Shown here: piece by piece, positions 1 through 64,000 of the stretch
Layout: each line of letters begins with the position of its first letter
How positions within the stretch are numbered: position 1 is the stretch's first letter
Source: Pandoraea communis
Lineage (GTDB): Bacteria; Pseudomonadota; Gammaproteobacteria; Burkholderiales; Burkholderiaceae
Length of the DNA stretch: 64,000 bases
NCBI RefSeq assembly: GCF_902459745.1
Contig: NZ_CABPSJ010000002.1
Location: 901,637 to 965,636, forward strand
Direction: 5' to 3'
The notes under the pieces: model-generated
Databases searched by the model: none
Told to the model about the DNA's origin: nothing
Seen by the model: the letters and a program-made list of their open reading frames with translations, nothing else
Program-made: the position numbers and the translations under genes

Positions 1-121
1 GCTTGAGGCCGTCGTCGTCTGTGCTCAGTGCGTCGCAAGCCTCTTGCGACTGTCGCAGGAGTTCGTCAAATGAGGGCGTCTTCGGCGGTATCACGGGTGT
101 GCCTTCTTCTCGCGGGTCCAT
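1..121 (-). CDS. Partial divergent gene, N-terminal 40 codons only
   Basis: An open frame reads leftwards from an ATG at 121-119 off the window edge, giving about 40 residues starting MDPREEGTPVIPPKTPSFDE. A good Shine-Dalgarno (TAGGAG, 5 nt before the ATG on the reverse strand) supports the start. I do not recognise a family in so short a piece. Its position divergent from a reductase, with only 37 bp between start codons, is typical of a regulator gene, but that is inference from context only. Confidence 0.5.
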   Translation of the reverse strand, partial: MDPREEGTPVIPPKTPSFDELLRQSQEACDALSTDDDGLK

Positions 122-158
122 AACGCTCCTATTATTCGCAACTCAACAGGAGTTGCAA

Positions 159-1091
159 ATGCCCAATCAAATCCCGCCGAAAGGCCCCACCCTCGTGCTC
201 GGTGCAGGGGAACTCGGTGCGAGCGTGTTACGCGAACTCGCCAGACTTCGCGATGCAGGCCAAGTGACCTCCGTCTGCGTTCTGCTGCGCCCGGGTGCCA
301 ACGCCGCCTCCGTCGCCATGATGCGCCAGCTTCGAATCGACGTTGCCGAGGTGGACCTCGCCGCCGCCAGCGAGGAAGCGCTGGCCACCGTCTTCTCTGC
401 ATTCGACCAGATCATCTGCTGCACCGGCTTCGTCGGTGGCCTCGGCACTCAACGCAAGATCACCGCTGCCGTGTTGGCCGCAGGGGTTGCTCACTACATC
501 CCCTGGCAATTCGGCGTGGATTACGACGTCGTCGGCCGGGGCAGCGGCCAGGATGTCTGGGATGAGCAATTGGACGTGCGCGAGATGTTGCGCAATCAGG
601 ACAAAGTACGCTGGACGATTGTGTCGACCGGGATGTTCACCAGTTTCGTCATTTTGCCGGCATTTGGTCTGGTGGACCTCGAACAGGACACCGTGCACGC
701 ACTGGGTGACTGGGACTACAAGCTGACCGTCACGACGCCGCACGACATCGGCCGATTGACCGCCCTGATCGCGTCGTCCCGGCCATCCTTCGATGACAAG
801 GTCGTGTATCTGGCGGGCGACACGTTCACCTATCGCGAACTCGCCGACACGTTGGAGACCGTGCTTGGCCGTCCCTTCAAACGGGAACTCTGGCGCGTGC
901 CGCAACTGAAAGCCGATGCGGCGGCGCATCCCGACGACGTGATGCGCAAGTACCGGGTTGCCTTCGCGCGGAACGATGGCGTTGCCTGGCCGAAAAACCA
1001 GACACTCAACGACAAACTGGGCATGCCGGTCACAGATCTCGCGACATGGTTGCGCGAATGGCGGGACCGCGGCAATGATCGGATGTCGTGA
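159..1091 (+). CDS. NmrA/isoflavone-reductase-like NAD(P)-binding oxidoreductase
   Basis: Encodes 310 residues. Near the N-terminus (residues 11-20) is the NAD(P)-binding glycine motif GAGELGASV within a Rossmann beta-alpha-beta unit. The body matches the NmrA/isoflavone-reductase (aromatic alcohol reductase) branch of atypical short-chain dehydrogenases, including an IPWQFGVDYD stretch where PCBER-type enzymes form the active-site loop. The start at 159 is chosen because AGGAG lies 6 nt upstream (148-152); the frame stays open further upstream, but that stretch lies over the divergent gene. Substrate unknown; cytosolic. It shares a 37-bp intergenic space with the divergent partial gene, which may regulate it. 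Confidence 0.8.
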   Translation: MPNQIPPKGPTLVLGAGELGASVLRELARLRDAGQVTSVCVLLRPGANAASVAMMRQLRIDVAEVDLAAASEEALATVFSAFDQIICCTGFVGGLGTQRKITAAVLAAGVAHYIPWQFGVDYDVVGRGSGQDVWDEQLDVREMLRNQDKVRWTIVSTGMFTSFVILPAFGLVDLEQDTVHALGDWDYKLTVTTPHDIGRLTALIASSRPSFDDKVVYLAGDTFTYRELADTLETVLGRPFKRELWRVPQLKADAAAHPDDVMRKYRVAFARNDGVAWPKNQTLNDKLGMPVTDLATWLREWRDRGNDRMS

Positions 1092-1140
1092 TCACAGGCG
1101 CCGACGGATGCCCCCACCGCCCGTGGACACGGAAACCATC

Positions 1141-1174
1141 GGCGGCGCCACCGTTCTTTCCCGGCGGCGCCGCC
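1141..1174. terminator. Putative hairpin between convergent genes
   Basis: A perfect 9-bp inverted repeat (GGCGGCGCC at 1141-1149, GGCGCCGCC at 1166-1174) with a 16-nt loop lies in the 93-bp gap between the reductase stop and the stop of the giant exoprotein gene. There is no clear U-tract on either side, so a role in termination is only plausible. Confidence 0.35.
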
Positions 1175-1184
1175 CCATGCCGGC

Positions 1185-4100
1185 TCAATGCGTGTTCAAC
1201 GCGCGACGCTCCTCATCGGTAAGCCGCGCAAGCTGACGTGGATCGACGTGGTTGCCGCTGCCCACCAGTTGGAGAAGGCTCGATGGGTCATAGCCAAGCG
1301 TGCCTCGCACGCGAGATGCGGGTGGCGTGTCGCTGCCCCCTGTGCCGTCGTTAGCGCCGGCCCCCGTGCTCAACATCCGTACCGAGAAAATCGACGGCGT
1401 GTTCTGGCGTTGTGCGACACGCTCACGTGCCACCGCATCCTGCGCGGCCGAAGCCGCCTGCGCGGCCGTTGCACTTGCGTTGGTGAGCGCACCGACGTTG
1501 ACTGCCGCAATCACCGGCAGGCCCGTCGACTTGCCCTGCACCTGCACGTTCGCGGCGTTCACGACGGCGAGCGCGGCAAAGTTGACGTTCCCCGACACCC
1601 GCACCCCCGCCTCGCCCGCATCGATCGTGCCCAGCGGCGCCACGAGGTCGACATCACCCGGCGGCACTTCCGGCAACGGCGCGAGCGTGGCAATGCCGGC
1701 GCCGCTCGACGGGACCGATGGCGACAACGTCACGTTCCCGCTGTCGTCGTACACGCGCTTGGGCGGCGTATAGAGTACGGTCGTCTTTGCGCCACGGCCG
1801 GCGTTGATATCGCCCTGCGCCGACCACGCCTGAATGCTGCCACCGAAGGTCGTCATCACGCGCGACAGGCCCAGCAAAATGCTGTCCCGGCTATAGAGTT
1901 GAATGTCGCCTTCGCCCTGCGTGACGACGCCCGCGTTCGCCCCCGGCGTCACCCCTTCCACGCCGACAAGCGTGCGTCCGCCCGGGTTCAGCATTTGGAT
2001 GGCGCCGCCGAAGTTGGTGCTCACCGTGGCGTCGGTCGTCACGGGAACCGGCTTGCCGTTGACGGTGGTCGATCCGGTCACGCTGCTGAACAGCGTGATC
2101 GCGCCGTCGTACGTGATCGGCTTGCCCTGCGCGTCGCTCGTCGGGAACAACGTCGCGATGGCTTCGCGGCCGCGCAGATAGCTGCCATAACGCGGACTGG
2201 TGGCGTCGTTGTACTCGCGCCCGCCCAGCAGCAACTCCTTGAAGTAGACGTCACGCACGAACACCCCTTGCTGTTTCTGCGGCAATGCGAGGAAGTACGC
2301 GAGTGCGTCCGACGGCGCGCCCTGGTAACCGAAGCGGCTCTGGAGCCACGTGACGAGTTCGTCGCCATAGGCATGCACGACCTTGCCGCTGTCGGCCAGC
2401 GGTGCACCGCTCGCCAGTTGGTTCGCCGGATCGAAGTACAGGCGTGCGAATCGCGTGTAGTCCGGGCCATTGGCCCCCACGCCCGCAAGCACCGAAACCC
2501 CCGCCCCGCCGTTGGCGTTGGCCGGATGCGTCACGTCGCCAATGCTCTGCAACTGGCCGTAGTAGCCCTGATAGACGTTGCGGCCCGCCTGCACCTGAAG
2601 CAATCCGGGGCCGACGATGCTCGCCGACTGATAGATGATGTCGCGCCCGGCCTGCATCAGCGAGACGTCGCTGGCAGATTGATTGAGGAACGTACTCGGC
2701 ACAGTGCCCGTGCCCACAATGTCGCGGCCCGCGATGACCTCGAACGGCTTGGCGGCAACGTACCAGATGCCGTGATCCGGGATGAATCCGCTTGATGCCG
2801 TCCGGTTGCGGATGACCGACATTCCGATCTGCAAATCGTCGATGTCGATGCCCGCATAGATCTGGGCGGGCGTCGCATCCTGCGCGTGCAGATTGCCCGA
2901 CGGATAGTCCTCGCCAAACGCGAGGGGACTGGCCGAATTGATGCGTGTTCCGGCGTTGATGGAGGCGTTCGTCAGTGTCGTAAGGCTGAAGCCGTCCAAC
3001 GAAGCGAAGAACGGATGGCCCGGCGTCGCGACGCTCGCGTAGTCGGCGCCCGACATCGCAATCGACAGGCCGCCGCCATAGATCGACCCGGCCGAGAGCA
3101 CCCGAAGTTGCCCGACCGGCGACGGCATCAGCTCGATCGAACCGTCGCCGAACCGGATGTCGCCGTTGAGCGACGCAACGCTCAGGCTGCCCGGATAGAA
3201 GCCCAGCGCGTTCTGCCTGTCGCTGCCGCTGGCCCCCGACAAGGGCGCAACGTCACCACCGGCCGAGAGGAGGTTGAGCGCCGTGGACGGCGTCCACAGA
3301 CTGAACTTCGTGAAGCCGCTCTTCGTCACGGCGCCCGATGCATTCGTGTAATACCCCCCTGCGATATCGGTGAGAATCGACATGCCCGCGTCGCCCGCCC
3401 CGCCGAGTACCAGATCCCCTCGCGCGGTAACGTTCGCGATACCGTCGCCGGTCAGCACGGTCGGCCCCTTGGTTCGCGACGTCAGCTTGATCGCGTTGGG
3501 ATCGGAAGCGCGCGGATCGTACGTGGTCCAGTTGACGCCGCCCGTCTCCACGGCGATGCTGCCGACCGAACCGGCATTCACCGACGTATTGCCGCGCAAT
3601 GCGCTCAGCGAACCGTAGTAGTCTCGGAGGAAGCCGGCGGCGGCTATCGGGGGCGCCCCGTTGAGCATGCCGCCGACCTTGAGCGTGAGATCACCGCCGC
3701 CGGTCTGCACGAGTGAGCCGTCGGCGAGCACCCGGCCTGTCGATGCCACGGCAAGATCAAGGCCCGTTGAGACGAGCCCCCCCGCCGTTGCCGAGGTGAC
3801 GCCCGCGTCTCGACCGGCAATCACCGTCAGGTTGCCGCCGCCCAGCGTACCGATGCCCTGGAAGCCAATGAGTTGCAGGCCGGTCGTGTAAGCGTCCGTC
3901 TTCGCGAGCGAGCCGAAGTTGATCGACCACGCGGTCGGATCCGTTGTTGCGCCGCCACCGCCCTGCCGGTTCAGCCAGTTCCCCACCAGATTACTGTTCA
4001 CGTAGCGCAGCGGGTTGTTCGTCATCTGGATGTTGCCGGTCACGTCCTGCTGCGCCTGAAGCAACAGATCGCCGCCGTGCTCCGTGTACCAGGCCTGAAG

Positions 4101-7100
4101 CAGGTTGCCGGTCGCAATGCCGGGCAGGTTGTACGGATTGTGGCCGTCAGCAGCCAGAATCGGCGCCGCCTGCGTGCCTGCCGTATAGACGCCATACGGC
4201 GTCGCTTCGCTGAAGCTGCCCCCGGCGAGCAGGTCGAGGCCGCCCGTGCCGGTACGCAGCACACTGAAGAACGTGCCGGTCTGCGACGGGTCGTAGACGC
4301 TATCGCTCAGCGTGAGATTGCCGCTGCCGCCCAGCGCCGCCACCGGCAGCAACGCGCGTTGGTCGGCGCCCGCCAGATCGGCACCGGCCACCAGGCGCAG
4401 CGACGCCGAGCGCATGCCGGGCGCGAGCATGGTGGCGCGTGCAGATGTGGCCGAGGCGGCGGGCGAACCGGGGTCCGTCTGAAGCTTCAGACTGTTCGCC
4501 GCCGACGTTTCGGCCCCCACGGGTACGTACAACTTGGTCAATTTCGTGCCGTAAGGAATCACCGCTCCGGTGGCATAAGTCGTACCGTCGGCCGACATCG
4601 GCCGGAACGGTGCCGGCAGGGCACCTCCCGTATTCAGCGTAGGCACAACCCAACCGGCGGAGTCGCTCACTTCCATCACGTTGCTCGGGAGCAACCTCCA
4701 AAGTAACGAGCCCTGCTTTGCGAAGTGCGCCGTATCCGTCGAGAACGTCGTGGGCGTCACCGCCGAGAAGACCGGCGCTCCCGCCGCCGTGCCCATAAAG
4801 CCATCTGAAATGCTGCCGTCGACCCTCAGATTGCCGCCGGCACGCAACACGAGCGCCATCGGCTCGCCTGCGCCGTACGTTGCCGACGACGGATTGCGGT
4901 CAGCCCCCGAGCCGTAGCGGTATTTCGCGAGATCGATGTCGCCCGAGGTTGCGAGGTCGCCCAGCGAAGCGATCTGCACGCCGGGGCGCAGGTGATACAC
5001 GTTGCCGTAGGCTGCAAGACCCGCCGTGCGCGCCGTCAGCGCGCCGTTGCCCGTCGCAGTGTCGATGAATGCGGTGCTCGCGGCGTCGTAGCCGTCCATC
5101 GTGCTCTGCGTGATGACACTGCCCGACGGCAGTGTGTACGTCCACACACCGTTCAGCGCCACGCTGTCGGCACCGCGAATCGTCAGCGGACCTGCGGCGT
5201 CGATCGCGATATCGCCCGACGTCTCCGCCGTGCGCATGGCATTCAGAATGATGTCGCCGTAGTGCTTCGCACCCGGCGTGCTCACGTCAATGGCGGCCCC
5301 CGGCGCGAGTGTGAGCGTGCCACCGGCAGCCGTGAGTTCGACATGCCCGCGATTCTTCGCTTCGATGGGCGCTCCGTAGCTGTCGACCTGCAAAATCGTG
5401 CCGTGTGCGTCGAGCACGGCGCTGCTGCCGAGCGTCAGTCCGTTGCCGCCCGACAGACGAATGGTGCCCGGTGCGGCGCCCGACGCGTCGACGCTGCCGT
5501 TCACCGTCAGCGTGCCGCCGTCGGCCGAGATGCCGATGCTGTGCGCCTTCACGCCATTGCCGACCACCAGATCGCCAAGCTTCTGATCGAAACTGCGCGA
5601 CGCGAAGAAGCCCCCCTGTGTGAGCAACGCGTTCAGTCCGCCGAAGTCCGCGAAGGTGCCGGCCGTGGCGCCGAACGCCCCGCTGGTGAAGCCGTCGTCG
5701 GCCTTGCCCAGCAGGCTGCCGCCCAACGACAGCGTCCCCTTGGCCGCGTCGAACGACACGGTGCCCGCATCGGCCTGCTTCGCCGACACGTCGACGACCG
5801 ATCCCGCCAATTGACGGAGGTTGCCTTGCGCGCTCCTGAAGCTTGCGGTGCCGCCGAAGCCATACGCCGTCGCCGTCTGGATCACCGTCGGCTGGCCGCT
5901 CAGGTCGATGCGGCTGATGCCGTCGAGCACGATGTCGTTCGCCGCGTCGACCGCCAGCTTGCCGCTCGGCAGGAGCACCGTGCTGCCGAGATTCACGTTG
6001 TTGCCGGACAGATCGATCTCGGCGCCAGCGACGGTCGTCGTTGCCGTAGCCGGTGCCGCGCCCGCCGGCGCGACAACGCTCAGCGTGCCGCCCGCCGTGT
6101 AGTTCATGATCGACTTCGCCGCACCGGTGAGCAGCGGCGTGGTGAGCGTGAGATTGCCGCCCGTGCCGCTCTGGCCGAAGACGTCGCCCGCTTGCGTGCC
6201 GGGTGCCTGATAGACGTACAGCGCGCCGCGTCCGGCCGAGACGACCCTGTCGCTCGCAGCGAAGTTGATGTCGTTGAAACCGTAGATCGTGCGCGTGACG
6301 TTGGATGTGTCGAGCGTCTCGACATGACCGAGATCGATCTCCTTCGCGATGAATTGCAGTGACCCATTCCCGGTGCCCGGGCCACCGGCGGCAATCGCCG
6401 GTGCACCGACACCTTGCACACCGTTCCACGTGATGCGATCGGCCGCCACGACCGCCTGATCGCCCACGGCACCGACGCCGTAGATGGCCGAGGCATTGAG
6501 CACCAGATTGACGCCCGTCCCGCGCGTATCGAGACCGTTGCTGCCGAACAGGTTGATCGAGTTCGCGGTGCTCAGCGTGAGCCGTTGCAACGCGGGCGCA
6601 CCGTGCGTCGGGTCGCCTTGCAGCAGCGTGTTGAGTACCGATTGGTTGAACACCACGCCCGCCGGATTACCTGCGGCCGCGACTTGCGCGGCATCACCCA
6701 CGTTCAAAGTGCCCACTGCCAGCGCAATATTGCGTGCGCCGAAGCGCGCGCTGTCGTCAATGTTCGACGCGCCGTTGGTGGCGAATGCCAGCGTTCCCTC
6801 GGCATACAGGCCCGAGCCTGCACCGATGTTGATCGATCCGGCGCTCTGCGACGATCCGAGGAACTGGATGTCACCGTTGGACAACCCCAACACGGTCGCA
6901 GTCCCCGGGGAAAACAGCATGCCGGTCGAGGCGGTATCGAAGGTCGCCGGACCGCGCCCGATCGTCGTCAGCGTCACGCCGTTGCCAATGTTCAGGTTGT
7001 TGCCGACGAGGTAGATTTCCCCCGCGCTCAGCGTCACACCGTCACGCACGTAGAGATCGTTCGCCTGAGGGCTCGTTTGAAACACGAAGACGCCATCGAT

Positions 7101-10100
7101 CGGGCCAACCGTGCCGTTGATACTCAGTCGCGGCGCACCAATGGCGTTCAGGGACGCGGCATTGACCGACAGCCCATTGAAGCCCGGCGTCACATCGCCC
7201 GTCGTAATCTCGCCGATGTTGAGCACGGCCACCTGCCCCGCGACACCACCGGCCGCAGGCTGGAACAGTGCCTTGCCGTTGAATGACAGCACACTCGTCG
7301 ACGGCATCGGGTCCGGCGCATACGGCACGTCGAAGGTGAACCCGAGCCCCTTGCCGTCGCGGGGCAGCATGGGCGCCAGGCCGCCGAACTGCCGGATCTG
7401 CGCGGTCATGAAGTCGGCGTAGCTCTGCTCGTTGTACTGCGAGTACTTGCGCACCGCCGTGCCGGGCGTGACGAGCACGGTCGAGGGCAACTGGCTGCGT
7501 GCAGATGTGTTGGCGATGCTCGTGTAACCGGACACCAGATACGTGCCATTACCGGCAGCCGTCGCAAGCGCAGGCAGGTGCTGTCCGGTGCCGCCGATTT
7601 CGACGCGGTACGCACCCGGCAACAACGCGTAGTTCGACGGCAGCAGCGTGTACGTCCCTGCGGGCAGGCCGGGCACGCCGTCACCGATCGTGACGCGTTG
7701 CCCCACCGCAGGATCGCCCGCGCCATTCTCTGCGGCGATGGGGGCGTAGGCCGACGTGTAGCCCGGCACGATGGCATACACCTTGTCGCTCGCTTTACTG
7801 AGCTTCATCGTCGGGTTAGCGTTCACCAGCGGCGTGTTGAGCACGTTGACAGAGCCGCCGCGCCCCGAGACGAAGCCTGCCCCCGCAATCGTGCCGCCGC
7901 CCGACAGGTCGAGCACCGCTCCGCTGTCGACGCGCATCGTTAGCCCTTCGAGCGAAATGCCCGAGCCGCCTGCGGTATAGGTGAGCCCGATGCCGTTGCC
8001 GATGAGCGGGGCAAGCGCCGTACCGTTGTACGTGTAGGTCACACCGTCGACAGTTCCGCCATAGGGCACGGTCATGCCGTCCATTGCCACGGACGTCAGA
8101 CTGCCGGGCAGGAACTCGATGTCCTTGGTGTAGACACTCGCGCCTTGCAGCGCGGCCGTCGTCGGGCCGATCAGCAGCTTGCCGAACGGCGCACGCAATA
8201 CGCCCCCCTGACGCACGTTCGGGGCCGACAGGAACAGCATGCCGAAGACGGACAGCGGTGCGTCGGGTGTGACAGCCGTGGTGCGCCCGAGGGTCAGCGT
8301 GCCCGCGAAGTCGCTGTTGCGCTGCTGCCCCGCGACGATGTTCGCCACCGCACCGGTGGTCGGATACACCTGTGCGGCGTCAAGGTCCATATCCCACGAG
8401 GTGATCAACGTGGTGCCCTGCTGCATCGAGGGCGTCGGCAGGAAGCGAATGTCGCCCTGGCTGACGAGGCGCGTGTTACGGAAGCCTGGCGACGACGTAT
8501 CGACGTTGACGTAGTTCACCGAGTCGTAATAGCTGCTGTACGACGAGAAGATCACCGGCCCTTGCACGTCGATGAGGTTGGCATCGATCTCGAACGTCGC
8601 CGTCGTCGGACGCCCCGAGGCGCCGGGATTCGCGATCGAACCGCTGCGTACCCCGTCCGGCGGCGCAACGCGCGTGCCGCTCAGCAGGACATACGGGGCC
8701 GCCAGACGCACCGTATTGCCGGTAGCCTTCGCGGCCGGATCGTCACCCGCCACCAACTGCTCGCCGGAGGTATAGGCGTTGGCGTTGAGCTTGAGGCTCT
8801 TGTCGAGGGCGAGCGATACGTCGCCCTTGAACATCATGTAATCGCCTGACGTTAGCGAGAGCGAGCTGAAGCCGCCGCCCTTGACCATGTCGGCGCTCAC
8901 GCTCGTGCGGCCCAGGGGCAACGCCGCGACCGGTGCACCCGGGCCGCTCAGGTCGGGGGCCTCCGGGCGCGACTGCGTCACCGTGAGTGTGCTCGGCACA
9001 AGCACGCTGCTTGGTATCAGACCCGCCTGATCCGGGTAGAACGGCGTGAGCATCGACACGGACAGGTCGCCGCCAGAGGCACCGGCGCCGCCGGAGAACG
9101 CGTGCAGATTTCCGTCGAGATAGCTGCCTGCGAAGGAACTCACGGCAATCGCGCCGCCGTTGGACACGCGCGACATACGGCCGCTGGCGTTGGCCGGTTG
9201 GCCCGTCACCGTTGCTGTGTCGACCAGCACGCTAGCGCCATCGGCATTGAGCTCCGCCCCCGGACGAATCACGACGAACGACGTACCGCCACTCAGGTTG
9301 ATCGTGCCGCCGTCGAACACGGTGCCGTAGGTGCGTCCATTGGTGTCAAGTGCGGTATAGCCGAGTCCCGAGACATCGAGCTTCGCGTTCGGGCCGAGCC
9401 AGAGCGAGGTGCCGCGAACGACGCCGTTCTCGTCGAAGTTGCGCGACGTGGGGAACGCGCCATCGGCGTCGCCGATGAGATTGATCTTGCCCGCACGTGC
9501 GTTCAATGCGCCGTCGACCGTGATCTGACCGAAGCCGTCGAGCGTGATGCTCTGTCCCGGATCGACCGTGATCGACGCCCCCGGTGCGATGGCGACGGTG
9601 CCCCCCGACGGATTGCCTTGTTCGTCCTTGGTCAGCGAGCGCAGCGCGATGCTCGCGCCCGCGCGTTGCGAGATCGTATCGGTCTGCGGGTTTTCCGCGA
9701 ACAGCGGCGGCGTCCACAGAGCCAACGCTTTCGACGGATCGCTGCCGGTCACGGCCTTCATACTGTCGGCCGTGAAGCGGTAGACGGGCATGACCGGCGC
9801 GAGGGCCACGCCGTTGTCGACGCGCACGCCGTGTCCGCCATTGATGTCGTAGTTGGCGAAGCCCGCGTTGAACAGCGAACTCCCGCTGCCCGATGTGCCC
9901 GTGTTGAAGGTCGGCACTGGCGTGACGGCGATCGTCTGCGCGAGCGACGTGCCTGCAGGCAGGATGGCCCCCACGTCGTAGGTCTTCGGCACCGACACCA
10001 CCGAGCCTGCGGCAAAGACGAACTGATAGGGATTGACCGGTACGCCGTTCGGGAAGACGTTCGACGGCACGACCGTACCCTTCAGGAACACTCCGTTGCC

Positions 10101-13100
10101 GCCCCAACCGGAGAGAACCGTCCCTGCCGGAAGCGTATCTCCGGCGAAGTAGTAGACGTCCTGGTTGTTGAAGTCCTTCGACTTGAGAATGAGCCCCGTC
10201 GGCACGATCCAATCCATCAGCGTCGCGCCGACCGGCACCGCAGACATCGTGACGTCGACCTGTAACGGCGTGTCGTAGACCATCGTCGTGTGCTTTTCAA
10301 CGAGATCCATCGGTAACGGCGTCCCTGCGGGGATGGTCAGCGTCTGGGCGAGCTTCACCGACACCGGGGCTGGCGTGCCTGCCGCAAGCGTACCGCCCGC
10401 TACACCGGCGCTATTGCCGATCAGGATGCTGTCGGGGGTGGACAGCGTCAACGTGCCGCCGCCGTTCACGCCGTAGGCCACCACGGTGCCGTCGAAGGTC
10501 AGCGTGCCGACGCTCTTGCCGACGATACCGTCGCCCGCGATCAGGGTCACGTTACCGCCCGTGCCGCCCTTCGTCTTGCCGCCCGCAAGAATAGCGCCGC
10601 CCGAGGACACATCAATCACACTGCCGCTGCCGATGGTCAGGTCGCCAGTCGAATCGAATGTGACGCTGCCGCCGTTGAGATAGGTGACCTGCGACGTGGT
10701 ATCCGGGTCGAGCGCGGCGTTCACCCAGACGCCGCGTGTGCTGATGCGGTAGCCGGGCGCCAGCGTCAGGTGCACGGCACCGTCGGCCGGGAGCAGTACG
10801 GTGGCATACTGATCGCCAGCTTTGAGGAACTGATTGGCAATCGCGACCGTGCCGCTTGGCGCGAAGAGGTTGGCCATCACGTCGACGGAAGGCGCCGACA
10901 GCGCCAGACGTCCGCCGTTGTCGAGTTGAAGATCGGAGCGCACGCCGATGGTACCGGCCGTCACCAGATCGATCTCGCCGAAGCGTGTCTGATTCAATCG
11001 TGAGGCATCGAGCCACACTGTGTTCTTGCGGGTATCCGTGAGCGTGTCGCCCACACTCATCCCGTTGGTGATGTCGTTGATGTCGCCGATCACGACATCC
11101 GTCGCGAAGGCCCCTGTGCGGCCCACGCCCGTGTACTGGCCAAGCGTAAGCGAACCGGCACGCGGTACGGCGAACTGGCTGAGGGTGTAGCCGTCGGTGA
11201 GCCCGGACGGACGTGCCTGCGTCTGCACCGGGCCGGTGTAGACGTTGGCGACCACATCGCCCTCGAGCACGGCCGTCGGTGCCGAGATCGACAGCCGGCC
11301 CGCGTCGCGCCCGACCGTGTAGCCGTTTTGCAGCACGCGCGTAGGCGCGATGAGCGGGCTGGCGTACGACTCGGTCAGGTTCTTGCCCCAACGCCGGTGC
11401 TCCACCTCGAAGCCGTTATAGACACCCGTATAGAGCACGTTCGATGGCGCAGTGTTGACGTTGTAGAGCTGACCGTCTACGCCCTTGAGCCACGTATGAT
11501 TCAGATAGCCCGTCTGCACATTGAGCGAGCCGCCCGACAGGTTGATGAGCGCCCCCTTCTGCGTCACCACCTCGTTGCCGCCAATGGTCACAGTGCCGCC
11601 CTGCGCGGCCCACTCGCCAATGCCGTGCGTCTGATTGGCCAGATAGCCACCAACTTCCAGCAAACCTCCGGCGGTGTACCAACGCTCGTTCGCGTAGCCC
11701 CCCACGGACGCCGGAACGTAGATCAGACGCCGGCGGTCGATGTAGACGTTCGCATTGTTCAGTGCCGTGTTGTCGCGGTTGCCCGGTGCGTCGCGCTGCT
11801 CGTTGCCTTGCACGTTGATCTTGACGTTGTTGCTGTCCATCGACAGCGACACGCCGACCGCGCCTGAAACATCCAGTTGTGCCCCGTTTGCCACGAAACT
11901 GCGACCCGTGGCGCTCACCGCCAGTTGGCCACCGGTCGCGAGCGTGAGCGAATTGCCCTGAAACTCGACATTACCGCCGCTCACGATCTCGACGCGCGAT
12001 TGATCGCGACGATCCGAGAGTCTCGACAAGTTGTCGAACAGTCCGGACGACATGCCGGCGCGCAGGCTGTCCTGTTTTGCGGAATCCTGCATCAACGCGG
12101 CACGTTGGCTGTCGAGCGCCGTCGCCCCGTTGTCGCTGATGAGCACCGACGTCAGCGCACCACTGCCCAACGTCACCTTGCCCAGCGTGTCGCTCGCCGA
12201 GTTCAGCAGGTGAATCGTGCCGCGTGTGTTCACCGTCGTGGTCGACACCGCCGTGCCCAACTGCTGCACGTCGCGGCCCGCTAGCGTGATGTCGCCTTCC
12301 GGGGACATCAGCAAGCCGCTGTTCACCACCTTGCCCGCCGTACTCTGTGCCACGAACTGCGGCGACACTTCGTTACCGCGGGTGGTCGACGGCGTGTTCG
12401 CGTCCGTGCCCACGCCCTTGCGTATCACGAAGCTGTCGCCTGCGGCCAACGCCACCTGTCCTTGCGGTGCGACGATCGTCCCCGCGTTGCTCACCTGATT
12501 GCCCAGCAGCAGCACGTAGCCACCGCCTTGCGTCACCGACGTCGGCGTGCGCGTCGTGATATTCGCCCCCGCCTGCACTTCGACCTTGCCCAGCGCATCG
12601 GTGAACGTCGGCGTCGTGCCGTTCGCGCCGTAGATCCCGTTCATCTGAAACTGCGCGTCGCTCATGCGAGCCGCCGCGACCACCAGATTGCGCGTATCGA
12701 CCTGACTCGTGCCGCCGAAGATCACACCGTTACGGTTCAGGACCAGTACGGTGCCGTCGCCGTGAATCTGCCCCTGAATCTGGCTCGGACGCGCTTGCGG
12801 ATCGTTCACACGATTCAGCACCGCCCAGTCGCTTTGCTGTGCGAAGTTCACCGACGTGTTGCGCCCGACGTTGAACGTCTCCCAGTTCAGGATTGCCTTA
12901 TTGGCCGTTTGCTGGATGTTGACGTGGGTCTTGCCGTTGGCGCTCGTCTGCGTCGGCGCTTGAGCGTTGATCCAGCCCTTGGTCAGGCTGTTCGTGTCGA
13001 CCTTCAGGCCGCCTTCGGTCAGGCCATCGGGGATGGTCGTATCGCTGCTCGCCGCTGCCGCGCGCGCATTGGCTTGTGCGGCCTGCATTGCCGCGATGTT

Positions 13101-13427
13101 CTGTGCGGCCGAACTCAGGTTCGCAATCGAGCGCTGCAACTGCGCGTTGGCCTGTTGCTGCTGCGCCGTGGGGTCCATCAGCGACGTGACCGGCATGCCG
13201 TTCGGCAGACGCCCCGTTTGCGACGCCGTTGCCTGTGCGGCACCGCGGGCGGCAAACCATGCGTTGCTGAACGCCTGTTGCGCATGCGCTGCCCCCATCG
13301 TGGTGAGAAGCAGCGTGATTGCCTGAGCAACGGGGGCCACCCTGCGTGAACGGCGCTTACGTCCTATGCCGTTTCTGCAACCGCTGCTCTGCATTGCCGT
13401 TGCCCCTTCGCGTCCACGCATGCTCAT
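1185..13427 (-). CDS. Giant filamentous-haemagglutinin (TpsA-type) exoprotein
   Basis: About 4080 residues. Residues 1-49 form a long basic signal sequence (RKRRSRR then a hydrophobic core, cleavage after AHA at 49). An Ala/Gln-rich stretch (about 85-130) precedes a haemagglutination-activity/TPS domain (about 135-370) that contains a variant NPNG-type motif, NRNGV, at 231-235. The rest is low-complexity beta-helix-type repeat sequence rich in G, N, T, S and V (recurrent 'GGxLxLxA' and 'GxIxLxG' strands). The C-terminal quarter resembles DUF3739-type filamentous haemagglutinin proteins. The start at 13427 is preferred over an upstream in-frame start because GAGGA lies 7 nt before it. TpsA proteins are exported by Sec and then by a TpsB outer-membrane porin; no tpsB is visible here. 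It is the last gene after STN-TonB, ECF sigma and FecR genes on the same strand, so it is the likely target. The 239 bp upstream (13428-13666) hold no gene and no promoter I could define. Confidence 0.9.
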   Translation of the reverse strand: MSMRGREGATAMQSSGCRNGIGRKRRSRRVAPVAQAITLLLTTMGAAHAQQAFSNAWFAARGAAQATASQTGRLPNGMPVTSLMDPTAQQQQANAQLQRSIANLSSAAQNIAAMQAAQANARAAAASSDTTIPDGLTEGGLKVDTNSLTKGWINAQAPTQTSANGKTHVNIQQTANKAILNWETFNVGRNTSVNFAQQSDWAVLNRVNDPQARPSQIQGQIHGDGTVLVLNRNGVIFGGTSQVDTRNLVVAAARMSDAQFQMNGIYGANGTTPTFTDALGKVEVQAGANITTRTPTSVTQGGGYVLLLGNQVSNAGTIVAPQGQVALAAGDSFVIRKGVGTDANTPSTTRGNEVSPQFVAQSTAGKVVNSGLLMSPEGDITLAGRDVQQLGTAVSTTTVNTRGTIHLLNSASDTLGKVTLGSGALTSVLISDNGATALDSQRAALMQDSAKQDSLRAGMSSGLFDNLSRLSDRRDQSRVEIVSGGNVEFQGNSLTLATGGQLAVSATGRSFVANGAQLDVSGAVGVSLSMDSNNVKINVQGNEQRDAPGNRDNTALNNANVYIDRRRLIYVPASVGGYANERWYTAGGLLEVGGYLANQTHGIGEWAAQGGTVTIGGNEVVTQKGALINLSGGSLNVQTGYLNHTWLKGVDGQLYNVNTAPSNVLYTGVYNGFEVEHRRWGKNLTESYASPLIAPTRVLQNGYTVGRDAGRLSISAPTAVLEGDVVANVYTGPVQTQARPSGLTDGYTLSQFAVPRAGSLTLGQYTGVGRTGAFATDVVIGDINDITNGMSVGDTLTDTRKNTVWLDASRLNQTRFGEIDLVTAGTIGVRSDLQLDNGGRLALSAPSVDVMANLFAPSGTVAIANQFLKAGDQYATVLLPADGAVHLTLAPGYRISTRGVWVNAALDPDTTSQVTYLNGGSVTFDSTGDLTIGSGSVIDVSSGGAILAGGKTKGGTGGNVTLIAGDGIVGKSVGTLTFDGTVVAYGVNGGGTLTLSTPDSILIGNSAGVAGGTLAAGTPAPVSVKLAQTLTIPAGTPLPMDLVEKHTTMVYDTPLQVDVTMSAVPVGATLMDWIVPTGLILKSKDFNNQDVYYFAGDTLPAGTVLSGWGGNGVFLKGTVVPSNVFPNGVPVNPYQFVFAAGSVVSVPKTYDVGAILPAGTSLAQTIAVTPVPTFNTGTSGSGSSLFNAGFANYDINGGHGVRVDNGVALAPVMPVYRFTADSMKAVTGSDPSKALALWTPPLFAENPQTDTISQRAGASIALRSLTKDEQGNPSGGTVAIAPGASITVDPGQSITLDGFGQITVDGALNARAGKINLIGDADGAFPTSRNFDENGVVRGTSLWLGPNAKLDVSGLGYTALDTNGRTYGTVFDGGTINLSGGTSFVVIRPGAELNADGASVLVDTATVTGQPANASGRMSRVSNGGAIAVSSFAGSYLDGNLHAFSGGAGASGGDLSVSMLTPFYPDQAGLIPSSVLVPSTLTVTQSRPEAPDLSGPGAPVAALPLGRTSVSADMVKGGGFSSLSLTSGDYMMFKGDVSLALDKSLKLNANAYTSGEQLVAGDDPAAKATGNTVRLAAPYVLLSGTRVAPPDGVRSGSIANPGASGRPTTATFEIDANLIDVQGPVIFSSYSSYYDSVNYVNVDTSSPGFRNTRLVSQGDIRFLPTPSMQQGTTLITSWDMDLDAAQVYPTTGAVANIVAGQQRNSDFAGTLTLGRTTAVTPDAPLSVFGMLFLSAPNVRQGGVLRAPFGKLLIGPTTAALQGASVYTKDIEFLPGSLTSVAMDGMTVPYGGTVDGVTYTYNGTALAPLIGNGIGLTYTAGGSGISLEGLTMRVDSGAVLDLSGGGTIAGAGFVSGRGGSVNVLNTPLVNANPTMKLSKASDKVYAIVPGYTSAYAPIAAENGAGDPAVGQRVTIGDGVPGLPAGTYTLLPSNYALLPGAYRVEIGGTGQHLPALATAAGNGTYLVSGYTSIANTSARSQLPSTVLVTPGTAVRKYSQYNEQSYADFMTAQIRQFGGLAPMLPRDGKGLGFTFDVPYAPDPMPSTSVLSFNGKALFQPAAGGVAGQVAVLNIGEITTGDVTPGFNGLSVNAASLNAIGAPRLSINGTVGPIDGVFVFQTSPQANDLYVRDGVTLSAGEIYLVGNNLNIGNGVTLTTIGRGPATFDTASTGMLFSPGTATVLGLSNGDIQFLGSSQSAGSINIGAGSGLYAEGTLAFATNGASNIDDSARFGARNIALAVGTLNVGDAAQVAAAGNPAGVVFNQSVLNTLLQGDPTHGAPALQRLTLSTANSINLFGSNGLDTRGTGVNLVLNASAIYGVGAVGDQAVVAADRITWNGVQGVGAPAIAAGGPGTGNGSLQFIAKEIDLGHVETLDTSNVTRTIYGFNDINFAASDRVVSAGRGALYVYQAPGTQAGDVFGQSGTGGNLTLTTPLLTGAAKSIMNYTAGGTLSVVAPAGAAPATATTTVAGAEIDLSGNNVNLGSTVLLPSGKLAVDAANDIVLDGISRIDLSGQPTVIQTATAYGFGGTASFRSAQGNLRQLAGSVVDVSAKQADAGTVSFDAAKGTLSLGGSLLGKADDGFTSGAFGATAGTFADFGGLNALLTQGGFFASRSFDQKLGDLVVGNGVKAHSIGISADGGTLTVNGSVDASGAAPGTIRLSGGNGLTLGSSAVLDAHGTILQVDSYGAPIEAKNRGHVELTAAGGTLTLAPGAAIDVSTPGAKHYGDIILNAMRTAETSGDIAIDAAGPLTIRGADSVALNGVWTYTLPSGSVITQSTMDGYDAASTAFIDTATGNGALTARTAGLAAYGNVYHLRPGVQIASLGDLATSGDIDLAKYRYGSGADRNPSSATYGAGEPMALVLRAGGNLRVDGSISDGFMGTAAGAPVFSAVTPTTFSTDTAHFAKQGSLLWRLLPSNVMEVSDSAGWVVPTLNTGGALPAPFRPMSADGTTYATGAVIPYGTKLTKLYVPVGAETSAANSLKLQTDPGSPAASATSARATMLAPGMRSASLRLVAGADLAGADQRALLPVAALGGSGNLTLSDSVYDPSQTGTFFSVLRTGTGGLDLLAGGSFSEATPYGVYTAGTQAAPILAADGHNPYNLPGIATGNLLQAWYTEHGGDLLLQAQQDVTGNIQMTNNPLRYVNSNLVGNWLNRQGGGGATTDPTAWSINFGSLAKTDAYTTGLQLIGFQGIGTLGGGNLTVIAGRDAGVTSATAGGLVSTGLDLAVASTGRVLADGSLVQTGGGDLTLKVGGMLNGAPPIAAAGFLRDYYGSLSALRGNTSVNAGSVGSIAVETGGVNWTTYDPRASDPNAIKLTSRTKGPTVLTGDGIANVTARGDLVLGGAGDAGMSILTDIAGGYYTNASGAVTKSGFTKFSLWTPSTALNLLSAGGDVAPLSGASGSDRQNALGFYPGSLSVASLNGDIRFGDGSIELMPSPVGQLRVLSAGSIYGGGLSIAMSGADYASVATPGHPFFASLDGFSLTTLTNASINAGTRINSASPLAFGEDYPSGNLHAQDATPAQIYAGIDIDDLQIGMSVIRNRTASSGFIPDHGIWYVAAKPFEVIAGRDIVGTGTVPSTFLNQSASDVSLMQAGRDIIYQSASIVGPGLLQVQAGRNVYQGYYGQLQSIGDVTHPANANGGAGVSVLAGVGANGPDYTRFARLYFDPANQLASGAPLADSGKVVHAYGDELVTWLQSRFGYQGAPSDALAYFLALPQKQQGVFVRDVYFKELLLGGREYNDATSPRYGSYLRGREAIATLFPTSDAQGKPITYDGAITLFSSVTGSTTVNGKPVPVTTDATVSTNFGGAIQMLNPGGRTLVGVEGVTPGANAGVVTQGEGDIQLYSRDSILLGLSRVMTTFGGSIQAWSAQGDINAGRGAKTTVLYTPPKRVYDDSGNVTLSPSVPSSGAGIATLAPLPEVPPGDVDLVAPLGTIDAGEAGVRVSGNVNFAALAVVNAANVQVQGKSTGLPVIAAVNVGALTNASATAAQAASAAQDAVARERVAQRQNTPSIFSVRMLSTGAGANDGTGGSDTPPASRVRGTLGYDPSSLLQLVGSGNHVDPRQLARLTDEERRALNTH

Positions 13428-13666
13428 GCCCGAATCCTCGCTAATAGTTGATCGTTCCCGGCAAACTCGCCATTGGCGTCCCGTCGGAAACGTGCACATC
13501 GCCGCTTTTGGCGTTGTGTTGGCTTCCCGAGTCGCTAAGACGAATGGGTATTGCGAAAACCCTCAACTATTTCCCGATCATCGATACCTGCGAAATGCCG
13601 TCGTCGAATCGATCAACGCTGCGTGCTGCACGCAGCCAGATGGCGGCACTTCCGCACAAGAGACCG

Positions 13667-14668
13667 TCAGCTCAGAATCAGCAGTCCTCCCGGCAATGAC
13701 CTGGCATTCAGATCGAATGTGCTCTCCAGTTGTGATAGCGCGGCGTCGAGCGAAGCGATGCGGAAACGTCCCGTTACCCGCTGATTTCGGGCGGCCTCGC
13801 TCACGAGCACGACGCGCCCGGCGCGATAGCGATTGATCTCGGCGACGACATCGACAAGGCGAATCTGGTCGAACACCAGTTCGCCTCGGCGCCATGCGCT
13901 CACCGCTTGTGCATTGACGTTGCCGACATCGCTAATCACGTGGTCGTTGTAGGCCACCTGCTGACGCGCCTGCAAGGCGCGCTTGCCTGCCGGATGGGAG
14001 ACCTGCACCGAGCCGTCGATGCACGTGACACAAGCTTTGCCATCGAGATACCGCACTTCGAAGCGTCCGTCATGCGCGCGAGCGCTGCCCGCGCCCGCGG
14101 ACATCGTAAACGGTTCGGCCACCCCCCCCAGATCGACGGCGGCCTCGCCAGAGAGCAGCGTCATGCTCACCGTTTTGCCGTTGTGCACGCTTTGCCGGAT
14201 GCGGGTCTGCGTGTTGAGCGTGACAACGGTCTGTGCCGCCAGCGTCAGCGTGCGTTGCTCGCCCACGGCGGTACGTTCGTCGCCCCCCCATGGGTCCGGC
14301 AGGGTGCGGCGAAACACGTCCGGATAGAACCCTGCGACGGCCGCCGCCGCCCCTACTGCCACCGCGCCGCCGATGAACGCACGACGCCCCGCCGAGGGTT
14401 GCCGCCGTGCAGGACGAGCGGGCGCCGGTGCCGGAATCGCATTCGGATGCCGATCGGCATACATGCCGCTTGCCGTGCGCAGTGTCGCCCAGCGGTGCTT
14501 CACTGTGTTGAAGGCCGCCTTGTGATCGGCGCTCGTGTCGAGCCAGCGACGAAAGGCTTGTGCATCGACTTCGGTCACGTCACCGGAATCCAGCAGCCGC
14601 AGCCAGACGCGCGCCTGCCGTTGCAGGTCGTCCGAAGAGGAGGCTGAATGAGTGTCGCGTGTATTCAT
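13667..14668 (-). CDS. FecR-family anti-sigma/sigma regulator (VreR-like)
   Basis: 333 residues. The N-terminal cytoplasmic DUF4880-type anti-sigma segment (about 14-65, with WLRLLDSGDV and FRRWLDTSADHKAAF) is followed by a Pro/Ala linker, one hydrophobic segment (about 97-114), a periplasmic FecR domain (about 130-230, with RTLTLAAQTVVTLNTQT) and a C-terminal STN-like fold (about 255-333). This is the full layout of FecR/FpvR proteins, which hold an ECF sigma factor at the inner membrane and release it on a periplasmic signal. It lies 117 bp downstream of the ECF sigma gene and upstream of the giant exoprotein. Hence it should control the sigma factor next to it. RRAFIGG before the TM resembles a Tat motif but more likely marks the cytoplasmic edge of the membrane helix. 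Confidence 0.88.
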   Translation of the reverse strand: MNTRDTHSASSSDDLQRQARVWLRLLDSGDVTEVDAQAFRRWLDTSADHKAAFNTVKHRWATLRTASGMYADRHPNAIPAPAPARPARRQPSAGRRAFIGGAVAVGAAAAVAGFYPDVFRRTLPDPWGGDERTAVGEQRTLTLAAQTVVTLNTQTRIRQSVHNGKTVSMTLLSGEAAVDLGGVAEPFTMSAGAGSARAHDGRFEVRYLDGKACVTCIDGSVQVSHPAGKRALQARQQVAYNDHVISDVGNVNAQAVSAWRRGELVFDQIRLVDVVAEINRYRAGRVVLVSEAARNQRVTGRFRIASLDAALSQLESTFDLNARSLPGGLLILS

Positions 14669-14785
14669 TGCGTCAAAATGGGCGCCATGCCAAAGGCAGG
14701 CAATTTAGCGGTATCGATGTCGCGGAACTGCGCATCTCCGGATGCCGCCAATGTGTGGACGAACGGCACCCCTCAAATCCCTCAA

Positions 14786-15298
14786 TTATTTTTTGGCTTT
14801 CAGTTTCTCGTCCAGAAAATCGTGTGCACGGCGCAACTCGTTCTCGACAACGCGCAGCGAAACCCCCAGGCGCTCGGCCACGGCTTTTTGAGGCAATCCT
14901 TCCCATCGAACCAGTAACAGCACCTGACGACGCCGTTCAGGCAGCCGCTCCATCAATTGCATGAGGGCATCGAGTTCCGACCGATCTTCCGCAACGCGTG
15001 CGGGGCCGGGCGCCGTGTCCGACAGATGCATCAACGTATCGACCTCGTCGAACGAAAGCGAACGGCTTTGCTTGCGCTGTGCGTCGAGCGCGATATTGAC
15101 GGCCACACGTACCAGATAACTGCCCGGGCTCTGTACCGTCTCGCTCGCTCCCGGCTCCTGCGTTTGCAGCTTGACCCAGGCGTCGTGCAAGGCGTCGCCC
15201 GCCAGATCGCTGTTGCCGAGCAGGCGTGTGAGACGGCGCTTCAGATTGTGGTAGTGCCGGGTGAGGTACTCGGGCAGGGGTCTGACATTCTCGGTCAT
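14786..15298 (-). CDS. ECF (FecI/VreI-type) RNA polymerase sigma factor
   Basis: 170 residues from the ATG at 15298. Region 2 spans about 8-75 (DLAGDALHDAWVKLQ and SYLVRVAVNIALD, the classic FecI-group region 2 signature) and region 4 about 107-158 (LPERRRQVLLLVRWEGLPQKAVAERLGV, helix-turn-helix). The ATG overlaps the TGA of the upstream STN-TonB gene as ATGA (15295-15298), so the two are probably translationally coupled; AAGGA lies 9 nt before the start. FecI-type sigma factors respond to outer-membrane or periplasmic signals through a FecR partner, which is the next gene. Probable target: the exoprotein gene 1.4 kb downstream. Confidence 0.9.
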   Translation of the reverse strand: MTENVRPLPEYLTRHYHNLKRRLTRLLGNSDLAGDALHDAWVKLQTQEPGASETVQSPGSYLVRVAVNIALDAQRKQSRSLSFDEVDTLMHLSDTAPGPARVAEDRSELDALMQLMERLPERRRQVLLLVRWEGLPQKAVAERLGVSLRVVENELRRAHDFLDEKLKAKK

Positions 15299-16071
15299 GA
15301 ATGACCGTCCTTGCCCTGCGACCGGCAAACGGGGGATGCGTCGGCGTGGTCAGGGTCGCGTGGCAGCAACACCATCGTCAGCGGTTGCGCCAGATCCGGA
15401 GGCGGCGCGCCGTCAATGCGCACAGTTGCCAGCACCCCGAGCACAGCAGCATCGCGCCTGCGCTCTCCGGTCGATGTCAGTAGACGGGCCTGACGCAGAG
15501 TCCCCGTCGCATCGATCTCGAAACGCAGCAGCGTTCGGTATTGCCCCGGCCGGGTGAGCGTATTGGCACAAAGCGCAGCCCAGACGCCCGCCTGCACCCG
15601 GCCGGCATAGGCAGTGGCCGGCGCGTCGTAGCTCGGCGACGACGACTCGGTCGTCGACGCCTTGAGTACGAACGCTTCTGCGGGACCCGTCCGGGCGCGC
15701 TGGACGGTGAGCCCCGAGCCCGTCAGCAAACGCTCCAGCGCGGTGTCGGCCGGAAGCTCGCCGTGTACGGGCGATGAGGTGAGGCCGGCCACCTGAGCAC
15801 TGCTAAAGAGAGCGGGACGGCCGGAGATCATGGCGTAACGTTGCAGGGCATCGGCCAGTGGCTGCGCAGGAATATCGAAGAAGAACGACTTGGGTTCGGC
15901 GCCGGACTTCGGCGTTTGTTGCACGGTGATTGCCGGCACGGCAGACCGTCCGGGCTCACCGTCGGCACCGGCGAAGGCATCGACCGGCGCACTTCGCGCG
16001 GGCGTCGTCCCCACGCTCAACACCAGTAGCAGCCCCCCACAGCGGCGTAGACCAGGCAAGTACAGACGCAA
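15295..16071 (-). CDS. Periplasmic STN domain-TonB C-terminal domain fusion (VreA-like signalling protein)
   Basis: About 258 residues if it starts at the TTG at 16071 (GGGAG 8 nt upstream); no in-frame ATG precedes the signal peptide without running into the MFS gene, so the start is uncertain. Residues 1-28 are a signal peptide (ending PARSA). Residues about 63-136 form a secretin/TonB short N-terminal (STN) domain: FDIPAQPLADALQRYA, then LERLLTGSGLTVQ. Residues about 155-238 look like a TonB C-terminal domain (YRTLLRFEIDATGTLRQARLL, then VLGVLATVRID). STN domains of TonB-dependent receptors pass the signal to FecR. Here there is no beta-barrel, as I recall for Pseudomonas VreA. The protein probably acts in the periplasm and contacts the FecR protein. 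First gene of the STN/ECF/FecR/TpsA cluster. Confidence 0.82.
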   Translation of the reverse strand: MRLYLPGLRRCGGLLLVLSVGTTPARSAPVDAFAGADGEPGRSAVPAITVQQTPKSGAEPKSFFFDIPAQPLADALQRYAMISGRPALFSSAQVAGLTSSPVHGELPADTALERLLTGSGLTVQRARTGPAEAFVLKASTTESSSPSYDAPATAYAGRVQAGVWAALCANTLTRPGQYRTLLRFEIDATGTLRQARLLTSTGERRRDAAVLGVLATVRIDGAPPPDLAQPLTMVLLPRDPDHADASPVCRSQGKDGHS

Positions 16072-16200
16072 GATGCATGCTCCCGACTTCCGAAAAGACA
16101 GCGCGTCAGGCAAAGCGCCGGCCTCGCTGCGCGCCGGACGGCACGCGTCAGTCGCCCATGCAGCACGCAACTCTGGAAAATACGGATGATGACATCGGAG

Positions 16201-16219
16201 TACGACAATTCTGTTACAC
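16201..16219 (-). promoter_or_regulatory. Candidate PhoB box upstream of the STN/ECF/FecR operon
   Basis: On the reverse strand, GTGTAACAGAATTGTCGTA has two TGT half-sites exactly 11 bp apart, about 130 nt before the STN-TonB start. The stretch AGAATTGTCG is identical to one in the olsB candidate box (35959-35976). A third TGTCAT half-site follows 13 bp later. The match to CTGTCATAWAWCTGTCAY is partial, so this remains a candidate. Confidence 0.4.
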
Positions 16220-16286
16220 CCCGCGACTGGCATTCGATGGCAAGGGGAACACGTTGCTGGCGGGCAGTCGGCCCGCATCGGCCGTA

Positions 16287-17531
16287 TCAGGGAAGGCCGT
16301 GCCCTTCGAGGTGACATTGGCGAGGTCGATGAACCTGCCGGCGCAACGCGTAAGCGGCCACGACGGCCGCAGCAAAACCCGATGCCGCACCGACACAGAG
16401 CGACCAGCGCGGGCCGCCATGGTCGGCGACCCAGCCCACGATCGGAGCCCCGATCGGGGTGCCCCCGAGTGCGATACCCAGGCGCAGCGCCATCACCCGC
16501 CCTCTCATGGCGGGCTCGGTCGAGAGCTGCATCAGGCTGTTGGTCGTGTTGGTGAAGGTCAGGGCGGCCACCCCGATGACGACCAGCGCGCCAGCGAACA
16601 GCCAATAGTTCGGGGCGATGGCGGCCAACGTGCAGCCCAGTCCGAAAGACAGGGTACTGATCAATAGCGACACGAACTGCGGGCTGCTACGACCAGCGGC
16701 AAGCAGAGCGCCCGAGATCGTGCCAACGGCCATGATCGATGACAAGAGACCATAGCCGCGCGCATCGGTGTGGAAGACCCCCACGGCCATGGTCGAGATG
16801 AAGATCGGAAAGTTAAGGCCGAATGTGCCGATCAGGAACAGCATGACCAGGATTGCCTTGAGGTCCGGCCGGGACCAGACATAGCGAAATCCCTCGGTGA
16901 AGCCGCCCTTGCTGCGGCGAGCCCTCGCGCTGAGACGCAGTTCGGAGACGCGCAACAACGACAAGGAGGCGAGAACCGCAACAAAACTGGCACCGTTGAT
17001 CAGGAAAGCCCAGCCGGTGCCGACCGAAGCGATGACCGCGCCGGCCGCCGCAGGCCCGATCATCCGCGCGGCGTTGAACGAGGTCGAATTGAGCGCAACG
17101 GCGTTCGACAGATCCGCGTCGCCGACCAGTTCTGCCACGAAGGTCTGGCGCACGGGCGCATCGAAGGCTGCCGCGCAACCGGACAGAAAAGCCAATAGAT
17201 AGACATGCCAGAGCTGGACGGCGCCCGCGACGGTGAGCCCTCCCAATGCCAAGGCAAGCGCGCCCATCGTTGCCTGAGTTGCCATGAGGAGCTTGCGCTG
17301 GTTGAAGCGATCTGCCGCGAAGCCCGTCCAGGGCAGTAGCAAAAGCTGCGGCCCGAACTGGAGCGCCATGACCGTACCCACGGCCGAAGCGCTATGGTGC
17401 GTAAGTTGAGTCAGCACCAGCCAGTCCTGAGCCGCTCGCTGCATCCAGGTGCCCACGTTGGAAACCAACGCGCCGACCGCCCAGACCCGATAGTTGTAGC
17501 CCCTTAGCGAACGAAAGACACCGGAGGTCAT
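16287..17531 (-). CDS. MFS transporter (EntS/MFS_3-like)
   Basis: 414 residues with about 12 hydrophobic segments. The N-terminal half contains the MFS loop signature in the form GFAADRFNQRKLLM (about residues 75-88), and the opening RSLRGYNYRVWAVGALVSNVGTWMQ is typical of the MFS_3/EntS-like exporters. The conserved AVALNSTSFNAARMIGPAAAG stretch is shared by that subfamily. An inner-membrane exporter of unknown substrate. Last gene of the marR operon: it starts 5 bp after the small membrane protein gene. The STN-TonB gene lies 215 bp downstream on the same strand, far enough for its own promoter. Confidence 0.85.
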   Translation of the reverse strand: MTSGVFRSLRGYNYRVWAVGALVSNVGTWMQRAAQDWLVLTQLTHHSASAVGTVMALQFGPQLLLLPWTGFAADRFNQRKLLMATQATMGALALALGGLTVAGAVQLWHVYLLAFLSGCAAAFDAPVRQTFVAELVGDADLSNAVALNSTSFNAARMIGPAAAGAVIASVGTGWAFLINGASFVAVLASLSLLRVSELRLSARARRSKGGFTEGFRYVWSRPDLKAILVMLFLIGTFGLNFPIFISTMAVGVFHTDARGYGLLSSIMAVGTISGALLAAGRSSPQFVSLLISTLSFGLGCTLAAIAPNYWLFAGALVVIGVAALTFTNTTNSLMQLSTEPAMRGRVMALRLGIALGGTPIGAPIVGWVADHGGPRWSLCVGAASGFAAAVVAAYALRRQVHRPRQCHLEGHGLP

Positions 17532-17536
17532 TGCGC

Positions 17537-17866
17537 TCAGGAACGCTCGAGCCTATGACCATCGTGCAGGCGGCCAAATAGCCGCGCGCAAAGCAGGCCA
17601 ATGACCAGAATGCCGAGCGCGAACGCAACGGCATCGCCCGTGATCTTCAATTCGAAATCGCCGACGCGGCAGACGAGCACGTAGCCGACGACGATATTGA
17701 AAAAGCCCCAGAGCACGTTCACGGTCGGAGACGAAAGCCCTTGCCCCGGCGGCTTGGCGAACGGGCTCTGAAACGGCTTTCCCATCACACCGCTGACGAA
17801 ATGCGGCACCGCGTTCGTGAGAAAGGCACCGCCGAAGAAATAGGACACGAGATGCAGCCATTCCAT
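17537..17866 (-). CDS. Small membrane protein, function unknown
   Basis: 109 residues with three likely transmembrane segments (about 5-25, 50-68 and 78-96). The N-terminal motif WLHLVSYFFGGAFLTNAVPHFVSGVMG, with PFQSPFAKPPGQGLSSPTVNVLWG, recurs in an uncharacterised proteobacterial membrane family I know but cannot name. It sits 2 bp from the isochorismatase-like gene and 5 bp from the MFS gene, so it is certainly cotranscribed with them. No catalytic motif is visible. Confidence 0.75.
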   Translation of the reverse strand: MEWLHLVSYFFGGAFLTNAVPHFVSGVMGKPFQSPFAKPPGQGLSSPTVNVLWGFFNIVVGYVLVCRVGDFELKITGDAVAFALGILVIGLLCARLFGRLHDGHRLERS

Positions 17867-17868
17867 TT

Positions 17869-18432
17869 TCAGGCGTTCCTCGTTCCGAGCAGATCGACGA
17901 TTTCCTGGGCGGTGCCAGTTTCTCCCAGCCTCGGGAAGACATTCTTGATGCTGTAGTCGTGCGTCTCGAGGCGCGCGTCGGTCATGGCGTCGATGGCCAG
18001 AGTGACGTTGAATCCCTGCTCATATGCCTGGCGAGCGGTCGCCTCGATACCGGTTCCGGTGGCGACGCCCGTGACGACAACCTGGGTGACGCCCCGTGCC
18101 TTCAACCGGTCTTCGAGGTCAGTGCTGGCGAACGCGCCCCAGGTCTGCTTCGTCACGACGATGTCGCCAGACTGTTGGTCGAGTTCGGGGATGAGATCAG
18201 TCCATCCGGGCGGGAACGGTTCACTGCGGCGAGGCTGCTCAGTGCGGCCCGGTGCGCCACCGGCGACATTGACGAGCACGACGGGCAAGCCGCGTGCGCG
18301 AAACGCGTCGAGCAACGCTCGCGTGCGTTCCACGACCTTGTCTATGCGGTGAACGAAGGGGAAGCCGACGATACCCTTTTGCAGGTCGACGATGATAAGG
18401 GCAGTGTTCGGATCGAGCGTGGTGATGGCCAT
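17869..18432 (-). CDS. Isochorismatase-like hydrolase lacking the catalytic cysteine
   Basis: 187 residues with the isochorismatase/cysteine-hydrolase alpha-beta fold. Two of the three usual catalytic residues are present: Asp16 in LIIVDLQKG and Lys95 in VTKQTWGAF. The non-proline cis-peptide and nucleophile region, normally GVATDVCVE, reads GVATGTGIE (122-130), so Gly128 replaces the cysteine. Members acting as amidases need the cysteine; true isochorismatases (vinyl-ether hydrolases) of this superfamily can work without it. Which reaction this one performs is unknown. It is the second gene of the MarR operon, 28 bp after marR, and could act on a toxic ligand sensed by the regulator. Confidence 0.82.
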   Translation of the reverse strand: MAITTLDPNTALIIVDLQKGIVGFPFVHRIDKVVERTRALLDAFRARGLPVVLVNVAGGAPGRTEQPRRSEPFPPGWTDLIPELDQQSGDIVVTKQTWGAFASTDLEDRLKARGVTQVVVTGVATGTGIEATARQAYEQGFNVTLAIDAMTDARLETHDYSIKNVFPRLGETGTAQEIVDLLGTRNA

Positions 18433-18460
18433 AGCTATCCTGAAAGGGTGCTGGAATCAC

Positions 18461-18913
18461 TCAGAAGTCGGCGAGCCGCTGCAGCAATTTCACCGCGTCC
18501 GCGAGTGCGTCCTGTTCTTGGGGAGACAACTGCGTTTGCAGGGCACGAAACAGCCAATCCTCTTTGGCGGCCCGACTGGCGTAGAGGGTTTTGCGGAAAT
18601 CGGGCGTCAGGGAGATCAGGGTTTGCCTGCCATCGGTCGGGTCGGGTTCGCCGCTCACGGCCCCCGTCGCCTCCAGACCGGCTACCGTGATACGCATGGA
18701 CTGAGGACGCACGCTCTCCGCCCGCGCGAGGGCTGAGACGGTTGCAGGGCCGTCACGATCCAGACGGAGAAGCACCGACTTCTGAGCGGATGTGAAGTCG
18801 CCCGGATGCGCTTGCTCCCGCACCCGTCGAACCAGTTTGCTCAGGGAAATGCGCAGCTCACCCGCCAAGGCGGCCAACCTGAGAGTCTCGGATGTGTGTG
18901 ATTGTTTGACCAT
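18461..18913 (-). CDS. MarR-family transcriptional regulator
   Basis: 150 residues. A winged helix-turn-helix spans about 40-105, with FTSAQKSVLLRLDRDGPATVSALA, SVRPQSMRITVAGLEATGAV and the wing DPTDGRQTLISLT, flanked by the N- and C-terminal dimerisation helices usual for MarR. It heads an operon of marR, isochorismatase-like hydrolase, small membrane protein and MFS exporter. A perfect inverted repeat 22-50 bp before its ATG is the expected autoregulatory operator. MarR proteins normally repress and are released by small phenolic or lipophilic ligands; the ligand is not deducible here. Confidence 0.9.
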   Translation of the reverse strand: MVKQSHTSETLRLAALAGELRISLSKLVRRVREQAHPGDFTSAQKSVLLRLDRDGPATVSALARAESVRPQSMRITVAGLEATGAVSGEPDPTDGRQTLISLTPDFRKTLYASRAAKEDWLFRALQTQLSPQEQDALADAVKLLQRLADF

Positions 18914-18934
18914 GCGCGGATAATATCATACAGA

Positions 18935-18963
18935 TAACCTGTACAGATAATATGTACAGGTTA
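18935..18963. promoter_or_regulatory. Perfect MarR-type operator palindrome
   Basis: An 11-bp perfect inverted repeat, TAACCTGTACA at 18935-18945 and TGTACAGGTTA at 18953-18963, is separated by a 7-bp AT spacer. It lies in the 327-bp gap 18914-19240 between marR and the serine hydrolase gene. A -10-like TATGAT (reverse strand, 18930-18925) lies just beside it on the marR side, so a bound dimer would block marR transcription. TACAGATAA is also directly repeated (18929-18937 and 18942-18950). I see no gene in the rest of the gap. Confidence 0.75.
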
Positions 18964-19240
18964 CATGTGTATATGCGTGACCGAACCGTTCATGTAACAA
19001 CCACATTGGCTCGACGTCTCGGTCATTCACAACGAAACGCACCCGCCAATAGCATGCACTTGCGTCATTGAATACCGGCATCGAAACTGCCGTCGTACGA
19101 AATTCCATCGCACCATCTGCCTACCCAAAATGAGGGATCGCGACAGCGACGACTGCGTGCTAACGTTGCCCCGGCCTCGCCGCACCGGCAAACAACACGC
19201 GGCACGCTGAACATCGTTCCCTGTCAAGGAGACCCTCGCG

Positions 19241-20266
19241 ATGACCGAATTTCGTCCAACCCGCCGACAGGCGCTGAAGCTCACGGCGGCGTCGCTCGCG
19301 GCACCGGCATTGCTGTCACCGGCAACCAGCGCCATCGCCGCCGGACGCGCAGATCTCGACGCCGCCATCAATCGCTTTGCCGCCCTCTCGCCGAAAACGA
19401 CAAGTTGTCTCGTGGTGGCAACCCCGCCAGAAGGACTGGGCTGGCGTGCCGGCTACGCGCCCGAGCAACTCCTGTTCGTTGGCAGTGCTGTCAAAACTTA
19501 CATCCTCGGCCAGTTCCTGCTCGACGTGGAGTCCGGCCGCAATCAACTCTCCGGCACACAACTGTGCACCGTCAGTGACGCCGTGCGCACGCCGGGCAGT
19601 CCGGTGTTCATCGGTCTGAGCGGACAGACGCAATACCGCACCGCTCTCGAATCGATGATCTCGCACAGCGACAATATCGGCACCGACATCTCGCTGGCCG
19701 CCGTCGGACCGGCGCGCGTGCGTGAACTCGTCAGGCGAATGGGACTGAACACGGTGCGCATCCCCGATTCCACACGCATCCTCTTTTCCTATCTGGCGGG
19801 CGCGCCATCGGGCGTCGATCTCGGCTGGGAAGGCATGCAGAAACTGGCGCACAACGAGAAGGTTTATTACGACAATCGTCCTCTCGTTTCTCGCACCGAT
19901 GTCATCAACGATAAGCAATCGATGACCAGTTCGGCAAACGATCTCGTGAATTGGTACCAGCAAACCCTCGCGGGAAAAGTCTTCGCGAAGCCAACGTCGC
20001 TCGTCGAGTTCAAGCGAATCTCGGCGATGGCCGACGCGGTGTGGATGGCCGTGCCCCAAGGGCTGCTCGCCTACGGCAAGGGCGGCAGTCTTGACTGGGA
20101 GAAATTCCACGCTCTGTGCTTCGCCGGACAGATGTTCCTGGGCAAAACGCCCGTGACGTTCAGCTTCACGTCGAACTGGCAAGGCGACAAGACAAGCGTC
20201 GAGCGCACCGACGAATTCATCTCGGCGGTCAGCGACGTACTCAAGGCAGCCACGAATTCCGTCTGA
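19241..20266 (+). CDS. Class A beta-lactamase-fold serine hydrolase with Tat signal
   Basis: 341 residues. A twin-arginine signal (TRRQALKLTAASLAAPAL, residues 7-24) ends near SAIAA, so the protein is exported folded to the periplasm. The three penicillin-recognising motifs are present: Ser82-x-x-Lys85 (GSAVKTY), SDN at 143-145 (MISHSDNIGTD) and a KTG-like KGG at 280-282 (AYGKGGSLDW). I could not identify a clear class A omega-loop glutamate (ExxLN), so it may be an esterase, amidase or PBP-like hydrolase instead of a working beta-lactamase. AAGGAG lies upstream of the ATG. It stands alone, divergent from the marR operon and convergent with the autotransporter gene. Confidence 0.82.
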   Translation: MTEFRPTRRQALKLTAASLAAPALLSPATSAIAAGRADLDAAINRFAALSPKTTSCLVVATPPEGLGWRAGYAPEQLLFVGSAVKTYILGQFLLDVESGRNQLSGTQLCTVSDAVRTPGSPVFIGLSGQTQYRTALESMISHSDNIGTDISLAAVGPARVRELVRRMGLNTVRIPDSTRILFSYLAGAPSGVDLGWEGMQKLAHNEKVYYDNRPLVSRTDVINDKQSMTSSANDLVNWYQQTLAGKVFAKPTSLVEFKRISAMADAVWMAVPQGLLAYGKGGSLDWEKFHALCFAGQMFLGKTPVTFSFTSNWQGDKTSVERTDEFISAVSDVLKAATNSV

Positions 20267-20284
20267 GCGCCCGCCAGATCGGCT

Positions 20285-20300
20285 CCGGACAGTCGTCCGG
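20285..20300. terminator. Small hairpin between convergent genes
   Basis: CCGGAC (20285-20290) and GTCCGG (20295-20300) form a perfect 6-bp stem with a 4-nt loop in the 60-bp gap between the serine hydrolase stop and the autotransporter stop. It has no U-tract, so this is a weak candidate for a shared terminator. Confidence 0.25.
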
Positions 20301-20326
20301 GACCGTGAAGCGCCGGCCATCCGCAT

Positions 20327-23300
20327 TCAGAAGTGCTTCGCGAGCCGCAACGCGGCGCTTTGTACCGTTTGCGACGCCGCCGTGCGAAGGTTGTACTCCG
20401 CACGGACCTCAAGCCCTTTCGACGACAGCAACTCGACCCCGAGCGCAAAGTTGGCATAGACACGCGGTTGTGAAGACGTAATGCGAAACGCCGCACCCGG
20501 GAACTGCACGAGCGACGCCTCGACGCTCACATCCCCTTTCGACGCAAAACTCATCCCCGCAGACAGATAGGGACGCACAGTCACGCCGCGATAGTCGAGA
20601 CGTGCGCCCACCTCGATGGCAGGACTCAGCACTGCCGTTGTGCGCCCTTCGCTTTGCATCGCAAGATCGAACACACCGGCGCCGCTTTCGAGGTAAGCCG
20701 AATTCCTGTCGTACACGACGTCCAGATCGGTATAAGGCTTCACGTACCAGGCGGCATGGTTCAACTGATAGGACAACCGGGATCGCGCGCCGACGAAAAA
20801 GGCGTCCGGCCGACTCGTCGCTTGCGCGGACGCGCCCGGATAAGCGATCGTTCGATTCTGCGTGCCACTCTCGTAGCCGCCCAGCACGGCGAGCGCGATT
20901 TGCCACGGCCCCATCTGCCGCTTCAACGTCAGCCCGCCCCGAAAGCCATCGCTCGATACGTCCAGCGAGCGATCCGACGAGCGGGCATGCGTCACGACGT
21001 AACTCGCAGATCCGCCGAAAAACCAGTCATGCGCAATTTCCTTCTGTGCCCCGAATTGATACGTCACCTGCTGACTGCGAAAACCCACGTCGTCCGCCGT
21101 ATCGAATCGATCGGCACGGGTGCCGATCACGCGAGCCCAGACGCAACTCCCTTCACCCATACGTGTGCCATTGGTGACGAACTGCGGGCAGCTCATCAAT
21201 CGATTCAGGAAGTCGTAGTTCTCATGCCCCCGGGAACCCGCGCGCATGAGCGTCGCCGCCCCGGAGAGTACGTCCAGCGTCTTGCGGTAGGACGCCGCAT
21301 CGCCCGCGCTCACGAACGGCTGGAACAATGGTCCGGCCTCGACCATGCCCGCATCCCAGTGAGTCTGTAGAAAGTCGGCGAACGACGCCTGATTGGTATT
21401 CAGCGACACGCCCGGCGGCCGGAAGTTGGCGTCCACCGATATCAGCGGATCCTGCGAGCCGCCATAGTGATCCTTCATCCGATAGTCGAAGACTAGCGCC
21501 GTACTCTTTGCGACGGCCGTCTCACCAGTTGGCGCCTTGTCGAAGTGCCCGATGCCAAGCCAGATGTTCTTGACCGGATTGCGAAGGATCGGCACGACGC
21601 TGCCTCCGAACGTCAATGCGCCCGTCACCGCCAGGAAGTCGCTGTTGTGGTTGGTGAAATCGAGGTCGGGCGCGTAGATGCCGGTGCCCGTCTGCCTGAA
21701 GTCTCCATACACTTGCGACGCCTGGAACACGCCCGGACCACCGGGGCTGATCGTGCCGTAGTTTTGCGTCAGCCCGGCCGAGAGCAACCGTGCCGTGCGT
21801 AACTCACCGCCCACGCGATTCAGAAACGTGCTGTCGGTGGTCAGTTGCACATTGCCCTGCATCACGCCACTGTTGGCGACACTCGCCTTGCTCATCGAAA
21901 CGATGGCCGTTGCGGCTGACACCGTGCCAGCGTTCTCGACATTCACACCATCGGTATTGATGGCCAGAATGCCGATGCCCGAGGTCGCATTGGCCACCAC
22001 GCTCGCGCCTTTGCCGATCGTCACGCCGATCGGCTTGCCTTGCATTGAGCCGGCCCCCGCGTTGCCCATGCTGATCGCCGCAATCGCGGGAGAGCCTGCG
22101 CCCATGGCGCCGACCACGCTGCCCGGTTGAAGCGTCACGTCGATCGCGCCGCCCGCGTTGCCACTCGCGCTCGCCGGCTGTTTCAGCCATACGCCGCCGT
22201 CGCTGAACACCGCCCCGCCGCCAAGACTCATCGCAAGGATGGCCGGGGCATTCGCGCCGTAGGTCACCACGCTGCCACTCGTACTCACCTGCACAGTGTT
22301 GCCCGCCCCCACCGCGCCGGAGACGTTGGCCTGTCGCACCATGTCGAGACCGTAAGTCACTGCGGCGGCATCGCCTGCGATACCGCCACCGCCGCCCACG
22401 GACTGCGCCAGCACGCCTGCCGCGCCGTCACCGTGGGTTCGGATGCCGCCATCGACAGCCACTTCCACCGTGCCGCCGTCATTTGCACCCGAGCGCGTGA
22501 CGGAATTGTTGACCGACGCCAGCGTGACGCGTCCCGGCGCGGTGGTCGCCCCCGCAATGCCCCCGCCCCCGCCGACACTTTGGGCAACGATGCCATGCGC
22601 ATCCTGACCGAGCGTTTGCACCGCGACGTTACGTGCGACGTTCACATTGACGTCGGCACCGCTGCCAAACGTATCGCCCTGCGCACCCAGTGTCAGGCTC
22701 GTGACCGGTAACGCGAACGGATTGCCGCCCTGAACGAGCGCGACATACCCGCCGCCACCGCCGATACTCTGCGCGAGTACGCCAAAAGATAGCGCCCCTT
22801 GCGTCGACAGTACTGCCTGCGTTACCGCAAGGTTCGTCAGATCGACACTGACGCTCCCGGCGTTGGCTTGCAGACTGCTGCCCCCCGCTGGCGACGCACC
22901 GAGCTTGACGACCGCCCCGCCGAGCAACGACGCGACCTGCGCGCCGACGGTCATTCCCGCAGCGCCGCCGCCGCCCGCAACGGACTGCGCGAGGATGCCA
23001 TGCGAGAGCACACCGCTCGTGTAGACGCTGCCGGAACTAACGACCGAAACGGGTGCACCGTTCATGCTCGACGGCGACAGCGCACCGCTCAGGGTACTGC
23101 CCAGCGTGATGACGGGGGCGGCGACCTGCTGGCCAGCGGCGAGGTGCGTGCTCGCGTTCCCCGTAAGGCCGACCGCTGCCGCTCCCCCGCCGCCCGTGAT
23201 GCTTTGCGCAACGACGCCGCTCGAATCTACGCCCTGTGTGGCGATCACGCCGCCGCTCTTGACGTTCACATGAGCGAACTGTCCCGCGTTGCCCGCCGGA

Positions 23301-26300
23301 TTACCGGTGTACGCTCCTCCGAGGGAGAGCGACAGGGCCGGCGACGTCGATCCGGCAGCCGCGCCGAGGCTGCTCGCGCCGAAGGTGTAATCCGTCGCGG
23401 CCGCCTGCCCGCCCCCGCCGGAGATGCTTTGAGCGAGAATGCCCGGCGAACTGTCACCACGGGTCTGAATGCGGCTGGCGGGATCGCTGGCGTCGACATT
23501 GACCAGCCCCCCGCTTCCCGCGCTGCCACCCCGCCCGCCAACGCTGACATTGACGCTGTGCTGCGCGCTGGCGAGATTCGAGCCAAGCAGGTCGATGATG
23601 CGGGTTACCTCATTAATGATCCCCGGCGCATCTTTAGGTGCCCAATTTGAGAGAAAAAGCTCAAGGTTCTGCGACGTCGCTGCCCCCGTTCCGCCACCGC
23701 CACCCACGCTCTGCGCCAGGATGCCCGGCGCGCCGAACCCATTCGTGGATAACGTGCCGGTATTGAGCACGCTCACTTGCCTGCCATCGCCACCCCAGCC
23801 CCCCGATCCACCGACGGCGACATTCGTCCCGACGTTGGGCGAGACGTTGAAATAGGTGCCGACCTTGCCGGCCATTACGCCCAACAGGCTATCCAGACTC
23901 GAAAGCAGGCTCGATACGCTGGTCGATGCAGCAGTGCCGCCCTGACCGCCCCCGCCGCCGATACTCTGCGCGACGATGGCCGCCGAGCCGTCGCCCGACG
24001 TCGTCACCCGACCGTAGTTACTGACGGTGGCTGCGTTACCGGCCCCGCCCTGACCGCCCGAGCCACCCACGCGAACGTCCACACCGACCGTCAGCGAACC
24101 GAACGCCACATTCATCGAATTGCCGGGACGCATCAGCCAATTGCCAATCGTCTGCAACAGCCCCTGAACCGATCCGGGCGCGCCGAGCGTGGCGCCAAAC
24201 GACTTCGCGGTTTCCTGTTGCACCATGCCGCCCACGCCACCGCCGCCACCGATGCTTTGCGCGACGATGCCCGACGAGTGATCGCCGGTCGTGAGCACGC
24301 TGCCATCGATATTATTGGTCACCAAAGCGGCCGCGCCGTCGCCCCCGCCACCGCCGGCACCACCGATTGTCGCGCCCACGCTGATGTTGAAGCGACTGTT
24401 CGGCGCGGCAATCGATTGCGCCCGCAGCGCGGCGGCAGCACTTCCCCCGGCACCGCCGCCCCCTCCGATGCTCTGGGCGAGAATGCCGACACTCTTGTCG
24501 CCCTGCGTCCAGATGCCGCCGCTGTTGTCGACCTGCGCTATTCCTCCTCCGCCGCCGTCGCCGCCGCGACCTCCGATCGAGACGTGCGGGCTGAGCGTGG
24601 CGGTAGGCACCTCCGGGCCGAGATCCGGTGCGATGGTGAGCGTTGCCGAACTGGCGAGTCCGCCGTAGCCCCCGCCGCCGCCGACGCTTTGCACGACGGC
24701 GCCATCGCTTGCGGCGGCCTGCGTCGTGATGCTGCTCCCGTCTTCCAGCGTGAGATGCGCCAGGCCGCCCGCTCCGCCACCACCGGCGCTGCCGCCATGA
24801 CTGACAGCGACGCCAAGCCCAACACCGACGGTCATGGCGCGGGAAGACCCACCGGCACCGCCGCCACCGCCGACGCTTTGCAGCAGAATGCCGGTCGAGC
24901 CCGCGCCGGCGGTGGAAATGGCGCCGCCCAGATCCATGACGGCGTTACCGCCATTTCCACCGGCACCGCCATGGCCACCCGTGGCGATGCCGACGATGAT
25001 GCCGGTCGTGTCAGCGTCGCCACCGTGCCCGCCACCGCCGCCAATGCTCTGCACCTGCACGCCGGGGCTCTGATCACCGGTCGTGAAAATCGAGCCGTTG
25101 CTGCCGACCGAAATGTTGCCGCCGAGTCCGCCGTTGCCACCCGACCCGCCGCCGATATTCATGATCCCCTGACTCAGTTCGGCGCCACCCGCCCCGCCCC
25201 CGACCGCGTGCGCCAGGATACCGACGGCGTCATTCCCCATGGTCATGATCGTGCCGTCGTTTTTGATATCGACCGCCAGACTTCCGGTGTTACCGCCCGA
25301 GCCGCCATTGCCACCATGTCCCGACCAGGGTCCGGATTCGCCGCCGTTGCCGCCTGCGCCCCCGATCACAGCGACCCGGATACCCATCGCGCCGACGCCT
25401 CGTGTCACGATGCTGCCGGTATTCGTGACCGTGACGGATCCCGGCGTTCCGCCGTCTCCGCCCTGAAATCCGTTCCCGGTGACACCGCCGCCGCCATCGC
25501 CGCCGTCGCCCCCCAGGCTATAGGCGGCAATGCCCGGCGCATTGGCCCCATCGGTCGTAATCGCCGCACCATTCGTGAGCGTGACGGTGCCGGCGTTACC
25601 GCCATTGGACCCTTTGACGTCCGTGCTATCGCTCATTCGTTTCGGCCCGTTACCGCCTACGGAGCGCGCGAGCACGCCGACTTCGCCGTCGCCGTGTGCC
25701 GTCACGGTGCCGTCCGCGATGGACACGGTGACATTACCGGCGTTACCGCCCCATCCGGAGAGCACATAGCCGCCTTCCCAGTCATCGATCCCCAATCCAC
25801 CCTGTCCGCCCAGCGACTCGGCACGAATGGCCGCACCACCGTTGCCGCCGCTTGCGCTCGCGGTGACGACGGCCCCGCCACGCACGACCACGCTGGCGTC
25901 TCCGGCATTTCCCCCGACTCCAGCATTCACGCCGGCTCCCCACGGAATCGCACTGGTCTGCCCATTGCCTCCGATCGATTGCGCCGACAGCCCGTAGCCG
26001 ATAGCGCTCACCGAGCCGCCGTCGAGCGTAAGGCGTGCAAAATTTCCGTTCCCGCCATTGCCGTTGCCATGGCCGCGATTGCCCCACAGACCGCCATCTC
26101 CCCCTTTGGACAGTACGGAGACGCCGAAACCGTTACTCACGACGGTGCTTTGCGCGAGAACGAAGTCGACGATGCGCCCGAAACCGCCGCTGCCGCCCCA
26201 GTGATCGCGGCCACTGACATCGTCGCCGTTGCCACCATTACCACCACTCACATCGACAGCGACGCCGGTCGCCCCGCCTGTCGAAAGAATGTTCAGGCCC

Positions 26301-26563
26301 GTGAGGGTGCGTTCGACGTCGATCTGACCGGGCTCGCCATCCGCGCCATTGGAGTCGTAACAGCAACCGCCCGTGGCGCCTCGATAGTCGAGGAACAACG
26401 GTCCCGACGTCTGTGCGACGGCTGGCCCTGCGAGCATGAGCCCCGCCACACCGCAGATTGCCCTGAGGCGACCCGGCGTCGCCCGTGCGGAAAACCGATC
26501 TCCCACGCTGCCCCCCCGATCCGAAAGCGTTTGTCCAATGCCCGGATTTGCACCCCATGTCAT
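20327..26563 (-). CDS. Giant glycine-rich autotransporter (type V secretion)
   Basis: 2078 residues. A long signal peptide (1-50, cleavage near AVA|QTSG) leads into a very long passenger made of degenerate repeats of the form 'GILAQSVGGGGG' followed by a variable strand segment, which should form a beta-helix. The C-terminal part, about 300 residues, is a typical autotransporter beta-barrel with alternating aromatic strands (VWARVIGTRADRF, YVKPYTDLDVVYDRNSAYLE, VRPYLSAGMSF) and ends LRLAKHF, the C-terminal Phe recognised by the Bam complex. Surface-exposed or secreted. It is divergent from a two-component system (starts 202 bp apart), which is the obvious candidate regulator. The C-x-x-QFVTNG...SCVW pair near the barrel may form a disulfide. 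Confidence 0.92.
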   Translation of the reverse strand: MTWGANPGIGQTLSDRGGSVGDRFSARATPGRLRAICGVAGLMLAGPAVAQTSGPLFLDYRGATGGCCYDSNGADGEPGQIDVERTLTGLNILSTGGATGVAVDVSGGNGGNGDDVSGRDHWGGSGGFGRIVDFVLAQSTVVSNGFGVSVLSKGGDGGLWGNRGHGNGNGGNGNFARLTLDGGSVSAIGYGLSAQSIGGNGQTSAIPWGAGVNAGVGGNAGDASVVVRGGAVVTASASGGNGGAAIRAESLGGQGGLGIDDWEGGYVLSGWGGNAGNVTVSIADGTVTAHGDGEVGVLARSVGGNGPKRMSDSTDVKGSNGGNAGTVTLTNGAAITTDGANAPGIAAYSLGGDGGDGGGGVTGNGFQGGDGGTPGSVTVTNTGSIVTRGVGAMGIRVAVIGGAGGNGGESGPWSGHGGNGGSGGNTGSLAVDIKNDGTIMTMGNDAVGILAHAVGGGAGGAELSQGIMNIGGGSGGNGGLGGNISVGSNGSIFTTGDQSPGVQVQSIGGGGGHGGDADTTGIIVGIATGGHGGAGGNGGNAVMDLGGAISTAGAGSTGILLQSVGGGGGAGGSSRAMTVGVGLGVAVSHGGSAGGGGAGGLAHLTLEDGSSITTQAAASDGAVVQSVGGGGGYGGLASSATLTIAPDLGPEVPTATLSPHVSIGGRGGDGGGGGIAQVDNSGGIWTQGDKSVGILAQSIGGGGGAGGSAAAALRAQSIAAPNSRFNISVGATIGGAGGGGGDGAAALVTNNIDGSVLTTGDHSSGIVAQSIGGGGGVGGMVQQETAKSFGATLGAPGSVQGLLQTIGNWLMRPGNSMNVAFGSLTVGVDVRVGGSGGQGGAGNAATVSNYGRVTTSGDGSAAIVAQSIGGGGGQGGTAASTSVSSLLSSLDSLLGVMAGKVGTYFNVSPNVGTNVAVGGSGGWGGDGRQVSVLNTGTLSTNGFGAPGILAQSVGGGGGTGAATSQNLELFLSNWAPKDAPGIINEVTRIIDLLGSNLASAQHSVNVSVGGRGGSAGSGGLVNVDASDPASRIQTRGDSSPGILAQSISGGGGQAAATDYTFGASSLGAAAGSTSPALSLSLGGAYTGNPAGNAGQFAHVNVKSGGVIATQGVDSSGVVAQSITGGGGAAAVGLTGNASTHLAAGQQVAAPVITLGSTLSGALSPSSMNGAPVSVVSSGSVYTSGVLSHGILAQSVAGGGGAAGMTVGAQVASLLGGAVVKLGASPAGGSSLQANAGSVSVDLTNLAVTQAVLSTQGALSFGVLAQSIGGGGGYVALVQGGNPFALPVTSLTLGAQGDTFGSGADVNVNVARNVAVQTLGQDAHGIVAQSVGGGGGIAGATTAPGRVTLASVNNSVTRSGANDGGTVEVAVDGGIRTHGDGAAGVLAQSVGGGGGIAGDAAAVTYGLDMVRQANVSGAVGAGNTVQVSTSGSVVTYGANAPAILAMSLGGGAVFSDGGVWLKQPASASGNAGGAIDVTLQPGSVVGAMGAGSPAIAAISMGNAGAGSMQGKPIGVTIGKGASVVANATSGIGILAINTDGVNVENAGTVSAATAIVSMSKASVANSGVMQGNVQLTTDSTFLNRVGGELRTARLLSAGLTQNYGTISPGGPGVFQASQVYGDFRQTGTGIYAPDLDFTNHNSDFLAVTGALTFGGSVVPILRNPVKNIWLGIGHFDKAPTGETAVAKSTALVFDYRMKDHYGGSQDPLISVDANFRPPGVSLNTNQASFADFLQTHWDAGMVEAGPLFQPFVSAGDAASYRKTLDVLSGAATLMRAGSRGHENYDFLNRLMSCPQFVTNGTRMGEGSCVWARVIGTRADRFDTADDVGFRSQQVTYQFGAQKEIAHDWFFGGSASYVVTHARSSDRSLDVSSDGFRGGLTLKRQMGPWQIALAVLGGYESGTQNRTIAYPGASAQATSRPDAFFVGARSRLSYQLNHAAWYVKPYTDLDVVYDRNSAYLESGAGVFDLAMQSEGRTTAVLSPAIEVGARLDYRGVTVRPYLSAGMSFASKGDVSVEASLVQFPGAAFRITSSQPRVYANFALGVELLSSKGLEVRAEYNLRTAASQTVQSAALRLAKHF
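22199..25237 (-). repeat. Degenerate glycine-rich repeat array in the autotransporter passenger
   Basis: At protein level, a segment like 'ILAQSIGGGGG' recurs roughly every 40-100 residues, with the glycine run followed by G/A/S-rich strands. On the + strand this appears as repeated ccgccgccaccgccg tracts. The repeat unit is conserved in the anchor but variable in length between anchors, as in beta-helix passengers. Runs of this kind favour slippage and recombination. Confidence 0.75.
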
Positions 26564-26764
26564 ATCGATGTCGTGCGCGTATTACCGAGCCTTGCGCAGC
26601 GCGAACCCGTTTGTGCGAAACGTAGCATTCGATGTGCGGCGTCCGGCATCCCCCGAATTGAGTAAATGCGAGCCATGCCTACCCTGTTTTGGGGATGGGC
26701 GCTACGATGGCGGTGCGCTAATTTGCACGACATTCCCCTTACTCATCCTCTGGAACCCTACGCC

Positions 26765-27487
26765 ATGCCTGTCAACCCGCCAGTCGATACCGAACCGGTG
26801 CTCCCCGGGCCGTTATTGCTCGTGGAAGACGATCCGGCCACGCAAACGCGCATGAGCAGCATCCTCAAATCGCTGGGCTACAGGAATGAGACGGTCTGCC
26901 TGGCCGGGAGCCTCGCGCAAGCGCGTCAGCATCTGGCGAGCACGCCGTTCGCGCTGATACTCGTCGATGTCGGCCTGCCGGACGGCAGCGGCGTCGATCT
27001 GATCGGCGAGTTGCATGACAGCGATCCCGCGCTTCCGATTCTGGTAATCTCCGCGTGGAGTACGGAGCAGATCATCGTGCGTGCGCTAAGGGCAGGCGCG
27101 ACCGGGTATTTGCTCAAGGAGCGCGACGACGAGGAAATTGCGCTCTCGATACGCAGCGCGCTGCGCGGGGGCGCGCCGATCGATCCGTTTGTTGCCAGGC
27201 ATATTCTTAGCCTTGTCGGGGTCAGCCGACCGGCGCCACGCTCACCGGGGGCGGCGCCTGGCACCGGTGAGCCGCCAACGGCCGAGGCCGTGCCAGCATT
27301 GAGCCCGCGAGAAATCGAGATTCTCGGGCTCGTCGCCAAGGGCATGACGAACCGCGAGATTGCAGCACTGCTCAATATCTCCAGTCTCACGGTCGCATGC
27401 CACATCAAAAACATCTACAAGAAGCTCGCGGTCAACTCGCGCACACAAGCTGTGTTCGAAGCGCGTACCTTCGGCTTGTTGCCCTGA
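26765..27487 (+). CDS. NarL/LuxR-family response regulator
   Basis: 240 residues from the ATG at 26765. The receiver domain (about 16-130) has the acidic pair in VEDDP (20-24), phosphoacceptor Asp68 in LILVDVGLPDG, and a Lys in GYLLKERDD. A LuxR-type helix-turn-helix lies in the C-terminal region (about 175-225: LSPREIEILGLVAKGMTNREIAALLNI). The frame stays open upstream to 26666, but the later start gives a normal N-terminus. It overlaps the sensor kinase gene, so the pair is coupled. Divergent from the autotransporter gene, which it probably regulates. Confidence 0.9.
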   Translation: MPVNPPVDTEPVLPGPLLLVEDDPATQTRMSSILKSLGYRNETVCLAGSLAQARQHLASTPFALILVDVGLPDGSGVDLIGELHDSDPALPILVISAWSTEQIIVRALRAGATGYLLKERDDEEIALSIRSALRGGAPIDPFVARHILSLVGVSRPAPRSPGAAPGTGEPPTAEAVPALSPREIEILGLVAKGMTNREIAALLNISSLTVACHIKNIYKKLAVNSRTQAVFEARTFGLLP

Positions 27488-29448
27488 CCCTGCGGATCGG
27501 CACGATCCATGTTGCGCTGGCCGGATCGCTGTCTCTGCTCTGTCTTATTGGTCTAGTCCCGGGCATCGCAACCGCACAAGGGCAAACACGCCCGGCCGAC
27601 AACACCACACTAACGTTCGATCGCATCGAGGCCGTACGCGCCACAAGCGACAGCGTCACGGGCATGAACCCCACAGGGGCCAACTGGCGCGCCGCCCACG
27701 CCCCCGAAACCGGCTGGACCAATGTCACGCTGCCCGATGTCTGGACACGCCGCTGGCCCGGCTATAACGGCGTGGTCTGGTATCGGCTCACATGGCGCGA
27801 ACCGGCAAACCCGCAGCCGCGCGGACTGCTGCTGGAATACATGAACATGGCAGGTGCGGTCTATCTGAACGATGTGCTGATCTTGCGCGACAACTCGCTT
27901 GTCGAGCCGCTCACGCGGGCATGGAATACGCCGAGGTACGGGGTCCTGGACGCACCGGTGCTACGCCCCGGCGTGAATACGATGCTCGTGCGCGTCTCAG
28001 GCCTTGCCGCGTACAGCCCGGGACTCGGCCCGATCGTCCGGGGAGCACCCGACACCGTTCACGAGCGCTACGAGCGGGAGCAATGGGTGCGGCGCGATCT
28101 GCAACTCTTCAGTCTCGCGATCACCCTCACCCTGGGGATACTCGTGTTGATGCTCTGGCTGTATCGCCGCAATGAAACGGCCTACGGCTGGTTCAGTGTG
28201 ATGTCGCTCACCTGGTGGCTCTACGCGGTCAATCAGGTGGTCACCCGGCCCTGGCCATTTACAACGAACGACGCATGGGAGATCTTCGTCTCCATCGCAT
28301 TTCTGGCCTACTGCGGCAGCTTCACGATGTACGTACTGCGCTTTTGCGGCCGACGCATGCCGCGCACCGAAGCGCTGTTATGGACAACGTTCGGCGCCGG
28401 GGCGATCTGGCTAATCGTCATGCCGCATGATCGCATCGAGACGTCGCGCGCGCTCTGGGCCATCGTCCCCGGCGTGACTTATCTGGCGAGTTGCGTGCTG
28501 CTTTTCATCCTCACATGGCGGGAGCGAAGGCTGGAGCAACGCATCGTCTCAATGTGCGCGTTGACCTTCGTGGTCGCTGGCACCCATGATTTTCTGGTGT
28601 ATTTCGGCGTGCTTGCATCGAACGTCTATTACACGACGCAAACGTCTCAGGTGCTCATGATCGGCATGGCCATCGTACTGGCGAAACGATTTGCCGAAAA
28701 TTCCCGGAGAATCGCGCAGTTCAATGACGAGCTGCGCGTTGGCATCGATAACGCGCGCGAGGAACTGGCACATACACTCAATCGCCAGCACGAACTCGAA
28801 GTCGTCAACGCACGCCTCGCCGAGCGGCTGGATCTCGCACACGATCTGCATGACGGCCTTGGTGGGGCGTTGGTTTCGAGCATCGCGGCCATCGAACATG
28901 CGCCGCACACGTTGCCGCCGGCACGCTTTCTTGGATTGCTCAAGGAGATGCGCGACGAACTGCGTTTCGTCATCGACACGGCGGCAACGCATCAGCAAGG
29001 CGAACTGGCGCTCGCCGAACAAATTGCCCCATTGCGGCACCGGATTTCGGTGCTCTTCGAGACCCAGAACATCGAGTGCATCTGGCGGCTCGACGGCATC
29101 ACGCAATGCGTGCTGAGCGCCGCACAATCGCTGGAGTTGCTGCGCATTCTTCAGGAAGCGCTCACCAACGTGCTCAAGCACGCGCGAGCAACTCGGGTCA
29201 TTGTCGAACTGCGGCACGACGATGGCCAGATCACCTTACACGTCGAAGACAACGGTGTCGGTTTCGACATGAACGGCGTGCGAATCAATGCCGATACCCC
29301 GGAGGGCGGACACCTTCACGGCACCGGCCTCAACAGCATGCACCGGCGTGCGCAACGATTGGGCGGCTCGCTCGCGTTGCGGCGGGAGAACAATGCGACG
29401 ATTGTGATGGTGCAAATCGACCACCCGACGTCCCCCCGTCTTCAGTAG
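27397..29448 (+). CDS. Sensor histidine kinase, 7TM type with beta-sandwich sensor domain and HisKA_3
   Basis: 683 residues if it begins at the ATG at 27397, which overlaps the response-regulator gene by 91 bp and has no clear Shine-Dalgarno; a rarer start nearer 27484, just before the signal peptide, is possible. A signal segment (ending GIATAQG) is followed by a periplasmic galactose-binding-like sandwich (about 85-210, WYRLTWREP ... VYLNDVLI), then about seven hydrophobic segments (about 230-450) as in 7TMR-DISM receptors, then a coiled-coil, HisKA_3 (LAHDLHDGLGG, phosphoacceptor His485) and HATPase_c (N-box EALTNVLKHA, G-box VEDNGVGFD and GTGLNSM). It should phosphorylate Asp68 of the adjacent regulator. 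Confidence 0.88.
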   Translation: MPHQKHLQEARGQLAHTSCVRSAYLRLVALTLRIGTIHVALAGSLSLLCLIGLVPGIATAQGQTRPADNTTLTFDRIEAVRATSDSVTGMNPTGANWRAAHAPETGWTNVTLPDVWTRRWPGYNGVVWYRLTWREPANPQPRGLLLEYMNMAGAVYLNDVLILRDNSLVEPLTRAWNTPRYGVLDAPVLRPGVNTMLVRVSGLAAYSPGLGPIVRGAPDTVHERYEREQWVRRDLQLFSLAITLTLGILVLMLWLYRRNETAYGWFSVMSLTWWLYAVNQVVTRPWPFTTNDAWEIFVSIAFLAYCGSFTMYVLRFCGRRMPRTEALLWTTFGAGAIWLIVMPHDRIETSRALWAIVPGVTYLASCVLLFILTWRERRLEQRIVSMCALTFVVAGTHDFLVYFGVLASNVYYTTQTSQVLMIGMAIVLAKRFAENSRRIAQFNDELRVGIDNAREELAHTLNRQHELEVVNARLAERLDLAHDLHDGLGGALVSSIAAIEHAPHTLPPARFLGLLKEMRDELRFVIDTAATHQQGELALAEQIAPLRHRISVLFETQNIECIWRLDGITQCVLSAAQSLELLRILQEALTNVLKHARATRVIVELRHDDGQITLHVEDNGVGFDMNGVRINADTPEGGHLHGTGLNSMHRRAQRLGGSLALRRENNATIVMVQIDHPTSPRLQ

Positions 29449-29456
29449 CACTGAGC

Positions 29457-30076
29457 TTTAGAGTCCGAGGGTTAATGTAACTGCTTTTCCGCCGGGTTCC
29501 GGGCGTAGGTTGCCGGCGTTAATCCGCCCAGTGATTTCTTCGGCCGCTCCTCGTTATATTCGCGTCGCCATGCCTCGATCACCACCTTGGCATACGGCAG
29601 GCTGGTGAACCAGTGTTCGTTCAGGCATTCATCCCGGAAGCGTCCGTTGAACGATTCGATGTAGGCATTCTGGTTGGGTTTGCCCGGCTCGATCAGGGAA
29701 CAGTTTTACGCCTCGCTCGTGCACCCAGCTCAGCATTGAGCGACCGCAAAATTCCTTGCCGTTGTCGGTACGGATCGCTTGCGGCAAACTTCGCAACGCC
29801 TCGCGCGTCACCTCATTCTCCAGCCGCGATTCCGCCAGCAGTTTCTTCAACCGGGCGTTTTCGGCCTCCAGATCCTTCAGCCGCTTCGCGTCGGATACAT
29901 TCATGCCGCCGAACTTACTGCGCCAAAGGTAGTAACTGGCTTCGGAGAAGCTGTGCTGGCGGCATAGTTCCTTGACCAGTATTCCCGTCTCGGCTTCCCG
30001 CAGGAAGCCGACGATGTGCTCGTCGGTGAATCTCTTCTTCATGTCCAATCTCCTGACTACGTGATTGGACTCTAAA
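29457..30076 (-). mobile_element. Internally deleted IS3-family element
   Basis: A perfect 10-bp terminal inverted repeat, TTTAGAGTCC (29457-29466) and GGACTCTAAA (30067-30076), bounds about 620 bp. An intact IS3-family element is about twice that, so the element has lost its middle: the OrfA reading frame runs directly into the distal DDE region of OrfB. No target-site duplication is evident. It marks the left edge of the lower-G+C block that follows. Confidence 0.8.
29472..30048 (-). pseudogene. Broken IS3-family transposase (OrfA-OrfB deletion fusion, frameshifted)
   Basis: The frame opens MDMKKRFTDEHIVGFLREAE, an IS3-family OrfA helix-turn-helix with the usual leucine-zipper-like region (LEAENARLKKLLAESRLENEVTREAL). 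It then jumps to the OrfB catalytic motif AIRTDNGKEFCGR, so most of OrfB is deleted. After VKLF one extra C shifts the frame. Read in the corrected frame the protein continues [20 protein letters not shown] and ends in KQLH before the TAA at 29474-29472. It cannot make a working transposase. Confidence 0.85.
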
Positions 30077-30113
30077 TCGCCGCGCTACTCAAATCGGGGG
30101 GAGACGTCGGGTA

Positions 30114-31121
30114 TCAATTGTCTTGATGAAGCTCTGCACTTTGCAAACGTCTACCTCGCGGTGAGTTGCCAGCAAAACGCCGAAAAACGCGCCGAAATGC
30201 CGCAGGATCGGCATAACCAACACGAGCTGCGACGTCATCCACTGAAACACTGGTAGTTTCCAAAAGATGTGTTGCATGTGACACACGCAGGCGTTGAACA
30301 AGTTCGTTCGGCGTCATGCCAAGCCCGGTGTGCATGCGCCTTGCCAGCGTTCTTGGCGAAATAGCGGCGACAGAGGCCAGTTCTTCCAGCGTGATCTGTC
30401 GGTCGATGTTGTTGATAATGAAATGCTCGACTTTCTGCAAGACTGGGTCAGACACACGAAGGTGCTCTATCGCCATATAGTGTGATTGGGAGGAGCGATT
30501 GTCCAATACCAAATAACGGGCTGCCCACTGCGCCAGTGTAGGGCTAGCAATGCGCGCGATGACAGCTAGCATCAAGTCTGCATGGGCGAAAGCCGAACCA
30601 GCCGTCAGTACGCCGGGAGCCTGAACAACCATCCGATCTGCTGCCAGGGAAACAGCGGGAAAACGGCGCGCAAACACAGAGGAAAGCCACCAAGTTGTTG
30701 TCGCTCGTTGCCCATCCAATACGCCTGTTTCAGCCAACATAAACGTCGCAGAACAGGATGCGGCCAGCATGACTCCCTTTGCCGCTGCACGTTCTAAAAA
30801 TGCTGTCACACGTTGAGCTTCGTCCCGAGACAGTAATTCCTCAATCGACGTTTCGGTGGCTGCGAACCAGCCTGGCACCACCAGAACATCTGAAGCGCCA
30901 ATACCTCGCAAACTGAGTGCGCCATCGACTGAGATGGAGCGACCAGCGCCAGATCGGACTGGATGACCATCAAGCGATACAACACGCTGGCGGAGCAGTC
31001 TGGCAGCGTGTGGAGCATGGGTCGTGCGGTTGTCAGCCAAGTGTGCGGCTGAACTGACGATATCAATTCCTACGCCTAGGCAGCTTTCAGTGACACCGTT
31101 GAGTGCAAGATGAGTAATCAT
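30114..31121 (-). CDS. GlxA-type transcriptional regulator (DJ-1/PfpI domain plus AraC HTH)
   Basis: 335 residues. The N-terminal half (about 1-185) is a class I glutamine-amidotransferase-like DJ-1/PfpI domain, with the nucleophile-elbow region reading VMLAASCSATFMLAETG. The C-terminal half (about 230-325) has the double AraC helix-turn-helix (ITLEELASVAAISPRTLARRM, then VDDVAARVGYADPAAFRRVFRRFAG). It is divergent from the thioesterase gene across 74 bp carrying an inverted repeat. The C-terminus (SPRGRRLQSAELHQDN) departs from the usual SPxxYRR ending and lies only 38 bp from the IS remnant, so the tail may be altered. Probable activator of the adjacent module; ligand unknown. Confidence 0.88.
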   Translation of the reverse strand: MITHLALNGVTESCLGVGIDIVSSAAHLADNRTTHAPHAARLLRQRVVSLDGHPVRSGAGRSISVDGALSLRGIGASDVLVVPGWFAATETSIEELLSRDEAQRVTAFLERAAAKGVMLAASCSATFMLAETGVLDGQRATTTWWLSSVFARRFPAVSLAADRMVVQAPGVLTAGSAFAHADLMLAVIARIASPTLAQWAARYLVLDNRSSQSHYMAIEHLRVSDPVLQKVEHFIINNIDRQITLEELASVAAISPRTLARRMHTGLGMTPNELVQRLRVSHATHLLETTSVSVDDVAARVGYADPAAFRRVFRRFAGNSPRGRRLQSAELHQDN

Positions 31122-31160
31122 AGTGGCAATTTTAGACCGAATATAGTCATTCTTGCCACT
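31122..31160. promoter_or_regulatory. Divergent promoter region with inverted repeat
   Basis: AGTGGCAA (31122-31129) and TTGCCACT (31153-31160) form a perfect 8-bp inverted repeat with a 23-bp AT-rich spacer containing TATAGT (31143-31148). It lies wholly in the 74-bp gap between the GlxA-type regulator and the thioesterase gene. It is the most likely binding site for the regulator. Confidence 0.5.
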
Positions 31161-31195
31161 TCCGGGAAAGGAGTCAGCTACCTACTATTTTAGGT

Positions 31196-32017
31196 ATGAA
31201 TATCATTGATAAAAATGCGCAAATTGCGCAAATCCATGAGGCATCAAGACCTGGCACGCTGGTCAAGCTGGACTCGTCGTGGTGGAGGTTTGGTGGCCTT
31301 CATGGTGGTTTGACATCGAGCCTGCTGACGGGCGCAGTGCGTGACAAATCGCAGGGACGTGTCTTGCAACAAATCTCGGCACGCTTCCGCCGTGCCTTAC
31401 GGACTCCGTTCATTCTGGAGGCGCACGAACCCTGCCAAGGGAAAACCGTATCCTGGCTGGATGCCGGTGCGATCCAAGAAGGCCATGTCGCTATATCAGC
31501 CAGTGCGGTGTTCGCCGAACCCCAGCAGAGGTTTGCGCAAACCTTTACTCCCCGAATGCCTGTAGTGCCGCCGTGGTCGCAGTGCCCGGTTTTCAGTGTA
31601 CCGCTCGAGTTTGCACCTTTCGCACACCACACCGAAATCCGAGCGGTGGGTAACGTCCGACCGTTCAGTGGTGGAGCAGAACCGGAACTCATGGCCTGGT
31701 TGCGCCTTGTTGCCGACGATCTCCCTCCCGACGAAGCACGACTGGTGATGCTAATGGACGCACTCCCACCATCCTATGCAGCGGTGCGTGCAGCACCGCT
31801 GCCTTTGCCTACCGTCATGTTCTCGGATACCCCCGGCAGTCAACTGGCCCATGCAGTTTCGCCTTGGGTACTGCTGCGTGCGCGCACTGATGTTTGCAGA
31901 AGTGATGGTTGGCTTCTGGAGCGCCTCAATGCATGGACACCTGATGGCGCACACATCGGTTCAGCTGAGCAGTTGCGCGTTATGTTGGATCAAACGCACA
32001 GCAGTAAGGTGCATTGA
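31196..32017 (+). CDS. Acyl-CoA thioesterase-like (double hot-dog) protein
   Basis: 273 residues. The segment WWRFGGLHGGLTSSLLTGAV (about 29-48) and the following FRRALRTPFILEAHEPCQGKTVSWLDAGAIQEGHVAISASAVFAE match the first hot-dog domain of TesB/4HBT_3-type thioesterases. The second half (from about 140) has the matching distal features (WLRLVADDLPPDEARLVMLMDALPPSY and PTVMFS). The substrate is probably an acyl-CoA or acyl-ACP thioester. It overlaps the exporter start by one base (TGATG) and belongs with the ketosynthase two genes on. G+C is visibly lower than in the flanking core genes. Confidence 0.75.
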   Translation: MNIIDKNAQIAQIHEASRPGTLVKLDSSWWRFGGLHGGLTSSLLTGAVRDKSQGRVLQQISARFRRALRTPFILEAHEPCQGKTVSWLDAGAIQEGHVAISASAVFAEPQQRFAQTFTPRMPVVPPWSQCPVFSVPLEFAPFAHHTEIRAVGNVRPFSGGAEPELMAWLRLVADDLPPDEARLVMLMDALPPSYAAVRAAPLPLPTVMFSDTPGSQLAHAVSPWVLLRARTDVCRSDGWLLERLNAWTPDGAHIGSAEQLRVMLDQTHSSKVH

Positions 32018-33216
32018 TGGCGCAACAAGCTGCATCATCTAATCGCGGCGGCTTGGGTGTATTGGCCAGCTTAGCCGCTCTGGCGACGCTCGCGACCAAC
32101 ATTGTTCTGCCCGCTTTTCCCGAGATCGGGCGCTCGATGTTTGTTTCTGCCCAGAGCTTGGGCATCACGCTTAGCGCCTTTTTCATTCCCTTTGCTTTGG
32201 GGCAGTTGGTCGTCGGCCCGCTCTCCGATCGCCTGGGTCGTAAAGGTCTGATGCTGAGTGGTCTGGTCACTCTCACCATCGGCAGCATTATTTGTGCACT
32301 GGCCATGCGGCTGGAATGGCTGATCCTGGGCCGAGTGATTCAGGGGATCGGTGCCTGCGCACCATCGGTGCTGGCCCGCTCGATCGCTCGTGATCGCTTT
32401 GAGGGCATGGCGCTATCCCGAGCACTGTCGTTCATCATGGTTGCAATGGCAGCGGCACCCGGGTTCTCCCCGCTGGCAGGAGGACTACTGAGCAGTGTGG
32501 CTGGTTGGCGCAGTGTGTTCTTGCTTGTTGCGGTACTAACCGTTTTGATCGGACTCCTCTACACGGCGTGTGTCGGCGAAACGCATCCTCGTACTGCGCG
32601 CCACAAGGTGTCCTTCACAGCCACTTTCGCCAACTACTTCCAGTTACTGAGCGACATCCGCTTTATTGCGCCTGCAATGGCTGTGGGTCTGACATCCGGC
32701 GGCTTGATGGCTTTCTTCGCTGCCACCCCGGTGATCTTGATGGATGGATTGACGCTAACCCCAGTCGAATTGGGCTACTTCTTCGCAACCACAGTGTTTG
32801 TTGTTTTTGCCGCCGGGCTGGTGGCTCCCAAACTGGCAGCTCGTTGGGGTGTACCTATTATCGCTATGGCAGGCAGTGCCATCTCACTGGCTGGTGGTAC
32901 TGCTTTATTGAGCGGCTCAATGGGGTTGTTCCACTTCAGCATATCTATCAGCGTGTTCCTGTTTGGTGCGGGTCTACTGAATCCGCTTGGAACAGCGATG
33001 GCGCTTCAGCCGTTCGGTACTCAGGCTGGCGCCGCATCTGCCTTGCTGGGATTCCTTCAAATGGGCATGGCAACCTTGGCCATCACCACGATATCGGAGC
33101 TAGATTTTCCGACTTATCAATCCCTTGGCAGGGTACTGGCAGCAGGCATGGGTTTGGCGCTGTTGTGCCTGCTGGTACCCAGAAGAAATCCACTCTCACC
33201 CGATGCCAAAACCTGA
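32017..33216 (+). CDS. MFS drug exporter, Bcr/CflA-like
   Basis: 399 residues with about 12 hydrophobic segments. The opening LAALATLATNIVLPAFPEIG and the loop motif GPLSDRLGRKGLMLSGL are typical of the Bcr/CflA drug:H+ antiporter group. Motif C of 12/14-TM antiporters appears around FSPLAGGLLSSVAGWRSVF. The ATG at 32017 overlaps the TGA of the thioesterase gene (TGATG), so translation is coupled; a TTG codon just upstream is ignored. It should export a small molecule connected with the adjacent acyl-chain genes. Confidence 0.85.
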   Translation: MAQQAASSNRGGLGVLASLAALATLATNIVLPAFPEIGRSMFVSAQSLGITLSAFFIPFALGQLVVGPLSDRLGRKGLMLSGLVTLTIGSIICALAMRLEWLILGRVIQGIGACAPSVLARSIARDRFEGMALSRALSFIMVAMAAAPGFSPLAGGLLSSVAGWRSVFLLVAVLTVLIGLLYTACVGETHPRTARHKVSFTATFANYFQLLSDIRFIAPAMAVGLTSGGLMAFFAATPVILMDGLTLTPVELGYFFATTVFVVFAAGLVAPKLAARWGVPIIAMAGSAISLAGGTALLSGSMGLFHFSISISVFLFGAGLLNPLGTAMALQPFGTQAGAASALLGFLQMGMATLAITTISELDFPTYQSLGRVLAAGMGLALLCLLVPRRNPLSPDAKT

Positions 33217-33260
33217 ATGTGCGTCGCCGAATCTCAATAACTAACCTATATGGGCATTGA

Positions 33261-34526
33261 ATGAAACGTATTGTTGTGACAGGGATGGGGATTGTTTCGC
33301 CTCTAGGATGCGATGTGCGGCATGCTTGGAGTAGTTTGCTTGCTGGTCATAGTGGAGTCGTTTCACTACCACAGGTCATTGTTGATGGAATTACAGCCAA
33401 AGTCGCGGGAGTGGTGCCCGACTATTCAGAACAATATACCGCAGGCTTCGAACCCAATCATGCGGTAGAGCTGAAAGAGCAGCGTAAGATGGATCGCTTC
33501 ATATTGTTCGCTTTGGTGGCTGCAAAGCAGGCATTGGAGCAAGCGAGGTGGAAGCCAGCCAGCGAACATGAAAAATTGCGAACAGCAACCATCATTTCAT
33601 CAGGCATTGGTGGATTCGGAGCCATTGCTAATGCTGTCCGCACTACTGAATCTCGAGGACCTCGTCGTCTTTCGCCATTCACGATCCCCAGCTTCCTCGC
33701 CAACATGGCGGCAGGCGCGGTTTCAATTCAACACGGGTTCAAAGGGCCGCTTGGCGCACCCGTAACGGCCTGTGCTGCTGGCGTGCAGGCCATTGGGGAT
33801 GCGGCGCGGCTAATTCGCGCCGGGGAAGCGGATATTGCGTTGTGTGGGGGCGCTGAAGCCTGCATTGATCGCGTCAGCATCGGCGCATTTGCGGCAGCGC
33901 GAGCACTATCGACGGACTTTTCTGAAATGCCACGCAAAGCCTCGCGCCCCTTCGATCAGGCGCGCGATGGTTTTGTCATTGCAGAAGGGGCCGGGGTGCT
34001 AGTTATTGAGAGCCTTGAACACGCATTGCAGCGTGGAGCCGATCCCATCGTCGAACTAGTCGGTTATGGCACCAGTGCTGATGCGTATCACATGACATCA
34101 ACCCCCGATGACGGAGGTGGTGCCCGCCGTGCGATGGAAATTGCGTTGCGTCAAGCTGGAATCTCTGCCGCCGATGTGCAACACCTAAATGCACATGCGA
34201 CATCTACCCCTATGGGAGACCGGAGTGAGCTTCGCGCGATCAAGTCTGTCTTTGCAGGAACGCCAGGCCCGGCGGTTTCTGCAACGAAATCCTCTACCGG
34301 CCATTTGCTTGGTGCGGCAGGAGGTGTAGAGGCAATCTTCACTGCATTGGCGGTGCGTGATCAGATAGCTCCCGCAACATTAAATCTCGAAAACCCAGAT
34401 ACAGAAGCAGAGACAGTTGATATCGTTTCTGGAAAATCGCGAGATATGGAGATCAACTATGCCATGTCAAACGGCTTTGGTTTTGGTGGGGTGAACGCCA
34501 GCGTGCTTTTCAAGAAATACCAATGA
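33261..34526 (+). CDS. FabF-like beta-ketoacyl-ACP synthase (KAS II family)
   Basis: 421 residues, full KAS II length. The Cys-His-His triad is intact: Cys171 in VTACAAGVQAIGDAARLI, His312 in NAHATSTPMGD and His348 in KSSTGHLLGAAGG, with Lys343 in place. The opening RIVVTGMGIVSPLG and the closing NGFGFGGVNASVLFKK are classic. It would condense acyl chains with malonyl-ACP. There is no acyl carrier protein, fabG or fabD beside it, so it is not the housekeeping fab cluster copy. It lies 44 bp after the exporter in the IS-bounded module with lower G+C. Possible roles: an alternative lipid, or a drug-tolerant substitute for FabF; both are inference. Confidence 0.87.
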   Translation: MKRIVVTGMGIVSPLGCDVRHAWSSLLAGHSGVVSLPQVIVDGITAKVAGVVPDYSEQYTAGFEPNHAVELKEQRKMDRFILFALVAAKQALEQARWKPASEHEKLRTATIISSGIGGFGAIANAVRTTESRGPRRLSPFTIPSFLANMAAGAVSIQHGFKGPLGAPVTACAAGVQAIGDAARLIRAGEADIALCGGAEACIDRVSIGAFAAARALSTDFSEMPRKASRPFDQARDGFVIAEGAGVLVIESLEHALQRGADPIVELVGYGTSADAYHMTSTPDDGGGARRAMEIALRQAGISAADVQHLNAHATSTPMGDRSELRAIKSVFAGTPGPAVSATKSSTGHLLGAAGGVEAIFTALAVRDQIAPATLNLENPDTEAETVDIVSGKSRDMEINYAMSNGFGFGGVNASVLFKKYQ

Positions 34527-34551
34527 AGCGCACCGCGTTATATTCTGCACT

Positions 34552-34860
34552 TACTACGGGCCGGAATTTGTCAGCACGGCGCTGTTGAAGTGGGCGGTCC
34601 AGGAGCGGATCGAGACAGCGTTGATTGATCCGGGCAAGCCTTGGCAGAACGGCACCAACGAAAGCGTCAACGGAAAATTCCGTGATGAATGTTTGGCGAT
34701 GGAGTGGTTTCGAAACCGGATCGAGGCAAAGATTGTGATCGAGGACTGGCGGAATCACTACAACGAAGTGCGTCCGCATTCGCGTTTGCAGTACCTGACC
34801 CCGGCAGAATTTCGCCGGGCTAGCGAATGTAGTTCAACCACCGGGGCCGTGAATCTCTAG
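34552..34860 (+). pseudogene. IS3-family transposase, 3' fragment
   Basis: About 100 codons of the OrfB C-terminus: GPEFVSTALLKWAVQ, then LIDPGKPWQNGTNESVNGKFRDEC with the catalytic Glu region, ending in the usual HYNEVRPHSRLQYLTPAEF. The residues before GPEF read TYY instead of the catalytic D-N, so the fragment begins at a junction just 3' of the second DDE aspartate. It belongs to a different IS3 subgroup from the left remnant. It follows the ketosynthase stop within 26 bp and closes the right side of the module. The stretch from 34861 to 35091 holds no gene I can support. Confidence 0.85.
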
Positions 34861-35091
34861 ACTCCAGTGGTACGAAAATCCGTCAGATCACTTCTGCAGC
34901 GGCGCTGCGCTCTCGTGTATGCCGGTTACGTGACACGCTCGCCAACGATCAATAAGGCTGATAGACGAACGTCAAACTTGGCAAAGTGCAAGACACTAAC
35001 TTCGACGGGGTTCGACTAGGGCCTGTGACGTTTGGCGCTGTTCCAACCGTTTTTCCGGTAACAGGACGGTAATGAAGAGGGGAAAAGAAAA

Positions 35092-35117
35092 GGGTTACAC
35101 GCCGAAACGTGTAACCC
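35092..35117 (-). terminator. Rho-independent terminator of tRNA-Pro
   Basis: GGGTTACACG (35092-35101) and CGTGTAACCC (35108-35117) give a perfect 10-bp stem with a 6-nt loop. On the reverse strand the stem is followed by TTTTCTTTT. It begins 11 nt after the tRNA 3' end. Confidence 0.85.
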
Positions 35118-35128
35118 CTTGATCCTGC

Positions 35129-35205
35129 TGGTCGGAGCGATAGGATTCGAACCTACGACCCTCTGATCCCAAATCAGATGCGCTACCAGGCTGCGCTACG
35201 CTCCG
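35129..35205 (-). tRNA. tRNA-Pro (anticodon UGG)
   Basis: A 77-nt cloverleaf on the reverse strand with acceptor stem CGGAGCG/CGCTCCG, D-arm GCGC-AGCCTGGTA-GCGC, anticodon arm TCTGA-TTTGGGA-TCAGA with anticodon TGG, T-arm GTAGG-TTCGAAT-CCTAT, and a genomically encoded CCA. A terminator follows directly. The IS-bounded block ends about 270 bp from its 3' end, a common place for inserted DNA, although no attachment-site repeat is visible. Confidence 0.96.
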
Positions 35206-35366
35206 ACTAAAGAGGAAAGATTCTAGTCGGTTCCGCGCGCCGCGTCAAATAGTCACACGCGACGCAGGCACTTTCCCGGCGGTGGCTGGCACAATGGAGG
35301 TTCCATGGATGTCTCATCCGTGGTCACGCCAGCGCCACGAAACCCCGCCATAGTGGGAGGTTCTCC

Positions 35367-35861
35367 ATGTCCGAACCCGTGTCAATGAATCTGATTCTCT
35401 GGCGTCACGCCGACGCCGAAAACCTGCCGGCTGCCCTCGCCCTGAGTGCGCAAGCCGATCTGGCTCGCGAACTTACCGACCGCGGCCGCAAACAGGCCGA
35501 TAAAGCCGCCGAGTGGCTGCGTGCTCGTCTGCCCGACGACGCGCTCATCCTCTCCAGCCCCGCCGTGCGCGCCGTCCAGACCGCTCAGGCACTCACCCCC
35601 ACGCCGCGTATCGTGCGTGATCTCGCACCCGGCGCGAACGCCATGACCTTACTCGGCGCCATCGGGTGGCCCGGCGCCAATCAGACCGTCGTCATCGTCG
35701 GCCACCAGCCCGCCCTCGGCCAACTCGCCGCCCTGCTGCTAAGCGGCCAGGAAGCCTACTGGACCATCAAGAAAGGCGGCATCTGGTGGCTATCCTCGCG
35801 CCGCCGCGAAGACGAAAGTCAGGTCGTGGTGCGCGCCGTCATCAACCCCGATCTTCTTTGA
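35367..35861 (+). CDS. sixA: Phosphohistidine phosphatase SixA
   Basis: 164 residues of the histidine phosphatase superfamily. The catalytic RH motif is in LILWRHADAENLP (about residues 9-21) and the second active-site histidine in VVIVGHQPALGQLA; SSPAVRAVQTA is the usual middle motif. SixA removes phosphate from histidine residues of HPt or PTS proteins (NPr in Escherichia coli). GGGAGG sits 7-8 nt before the ATG at 35367. The leader (35206-35366) holds a hairpin, CCATGGATG/CATCCGTGG at 35303-35323, of unknown role. The gene lies 139 bp upstream of olsB. Confidence 0.88.
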   Translation: MSEPVSMNLILWRHADAENLPAALALSAQADLARELTDRGRKQADKAAEWLRARLPDDALILSSPAVRAVQTAQALTPTPRIVRDLAPGANAMTLLGAIGWPGANQTVVIVGHQPALGQLAALLLSGQEAYWTIKKGGIWWLSSRRREDESQVVVRAVINPDLL

Positions 35862-35958
35862 CCCTCCCCCGATATCACAGCGGGACTCTCCGCAAACCCG
35901 CATGAACCGGGCATTGCAAGGCATCAGAAGCGGGACCTGACTCATGACACTGCGCGTT

Positions 35959-35976
35959 TTGTCATAGAATTGTCGC
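35959..35976 (+). promoter_or_regulatory. Candidate PhoB box upstream of olsB
   Basis: TTGTCATAGAATTGTCGC contains a perfect TGTCATA half-site and a TGTCG half-site exactly 11 bp later, the 7-4-7 layout of a Pho box. It ends 24 bp before the first olsB ATG (36001), and 72 bp before an alternative ATG at 36049. Confidence 0.65.
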
Positions 35977-36000
35977 CTACCGTTCACGGAATCGACATTG

Positions 36001-36876
36001 ATGCTTTTTAAAGTACGTCGCAACGCGACCGTCAAAAAAAGGGCCTTTATGCGCGACCTGCCGAACCCCACTATGCCGCTCTCTTCGCTGACCCCCACGT
36101 CGCGGAGGCGTCTTCCTCGCCCTGAAACGCCTGTCAAACCGAATCTGGCTGTGGCGTGGGCACGCGATGAAAGCGAGCTTCGGGAAGCACAACATCTGAG
36201 ATATCAGGTCTTTGCAGAAGAAATGGGCGCCTCGGTCAAGGGCCCGGCAGGTCTGGACGTCGACGAATACGACCAATACTGCGACCACCTGATCGTGCGC
36301 GATCAGGACTCGCTCAAGGTCGTCGGCACCTACCGCGTATTGCCCCCGTCTCAGGCCAGCCGCCTGGGTCGTCTGTACTCCGAAGGGGAATTCGATCTCT
36401 CGCGTCTCGACCACCTGCGCCCGAAGATGCTCGAGACGGGCCGCTCATGCGTGCACGCGGATTACCGCAACGGCGCCGTCATCATGGCGCTCTGGAGCGG
36501 TCTGGCCGAGTACATGCTGCGCAATGGCCTCGAGACGATGCTCGGTTGCGCCAGCGTGCCGATGGCCGATGGCGGCCACTATGCCGCCAGCCTCTATCGC
36601 AAGCTGCAAGACACCGCCATGGCCCCGGCCGAATACCACGCCGTGCCGCGTATCGCCCTGCCAGTCGATGAGCTGCAATCGACGCTCGACGTCGAGCCGC
36701 CCGCGCTGGTCAAAGGATACCTGCGCCTCGGCGCCCGCATCTGCGGCGCTCCGGCATGGGACCCCGACTTCAATACCGCCGACTTCCTCACACTGTTCCG
36801 TCTCGCCGACATCAATCCGCGCTACGCGCGCCACTTCCTCGGCCCGGAACTCGTGAGCAAACTCAAACAAGCCTGA
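36001..36876 (+). CDS. olsB: L-ornithine N(alpha)-acyltransferase OlsB
   Basis: 291 residues from the ATG at 36001, or 275 from 36049, which fits better with the upstream Pho-type promoter. The GNAT/hemolysin-like acyltransferase fold shows LREAQHLRYQVFAEEMGA, DEYDQYCDHLIV, VVGTYRVL, LYSEGEFDLSRL and the signature ETGRSCVHADYRNGAVIMALWSGLAEYM, then GCASVPMADGG. OlsB transfers a 3-hydroxyacyl chain from ACP to ornithine, the first step to ornithine lipids, which replace phospholipids when phosphate is scarce. The candidate Pho box and the nearby pst-pho genes fit this. The partner olsA is not in the window. A strong terminator follows. Confidence 0.9.
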   Translation: MLFKVRRNATVKKRAFMRDLPNPTMPLSSLTPTSRRRLPRPETPVKPNLAVAWARDESELREAQHLRYQVFAEEMGASVKGPAGLDVDEYDQYCDHLIVRDQDSLKVVGTYRVLPPSQASRLGRLYSEGEFDLSRLDHLRPKMLETGRSCVHADYRNGAVIMALWSGLAEYMLRNGLETMLGCASVPMADGGHYAASLYRKLQDTAMAPAEYHAVPRIALPVDELQSTLDVEPPALVKGYLRLGARICGAPAWDPDFNTADFLTLFRLADINPRYARHFLGPELVSKLKQA

Positions 36877-36920
36877 CATAGGCTATCCCCCCAAGTTGTT
36901 TCGTCCTCGCATGAGAACAA

Positions 36921-36946
36921 AAAAGCCCGGCTTCTGCCGGGCTTTT
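36921..36946. terminator. Bidirectional terminator between olsB and ppx
   Basis: AAAAGCCCGGC (36921-36931), loop TTCT, GCCGGGCTTTT (36936-36946): an 11-bp perfect stem with A/T tracts on both sides. It serves olsB (+) and ppx (-). Confidence 0.9.
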
Positions 36947-36996
36947 CCTTTTCCAAGCCGCCGCCCCAGAGGGCAGGACGGCGCAGTCGCAACGCT

Positions 36997-38523
36997 TCAG
37001 GCGTACACCACCTTGTAACGCATGCCGATCTTCTCCCACTCCTGCGCTTCGCGTTGCAGGCTGTAATCGGTGAGCGGATTGGCATCGATCCACACGCGCG
37101 GCACCGATATCTGAAAGCCGTCGTCGAGACGCTCGACCTCGATACTGTCCGGCAGCGCATCGGTGCGACGACGACAAAACAGTACTGCCAACCGCAGGCA
37201 GAACAGCAATTGCCAATCGACCTGCTGCGCCTGCGACGCGAGCTTGCCGAGCTTGCCCACATGCCCAAGCAACAACTCCGCCAGCCTTGTTTGATCGGGC
37301 CGTGAAAATCCCGGCATATCCGCGTTGCTGCCGATATAGGCCGAATGTTTGTGATACGCACTGTGCGAGATCGACAAGCCCATCTCATGCAGCGACGACG
37401 CCCAGTTGAGCAACGCCTCCCCTCCCTCGCGGCGATCATCCTGATCGTCGTCACCCTCGACCACATCGATCGGCAACTGACGGTACAGCGAAACCGCCAG
37501 ATTCCCGACCCGTTCGGCCTGCGAGCGATCAACGCCATAACGGCGCACGAACTGCTCGACGGTGACGGCACGCATATCCTGATGCTGCGTACGTCCGAGC
37601 AGGTCATACATGACGCCGAGCCGCAGCGCCGCGTCGGTCGTCTCCATATGATCGACTTCGAGTTCATTGAAGACGGAGAGCATGATGGACAAGCCACCCG
37701 GCAGCACGGGAATACGATCCTGCTTGAGCCCGGCGAGCTTCAGACGGTTGGCATTCTCGGCCTTGATGAGCGCCCGCTTGAGCCGCTCGAGGCCGCCGCG
37801 AGTGAGCCCATGCACCCCGCCGTCGTTGAAGCCGTTGGCTTCGAGCAGTTCGGCCAATGCCCTGGCCGTGCCGGACGAGCCTATCGCCTGCGACCAACCC
37901 GCCTCGCGAAACGTCGCAGAAATAATCTGAATCTCGCGGCGAGCAGCCAATTCAGCCTGCTTCATCGCGTATTCGTCAACATTGCCACTCGGGAAAAACA
38001 GACGACTGTGGCTCACGCAGCCAATATATAAGCTCTCCATGATCAGCGGCTCGTAATCTTGCCCGATAATGAACTCCGTCGAGCCGCCGCCAATATCCAC
38101 CACCAGCCGGTTGCCCGGGCAAGTGGGCACCGAGTGCGCCGCACCCGCGTAAATCAGACGCGCCTCTTCCCGCCCGGCAATCACTTCGATAGGAAACCCG
38201 AGTGCGCGTTGCGCCTCACCCAGAAAGTCCTGCGCATTCTTGGCGACTCGCAGCGTGTTCGTGGCAACCGCGCGTACCTGATCGGGATGAAACCCGCGCA
38301 GCCGCTCTCCGAAACGCTTGAGCACCTCCCAGCCGCGTTGTTGCGACGGATGATCGAGATACTTCTCGGCGTTCAGGCCGGCCGCAAGTCGCACCGGCTC
38401 GCGCAGCGCATCGACCTGATAGATCTGCGTACCGGCGGATGTCTCCTCCACGCGGCCGATGATCAGGCGAAAACTGTTCGAGCCGAGATCGACGGCCGCA
38501 AGCAAGGGCGATGGGGTACTCAT
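36997..38523 (-). CDS. ppx: Exopolyphosphatase Ppx
   Basis: 508 residues from the ATG at 38523; a TTG 13 codons upstream is less likely. The Ppx/GppA fold has the N-terminal AAVDLGSNSFRLIIG and the second phosphate motif VVDIGGGSTEFIIG, followed by the C-terminal HD-type helical domain. It releases terminal phosphate from polyphosphate and may hydrolyse pppGpp. Divergent from ppk, with 194 bp between the start codons packed with PhoB-like half-sites. It opposes the ppk product, so shared control of both genes suggests active polyphosphate turnover during phosphate stress. Confidence 0.93.
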   Translation of the reverse strand: MSTPSPLLAAVDLGSNSFRLIIGRVEETSAGTQIYQVDALREPVRLAAGLNAEKYLDHPSQQRGWEVLKRFGERLRGFHPDQVRAVATNTLRVAKNAQDFLGEAQRALGFPIEVIAGREEARLIYAGAAHSVPTCPGNRLVVDIGGGSTEFIIGQDYEPLIMESLYIGCVSHSRLFFPSGNVDEYAMKQAELAARREIQIISATFREAGWSQAIGSSGTARALAELLEANGFNDGGVHGLTRGGLERLKRALIKAENANRLKLAGLKQDRIPVLPGGLSIMLSVFNELEVDHMETTDAALRLGVMYDLLGRTQHQDMRAVTVEQFVRRYGVDRSQAERVGNLAVSLYRQLPIDVVEGDDDQDDRREGGEALLNWASSLHEMGLSISHSAYHKHSAYIGSNADMPGFSRPDQTRLAELLLGHVGKLGKLASQAQQVDWQLLFCLRLAVLFCRRRTDALPDSIEVERLDDGFQISVPRVWIDANPLTDYSLQREAQEWEKIGMRYKVVYA

Positions 38524-38589
38524 GTAGGGGTGCGCCTGAGCGAAGAGTGCCGAAGTGCGCAATGCCTCACATCAAATGCATGACGCGCA

Positions 38590-38645
38590 CTCGACAAATA
38601 AATGACGAATAAGTTACAAATCGAATATGACACGTCGTTGACAAA
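38590..38645 (-). promoter_or_regulatory. Array of PhoB-like half-sites upstream of ppx
   Basis: On the reverse strand, TGT/CGT half-sites lie at spacings of 11, 14, 11 and 11 bp: TGTCAAC, TGTCATA, TGTAACT, CGTCATT, TGTCGAG. On the + strand the last three appear as 11-bp direct repeats ending GACAAATA, GACGAATA and TACAAATC (38590-38622). This is the tandem-repeat layout PhoB dimers bind. It lies about 70-120 bp before the ppx ATG. Confidence 0.6.
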
Positions 38646-38650
38646 TGTGA

Positions 38651-38668
38651 ATGTCATATAACTGTAAC
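38651..38668 (+). promoter_or_regulatory. Pho box upstream of ppk
   Basis: ATGTCATATAACTGTAAC closely matches the Pho box consensus CTGTCATAWAWCTGTCAY, with two half-sites 11 bp apart. It is oriented towards ppk. Transcription from a Pho-type promoter here would begin at or beyond the first ATG (38676), which favours the ATG at 38718 as the true start. Confidence 0.75.
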
Positions 38669-38717
38669 AATACGAATGAAGAATTCACGCCAATCCCATG
38701 TCTTTCGCACGTCCACT

Positions 38718-40793
38718 ATGAATTACCCGCTGCTCAACCGCGAGCTGGGCATCCTGGCATTTAACGAACGTGTCCTTGCCCAGGCGGCCGATCCGGCCAC
38801 GCCACTACTAGAACGTCTTCGCTTCGTCTGTATCGTGAGCAGCAATATGGATGAATTCTTCGAAATCCGCGTCGCCGGACTAAAAGAGCAGATGCGCGAA
38901 AATCCGGGCATGCTCACGCCCGACGGCATGACGTTTCAGCAAGTTTACACGCAAGTCTGCGCCCGGGCACAGGCGCTCGTCGAAAAGCAATACGCCATGT
39001 TCGACGGCCTGATGCCGCGTCTGGAGGCCGAGGGCATCGCCTTTCACCCCTCCGGCCAGTGGAACGACGCACAGGTCGAATGGGCCCGCGACTACTTCCT
39101 GCGCGAACTCGTGCCGGTGCTCACCCCCATCGGACTCGATCCGGCGCATCCGTTCCCGCGCGTACTCAACAAGAGTCTGAACTTCGCCGTCGAACTCGAA
39201 GGCAAGGACGCCTTCGGCCGCGACGCCGAACTCGCCATCGTTCAAGCGCCGCGCGCCCTGCCCCGTCTGGTACCCATGCCACCGGCGCTCGCCCCCCTGC
39301 CCAACAGCTTCGTTCTGCTCAGTTCGCTCATGCTGCGCTTCGCCAGCGAACTGTTCCCGGGACTCACGGCCAAAGGCTGCCACCAGTTCCGCGTCACGCG
39401 TAACAGCGATCTGTTCGTCGACGAAGACGAAATCACCAACCTGCGCACCGCGCTGCAAGGCGAACTCCCGGCCCGGCACCTTGGCGATGCCGTACGCCTC
39501 GAAGTCGATGCCGGCGCCCCGTCGCGCCTCGTGCGACGCCTTCAGACCGAGTGCGGTCTGGCCGACTCGGACTGCTATCGCGTGAAAGGCCCAGTGAATC
39601 TCGTGCGCCTCATGCCGTTGCCCGAGATGGTCGACCGCCCGGACCTGAAGTTCGTGCCGTTCGTGCCCGCGCTGCCCAAGCGAATGAGCGCCTCGCTTGC
39701 GATTTTCGATGTCATCGACCAGGGCGATCTGCTGCTGCATCACCCCTACGATAGTTTCCAGCCCGTGCTCGAACTGTTGTTGCAGGCCGCACGTGACCCC
39801 GATGTCGTGGCGATCAAGCAGACGATCTATCGTACGGGTAACGAATCCGCACTGATGGACGCCCTCATGGAAGCGGCGCGCAACGGCAAGGAAGTCACGG
39901 TCGTGGTGGAATTGCTCGCGCGCTTCGACGAGCAGACGAACATCAACTGGGCCGCCCGCCTCGAAGCGGTCGGTGCACACGTCGTCTATGGTGTCGTCGG
40001 CCACAAGTGCCACGCGAAGATGCTCCTTGTGGTGCGCCGCACCCGCCAGGGCAAGAAGACGTTCCTCAAGCGTTACGTCCACCTCGGCACGGGTAACTAT
40101 CACCCGCGCACCGCGCGTCTGTACACGGACTTCGGTCTGATGACCGCCGACGAAGCCCTGTGCTCCGATGTACACGTCGTGTTCCAGCAGTTGACCGGGA
40201 TTGGCCGTCAGACGCACCTGAACGGGCTATGGCAGTCGCCGTTCACCATGCACACCCATCTGCTCGAGGCGATCCGTCGCGAGACGGAAGCGGCGGTGTC
40301 GGGGAAGAAGGCACGCATCATCGCGAAAATGAACGCGTTGCTTGAGCCGACGATCATTGCCGAACTGTACAAGGCGTCGCGCGCCGGCGTGAAAATCGAT
40401 CTGATCGTGCGCGGCGTGTGCTCGCTGCGCGCCGGTGTACCGGGATTGTCGGAGAACATTACCGTTCGCTCGATTGTCGGGCGCTTTCTCGAGCACCATC
40501 GCATCTATTACTTCTATGCGAACGGTGACGAGCAAGTCATGCTCTCCAGCGCCGACTGGATGGAACGCAACTTCTTCCGTCGTGTGGAGGTGGCCTTCCC
40601 GGTGCGAGACAAGCGCCTGAAGACCCGCGTGATTCGCGAGGGCCTGATGATTCACTTGCGCGACAATACGGCCTCGTGGCTGATGCGTCCGGACGGCAGC
40701 TACGTGCGCCGCAAACCCGGTAAGCGGCCGTTCAACAGCCAGATGGCGTTGATGGCGGAAGTGGCGAAACACGTACAACAAACCAGCAACTGA
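38718..40793 (+). CDS. ppk: Polyphosphate kinase 1
   Basis: 691 residues from MNYPLLNRELGILAFNERVL. The PPK1 N-domain is followed by the head domain and two phospholipase-D-like C-domains; the autophosphorylated histidine motif is YVHLGTGNYHPRTARLYTDFGL and a further active-site region is VVELLARFDEQTNINWA. It makes polyphosphate from ATP. The frame is open from an ATG at 38676, but the later start gives the normal family N-terminus and fits the Pho box position; neither has a clear Shine-Dalgarno. Divergent from ppx and convergent with phoR. Confidence 0.94.
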   Translation: MNYPLLNRELGILAFNERVLAQAADPATPLLERLRFVCIVSSNMDEFFEIRVAGLKEQMRENPGMLTPDGMTFQQVYTQVCARAQALVEKQYAMFDGLMPRLEAEGIAFHPSGQWNDAQVEWARDYFLRELVPVLTPIGLDPAHPFPRVLNKSLNFAVELEGKDAFGRDAELAIVQAPRALPRLVPMPPALAPLPNSFVLLSSLMLRFASELFPGLTAKGCHQFRVTRNSDLFVDEDEITNLRTALQGELPARHLGDAVRLEVDAGAPSRLVRRLQTECGLADSDCYRVKGPVNLVRLMPLPEMVDRPDLKFVPFVPALPKRMSASLAIFDVIDQGDLLLHHPYDSFQPVLELLLQAARDPDVVAIKQTIYRTGNESALMDALMEAARNGKEVTVVVELLARFDEQTNINWAARLEAVGAHVVYGVVGHKCHAKMLLVVRRTRQGKKTFLKRYVHLGTGNYHPRTARLYTDFGLMTADEALCSDVHVVFQQLTGIGRQTHLNGLWQSPFTMHTHLLEAIRRETEAAVSGKKARIIAKMNALLEPTIIAELYKASRAGVKIDLIVRGVCSLRAGVPGLSENITVRSIVGRFLEHHRIYYFYANGDEQVMLSSADWMERNFFRRVEVAFPVRDKRLKTRVIREGLMIHLRDNTASWLMRPDGSYVRRKPGKRPFNSQMALMAEVAKHVQQTSN

Positions 40794-40827
40794 TCGGCCG
40801 GCCGCACAAGTCGTTGCCACAACAAGG

Positions 40828-40850
40828 AAAGGGGGCCGAAAGCCCCCTTT
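40828..40850. terminator. Terminator downstream of ppk
   Basis: AAAGGGGGC (40828-40836) and GCCCCCTTT (40842-40850) with a 5-nt loop, 35 nt after the ppk stop. Confidence 0.85.
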
Positions 40851-40896
40851 AATTATCGGATCGCGCCCCGCCGCCGCGCATCCCAGGTTCAAGCAA

Positions 40897-40930
40897 AAAA
40901 GGCGTCCGACCGTGAAATCGAACGCCTTTT
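40897..40930. terminator. Terminator downstream of phoR
   Basis: AAAAGGCGT (40897-40905) pairs with ACGCCTTTT (40922-40930); an inner CGA/TCG pair extends the stem around one mismatch. On the reverse strand it ends in a T-run, so it closes the pst-pho operon 43 nt after the phoR stop. Confidence 0.8.
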
Positions 40931-40972
40931 GTCCCCTTTGGGTTTGCCGGGGCTCGCGTCTGCCGCCTGCGC

Positions 40973-42313
40973 TTACTCGTTCACGGCCACACCGGGGGCC
41001 GCTTCGATCGGTGCGCGATGCACCACCCGCGTCGGCGGGAAGTAGATCGCGAACGTGCTGCCGCGCCCCTCCTCGCTCGTCACCCGCAGATCGGCCTGGT
41101 GACGCGTCAGCACATGCTTGACGATCGCAAGGCCCAGGCCGGTGCCCCCCGTATCGCGCGAGCGGCTGCGATCGATGCGATAGAAGCGCTCGGTGAGCCG
41201 TGGAATGTGTTCTGCCGGAATGCCCAGACCCGAGTCGATGACGACGAAGCGAGCGCCGCCGTCGTCGGTGGCCGCCCACTCGATCTGGATCTTGCCCCCC
41301 TGGGGCGTATAGCGTATCGCGTTGCTCACGAGATTGCTGAACGCGCTGTGCAACTCGCCTTCGGCACCGCGTAGATCGAGCCCGTCGGCTACGCTCACTT
41401 CGATCACATGCTGCCCTTGCGAGAGCCCTTCGGCGTCGCTTCGCAGCGATCGCATCTGCATGCCCATGTCGATCCTGTCGTCAGACGGCGGCTTGCCGCT
41501 GCCTTCGAGCTTGGCGAGCGTAAGCAGATCGTTCACGATGTTCTGCATGCGCGACGCCTGCTGACGCATGATCTCGACATAACGCTGGATCTCTTCTGGC
41601 GAGAGTGGCAACTCACCGACCGTCTCAAGGAACCCGGAGAGCACCGTGAGCGGTGTCTTGAGTTCGTGCGAGACGTTGGCCACGAAGTCCCGGCGCATCG
41701 CGTCGGTGCGCTCGAGATCGGTCACGTCGAGCGAGATGATGAGCTTGCGGTTGTCGCCGTACGGGAACACCTGCATCGAGAGCACGTTGTTATGCTTCTC
41801 GCCCATGTGATGCATGAGCAGCGCCTCATCGTAGCGCTCCGACGACAAGTAGTGCACAAAGGCCGGCGTGCGCAGAAGGTGTGTGATCTGTTGACGCAGG
41901 TCTCGTTTGGCATCGATGCCGAAGTGCGTCTCGGCAATCGCATTGCACCACTCGATCTGATTATGCTCGTCGAGCATGATCACGCCATTGGGCGATGCCT
42001 GGATCGCCTGAATGAAACGCGCGTGCTGTTGTTCCACCTGCTTCACCTGGTTATGCCAGCGTTTGGCCAGCTTGTGCAGCCGGTAATAGATTTCGCCCCA
42101 CAGCCCAAGTGCACTTGGCACCTCGCCATAGACCGGGGCGTCGAGCAGACGCCAGAGGCGCTGGGCATGATAGACGTTGAAGAAAAGCTGCGTCACCAGC
42201 AGAACGATGGCGGTAACGTAGCCTGCACTTGCCCCAAAAAGCCAGCCGACAGCCACCGAAATGGCCGCTTGCAGGATCAGGAATGCCAGCGCACGGGCCC
42301 AGATGATATTCAT
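40973..42313 (-). CDS. phoR: Phosphate sensor histidine kinase PhoR
   Basis: 446 residues from MNIIWARALAFL. Two N-terminal hydrophobic segments (about 5-25 and 30-50, the DUF3329 region) are followed by a PAS domain (about 97-200), HisKA with His216 in NVSHELKTPLTVLSGFL, and HATPase_c (N-box AFSNLVSNAIRYTP, G-boxes VIDSGLGIP and GTGLGLAIVKHVL). Like other PhoR proteins it lacks a real periplasmic domain and probably reads PstSCAB occupancy through PhoU. The last gene of the pst operon; a gap of 91 bp separates it from phoB. Confidence 0.95.
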   Translation of the reverse strand: MNIIWARALAFLILQAAISVAVGWLFGASAGYVTAIVLLVTQLFFNVYHAQRLWRLLDAPVYGEVPSALGLWGEIYYRLHKLAKRWHNQVKQVEQQHARFIQAIQASPNGVIMLDEHNQIEWCNAIAETHFGIDAKRDLRQQITHLLRTPAFVHYLSSERYDEALLMHHMGEKHNNVLSMQVFPYGDNRKLIISLDVTDLERTDAMRRDFVANVSHELKTPLTVLSGFLETVGELPLSPEEIQRYVEIMRQQASRMQNIVNDLLTLAKLEGSGKPPSDDRIDMGMQMRSLRSDAEGLSQGQHVIEVSVADGLDLRGAEGELHSAFSNLVSNAIRYTPQGGKIQIEWAATDDGGARFVVIDSGLGIPAEHIPRLTERFYRIDRSRSRDTGGTGLGLAIVKHVLTRHQADLRVTSEEGRGSTFAIYFPPTRVVHRAPIEAAPGVAVNE

Positions 42314-42404
42314 AGACGATGCACAGGAGGAGTGCCGCCCGCCGCCCATCGGGCAGCGGCGGCATTGGCACGGCAGGTCTCAACCGAAAACGAGGCGCGA
42401 TGCC

Positions 42405-43106
42405 TCAGACCGACTTCGTCAGACGGTAGCCGCTGCCGCGTACGGTCTCGATCATAGCATCGTGGCCCGCCGGTTTGAGCGCAGCACGCAGACGCTTGAT
42501 GTGCACATCCACCGTGCGCTCCTCCACGAATACGTGATCGCCCCATACCTGATCGAGAAGCTGCGAGCGGCTGTGCACGCGCTCCGGGTGCGTCATGAAG
42601 AAGTGCAGCAGCCGGAATTCCGTCGGCCCCAGATCCAGCTTGATGTCACCGCTCGACTGATGACTCGTCACACGGTGCGTGGCCGGATCGAGCTTCAGGC
42701 CGTTCACGCTTACCACATCCTCGGTCAACTGCGGCGCGCGGCGGCGCAACACCGCCTTGATACGCGCCATCAGTTCCTTCGGCGAAAACGGCTTGGTCAC
42801 ATAATCGTCCGCACCGATCTCGAGCCCCATCACCTTGTCCTGCTCTTCGCTGCGCGCGGTGAGCATGATGATCGGCACGTGCTTGGTGCGCTCGTTCGCA
42901 CGCAACTCGCGCGCGAACGTCACGCCCGACTTGCCCGGCAGCATCCAGTCGAGCAGCACGAGATCCGGCAGGACGTCACTGATAAGCGTGAGCGCCTGCT
43001 CCGCGTTGTATGCCCGGATCGGGTAGTGACCCGCGTGTTGCAGATTAACGGAGATCAACTCGGAAATCGCCGGTTCGTCTTCTACGATCAGAATGCTGCT
43101 AGGCAT
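42405..43106 (-). CDS. phoB: Phosphate response regulator PhoB
   Basis: 233 residues. The receiver domain has the acidic pocket at VEDEP, phosphoacceptor Asp53 in LVLLDWMLPGKSG, and Lys in YVTKPFSPKEL. The OmpR/PhoB winged helix (about 130-230) ends IETVRGSGYRL, with recognition region EERTVDVHIKRLRAAL. It binds 11-bp repeated Pho half-sites, candidates for which lie before pstS, ppx, ppk and olsB in this window. It lies 36 bp after phoU. Confidence 0.96.
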   Translation of the reverse strand: MPSSILIVEDEPAISELISVNLQHAGHYPIRAYNAEQALTLISDVLPDLVLLDWMLPGKSGVTFARELRANERTKHVPIIMLTARSEEQDKVMGLEIGADDYVTKPFSPKELMARIKAVLRRRAPQLTEDVVSVNGLKLDPATHRVTSHQSSGDIKLDLGPTEFRLLHFFMTHPERVHSRSQLLDQVWGDHVFVEERTVDVHIKRLRAALKPAGHDAMIETVRGSGYRLTKSV

Positions 43107-43142
43107 CGGTTCCCTCTCAAACCTTCAATAATGTCCGGCCTT

Positions 43143-43850
43143 TTATTCGCCCTGCACTTTTCGCTGCAGATCTTCGCGCGAAATGTGCCGGACGTCAGTG
43201 CCTTTGACGATGTAAATGATGAATTCAGCGATGTTCTTGGCATGATCGCCGATACGCTCGATGGCCTTGGCAATGAACAGGAAATCCAGGCCGGCCGAGA
43301 TGGTGCGCGGATCCTCCATCATGTACGTCACCAATTTTCGCACGAAGCCACGGAACTCATTGTCGATGGCCTTATCGTCACGCACGATCTCGGCAGCCGC
43401 CACGATGTCCAGACGCGCAAACGCGTCCAGCGTGCGGCGCAGCAACTGCGCGGCCATTTCGCCCGAAAGCTTGATTTCGGCGAAGTTCACGCTTTGCGCC
43501 GTGCCATCTTCGAGAAGGCGGCGCGTACACTTGGCGATCTTCTCGGCCTCGTCGCCGGCGCGCTCGAGGTTGGTAATCGACTTCGAGATCGAGAGCAACA
43601 GGCGCAGATCGCGTGCCGTCGGCTGGCGGCGGGCAATGATCTTGCTGCACTCTTCGTCGATCTCGACTTCCATCGTGTTCAGACGATGCTCGTTGGCGAT
43701 CACTTCGTCGACCAGGCCGCGGTCGAACGTATTGAGGCCCTGCATGGCCGTCACAATCTGCGATTCGACCAGGCCGCCCATTTCAAGGACGCGCGAGCAA
43801 ACCTGATTCAGGTCGGAGTCGAACTGGCTGGAAAGGTGTTTTTCGTTCAT
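43143..43850 (-). CDS. phoU: Phosphate signalling regulator PhoU
   Basis: 235 residues of two tandem three-helix PhoU repeats, each with the acidic metal-binding E/D-xxx-D motif (LERAGDEAEKIAKC and IERIGDHAKNIAEF). PhoU links the PstSCAB transporter to PhoR, keeping the Pho regulon off when phosphate is plentiful. It lies 22 bp after pstB. Confidence 0.95.
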   Translation of the reverse strand: MNEKHLSSQFDSDLNQVCSRVLEMGGLVESQIVTAMQGLNTFDRGLVDEVIANEHRLNTMEVEIDEECSKIIARRQPTARDLRLLLSISKSITNLERAGDEAEKIAKCTRRLLEDGTAQSVNFAEIKLSGEMAAQLLRRTLDAFARLDIVAAAEIVRDDKAIDNEFRGFVRKLVTYMMEDPRTISAGLDFLFIAKAIERIGDHAKNIAEFIIYIVKGTDVRHISREDLQRKVQGE

Positions 43851-43872
43851 GTCGCGGGTTTCCTCGTGGGCA

Positions 43873-44655
43873 TCAACCGAAACGGCCGGTGATGTAGTCT
43901 TCGGTCTCTTTGCGGTCCGGCTTGATGAAGATCTTCTCGGTCTCGCCGAATTCGATCAGCTCGCCCAGGTACATGTAGGCTGTGAAGTCCGAGCAACGGG
44001 CGGCCTGCTGCATGTTGTGCGTGACGATCACCACCGTGTAGTCGTCTTTGAGTTCCGCGATCAGTTCTTCGATGCGGCCCGTGGAAATCGGGTCGAGCGC
44101 CGAGCACGGTTCGTCGAGCAGGAGCACTTCCGGACGGATCGCGATGCCACGTGCAATGCACAGACGCTGCTGCTGACCGCCCGACAGGCCGTAGCCCGAC
44201 TGTTGTAGCTTGTCCTTGACTTCGCTCCACAATGCCGCCTTGGTCAGCGCCCACTCCACGCGGTCGTCCATTTCCGAGCGCGAGAGCTTTTCGAACAGAC
44301 GTACGCCGAACGAGATGTTGTCGTAGATCGACATCGGGAACGGCGTGGGCTTCTGGAACACCATACCGACCTTCGCGCGCAGCAGCGCGATGTCCTGCTT
44401 CGCGGTCAGCAGGTTTTCGCCGTCCATATTGATCTCGCCCTCGGCGCGTTGCTCCGGATACAGGGCGTACATCTTGTTGAACGTGCGCAGCAGCGTCGAC
44501 TTGCCGCAACCCGACGGGCCGATGAAGGCCGTGACCTTGCGGTCGGGAATGCGCAGGTTGATGTTCTTGAGCGCGTGATACTTGTCGTAGAAGAAGTTCA
44601 GGTTCTTGACTTCAATCTTCGAGGGCAGTTTGATTTCTTGCGTCGGATTCGTCAT
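43873..44655 (-). CDS. pstB: Phosphate ABC transporter ATP-binding protein PstB
   Basis: 260 residues from [16 protein letters not shown]. Walker A is GPSGCGKST, the ABC signature [17 protein letters not shown], Walker [15 protein letters not shown], and the H-loop [11 protein letters not shown]. It powers high-affinity phosphate uptake by PstSCA. An in-frame ATG 18 codons upstream is not preferred because the later start gives the family N-terminus. Confidence 0.96.
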
Positions 44656-44715
44656 GTTCGTCTCAACCGTCAGGTTTGCGTCGTGTCGTAGCGTTGTGCC
44701 GTCTCGCATTGCCGG

Positions 44716-45612
44716 TTACTTCTTGGCAAACAGCGTGCGCGCCAGAATGTTCAGGAACAACACCCCGAGCGTGATGATGAACACACCCGCCCAGGCAAGC
44801 GCCTGCCACTCCGCAAACGGGCTCATGGCAAATTTGAAAATCGTGACCGGCAGGTTGGCCATCGGCTGGTTCAGGTTCATCGACCAGAACTGATTCGAGA
44901 GCGCCGTGAACAGCAGCGGGGCCGTCTCGCCTGCGATACGCGCCACGGCCAGCAGCACGCCCGTCACGATGCCGGCAATCGATGCCTTCAACGTGATCTT
45001 GACGATGATGCGCCACTTCGGCGTACCCAGCGCGAATGCGGCTTCACGCAAGTTGTTCGGCACCAGATTGAGCATGTTCTCCGTAGTACGGATCACGATG
45101 GGAATCTGTAGCAGCGCGAGCGAGATGATGCCGGCCCAGGCCGAGAAGTGACCCATCTGCGCCACGACCAGCGCGTACACGAACAGACCGATCACGATCG
45201 ACGGGGCCGAAAGCAGAATGTCGTTGATGAAGCGCGTGATGCTGGCGAGCCACGACTTCTGGCCGTACTCCGCCAGATACACACCGGCCAGAACACCCAG
45301 CGGCGTGCCGACGAGGGTGGCCACACCGACCATCACGACACTGCCCGCGATGGCGTTGGCGAGGCCCCCGCCTGCCGTGTTCGGCGGCGGTGTCATTTCG
45401 GTGAACAGCGACAGCGACAAGCCGCCGATGCCCAGCGAGAGCGTGGTGTAGAGAATCCACAGCAGCCAGATCAGGCCGAAGGCCATCGCCGCGAGCGACA
45501 TCGCGATCGCAAAGATGTTCTTGCGGCGGCGGTAGGCCTGCAACCGCACGCGGGTGAAGGCGTCGGTGGGCTTCACTGCCGGCGTTTCCAATTCGAGCGC
45601 TTGTTGGGTCAT
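44716..45612 (-). CDS. pstA: Phosphate ABC transporter permease PstA
   Basis: 298 residues with six or so membrane segments and the permease EAA loop ([26 protein letters not shown]). [19 protein letters not shown] is characteristic of PstA. Its ATG abuts the pstC stop directly (45612/45613). It pairs with PstC to form the channel of the phosphate importer. Confidence 0.96.
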
Positions 45613-46587
45613 TTATTTACCTTCGCCCTTTTCCAGGCGCAGCAGCATGAGCTTGGACAGCGCCAGCACCACAAAGGTGATGAAGAAGAGAATCAGACCG
45701 AGTTCCATCAACGCCGACGTGTGCAGGCCGGGGCCCGCTTCGGCGAATTCATTGGCAAGTGCCGAGGTGATGCTGTTACCCGGCGAAAACAGCGAAATGT
45801 TATCGAGCAAGTTCGTATTGCCGATCACGAAGGTGACGGCCATGGTTTCGCCGAGCGCGCGGCCCAGGCCCAGCATGACGCCGCCGATGACACCCGTCTT
45901 CGTGAAGGGCAGCACCACGCGCCACATCACCTCCCAGGTCGTGCAACCAATGCCGTAGGCCGACTCCTTGAGCAGCACGGGCGTGACTTCGAACACGTCG
46001 CGCATGACCGAGGCGATGTACGGAATGATCATGATCGCGAGGATCACGCCGGCGGGCAGGATACCGATGCCGAGCGGCGGGCCCTGGAACAGCGCACCGA
46101 TCACCGGCACATTGCCAAGCAGCGCACCCAGCGGCTTCTGGAAGTACTGGCTGAAGATCGGGGCGAAGACCAGCAGGCCCCACATCCCGTAGACGATACT
46201 CGGGATGGCAGCGAGCAGCTCGATGGCCGTGCCGAGCGGGCGGCGCAGCCACACGGGCGAGAGTTCAGTCAAAAACAGGGCAATGCCGAAGCTCACAGGC
46301 ACGGCGATGAAGAGGGCGATGATGGACGTGACGATCGTGCCGTAGATAGGCACGAGCGCGCCGAATTGTTCTGCAGGAGGATCCCAGTCCTTCGTCCACA
46401 GGAAGGCGAAGCCAAACTTTTGAATCGACGGCAGCGCGCTGATGATCAGCGACACGATGATGCCACCGAGTAAAAGCAGTGTGACGAGAGCGGCGCCGCG
46501 AGTCAGCATCGCGAAAAGAAAGTCGCCTACGGAAGACGGAGCGCGCTGCGCGCCCGGTGTTGCGAGGGAACTGGTGGCTTCTGCCAT
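45613..46587 (-). CDS. pstC: Phosphate ABC transporter permease PstC
   Basis: 324 residues with six membrane segments. The PstC-type motifs [22 protein letters not shown] and the EAA loop [20 protein letters not shown] are present. It forms the inner-membrane channel with PstA. It starts 136 bp after the pstS stop, with a stem-loop in the gap that probably lowers expression relative to pstS. Confidence 0.96.
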
Positions 46588-46676
46588 GATGTCGTCTCAG
46601 CGTGAGCGCGCCGCCAGCCGTTGCCAGATCGGAGTTCGGGCTTCGGAACAGGCGGCGCGGATATTGCCGGTTTTGA

Positions 46677-46712
46677 GGTGCCAGGCAACACAACAGTGCA
46701 TTGCCCGGCACC
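46677..46712 (-). terminator. Stem-loop between pstS and pstC (probable attenuator)
   Basis: GGTGCCAGGCAA (46677-46688) and TTGCCCGGCACC (46701-46712) pair over 12 bp with one mismatch and a 12-nt loop, directly after the pstS stop. There is only a weak U-tract. Such intercistronic hairpins commonly let the periplasmic binding protein be made in excess over the membrane subunits. Confidence 0.6.
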
Positions 46713-46723
46713 TGCAAGGTGCT

Positions 46724-47758
46724 TTAGATGCCAGCCTTGGTGGCCGACTCGGCAACCTTCGCCTTCCAGCCAGCACGGATCTGCTTCAGAACAGCTTCCG
46801 GCAGCGGAATGTAGTCCAGTTCCTTAGCCGTGTTCACGCCGTTCTTGAACGACCAGTCGAAGAACTTGAGCACTTCGGCGCTTTGCGCTTCCTTGCCGGC
46901 ATCAGCCTTCTGGTGCACGAGCACGAAGGTGGCAGCCACGATCGGCCACGACTTGTCGCCCTTCTCGTTGGTCAGGATCTGGTAGAACGTCTTCGACCAT
47001 TCGGCCTTGGCGGCAGCGGCAGCGAACGTCTCGGCGGTCGGCTCGACCGTCTTGCCTTCCGCGTTCGTCAGGGCCGTGTACGTCAGCTTGTTCTGCTTGG
47101 CGTAGGCCGACTCGACATAGCCGATGGCGCCCGGCAGACGTTGCACGAAGGCGGCGACGCCGTCGTTGCCCTTACCACCCGTACCCGTCGGCCAGTTGAC
47201 CGTCGTGCCTTCGCCAACCTTGCTCTTCCATTCGGCGTTGACCTTCGACAGGTAGTTCGTGAACACGAAGCTCGTGCCCGAACCGTCGGCGCGGCGAACC
47301 ACGGCGATATCGGTATCCGGCAGCTTGACCTTCGGGTTCAGCTTGGCGATGGCCGGATCGTTCCACTTCTTGATCTTGCCCAGGTAGATGTCGCCCAGCA
47401 CTTCGCCCGACAGGACCAACTCGCCCGCCTTCACACCCGGCACGTTGATGACCGGCACAATGCCGCCGACAACCGTCGGGAACTGGAACAGGCCTTGCTT
47501 GGCCAGCTCTTCATCGGTCAGCGGAGCGTCCGAACCGGCGAAATCGACGGTCTTTGCCTGAATTTGCTTGATGCCGCCCGACGAACCGATGCCTTGATAG
47601 TTGACCTTGTTGGAGGTCGACTTTTGGTAAGCGTCGGCCCACTTGGTGTAGATCGGAGCAGCAAACGTGCTGCCTGCGCCGGTAATCTCGCCCGCAATCG
47701 CGCCAGCGGCGAACAGAACGCCAGCCAGGCCGGCAATCGCAGTCTTCATCAGCTTCAT
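46724..47758 (-). CDS. pstS: Periplasmic phosphate-binding protein PstS
   Basis: 344 residues. The signal peptide [20 protein letters not shown] is cleaved near AIAG|E. The mature protein opens [18 protein letters not shown], the phosphate-ligand signature of PstS, and [16 protein letters not shown] supplies the second ligand loop. It delivers phosphate to PstCA. First gene of the pstSCAB-phoUBR operon, with a candidate Pho box about 60-77 bp before the ATG. Confidence 0.97.
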
Positions 47759-47817
47759 GGATTTCTCCGAGTTGGTGTGGTACAGCGTGTGGATGATTCG
47801 AAGAATAGGTTCAGAAT

Positions 47818-47835
47818 GTGACAGTAATGTGTCAT
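47818..47835 (-). promoter_or_regulatory. Candidate PhoB box upstream of pstS
   Basis: Reverse strand ATGACACATTACTGTCAC: one perfect CTGTCAC half-site and a weaker TGACACA half-site 11 bp before it. Its position before pstS is exactly where a Pho box is expected. Confidence 0.6.
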
Positions 47836-48234
47836 TTTCGAAACCTCACAATATTCGCGTCACAGAGCCGCCTCGGAATCGTCACATTGCATGCACTTCC
47901 CCTCCGCCCATGAGGACTTCCTAAGATCGTTGATTGGCGCGGGTTTCGGCGTGCTCCCCCAGCGTTTTTGGGGATGCAAGACGCGTGTTCGGCACGCGTG
48001 TCAGCCTCGTGACAATGACGAAGAAGTGTCGGAATTGGTCTGACAATGCGCAGCGCGCGCTGTCACAAATGTGAACGTACGGCGCAGTACATTGCCATGT
48101 TGGGAATCTGGCGATACGAACGATATGGGCGAGCCGCCAGAAGGGCTGCCGCCAGGAAGAGGTCGTTCGTTGAGTCCGGGAGAAGCCATTGCCTGCCGCC
48201 ACACACGGTGACGGCCGCTGAGGTCAAAGACCGA
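47836..48234. other. Gene-free gap between pstS and glmM
   Basis: About 400 bp with no supportable gene. It holds a hairpin ACGCGTG/CACGCGT (47981-47987, 47993-47999) and a CCCCCA/TTGGGG stem (about 47956-47972) that may end glmM transcription, and an isolated + strand CTGTCAC half-site (about 48059) with a poor partner. The pstS promoter must lie at its left side. Confidence 0.5.
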
Positions 48235-49578
48235 TCATGCCGCCGTTTTGACGATGTTTGCCAGTTGTTGGGCGAAGGAAGAGGCCTGTGAATCCTCTCT
48301 CGCCTCGACCATCACGCGCAGCACCGGCTCGGTTCCCGAAGCACGGATCAGCACGCGCCCCGTGTCTCCCAGCTTGGCCTCGATGGCATCACGCTCGGCG
48401 ACCAGACGGCTGTCGCTCTGCCAATCGTACCCAGCTGGCGTGCGTACATTGATCATGTGCTGCGGGAACAGACGCACCCCATCCAGCAATTTCGCCAGCG
48501 GCTTGTTGTCCGCGCGGCGAATGGCCGCGAGTACCTGTAGGGCCGAGATGATCCCGTCGCCCGTGGTGTGCTTGTCCAGACACAGGATGTGGCCGGAGCC
48601 TTCCGCGCCGATCTGCCAGCCGTGCTTGTACAGTTGCTCAAGCACGTAGCGGTCACCGACCTTGGCGCGCACAAACGGCACGCCCAACCCCTTGAGCGCG
48701 ACTTCCACCGCCATGTTGGTCATCAGCGTGCCCACCGCACCCTGCACACCACCGCTGTCCAGACGGTCCTTGACCAGCAGATACAGGAGTTCGTCGCCGT
48801 TATAGAGGCGCCCTGCCCCGTCGACGATCTGCAGGCGATCAGCGTCACCATCGAGCGCTACGCCGAGATCTGCGTGATTTGCCCGGACGGCGCGCATGAG
48901 TGCATCGGGTGCCGTCGCGCCGCAGTCCTGGTTGATGTTGAAGCCGTTCGGGTGGTTGCCGATCGCGATGACTTCGGCGCCCAACTCATGGAACACATGC
49001 GGGGCAATGTGATATGCCGCGCCGTTGGCGCAATCGACCACGATCTTCATGCCCCGAAGGTCGAATTCATTCGGGAACGTGCTCTTGCAAAACTCGATGT
49101 AGCGGCCCGCCGCGTCATCCAGGCGGCGTGCCTTACCAAGCTGCTCGGAGCGCACGCACGTCATCGGATTGTCCAGCTCAGCTTCGATCTCGAGCTCGGT
49201 CTGGTCCGGGAGCTTGTTGCCGTCTGCCGAGAAGAACTTGATGCCGTTGTCGTGGTACGGATTGTGCGACGCACTGATGACCACACCTGCTGCCAGACGC
49301 AACGCCCGCGTGAGGTACGCCACCGCCGGCGTAGGCATCGGGCCCGCCAACATGGTATCGACGCCTGCGGCAGCGAATCCGGCCTCCAACGCGGCTTCGA
49401 GCATATAACCGGAAACACGCGTGTCTTTGCCGATCAATACGGTCGGGCGGCCCGTCGTCTGACTCCCCGCAAGCGCGCGCCCAGCCGCATAACCGAGCCG
49501 CAGCACGAAATCCGGCGTGATCGGGCTCTCGCCCACCGTGCCGCGAATACCATCGGTTCCAAAATAGCGTCGTTTCAT
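48235..49578 (-). CDS. glmM: Phosphoglucosamine mutase GlmM
   Basis: 447 residues starting [16 protein letters not shown], the standard GlmM N-terminus; the frame is open further upstream but that part lacks family sequence. Catalytic Ser104 is in [13 protein letters not shown], the Mg-binding loop is DGDADR, and the C-terminal phosphate-binding loop is [16 protein letters not shown]. It converts glucosamine-6-phosphate to glucosamine-1-phosphate for peptidoglycan and LPS precursors. It lies 193 bp after folP in the order ftsH-folP-glmM, as in E. coli. Confidence 0.96.
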
Positions 49579-49771
49579 TGTTGCATTGTTCCCTGTTGAT
49601 ACGTCGCGCCGGTTGACGATTCGTACGCGCGCGTCTTTCGTTTTCTTCGTACCGTGTGTCATCGGACGATGCGGTACCGCACCGCCATTTTCCATGACAT
49701 GCGTCCCCGCTCGGTCCCCGTCCGATTTTGCCGGGTTCGCCGTGGTCTGATCGACGCAGCCCGCGTCGGCC

Positions 49772-50701
49772 TTACTCGGCGTCGCGCACGGCTTGCCACA
49801 CCTTGAGAGCATCGACCGTCTCGGCGACGTCGTGTACACGTACGATGGCGGCACCTTGCTGCGCGGCGCACATCGCGGCGGCAACGCTTGCCACCTGGCG
49901 CTCCTGCGGCGACTGGCGTCCCGTGATTTCGCCGAGCATCCGCTTTCGCGACATCCCGACGAGCAACGGGAGGCCATCGCGCGACAGCACCCGCAAGTGT
50001 TTGAGCAAGGCGAGATTATGAGCGAGACTCTTGCCGAAGCCGAATCCTGGGTCCAGATACAGGCGCGTGGGCGCAACACCCGCCGAGAGCAACGTGTCCA
50101 CCCGGCCGTCGAGGAAGGCCGCAACTTCGGTGACGACATCGGTGTAGATCGGCGCGTCCTGCATGGTTTTGGGGTCGTGCAGCATGTGCATGATGCACAG
50201 CGCCGCCTCGCTGTCGCGCACTGCGTCGATAGCGCCCGGCTGCTGGAATCCCCAGATATCGTTGATCATGTCCGCGCCGGCGGCCAGTACGGCTCGCATG
50301 ACGCCCGGTTTGTAAGTATCAATCGACAGCGGTACGCCACAGTCGCGCAACGCTTCGACAATCGGCACCACACGCTCGAGTTCGGCGTCTTCCGGCAACG
50401 CCTCGGCACCTGGGCGGGTCGACTCACCGCCAATGTCCAGGATGTCGGCACCGTCGGCGATCAACTGCTCTGCATGGCGCAGCGCGGCGTCGCGGGCGAC
50501 GAACTTGCCACCGTCGGAAAACGAGTCCGGTGTCACATTCAGGATGCCCATGACGTGAACCCGGCGGGCATCGAGCCGGAATCGTGGCCCGAATGCCAGC
50601 GAGTCGGACTTGACCGGGGTATCGGATGTCTCACCCGACACTGCGATGTCATCTGTGCCAGAAGGGGGAGAAAGCATGGGTTGCGACTGCTCGGAGGACA
50701 T
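49772..50701 (-). CDS. folP: Dihydropteroate synthase FolP
   Basis: 309 residues with an N-terminal extension of about 45 residues. Both DHPS signatures are present: [15 protein letters not shown] and [13 protein letters not shown]. Later motifs [16 protein letters not shown] and [11 protein letters not shown] supply pterin and pABA-binding residues. It condenses pABA with dihydropterin pyrophosphate in folate synthesis, and is the sulfonamide target. It lies between ftsH and glmM; a terminator after ftsH means it has its own promoter in 50702-50910. Confidence 0.95.
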
Positions 50702-50910
50702 TCGGAAGCTCGTAGCTCAGTAAGACGTATAGAGCAGCCCATTCGCGGAGAACGGATCTGCGCGCCCGGGGCACCGGGCATTGGCGTATGGCCGTAATGT
50801 TACCGGAATCGCCCGCCGTATCGACGGCGGAAACACTCCGTAACACCGAATTTACCCACATCCCTGGTATGGCCGCACTCAGCCGCCGGCAACACTGCCC
50901 CAGAATGCAA

Positions 50911-50935
50911 AAAGACCGGCGAGAGGCCGGTCTTT
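50911..50935 (-). terminator. Terminator downstream of ftsH
   Basis: AAAGACCGGC (50911-50920), loop GAGAG, GCCGGTCTTT (50926-50935): a 10-bp perfect stem, followed on the reverse strand by a T-run. It lies 38 nt after the ftsH stop. Confidence 0.9.
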
Positions 50936-50972
50936 CTGGGATGACAGCACTTTCGCCTGCCAAGGCGTCCGT

Positions 50973-52847
<1,875 letters not shown>

Positions 52848-52966
52848 AGCGTTGCTCCTTCATGAAATCGCTTCGCGCCAAGAATTCATTCTAATCCACT
52901 CGAAGGCGCACCGCCATAGTGATTCTCTACCGCCACCATAGCGCCAGTGCGCCGGTTTGACGGGCA

Positions 52967-53617
52967 TCAACCCGGATTTTTCAGACCCCGACCGAGAATG
53001 AACGTTTCGGAAGATTTGTCCCGTGACGCCTTGGGCTTACGCGGCGCCACCGTTTTGAACTGATGTTTGAACTTTTCGACAATCTGGCTATAGCCGCTGC
53101 CGTGAAAACATTTGACCAGTAATGCCCCCTCTGGTTTCAGGTGGCGCTGAGCAAAATCCAACGCGAGATCGCACAAATGCTCGATTCGCGCCGCATCGGC
53201 CGATGCCACACCCGACAAGTTGGGGGCCATATCGGAAACTACAAGGTCAACTTTGCGTCCCGCCACAATTTCTTCCAACTGCTCGAGCACGCTGTCCTCG
53301 CGGAAATCGCCCTGCAGGAAGTGGACGTCGGCAATCGGCTCCATCGGCAGAATATCCAGCGCGATGATGGTGCCGTCGATGCCCCCCTCGACCCGCTTGC
53401 CGCCCGCGAGCTTGTTGCGCGCGTACTGACTCCAGCTGCCGGGGGTCGACCCGAGGTCGACAATGATCTGGCCCGGCTTGATCAGCCGGTCCTGCTCGTC
53501 GATCTCTTTGAGTTTGTACGCTGCGCGGGCCCGATAGCCTTCGCGCTGCGCCATTTTGACGTAGGGATCGTTGATGTGATCGTGCAGCCACGCGTGGCTG
53601 AAACGGTTTTTTGCCAT
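52967..53617 (-). CDS. rlmE: 23S rRNA 2'-O-methyltransferase RlmE (RrmJ/FtsJ)
   Basis: 216 residues. The SAM-binding motif is [14 protein letters not shown], the catalytic K-D-K-E tetrad is visible as Lys in AAYKLKEID, Asp in [11 protein letters not shown], Lys in ALLVKCFHG and Glu in SSETFILG. It methylates U2552 of 23S rRNA late in 50S assembly. Upstream of ftsH on the same strand and divergent from yhbY across 139 bp. Confidence 0.96.
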
Positions 53618-53756
53618 AATTCTTCAAAAACGCTGCGAATTTGCAGGATAATACGCCCTTGCGCGCCCAAAATCCGTTAGCCAGCCAGCAGTCGCTACAG
53701 GCGTTCCGGCCACCGTTTGCGGGCGCATCCTAACTCGTTTGTCTCGTCTGTCTTCT

Positions 53757-54257
53757 ATGCCCGCTTTGACCCTGACCCCGGCGCAACGCGCCGACTTGCG
53801 CTCCGCCGCCCATGCGCTGAATCCTGTCGTTCTGATCGGCGCCGACGGCTTGACGCCGGCGGTGCTCAAGGAAATCGACGGCGCCCTTAAGGCCCACGAA
53901 CTGATCAAGGTGCGTGTTTTCGGCGACGAACGCGACGCGCGCGTGGCCATCTACGAATCCATCTGCGACCAACTCGGTGCAGCGCCGGTGCAACACATCG
54001 GCAAGCTGCTTGTCCTGTACCGCCCCACGCCGGACGAAAAGGAAATGCCGGTTCGCGGCAGAACCAGCGGCACTGGCGCAACGGTCAAGGGCCGTGCTCC
54101 GCGTACCGTCACGGTCGTCAAGAGCAGCACCAACGCCGGACGTCGCCCCACAGTCAAGAAAGTCACCGTCGCCGGCAACGAGCGCATGACCGCGGGTGGT
54201 ATCGTCAAGCGCGCCAAAAAGCGCCAGACCAGCGTCAAGCGCCAGCGCAACGACTAA
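53757..54257 (+). CDS. yhbY: YhbY-family CRM RNA-binding protein
   Basis: 166 residues from the ATG at 53757. The CRM domain (about 1-97) opens LTPAQRADLRSAAHALNPVVLIGADGLTPAVLKEID and includes HELIKVRVFGD. A basic, low-complexity tail (about 100-166, rich in K, R, T and G) follows and is longer than in E. coli YhbY, which is about 97 residues. It probably binds pre-50S ribosomal RNA, fitting its place beside rlmE. Confidence 0.92.
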   Translation: MPALTLTPAQRADLRSAAHALNPVVLIGADGLTPAVLKEIDGALKAHELIKVRVFGDERDARVAIYESICDQLGAAPVQHIGKLLVLYRPTPDEKEMPVRGRTSGTGATVKGRAPRTVTVVKSSTNAGRRPTVKKVTVAGNERMTAGGIVKRAKKRQTSVKRQRND

Positions 54258-54301
54258 GCAGATGGCGGCGGATCAAGCACGTTCCGCCAGCCCTCGAAAA
54301 G

Positions 54302-54333
54302 ACGCGCCCTGACATCGTCGGGCGCGTTTTTTA
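54302..54333 (+). terminator. Terminator downstream of yhbY
   Basis: ACGCGCCC (54302-54309) pairs with GGGCGCGT (54320-54327), with an inner GAC/GTC pair, followed by TTTTTT. It lies 45 nt after the yhbY stop. Confidence 0.9.
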
Positions 54334-54393
54334 TTGGGTGTCGCGATTAGGCGGCAAGCCGTGAAGCCCGCACCGTCGCGCGCCCTGCGGCAT

Positions 54394-54909
54394 TTAGCCG
54401 CGTACCGGCTGACGCCAGATCAGCGCAATGCCAAGCAGGCTTTGCAGCAAATAAATACCGCTGGAAATGCCGTGGAGCATGCCGAAGCGCGCAGCAAAGG
54501 GCGACTGACCGATCTCAACACCGGACGCTTGCGCCTGTGCACGCAGATCCGCCATGAATGGCTGCAAGCCAAACCAGCTGACCAGCACACAGACCATCAT
54601 CGCTACCGCCAGCCAGCGCAGGCCGCGATAGCAGCGCGCAGCGCGGGCATCGCTCGTGCGGGCGATAAGTGCCGTTGCGAGCCAGACCAGCAGCACTCCG
54701 CAAACCAGGCTCAGCCAGGCTTGTGTGTGAAACAGCCGGCCCGCGACCGTGCCGGCCATCGTGCGAGACTCCAGCACGACGAAGAGCGTGGGCGCAACGA
54801 TATAGCCGATGGCCCACTGACTACCGCACCAGACGGTCGCGATCAGGCGGAACAGACGTTCGAGCCGCGGCGCGCCGCCAGTTGACGTCACGTCAGACGT
54901 AGCGGACAT
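54394..54909 (-). CDS. DUF4149-type membrane protein
   Basis: 171 residues from the ATG at 54909, with four likely membrane segments. The early motif [23 protein letters not shown] and the late [13 protein letters not shown]-like segment (here [21 protein letters not shown]) identify the DUF4149 family, widespread next to greA and yhbY in betaproteobacteria. Function unknown. The start overlaps the end of greA by 17 bp, so it is translationally coupled to it. Confidence 0.85.
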
Positions 54910-55369
54910 CGATGATCTCGTACTCACGCACACCGCTCGGGGCCTGCACTTCGGCCACGTCGCCTGCGTACTTACCGATGAGCGCCCGCGCGATCGGCGA
55001 ACTCACCGAAATCTTGCCGTGCTCCAGATCGGCTTCATCGTCGCCCACGATCTGATACTGAACCGTGCCGCCGTTCTCGAGGTCTTCGAGTTCGACCGTG
55101 GCGGCAAACACCACGCGACCTTCGGCATCGAGTACCGACGGATCGATGATTTGGGCCGCTGAGAGCTTCGATTCGAGATCGGCAATGCGCCCCTCGATAA
55201 AACCCTGTTTCTCCTTCGCGGCGTCGTACTCCGCGTTTTCCGACAGATCACCCTGCGCACGGGCTTCAGCAATCGCAGTGATCACGTTCGGACGTTCGAC
55301 GGACTTCAGGCGGTGCAGCTCTTCCTTGAGCAGCTCCGCGCCCCGTTTGGTCAGAGGAATGGTACTCAT
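54893..55369 (-). CDS. greA: Transcription elongation factor GreA
   Basis: 158 residues from [18 protein letters not shown]. The N-terminal coiled coil holds the acidic tip ([19 protein letters not shown]) and the C-terminal FKBP-like globular domain ends [18 protein letters not shown]. It rescues backtracked RNA polymerase by stimulating transcript cleavage. A candidate promoter lies about 100 bp upstream, so it need not depend on the carB transcript 290 bp above. Confidence 0.95.
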
Positions 55370-55468
55370 GCGCGTTGTTCCGAAAGACAAAAAAATTGCC
55401 GCAGCAAAGCCGCATTCGCACTTTTCGCGAACGCCGCTTGACCGCGGCTGTGACACCTATGTGGCGTT

Positions 55469-55496
55469 AGTGTAGCAGAGTTGTCGACGCTGCCAA
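55469..55496 (-). promoter_or_regulatory. Candidate sigma-70 promoter for greA
   Basis: Reverse strand TTGGCA (55496-55491), 16-bp spacer, TACACT (55474-55469). The -35 region overlaps a 9-bp stem (ACGCTGCCA at 55487-55495 with TGGCAGCGT at 55506-55514) that may also act as a weak terminator after carB. Confidence 0.5.
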
Positions 55497-55658
55497 CCGG
55501 AGGGCTGGCAGCGTGGCATTCCGCTATAGATGGAGCATTGGTCGCCACCGACGGAGATCGGTTCCCCGGCGTGCGCGCCATATTTTTGAGACTTCGCCCA
55601 GGGTAGCGAACCACGCCCGGGCATATCCCTCGCTTACCCGCCTCGGGCGGGCGGGCAT

Positions 55659-58600
55659 TCAGGCCGGCAGCAAAGCGTGCAGGCCCTGGAGATCGTACAC
55701 CTCGAGGTTCTGCAGATACTTCAGGCCCTCCACTGCCGCACGGGCACCCGAGATCGTCGTGTAATACGTGACCTTGTGTGCTTGTGCCGACATACGGATC
55801 GAGCGCGAATCGGCAATTGCCGTACGGGTCTCGTCCACCGTAGTGAACACGAGGGCAATCTCGCCGTTCTTGATCATGTCGACAATGTGCGGACGACCGT
55901 CCTTCACCTTGTTGACCACGCGCACCGGGATGCCGGCCGCTTCGATCGCTGCCGCCGTGCCGCGCGTGGCCACAATCGGGTAGCCCAGCGCGTGCAGCAT
56001 GCGCGCGACTTCGACGGCGCGCGGCTTGTCGGCATCCTTGACCGTGAGCAGCACCGTACCCGAGGCCGGCAGGCGCGAGCCAGCAGCCAGTTGCGACTTG
56101 AAGAGCGCCTCACCGAACGTGCGGCCGACACCCATCACCTCACCCGTCGAGCGCATTTCCGGTCCGAGCACCGGGTCGACGCCCGGGAACTTCACGAACG
56201 GGAACACGGCTTCCTTGACGCTGAAGTACGGCGGCGTCACTTCGCTCGTCACGCCTTGCGACTTGAGCGACTGGCCAACCATCGCGCGAGCGGCGATCTT
56301 GGCCAGTTGGCGGCCGGTCGCCTTCGAGACATACGGCACCGTACGCGACGCGCGCGGGTTCACTTCCAGCACGTAGATCGTGTCGACGCCGCTGCCCTGT
56401 TGAATCGCGAACTGCACGTTCATCAGGCCTACCACGTTGAGCGCACGGGCCATCGCGGCCGTCTGACGCTTGAGTTCGGCGATCGTCTCGGCCGACAGCG
56501 AGTAAGGCGGCAGCGAGCAAGCCGAGTCGCCCGAGTGGACGCCCGCCTGTTCGATGTGCTCCATCACGCCGCCGATGTAGACATCCGTGCCGTCCGAGAT
56601 GCAGTCGACGTCGCACTCGATGGCGTCGTCGAGGAAGCGGTCGAGCAGCACAGGGCTGTCGTTGCTCACCTTGACGGCTTCGCGCATGTAGCGCTCGAGG
56701 TCGCGCGGTTCGTGGACGATTTCCATGGCACGGCCACCCAGCACGTACGACGGACGCACAACCAGCGGATAACCGATTTCGGCGGCGAGCTTCAGCGCCT
56801 GGTCTTCGGCACGGGCGGTACGGTTCGGCGGCTGACGCAGACCGAGATCATGCAGCAGCTTCTGGAAGCGCTCGCGGTCTTCGGCGGCGTCGATCATGTC
56901 GGGGCTCGTGCCGACGATGGGCACACCGTTCGCTTCGAGATCGAGGGCGAGCTTGAGCGGGGTCTGACCACCGTATTGCACGATCACGCCGACCGGCTTT
57001 TCGAGGTCGACGATTTCCAGCACGTCTTCCAGCGTCACCGGCTCGAAGTACAGACGATCCGACGTATCGTAGTCCGTCGACACCGTTTCCGGGTTGCAGT
57101 TGACCATGATGGTCTCGTACCCGTCGTCACGCAGCGCGAGGGCCGCGTGCACGCAGCAGTAATCGAACTCGATACCCTGACCAATACGGTTCGGGCCGCC
57201 GCCCAGCACCATGACCTTCTTCTTGTTGGTCGGCTGGGCTTCGCACTCTTCCTCATAGGTCGAGTACATATAAGCGGTGTTGGTCGAGAACTCCGCGGCA
57301 CAGGTGTCCACACGCTTGTAGACCGGGCGCACCTTCTGTGCGATGCGGGCGCGGCGCACGGCGGTCTGGTCGGTGCCGAGCAGCTTGGCCAGGCGGCGAT
57401 CCGAGAAACCGCTCTGCTTGAGGAAGCGCAGTTCGTCGGTCGTCAGGCTTTCCAGTGTGCGGCCAGCCAGTGCCTGTTCCTTCTTGACGATGGCTTCGAG
57501 CTGGGCGAGGAACCACGGGTCAATGGCCGTCTCGGCGTACACCTCTTCGAGGCTCATCCCCAGGCGGAATGCATCGCCCACGTACCAGATACGGTCCGGG
57601 CCCGGCTCGCCGATTTCGGCAACGATCTCGTCGCGGTCGGTCGACTTTTCATCCAGACCGTCCACGCCGACTTCCAGACCGCGCATGGCCTTCTGGAACG
57701 ATTCCTGGAACGTGCGGCCCATGGCCATCACTTCGCCAACCGACTTCATCTGCGTCGTCAGGCGGGGGTCGGCTTCGCGGAACTTCTCGAAGGCAAAGCG
57801 CGGCACCTTGGTCACGACGTAGTCGATGGTCGGTTCGAACGAGGCCGGCGTGGCTCCGCCGGTGATCTCGTTGCGCAGTTCGTCGAGCGTGTAACCGATC
57901 GCCAGCTTGGCGGCGATCTTCGCGATCGGGAAGCCAGTCGCCTTCGAGGCGAGGGCCGAAGAGCGCGACACACGCGGGTTCATTTCGATGACGACCATAC
58001 GGCCGTCCTTCGGGTTGATCGAGAACTGGACGTTCGAGCCGCCCGTCTCCACGCCGATTTCGCGCAACACTGCCAGCGATGCATTACGCAGCAGTTGGTA
58101 TTCCTTGTCGGTCAGCGTCTGGGCCGGTGCGACAGTGATCGAGTCGCCGGTGTGGACCCCCATCGGGTCGAGGTTCTCGATCGAGCAAACGATGATGCAG
58201 TTATCGGCGCGGTCGCGCACAACTTCCATCTCGTATTCCTTCCAGCCCAGCAGCGACTCTTCGATGAGCAGTTCGCGCGTGGGCGAGAGGTCGAGGCCGC
58301 GCTTGCAGATCTCTTCGAATTCTTCGCGATTGTAGGCAATGCCGCCGCCCGAGCCGCCGAGCGTGAACGACGGGCGGATTACCATCGGGTAGCCGCTACC
58401 GCCGATTTCAGCCGTGATCTGGGCCTGCACGGCGAGGGCGTCTTCCATCGAGTGGGCGATGCCCGACTTGGCCGAACCGAGACCGATCTTGGTCATCGCG
58501 TCCTTGAACTTCAGACGGTCTTCGGCTTTGTCGATGGCTTCCGGCGACGCGCCGATCAGTTCCACCTTGTACTTGTCGAGCACGCCGTGGCGATGCAGGT

Positions 58601-58901
58601 CGAGCGCGCAATTAAGCGCGGTCTGGCCACCCATCGTCGGCAGGATGGCATCCGGGCGTTCCTTGGCGATGATGCGCTCGACGACTTCCCAAGTAATCGG
58701 TTCGATGTAGGTCACATCGGCCGTGTCCGGGTCGGTCATGATCGTGGCAGGGTTGCTGTTGATCAGGATGACCTTGTAGCCTTCCTCGCGCAGTGCCTTG
58801 CAGGCTTGTGCGCCGGAATAGTCGAATTCGCATGCCTGACCGATGATGATCGGGCCGGCGCCGATGATGAGGATGCTCTTGATGTCTGTGCGCTTTGGCA
58901 T
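55659..58901 (-). CDS. carB: Carbamoyl phosphate synthase large subunit CarB
   Basis: 1080 residues of two homologous ATP-grasp halves. The N-half opens [30 protein letters not shown], and the second half repeats the pattern as [19 protein letters not shown]; the C-terminal MGS-like allosteric domain contains [22 protein letters not shown]. With CarA it makes carbamoyl phosphate for pyrimidines and arginine. Separated from carA by a LysE-type exporter gene, which ends 18 bp before carB. Confidence 0.97.
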
Positions 58902-58919
58902 AACGTTCTCAACAAAAAT

Positions 58920-59588
58920 TTAACTCAGCGTCGCGGTCGCGAGCTTCACACCGAAGCCGACGAACAGCGCGCCCACGCCGCCGGTTGCCCCGGCGCTCAA
59001 CCGGCGACGTTGCCGGAAGTGCTCGGCCAGGCGGTAACCGGCCAGGATCAGCGTGCTCAGATACAGGAAACTGCAGGTCTGCACGATCACACCCAGCACC
59101 GCAAACGACACGGCGGGGTAGGCGTAGCCCGGATCGACGAACTGGATGAAAAACGACACGCAGAACAGGATTGCCTTCGGGTTCAGCAGACTGATGAACA
59201 GTGCGCGCTTGAACGGGTGGTCTGCATCCACCGGCTTGGGCGCCACAACGGCTGCGCCCTCATTCGCCCGCGCGGCTCGCGCGTTGGCGAGCGCGCCGCG
59301 CAGCATGTTCAGGCCCATCCAGCAAAGGTAGGCCGCACCGAGATACTTCACCACGAAGAACAGCGCCGGCTGCGCGTGCAGCAGCGACGCCACGCCGGCG
59401 GCTGCCAGCGTCATGAGGATGGTGTCGCCGAGAAACACGCCGCAAGCCCCTGCGTAACCGTGACGAACACCGCGCTGGGCTGCCACCGACAGCACATAGA
59501 GCGAGTTCGGTCCCGGCAGCAGAATGACCACCACCACGCCGGCCAGATAGGTCCAGAGGTTGACGATGCCGATCGAGTTTCCGAGCAT
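58920..59588 (-). CDS. LysE/RhtB-family amino acid exporter
   Basis: 222 residues with about six membrane segments. The opening VVVVILLPGPNSLYVLSVAAQRGVRHG is the LysE/RhtB signature, and LFISLLNPKAILFCVSFFIQFVDPGYAYP is the LeuE-type central motif. It probably exports leucine or a related amino acid. It lies between carA (45 bp) and carB (18 bp), so it is cotranscribed with carbamoyl-phosphate synthase. Confidence 0.9.
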   Translation of the reverse strand: MLGNSIGIVNLWTYLAGVVVVILLPGPNSLYVLSVAAQRGVRHGYAGACGVFLGDTILMTLAAAGVASLLHAQPALFFVVKYLGAAYLCWMGLNMLRGALANARAARANEGAAVVAPKPVDADHPFKRALFISLLNPKAILFCVSFFIQFVDPGYAYPAVSFAVLGVIVQTCSFLYLSTLILAGYRLAEHFRQRRRLSAGATGGVGALFVGFGVKLATATLS

Positions 59589-59633
59589 GATGCGCGCGTC
59601 CTTATCCTTATCCGAGTCTCGTCGAGCCTGTGC

Positions 59634-60779
59634 TTACGCGGGCTGCTTGGCGTCGACCATCGACTGCACGAATCGGTCGAACAGATAGCCGATGTCATGC
59701 GGGCCCGGCGAGGCTTCCGGGTGCCCCTGGAAGCAGAATGCCGGGCGATCCGTCAGCTCGAAGCCTTGCAGCGTGCCGTCGAACAGCGAAACGTGCGAGA
59801 CGCGCGCATTGGCCGGCAGGCTGTTCGCATCCACGGCAAAGCCGTGGTTTTGCGAGGTGATCACCACACGACCGGTCGCGAGATCCTTGACCGGGTGATT
59901 GGCACCGTGGTGGCCGGTCTTCATCTTGAGCGTTTTGGCACCGACGGCCAGCCCCATGATCTGGTGGCCGAGGCAGATACCGAAGGTCGGGATGCGGCGC
60001 TCGAGGAACGTCTTCGTGGCGGCGATGGCGTAATCGCACGGCTCGGGGTCGCCGGGGCCGTTCGAGAGGAACACGCCGTCCGGGTTCAGGGCAAACACAT
60101 CGTCGGCCGAGCTTTGGGCGGGCAGCACGGTGACCTTGCAGCCACGTTCGGCGAGCATGCGCAGAATGTTGCGCTTGACGCCGTAGTCGAGAGCGACCAC
60201 ATGGAATTTCGGGTCTTTCTGCTCACCGTAGCCTTCGCCCAGACGCCATTCCGTTTCTGTCCACGAGTACTTCTGCGTGGTCGAGACGACCTTGGCGAGA
60301 TCCATACCGGCGAGTCCCGGGAAGGATTGGGCGAGTGCGATGGCCTTGCCTTCATCGGCTTCTTCCCCGGCAAGGATGCAACCGTTCTGAGCGCCCTTCT
60401 CGCGCAGAATACGGGTCAGACGGCGCGTATCGATGCCGGCGATGGCAACGACGCCTTCATCCTTCAGGTATTGCGAGAGCGTCTTGTTGGCTCGGAAATT
60501 CGAGTCGAGGATCGGCAGATCCTTGATGATCAGGCCTGCGGCATGGACTTTCGTGGCTTCGACGTCTTCACCGTTGACGCCCGTGTTGCCGATGTGCGGA
60601 TACGTCAACGTGACGATCTGACGCGCATAGCTGGGGTCGGTGAGGATTTCCTGATAGCCGGTAATGGCCGTGTTGAACACGACTTCACCGATGGTGTGAC
60701 CGGCAGCGCCGATGGCGTACCCACGAAAGACCGTGCCGTCAGCGAGCGCGAGAATGGCGGGTGGGAATGACGGCAGCAC
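59634..60779 (-). CDS. carA: Carbamoyl phosphate synthase small subunit CarA
   Basis: 381 residues. The N-terminal CPSase domain ([17 protein letters not shown]) is followed by a class I glutamine amidotransferase with the triad Cys269 (FGICLGHQ), His353 and Glu355 (GHPEASPGP), numbering identical to E. coli. It supplies ammonia from glutamine to CarB. First gene of the carA-lysE-carB cluster; the 194 bp before it hold no feature I can define. Confidence 0.97.
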
Positions 60780-60973
60780 GGGAAACTCCTGAAGGGTTCA
60801 CCCCGGCTGCCAGCTCCATCGTCCGCCGCGATGACATCAGCGCGGGCACCGGAATTGCGCGGAATATGCGCACAGCGGATGCTCGGACTGCGGACGAGAT
60901 GTCAGGCGGGTAGGCGCTAGGGTGAGGGTTAAATGACTAAAACCTTCAAAGTATAGCGCAAATCCCATTCATC

Positions 60974-61735
60974 TCAAAGCTGAACGTGTCGCGCATCAGT
61001 ACGCTCTGCGTTCTCCCGGAGGGAGAGGCCGCCGGCTGACGAATACGCAGAGGGGATAGGGAAATGAATGCCCGCCCGCTGGGCTGCCAGCACGATATGG
61101 CGCTCCATCGCGGCCCCTGCGGCGGCGCCGTCGCGGCGTCGCAGGGCGTCGAGGATCTCCAGATGTTCATGATAGGTGGAAAGCACCAGTTCACGTTGGT
61201 AGAACGGCAGGCGCTGGCTTTCCATGACGATGTCCGTACTGCCGCGCAGGATATCGGCAATGGCGGCGTTCCCCGCGAGTCCCACAATGCGCAGATGGAA
61301 CGCGAAATCGAGTTGCGCGGCGGTATCGACGTCGCCGTCAATTAGCGCCCCCTTCATCGTTTCGACGTTATCCGTGAGCCATTCCATTTCGCTGGCGCTG
61401 GCGGCATGAGCGGCGAGCCGGGCGGCGAAACCTTCGAGTGCATAGCGCAGCTGATACGTGTCGGCGAGCGAGATCTGGTCGGCGAACCGCCAGGCAACGC
61501 CCCTGCGCGCCGAGGCGTCGTTCACATAGACACCTTTGCCGGGGCGGATGGCCACCATGCCGAGCGCCTCGAGCGTCGAGAGGGCTTCGCGCAGCGAAGC
61601 GCGGCTAATGGCCAGCTCCTCGGCGAGTTGGCGCTGCGAAGGAAGCATGGCGCCGGCCGGATAGACCTGACGTTCAATGCGCTCGCGGATAGTGACGACG
61701 GCGGCGTCGGTTACGGCATGCGCCGAATGCTTCAT
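60974..61735 (-). CDS. GntR/FadR-family (FCD domain) transcriptional regulator
   Basis: 253 residues. The winged helix (about 10-75) has LPSQRQLAEELAISRASLREALSTLEALGMVAIRPGKGVYV, the standard GntR motif; the C-terminal FCD domain (about 95-225) carries the metal-binding pattern DFAFHLRIVGLAGN, then HEHLEILDALRRRD and MERHIVLA. FCD regulators bind small organic acids. It is divergent from dctA and allantoicase genes, and a FadR-type operator lies in that promoter, so it probably represses them until a carboxylate ligand appears. Confidence 0.9.
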   Translation of the reverse strand: MKHSAHAVTDAAVVTIRERIERQVYPAGAMLPSQRQLAEELAISRASLREALSTLEALGMVAIRPGKGVYVNDASARRGVAWRFADQISLADTYQLRYALEGFAARLAAHAASASEMEWLTDNVETMKGALIDGDVDTAAQLDFAFHLRIVGLAGNAAIADILRGSTDIVMESQRLPFYQRELVLSTYHEHLEILDALRRRDGAAAGAAMERHIVLAAQRAGIHFPIPSAYSSAGGLSLRENAERTDARHVQL

Positions 61736-61895
61736 GAGGCCTCACAAAAAATGCGGGGATACGTATGGTGCATTGTACGACGCCAAATATCCCCTCACGC
61801 GCTCCGGCAGCCGTTGTGCAGGGGATATCGCCACACTCGACGAAGCGACCGTGGAAATTCGCCCTTCCATAGGGAATCCCCTCAGAAGCCGCGTC

Positions 61896-61924
61896 TTGAC
61901 CGGACTATATTGGCTTTCTAATAT
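61896..61924 (+). promoter_or_regulatory. Sigma-70 promoter for dctA
   Basis: TTGACC (61896-61901), a 17-bp spacer and TAATAT (61919-61924), near consensus. The predicted start at about 61931 leaves a leader of about 170 nt, in which I see only a 33-codon unassigned frame from the ATG at 61953. This lies in the 368-bp gap 61736-62103. Confidence 0.7.
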
Positions 61925-61937
61925 TCCCCATAACATC

Positions 61938-61952
61938 ACTGGTCAGACCGGT
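61938..61952. promoter_or_regulatory. FadR-type operator just downstream of the dctA transcription start
   Basis: ACTGGTCAGACCGGT matches the FadR-family operator pattern ACTGGTCNGACCAGT at all but one position. It lies about +8 to +22 relative to the predicted start, a repressing position, and belongs with the divergent FCD regulator. Confidence 0.65.
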
Positions 61953-62103
61953 ATGACTTGTTTGAAAGCCTTGCTGGTGTTGGCGGGTGCCGAGCGCGCC
62001 AAGGTGATGTTGCCGTACAGAAATCAGCCCCCGAGAGCAGTCCGTCCGACATAGAAATCGCGAAATCCGAGAGAGTGATTTGCGCAGGCAGAGGAGACAA
62101 ACC

Positions 62104-63435
62104 ATGCCCAAGCTGTTCCGTTCGTTGTTTGGCCGAGTCGTCATTGCGTTGATAGCGGGTGTGGCGCTTGGTATTTGGTTTCCGCAGTTGGGAGAGTCGT
62201 TGCGTCCGTTGGGCGATGGCTTTCTGAAGCTGATCAAGATGGTCATTGGACCGATCGTCTTCTGTGTGGTTGTGAGTGGCATGGCGAGTGCGGGTGATTT
62301 GCGCAAAGTTGGCCGAGTGGGAATCAAGGCCGTCGTGTACTTCGAGATCATCACCACCTTCGCGTTGGTCATCGGTGCAGTGCTGGCATGGGTGACACGG
62401 CCGGGCGAGGGAATGAATATCGACATTCGCAGTCTCGATCCGAGCGCGATGGCGGCGTACACCGAGAATGCGAAGGGGTTGAAAGACACCGCTGGCTTCT
62501 TGTTGAAGATCATTCCCAACACCATTACCGACGCCTTTGCCAAGGGTGACATTCTGCAGATCCTCGTCTTCTCGGTCATGTTCGGCTGCGCGTTGGCGGC
62601 CCTTGGCGAGCGGGGCCGTCCGGTGGCGCGATTCATTGAAGACCTGAGCCATGTCTTCTTCCGCGTGATGGCATTCATCATCCGGCTGGCACCGCTGGGC
62701 GTATTGGGCGCGGTGGCTTTCACCACGGGCAAATACGGTGCGTCATCGCTCAAGCAATTGGGCTTGTTGGTGCTCGTGTTCTACGTGAGTTGTTTCGTCT
62801 TCGTCACCGTAGTGTTGGGGGGCGTATTGCGTCTGGCGGGCTTCAACATCTTCAAGTTCATCAAATACTTCCGCGAAGAGTTGTCCATCGTGTTGGGCAC
62901 GGCGTCGTCCGATGCTGTGTTGCCCGCGATCATGCGCAAGCTCGAGTGGATGGGCATCAAGAAGTCGACGGTAGGCCTGGTCGTGCCGACGGGGTACTCC
63001 TTCAACCTCGACGGCTTCTCCATCTACCTGACGCTTGCGGTCATCTTCATTGCCCAGGCGACCAACACACCGTTATCCATGCATGACCTGATCCTTGTAG
63101 TGCTCGTGTCCTTGCTCACGTCCAAGGGGGCGCATGGCATTCCGGGGTCGGCCATTGTGATTCTGGCGGCGACGCTCGCGGCCATCCCGGCGATCCCCGT
63201 CATTGGCCTGGTTTTGATCTTGCCGGTCGACTGGTTCGTTGGCATTGCCCGGGCCATTACCAACCTGCTGGGCAACTGCGTGGCGACGCTCGTTGTGGCG
63301 GCATGGGAAAAAGACGTCGACTTTGCGAGGGCACACAAAGTGCTCGATGGCGCCCTGCCCTACGAGCCGATGGCAGCGTCGTCGGAAGATCGCACAGAGG
63401 GCAATGCCCCGACCAATGCAGCGGTGACGCCATAA
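62104..63435 (+). CDS. dctA: C4-dicarboxylate:H+ symporter DctA
   Basis: 443 residues from the ATG at 62104, supported by GAGGAG 7 nt upstream. A member of the dicarboxylate/amino acid:cation symporter family: MVIGPIVFCVVVSGMASAG, the serine-rich hairpin region VLGTASSDAVLPAI, and VVPTGYSFNLDGFSIYLTLAV are diagnostic. It imports succinate, fumarate, malate and similar acids. Linked to a downstream allantoicase gene by 86 bp; a role in importing an allantoin-pathway acid such as ureidoglycolate or glyoxylate-related carboxylate is only a guess. Confidence 0.93.
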   Translation: MPKLFRSLFGRVVIALIAGVALGIWFPQLGESLRPLGDGFLKLIKMVIGPIVFCVVVSGMASAGDLRKVGRVGIKAVVYFEIITTFALVIGAVLAWVTRPGEGMNIDIRSLDPSAMAAYTENAKGLKDTAGFLLKIIPNTITDAFAKGDILQILVFSVMFGCALAALGERGRPVARFIEDLSHVFFRVMAFIIRLAPLGVLGAVAFTTGKYGASSLKQLGLLVLVFYVSCFVFVTVVLGGVLRLAGFNIFKFIKYFREELSIVLGTASSDAVLPAIMRKLEWMGIKKSTVGLVVPTGYSFNLDGFSIYLTLAVIFIAQATNTPLSMHDLILVVLVSLLTSKGAHGIPGSAIVILAATLAAIPAIPVIGLVLILPVDWFVGIARAITNLLGNCVATLVVAAWEKDVDFARAHKVLDGALPYEPMAASSEDRTEGNAPTNAAVTP

Positions 63436-63521
63436 ACATCGCGGCGTAAGCCGAGAGTGAAATCGAACAAATCTTCTGCCGACGCGAGACGTCGGCACCT
63501 TTATCTGGAGTGAAAAGCAAC

Positions 63522-64000
63522 ATGGCCCTCGTTCCGCAAGATCCGAACGCACCGGAATTCGTGCGCCGTTACGTCAATCTGGCCGATCCGCGCCTGGGTG
63601 CGCAGGCATTGGAGGCCAGCGACGAATTCTTCGCGGCCAAAGAGCGCATGCTCAATCCTGAGCCGGCCGTCTTCATCCCCGGCAAATACGACGACAACGG
63701 CAAGTGGATGGATGGTTGGGAGACGCGTCGCAAGCGCGTGAACGGCTACGACTGGTGCGTGGTCAAGCTCGCGCGTCCGGGCGTGTTGTTCGGCGTCGAT
63801 TTGGACACCAGCCACTTCACCGGCAACTTCCCGCCCGCGGCGTCGCTCGAGGGCTGCTACAGCCCGGATGGCGCACCGGGCGAGGCGGCCGAATGGTTCG
63901 AACTGCTCGCCTCGACCACGCTGCAGGGCAACTCGCATCACTACCACGCGATCATCAACCCGCGTGCGGCGACCCATGTGCGTGTGAACCTGTACCCCGA
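63522..64000 (+). CDS. alc: Allantoicase, 5' part (cut by the window edge)
   Basis: The first 159 codons of a gene opening [24 protein letters not shown] lies 11 nt before the [27 protein letters not shown], then [22 protein letters not shown] and the histidine-rich HHYHAIINP are the conserved allantoicase signatures. The enzyme splits allantoate into ureidoglycolate and urea in purine breakdown. Downstream genes of the pathway probably follow outside the window. Confidence 0.93.

What the first reader, a model, noticed from the sequence alone, without database searches (positions are those of the whole stretch)
1185..16071. A Vre/PUMA3-like surface-signalling operon wired directly to a giant TpsA exoprotein
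The reverse strand encodes, in order, an STN-TonB fusion, an ECF sigma factor, a FecR-type regulator and an about 4080-aa TPS-domain exoprotein. Established knowledge: classic Fec/Pup systems use a full TonB-dependent receptor; Pseudomonas aeruginosa Vre uses a small receptor-like VreA without a barrel and controls, among others, a two-partner secretion exoprotein. Here the signalling trio and the exoprotein are contiguous, which suggests a self-contained circuit controlling a surface adhesin or toxin. The signal that the STN-TonB protein senses is unknown.
Basis: partly seen in the sequence, partly recalled or inferred. Interest (0 to 1): 0.85.

Follow-up and report, generated by a model that had tools for sequence, protein, structure and literature searches.

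The report
Self-regulated sigma circuits controlling giant exoproteins
A Pandoraea genome carries four copies of a small signalling circuit, each next to the gene for one giant secreted surface protein; the layout was already known, but the DNA suggests that each circuit reads its own promoters and also switches on its own brake.

Summary
Window 1185-16071 (minus strand) encodes, in order, a VreA-like STN plus TolA/TonB-like protein, an ECF sigma factor, a FecR-type anti-sigma factor and a 4080-aa TPS/DUF3739 exoprotein. The contiguity is not new: Llamas et al. 2009 reported repeated PUMA3 clusters followed by tpsA in Janthinobacterium and Rhodopseudomonas. It is a stereotyped cassette: 68 of 80 related loci have all four genes; in 32 Pandoraea genomes 50 of 52 VreA genes are paired with a DUF3739 exoprotein. 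This genome has four such units. What I did not find in print is the wiring. A two-box ECF-type promoter (TTGCGGgT-N13/14-TTCGTCtTag) lies before tpsA (65 of 73) and again between the sigma and anti-sigma genes (64 of 84), rarely before vreA (2 of 81). The two sites of an operon vary together, and -35 bases vary with sigma residues 152/153, though a tree-corrected test is underpowered. Best reading: parallel circuits in which each sigma drives its exoprotein and its own anti-sigma, as HasI/HasS do and unlike P. aeruginosa Vre. The signal is unknown; all is sequence inference.

The parts
15295..16071 (-). VreA-like receptor-like protein, 258 aa, STN domain (15697-15810) plus TolA/TonB-like C-terminal domain (Pfam stretch about 15394-15612); TTG start
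   Evidence: invariant C168 and C249 in 62 relatives; model pLDDT 80.7; STN half matches FpvA/PupB/FecA/HasR signalling domains, C-terminal half matches TolA and more weakly TonB
14786..15298 (-). VreI-like ECF sigma factor, 170 aa
14754..14787 (-). predicted sigma-dependent promoter of the anti-sigma gene (PvreR): AATTGAGGGA-N14-TTCGTCCACA, preceded by AAAAAAT, overlapping the sigma stop codon
   Evidence: 15.2 bits; 64 of 84 loci have such a site above the 99% shuffle level
13667..14668 (-). VreR/FecR-type anti-sigma factor, 333 aa
   Evidence: the 4-sequence profile matches the PupR chain of PDB 6ovk, E 1.5e-25
13535..13568 (-). predicted sigma-dependent promoter of the exoprotein (PtpsA): AGTTGAGGGT-N14-TTCGTCTTAG
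   Evidence: 26.8 bits; 65 of 73 loci; held-out check
1185..13427 (-). TpsA exoprotein, 4080 aa (longest frame from 13499, 4104 aa); TPS secretion domain 12192-12962, DUF3739 1512-1844

Best explanation
Each four-gene unit is a PUMA3/Vre-type cell-surface signalling cassette dedicated to one exoprotein. The operon vreA-vreI-vreR is read from a promoter upstream of vreA by another sigma factor. The periplasmic STN domain of VreA contacts the C-terminal domain of VreR in the inner membrane; an unknown cue, reaching VreA through its TolA/TonB-like C-terminal domain, changes VreR and frees VreI. VreI-RNA polymerase then uses two promoters of the same kind: one before tpsA, so the exoprotein is made, and one before vreR, so the anti-sigma factor is made too. 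Freshly made VreR stays inactive while the signal lasts and shuts the circuit quickly when it stops (the HasI/HasS logic). Because each sigma factor and its two promoters have diverged together, the four circuits of this genome can run largely independently, while the TpsB-ExbB-ExbD-TonB set beside the C11 copy exports all four exoproteins. Shown by sequence: genes, order, conservation, two promoter-like sites, covariation. Inferred: transcription from them, the feedback, insulation, shared secretion. Unknown: the signal.
For: Gene set and order in 68 of 80 loci and 50 of 52 Pandoraea VreA genes. Promoter motif before tpsA in 65 of 73. The motif trained on tpsA gaps only was then found between vreI and vreR in 64 of 84, against 1 of 82 coding controls and 2 of 81 vreA upstream regions. 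Random-start motif finding on 50 loci gave the same element, shifted, and found it in held-out loci: PtpsA 16 of 23, PvreR 21 of 23. PvreR resembles the PtpsA of its own operon more than those of others: 14.65 against 11.85 of 20 bases for 20 representatives under 65% sigma identity, 0 of 20000 permutations as high; 8 representatives under 55%, p 0.0033. Of 132-133 sigma positions, residue 153 ranks first for -35 base 6 and residue 152 first for base 7, in both promoters taken separately; for 153/base 6 among representatives 0 of 5000 permutations reached the PtpsA value (22) and p was 0.031 for PvreR (25). In 179 kb of own-genome DNA, both strands, the four sites of 20 bits or more are all in these operons. 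STN and VreR match the two partners of the solved PupB/PupR complex. HasI drives hasS and hasR, both with TTTACGGGTTT at -35 (review PMC9249621, passages).
Against: No expression data. Shuffles kept base composition only, not dinucleotides; the count is on the training set. On a VreR tree (66 of 68 and 74 of 80 loci) there are only 2-5 independent pairs on supported branches, too few for significance; pairs in which the sigma residue differs go the expected way almost always, but in PvreR about half show no change in the residue. Four H153 loci have C instead of G in PvreR, two Y153 loci have G, Q153 loci vary, and L023 has a changed base 7 with an unchanged E152. For base 8 residue 152 ranks first in PtpsA but only ties for first with residue 90 in PvreR. 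In this genome the C8 unit's PvreR is not closest to its own PtpsA (11 against 12 for two others), and its PvreR score (8.7) and that of C11 (9.3) are modest. In P. aeruginosa the vreAIR operon is not controlled by VreI, and vreA deletion did not change pdtA/phdA promoter activity under phosphate starvation (PMC4971064, passages). No VreI-type site before tpsB of C11.
Confidence: 0.7

Rival explanations
1. An ordinary PUMA3 copy exactly as in P. aeruginosa: sigma drives only the exoprotein, the trio is one transcript, and the sites between vreI and vreR are remnants or chance.
For: Same genes and domains; P. aeruginosa vreAIR is not self-regulated (PMC4971064).
Against: The vreI-vreR sites were found with a motif trained elsewhere, in 64 of 84 loci over many genera, mostly within about 15 bases of the sigma stop codon and otherwise about 60-90 bases on, and they vary with the tpsA promoter and the sigma residues.
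Confidence: 0.15
2. The covariation is only shared ancestry: whole operons were inherited or exchanged as blocks, and all paralogous sigma factors read all promoters (one pooled regulon).
For: Few independent changes on the tree, with a non-significant test; the core -35 TTG and -10 CGTC are common to most sites.
Against: The two promoters of an operon are separate sites, yet differ in the same way between operons, and the top covarying residues for -35 bases 6 and 7, out of 132-133, lie in the expected -35 reading helix in both data sets.
Confidence: 0.3
3. VreA senses the export machine rather than an outside molecule: its TonB-like end competes with the linked TonB for the same partner (for example TpsB or the exoprotein tail), so the circuit reports secretion status.
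For: The VreA profile finds the linked TonB (C11:12781-13056, 51.5 bits, over the C-terminal part), and one such listed match in each of the 17 Pandoraea genomes that have VreA; its C-terminal half also weakly matches HasB (E 0.011). Exoprotein tails end in a short similar motif.
Against: No partner was identified or modelled; TonB-like folds bind many things. A TonB box was not looked for. In some genomes the TonB is not next to a VreA (G021).
Confidence: 0.2

Closest known systems
PUMA3 / VreA-VreI-VreR with PdtA-PdtB of Pseudomonas aeruginosa
   Same: STN plus TolA/TonB-like VreA, ECF sigma, FecR-type VreR in one operon in that order; controls a TPS exoprotein; tpsB linked to exbB-exbD-tonB (PMC2729926, PMC4971064, passages)
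   Different: In P. aeruginosa the hxc cluster lies between vreAIR and pdtA, VreI does not affect vreAIR, and the target promoters need PhoB. Here tpsA follows directly, a VreI-type site precedes vreR, and the window operon has no convincing pho box (9 of 14 positions)
Four-fold PUMA3-tpsA clusters of Janthinobacterium and Rhodopseudomonas palustris (named in PMC2729926)
   Same: Repeated trio directly followed by tpsA; one copy tied to tpsB-exbBD
   Different: Only gene maps were reported in the passages read; no promoters, feedback or sigma/promoter matching. In the present genome all four trios are followed by an exoprotein gene (the C8 one cut by the contig end)
HasI-HasS of Serratia marcescens
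   Same: Sigma drives its anti-sigma gene and the target gene but not itself; -35 sequence TTTACGGGTTT resembles TTTGCGGGTTT here (PMC9249621, passages)
   Different: HasR is a full TonB-dependent haem receptor; target is haem uptake, not a TPS exoprotein
FecA-FecR-FecI
   Same: STN, FecR-type and ECF components
   Different: FecA has a transport barrel; fecIR is not self-regulated (PMC9249621)

Membership tests
PUMA3/Vre-type cell-surface signalling | Receptor-like protein with STN domain, TolA/TonB-like C-terminal domain and no barrel | tested here: met
   258 aa
PUMA3/Vre-type cell-surface signalling | vreA-vreI-vreR order on one strand | tested here: met
PUMA3/Vre-type cell-surface signalling | Sigma controls a linked TPS exoprotein | tested here: inconclusive
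   conserved promoter-like site and covariation; no expression data
PUMA3/Vre-type cell-surface signalling | PhoB/phosphate control of vreAIR (as in P. aeruginosa) | tested here: inconclusive
   Pho-box match of 11 or more of 14 in 28 of 81 vreA upstream regions; reversed consensus 8 of 81, opposite strand 0 of 81, coding 0 of 79; the window copy scores 9
Has-type wiring (HasI-HasS) | Sigma-dependent promoter in front of the anti-sigma gene, none in front of the sigma operon | tested here: inconclusive
   sequence sites present (vreA upstream 2 of 81); transcription not testable here
Two-partner secretion exoprotein (TpsA) | N-terminal TPS domain | tested here: met
   88.1 bits
Two-partner secretion exoprotein (TpsA) | Partner TpsB gene alongside (usual, not universal) | tested here: not met
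   ShlB-type matches of this genome lie on C1 (two), C5, C11, C3 and a fragment on C6, none on C2; the C11 one lies beside a homologous unit
[quoted passage not shown]
   the four STN proteins over cut-off in this genome are all the short VreA type

The most novel reading that the evidence does not exclude
Multi-copy, mutually insulated sigma circuits, each with a built-in sigma-driven brake and each owning one giant exoprotein, feed a single TonB-linked export machine; VreA, whose tail is a relative of that machine's TonB, senses whether the machine is engaged, so each exoprotein is made according to its own export status.
Probability: 0.12. Interest if true: 0.8.

Novelty: new variant of a known kind. 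Interest (0 to 1): 0.55.

Why it matters
If right, it extends the sigma-drives-anti-sigma design, which a 2022 review presents as an exception of the Has system among iron-uptake sigma factors (PMC9249621), to a family found in many Burkholderiales that controls surface proteins. It gives natural sets of parallel ECF circuits in one cell with a readable sigma-residue/-35-base correspondence, so insulation can be tested directly with unchanged genes. It also gives a predicted promoter for finding further targets of these sigma factors.

Tried and rejected
Novelty of the contiguity: rejected after reading passages of PMC2729926. A shared promoter before the C11 tpsB, as at P. aeruginosa phdA: not found. 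Exact pattern search of the genome: 24 matches against 9 for the reversed control, only two in these operons, so the simple pattern is too loose for listing a regulon. Pho box as general co-activator at tpsA: only 3 of 68 sites, all Ralstonia; 0 of 80 at vreR. The tree-based covariation test was underpowered. Class- and order-wide searches found 2 of 369 and 5 of 399 genomes, own included; these are lower bounds because at most 7 candidates per genome were scored. Six of 56 listed DUF3739 matches in Pandoraea were not paired with a VreA: two 1324-aa orphans, two short fragments, the C10 piece, and one in G001.

Loci missing at least one gene, 12 of 80: L049, L081 and L086 end shortly after vreR; L077 begins at vreI; L076 and L084 gave no vreA hit although 2.3 and 10 kb of DNA precede the sigma gene, and they end shortly after vreR; L071, L072, L073, L082, L083 and L091 have room but no tpsA hit directly downstream.

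Literature: no report of an anti-sigma promoter in Vre-type systems was found in searches (PMC open-licence papers only; listings seen, and passages of PMC2729926, PMC4971064, PMC9249621, PMC5422565 and PMC2194791, plus one section of PMC4971064); DUF3739 is in no held paper.
Full report

The genome. The window lies on contig C2 of a 5.7-Mb genome that is very probably a Pandoraea: the nearest named VreI is 98% identical, in Pandoraea sp. PE-S2T-3. The genome has four STN and four FecR matches over cut-off, and they pair up. They are the window unit, a tandem copy directly to its left (L010), one on C11 (L011) and one at the end of C8 (L012), whose exoprotein probably continues on C10 (L014). 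The other paralogues are 33-46% (VreA), 43-52% (VreI) and 37-48% (VreR) identical to the window proteins. C11 also carries TpsB, a DUF2341-LamG-ExbB fusion, ExbD, a TonB-like protein (TonB_2 19 bits, below the cut-off of 22) and a porin. No ShlB-type gene lies on C2, so I infer that the C11 TpsB serves the other exoproteins too. Two further TPS exoproteins, on C1 and C5, each lie beside a strong ShlB match and away from these units.

Spread. A scan for VreI relatives kept the best 80 of 176 loci; they are mostly Burkholderiales, chosen by likeness to these sigma factors. With profiles built from the own paralogues, 77 of 80 have vreA before, 80 have vreR after, 69 have tpsA directly after, and 68 have all four. 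Of the 12 incomplete loci, four are explained by contig ends (L049, L077, L081, L086); L076 and L084 gave no vreA hit and end soon after vreR; six have room but no tpsA hit directly downstream. Three of these six (Achromobacter L071, L082, L083) have an exoprotein C-terminus directly upstream instead, as do L081 and L086. Some of the six carry what look by eye like type II secretion genes further on (no family search), so they may be the hxc-linked form known from P. aeruginosa. In 32 Pandoraea genomes, own included, 17 carry 1-6 VreA, 52 in all (rows over 170 bits); 50 have a DUF3739 match 13.7-15.6 kb downstream on the same strand. The two exceptions are the C8 unit, at a contig end, and one in G001 whose contig end I did not check. 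Each of these 17 genomes also has exactly one listed TonB-type match that the VreA profile finds by its C-terminal part. Wider draws found few: 5 of 399 genomes of the order and 2 of 369 of the class, own included, as lower bounds.

The promoters. Between vreR and tpsA an element of the form TTGCGGgT-N13/14-TTCGTCtTag was read by eye and modelled. 65 of 73 gaps exceed the 99% level of composition shuffles (the seed and training set are the same gaps). I then scanned the vreI-vreR gap with that model: 64 of 84 exceed the 99% level (7.5 bits), against 1 of 82 stretches inside vreR. Most of these sites lie within about 15 bases of the sigma stop codon; in others, such as Ralstonia and some Pandoraea, they lie about 60-90 bases on. 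Upstream of vreA 2 of 81 exceed their own 99% level of 11.9 bits, and 4 of 81 would pass 7.5. A run of four or more A near the -35 box is present at 46 of 68 tpsA sites and 62 of 80 vreR sites. With random starts and 50 loci from outside Pandoraea, Cupriavidus, Ralstonia and Pararobbsia, the best of 60 runs gave the same element shifted to include the A run, and recovered it in held-out loci: 16 of 23 PtpsA and 21 of 23 PvreR. In the eight own-genome stretches scanned (179 kb, both strands) there are 13 hits over 14 bits. Five are the predicted promoters of the window (two), L010 (two) and L012 (one), and these include all four of 20 bits or more. The C11 sites (13.3 and 9.3) and the C8 vreR site (8.7) fall below 14.

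Matching of sigma and promoter. Within an operon the two promoters resemble each other more than they resemble those of other operons: 14.65 against 11.85 of 20 bases for 20 representatives below 65% sigma identity, none of 20000 permutations as high; p 0.0033 with 8 representatives below 55% (63 of 73 loci with both sites scoring over 5 were used). In the own genome three of four vreR promoters are closest to their own tpsA promoter; the C8 one is not. Over 132-133 variable sigma positions, residue 153 ranks first for -35 base 6 and residue 152 first for base 7, in PtpsA (68 loci) and PvreR (80 loci) separately; for base 8 residue 152 is first in PtpsA and level with residue 90 in PvreR. N153 goes with A (7 of 7 in both), H153 with G (7 of 7 in PtpsA, 5 of 9 in PvreR), most others with C. 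Among representatives below 65% identity 0 of 5000 permutations reached the 153/base 6 value for PtpsA, and p was 0.031 for PvreR. These residues lie near the end of the Pfam region-4 match, where the -35 reading helix is expected (recalled). Against this: on a VreR tree base 6 changes only 7-10 times, and the independent-pair test has 2-5 supported pairs. Pairs in which the residue differs almost always go the expected way, but in PvreR about half of the pairs show no difference in the residue, and none of the tests can reach significance. Exceptions are four H153 loci with C in PvreR, two Y153 loci with G, mixed Q153 loci, and L023 with A at base 7 and E152.

Mechanism. VreR's profile matches the PupR chain of PDB 6ovk (E 1.5e-25) and VreA's STN matches the PupB domain of the same solved complex, so contact between VreA and VreR is supported by homology; it was not modelled. 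The review of iron-uptake systems says that such sigma factors activate neither their own gene nor the anti-sigma gene, except HasI, which drives hasS, and that hasS and hasR share TTTACGGGTTT at -35 (PMC9249621, passages). The sequence wiring here is the same, with a similar -35 sequence. P. aeruginosa Vre differs: VreI does not affect vreAIR, and pdtA and phdA promoters need PhoB (PMC4971064, passages). Pho-like boxes are enriched upstream of vreA (28 of 81 with 11 or more of 14 matches; 8 of 81 for the reversed consensus, 0 of 81 on the other strand, 0 of 79 in coding DNA), but the window copy has only 9. Three Ralstonia tpsA promoters have one against the -35 box. So phosphate control is plausible for some units, not shown for this one.

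What is known and what is not. PMC2729926 already states that in R. [quoted passage not shown] I found no report of the vreR promoter, the within-operon matching or the sigma/-35 correspondence in the searches listed under Tried and rejected; the library lacks most subscription papers, so this is weak. I therefore call it a new variant of a known kind. The signal, the VreA partner and the role of the exoprotein remain unknown. On re-reading the calls I lowered the main confidence from 0.72 to 0.70, because the tree-based test supports the PvreR covariation less than I first wrote.

Noticed in passing
L010 (C2:882001-902000), directly left of the window: A complete second copy of the unit in tandem, with a 4274-aa exoprotein frame.
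   Followed up: yes
L012:9147-9482 against the window exoprotein gene: The TPS-domain coding region of the C8 copy is 97.3% identical to the window copy over 336 bp while the C10 piece is about 70-72% identical: looks like recent gene conversion, and may explain the assembly break.
   Followed up: partly
L013:5896-9870 (C6): A 1324-aa orphan C-terminal exoprotein piece with DUF3739 near a short ShlB-type fragment; a frame of the same length occurs in another Pandoraea, G003.
   Followed up: no
L016:10071-11897 (C11): ExbB-type protein fused to DUF2341 and a laminin-G-like domain, in a tpsB-exbB-exbD-tonB-porin cluster.
   Followed up: partly
L071, L082, L083 (Achromobacter); L072, L073 (Bordetella); L092 (Pandoraea): A second, more distant VreI-like sigma frame lies near the trio.
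   Followed up: no
L061:6620-8890 (Pseudothauera): A second vreA-vreI-vreR set on the other strand, head to head with the first.
   Followed up: no
L075, L077, L078 (Ralstonia), tpsA promoter: A pho-box-like pair of repeats abuts the -35 box where many other loci have an A run, as described for P. aeruginosa.
   Followed up: partly
L014:3915 (minus): A VreI-type site of 17.4 bits just after the exoprotein stop of the C10 piece; may be chance.
   Followed up: no
L011:2467 (plus): A VreI-type site of 16.2 bits between the YbjN-like gene and vreA of the C11 copy, one of only two over the 99% level upstream of vreA.
   Followed up: no
window 20327-26563 (minus): A 2078-aa frame without any Pfam match; may be an antisense frame in GC-rich DNA.
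   Followed up: no
exoprotein C-terminal ends (L010, L011, L013, L014, window and others): Tails end in a short similar motif, roughly L-T-x-x-E-x-x-x-L, after a variable stretch.
   Followed up: no
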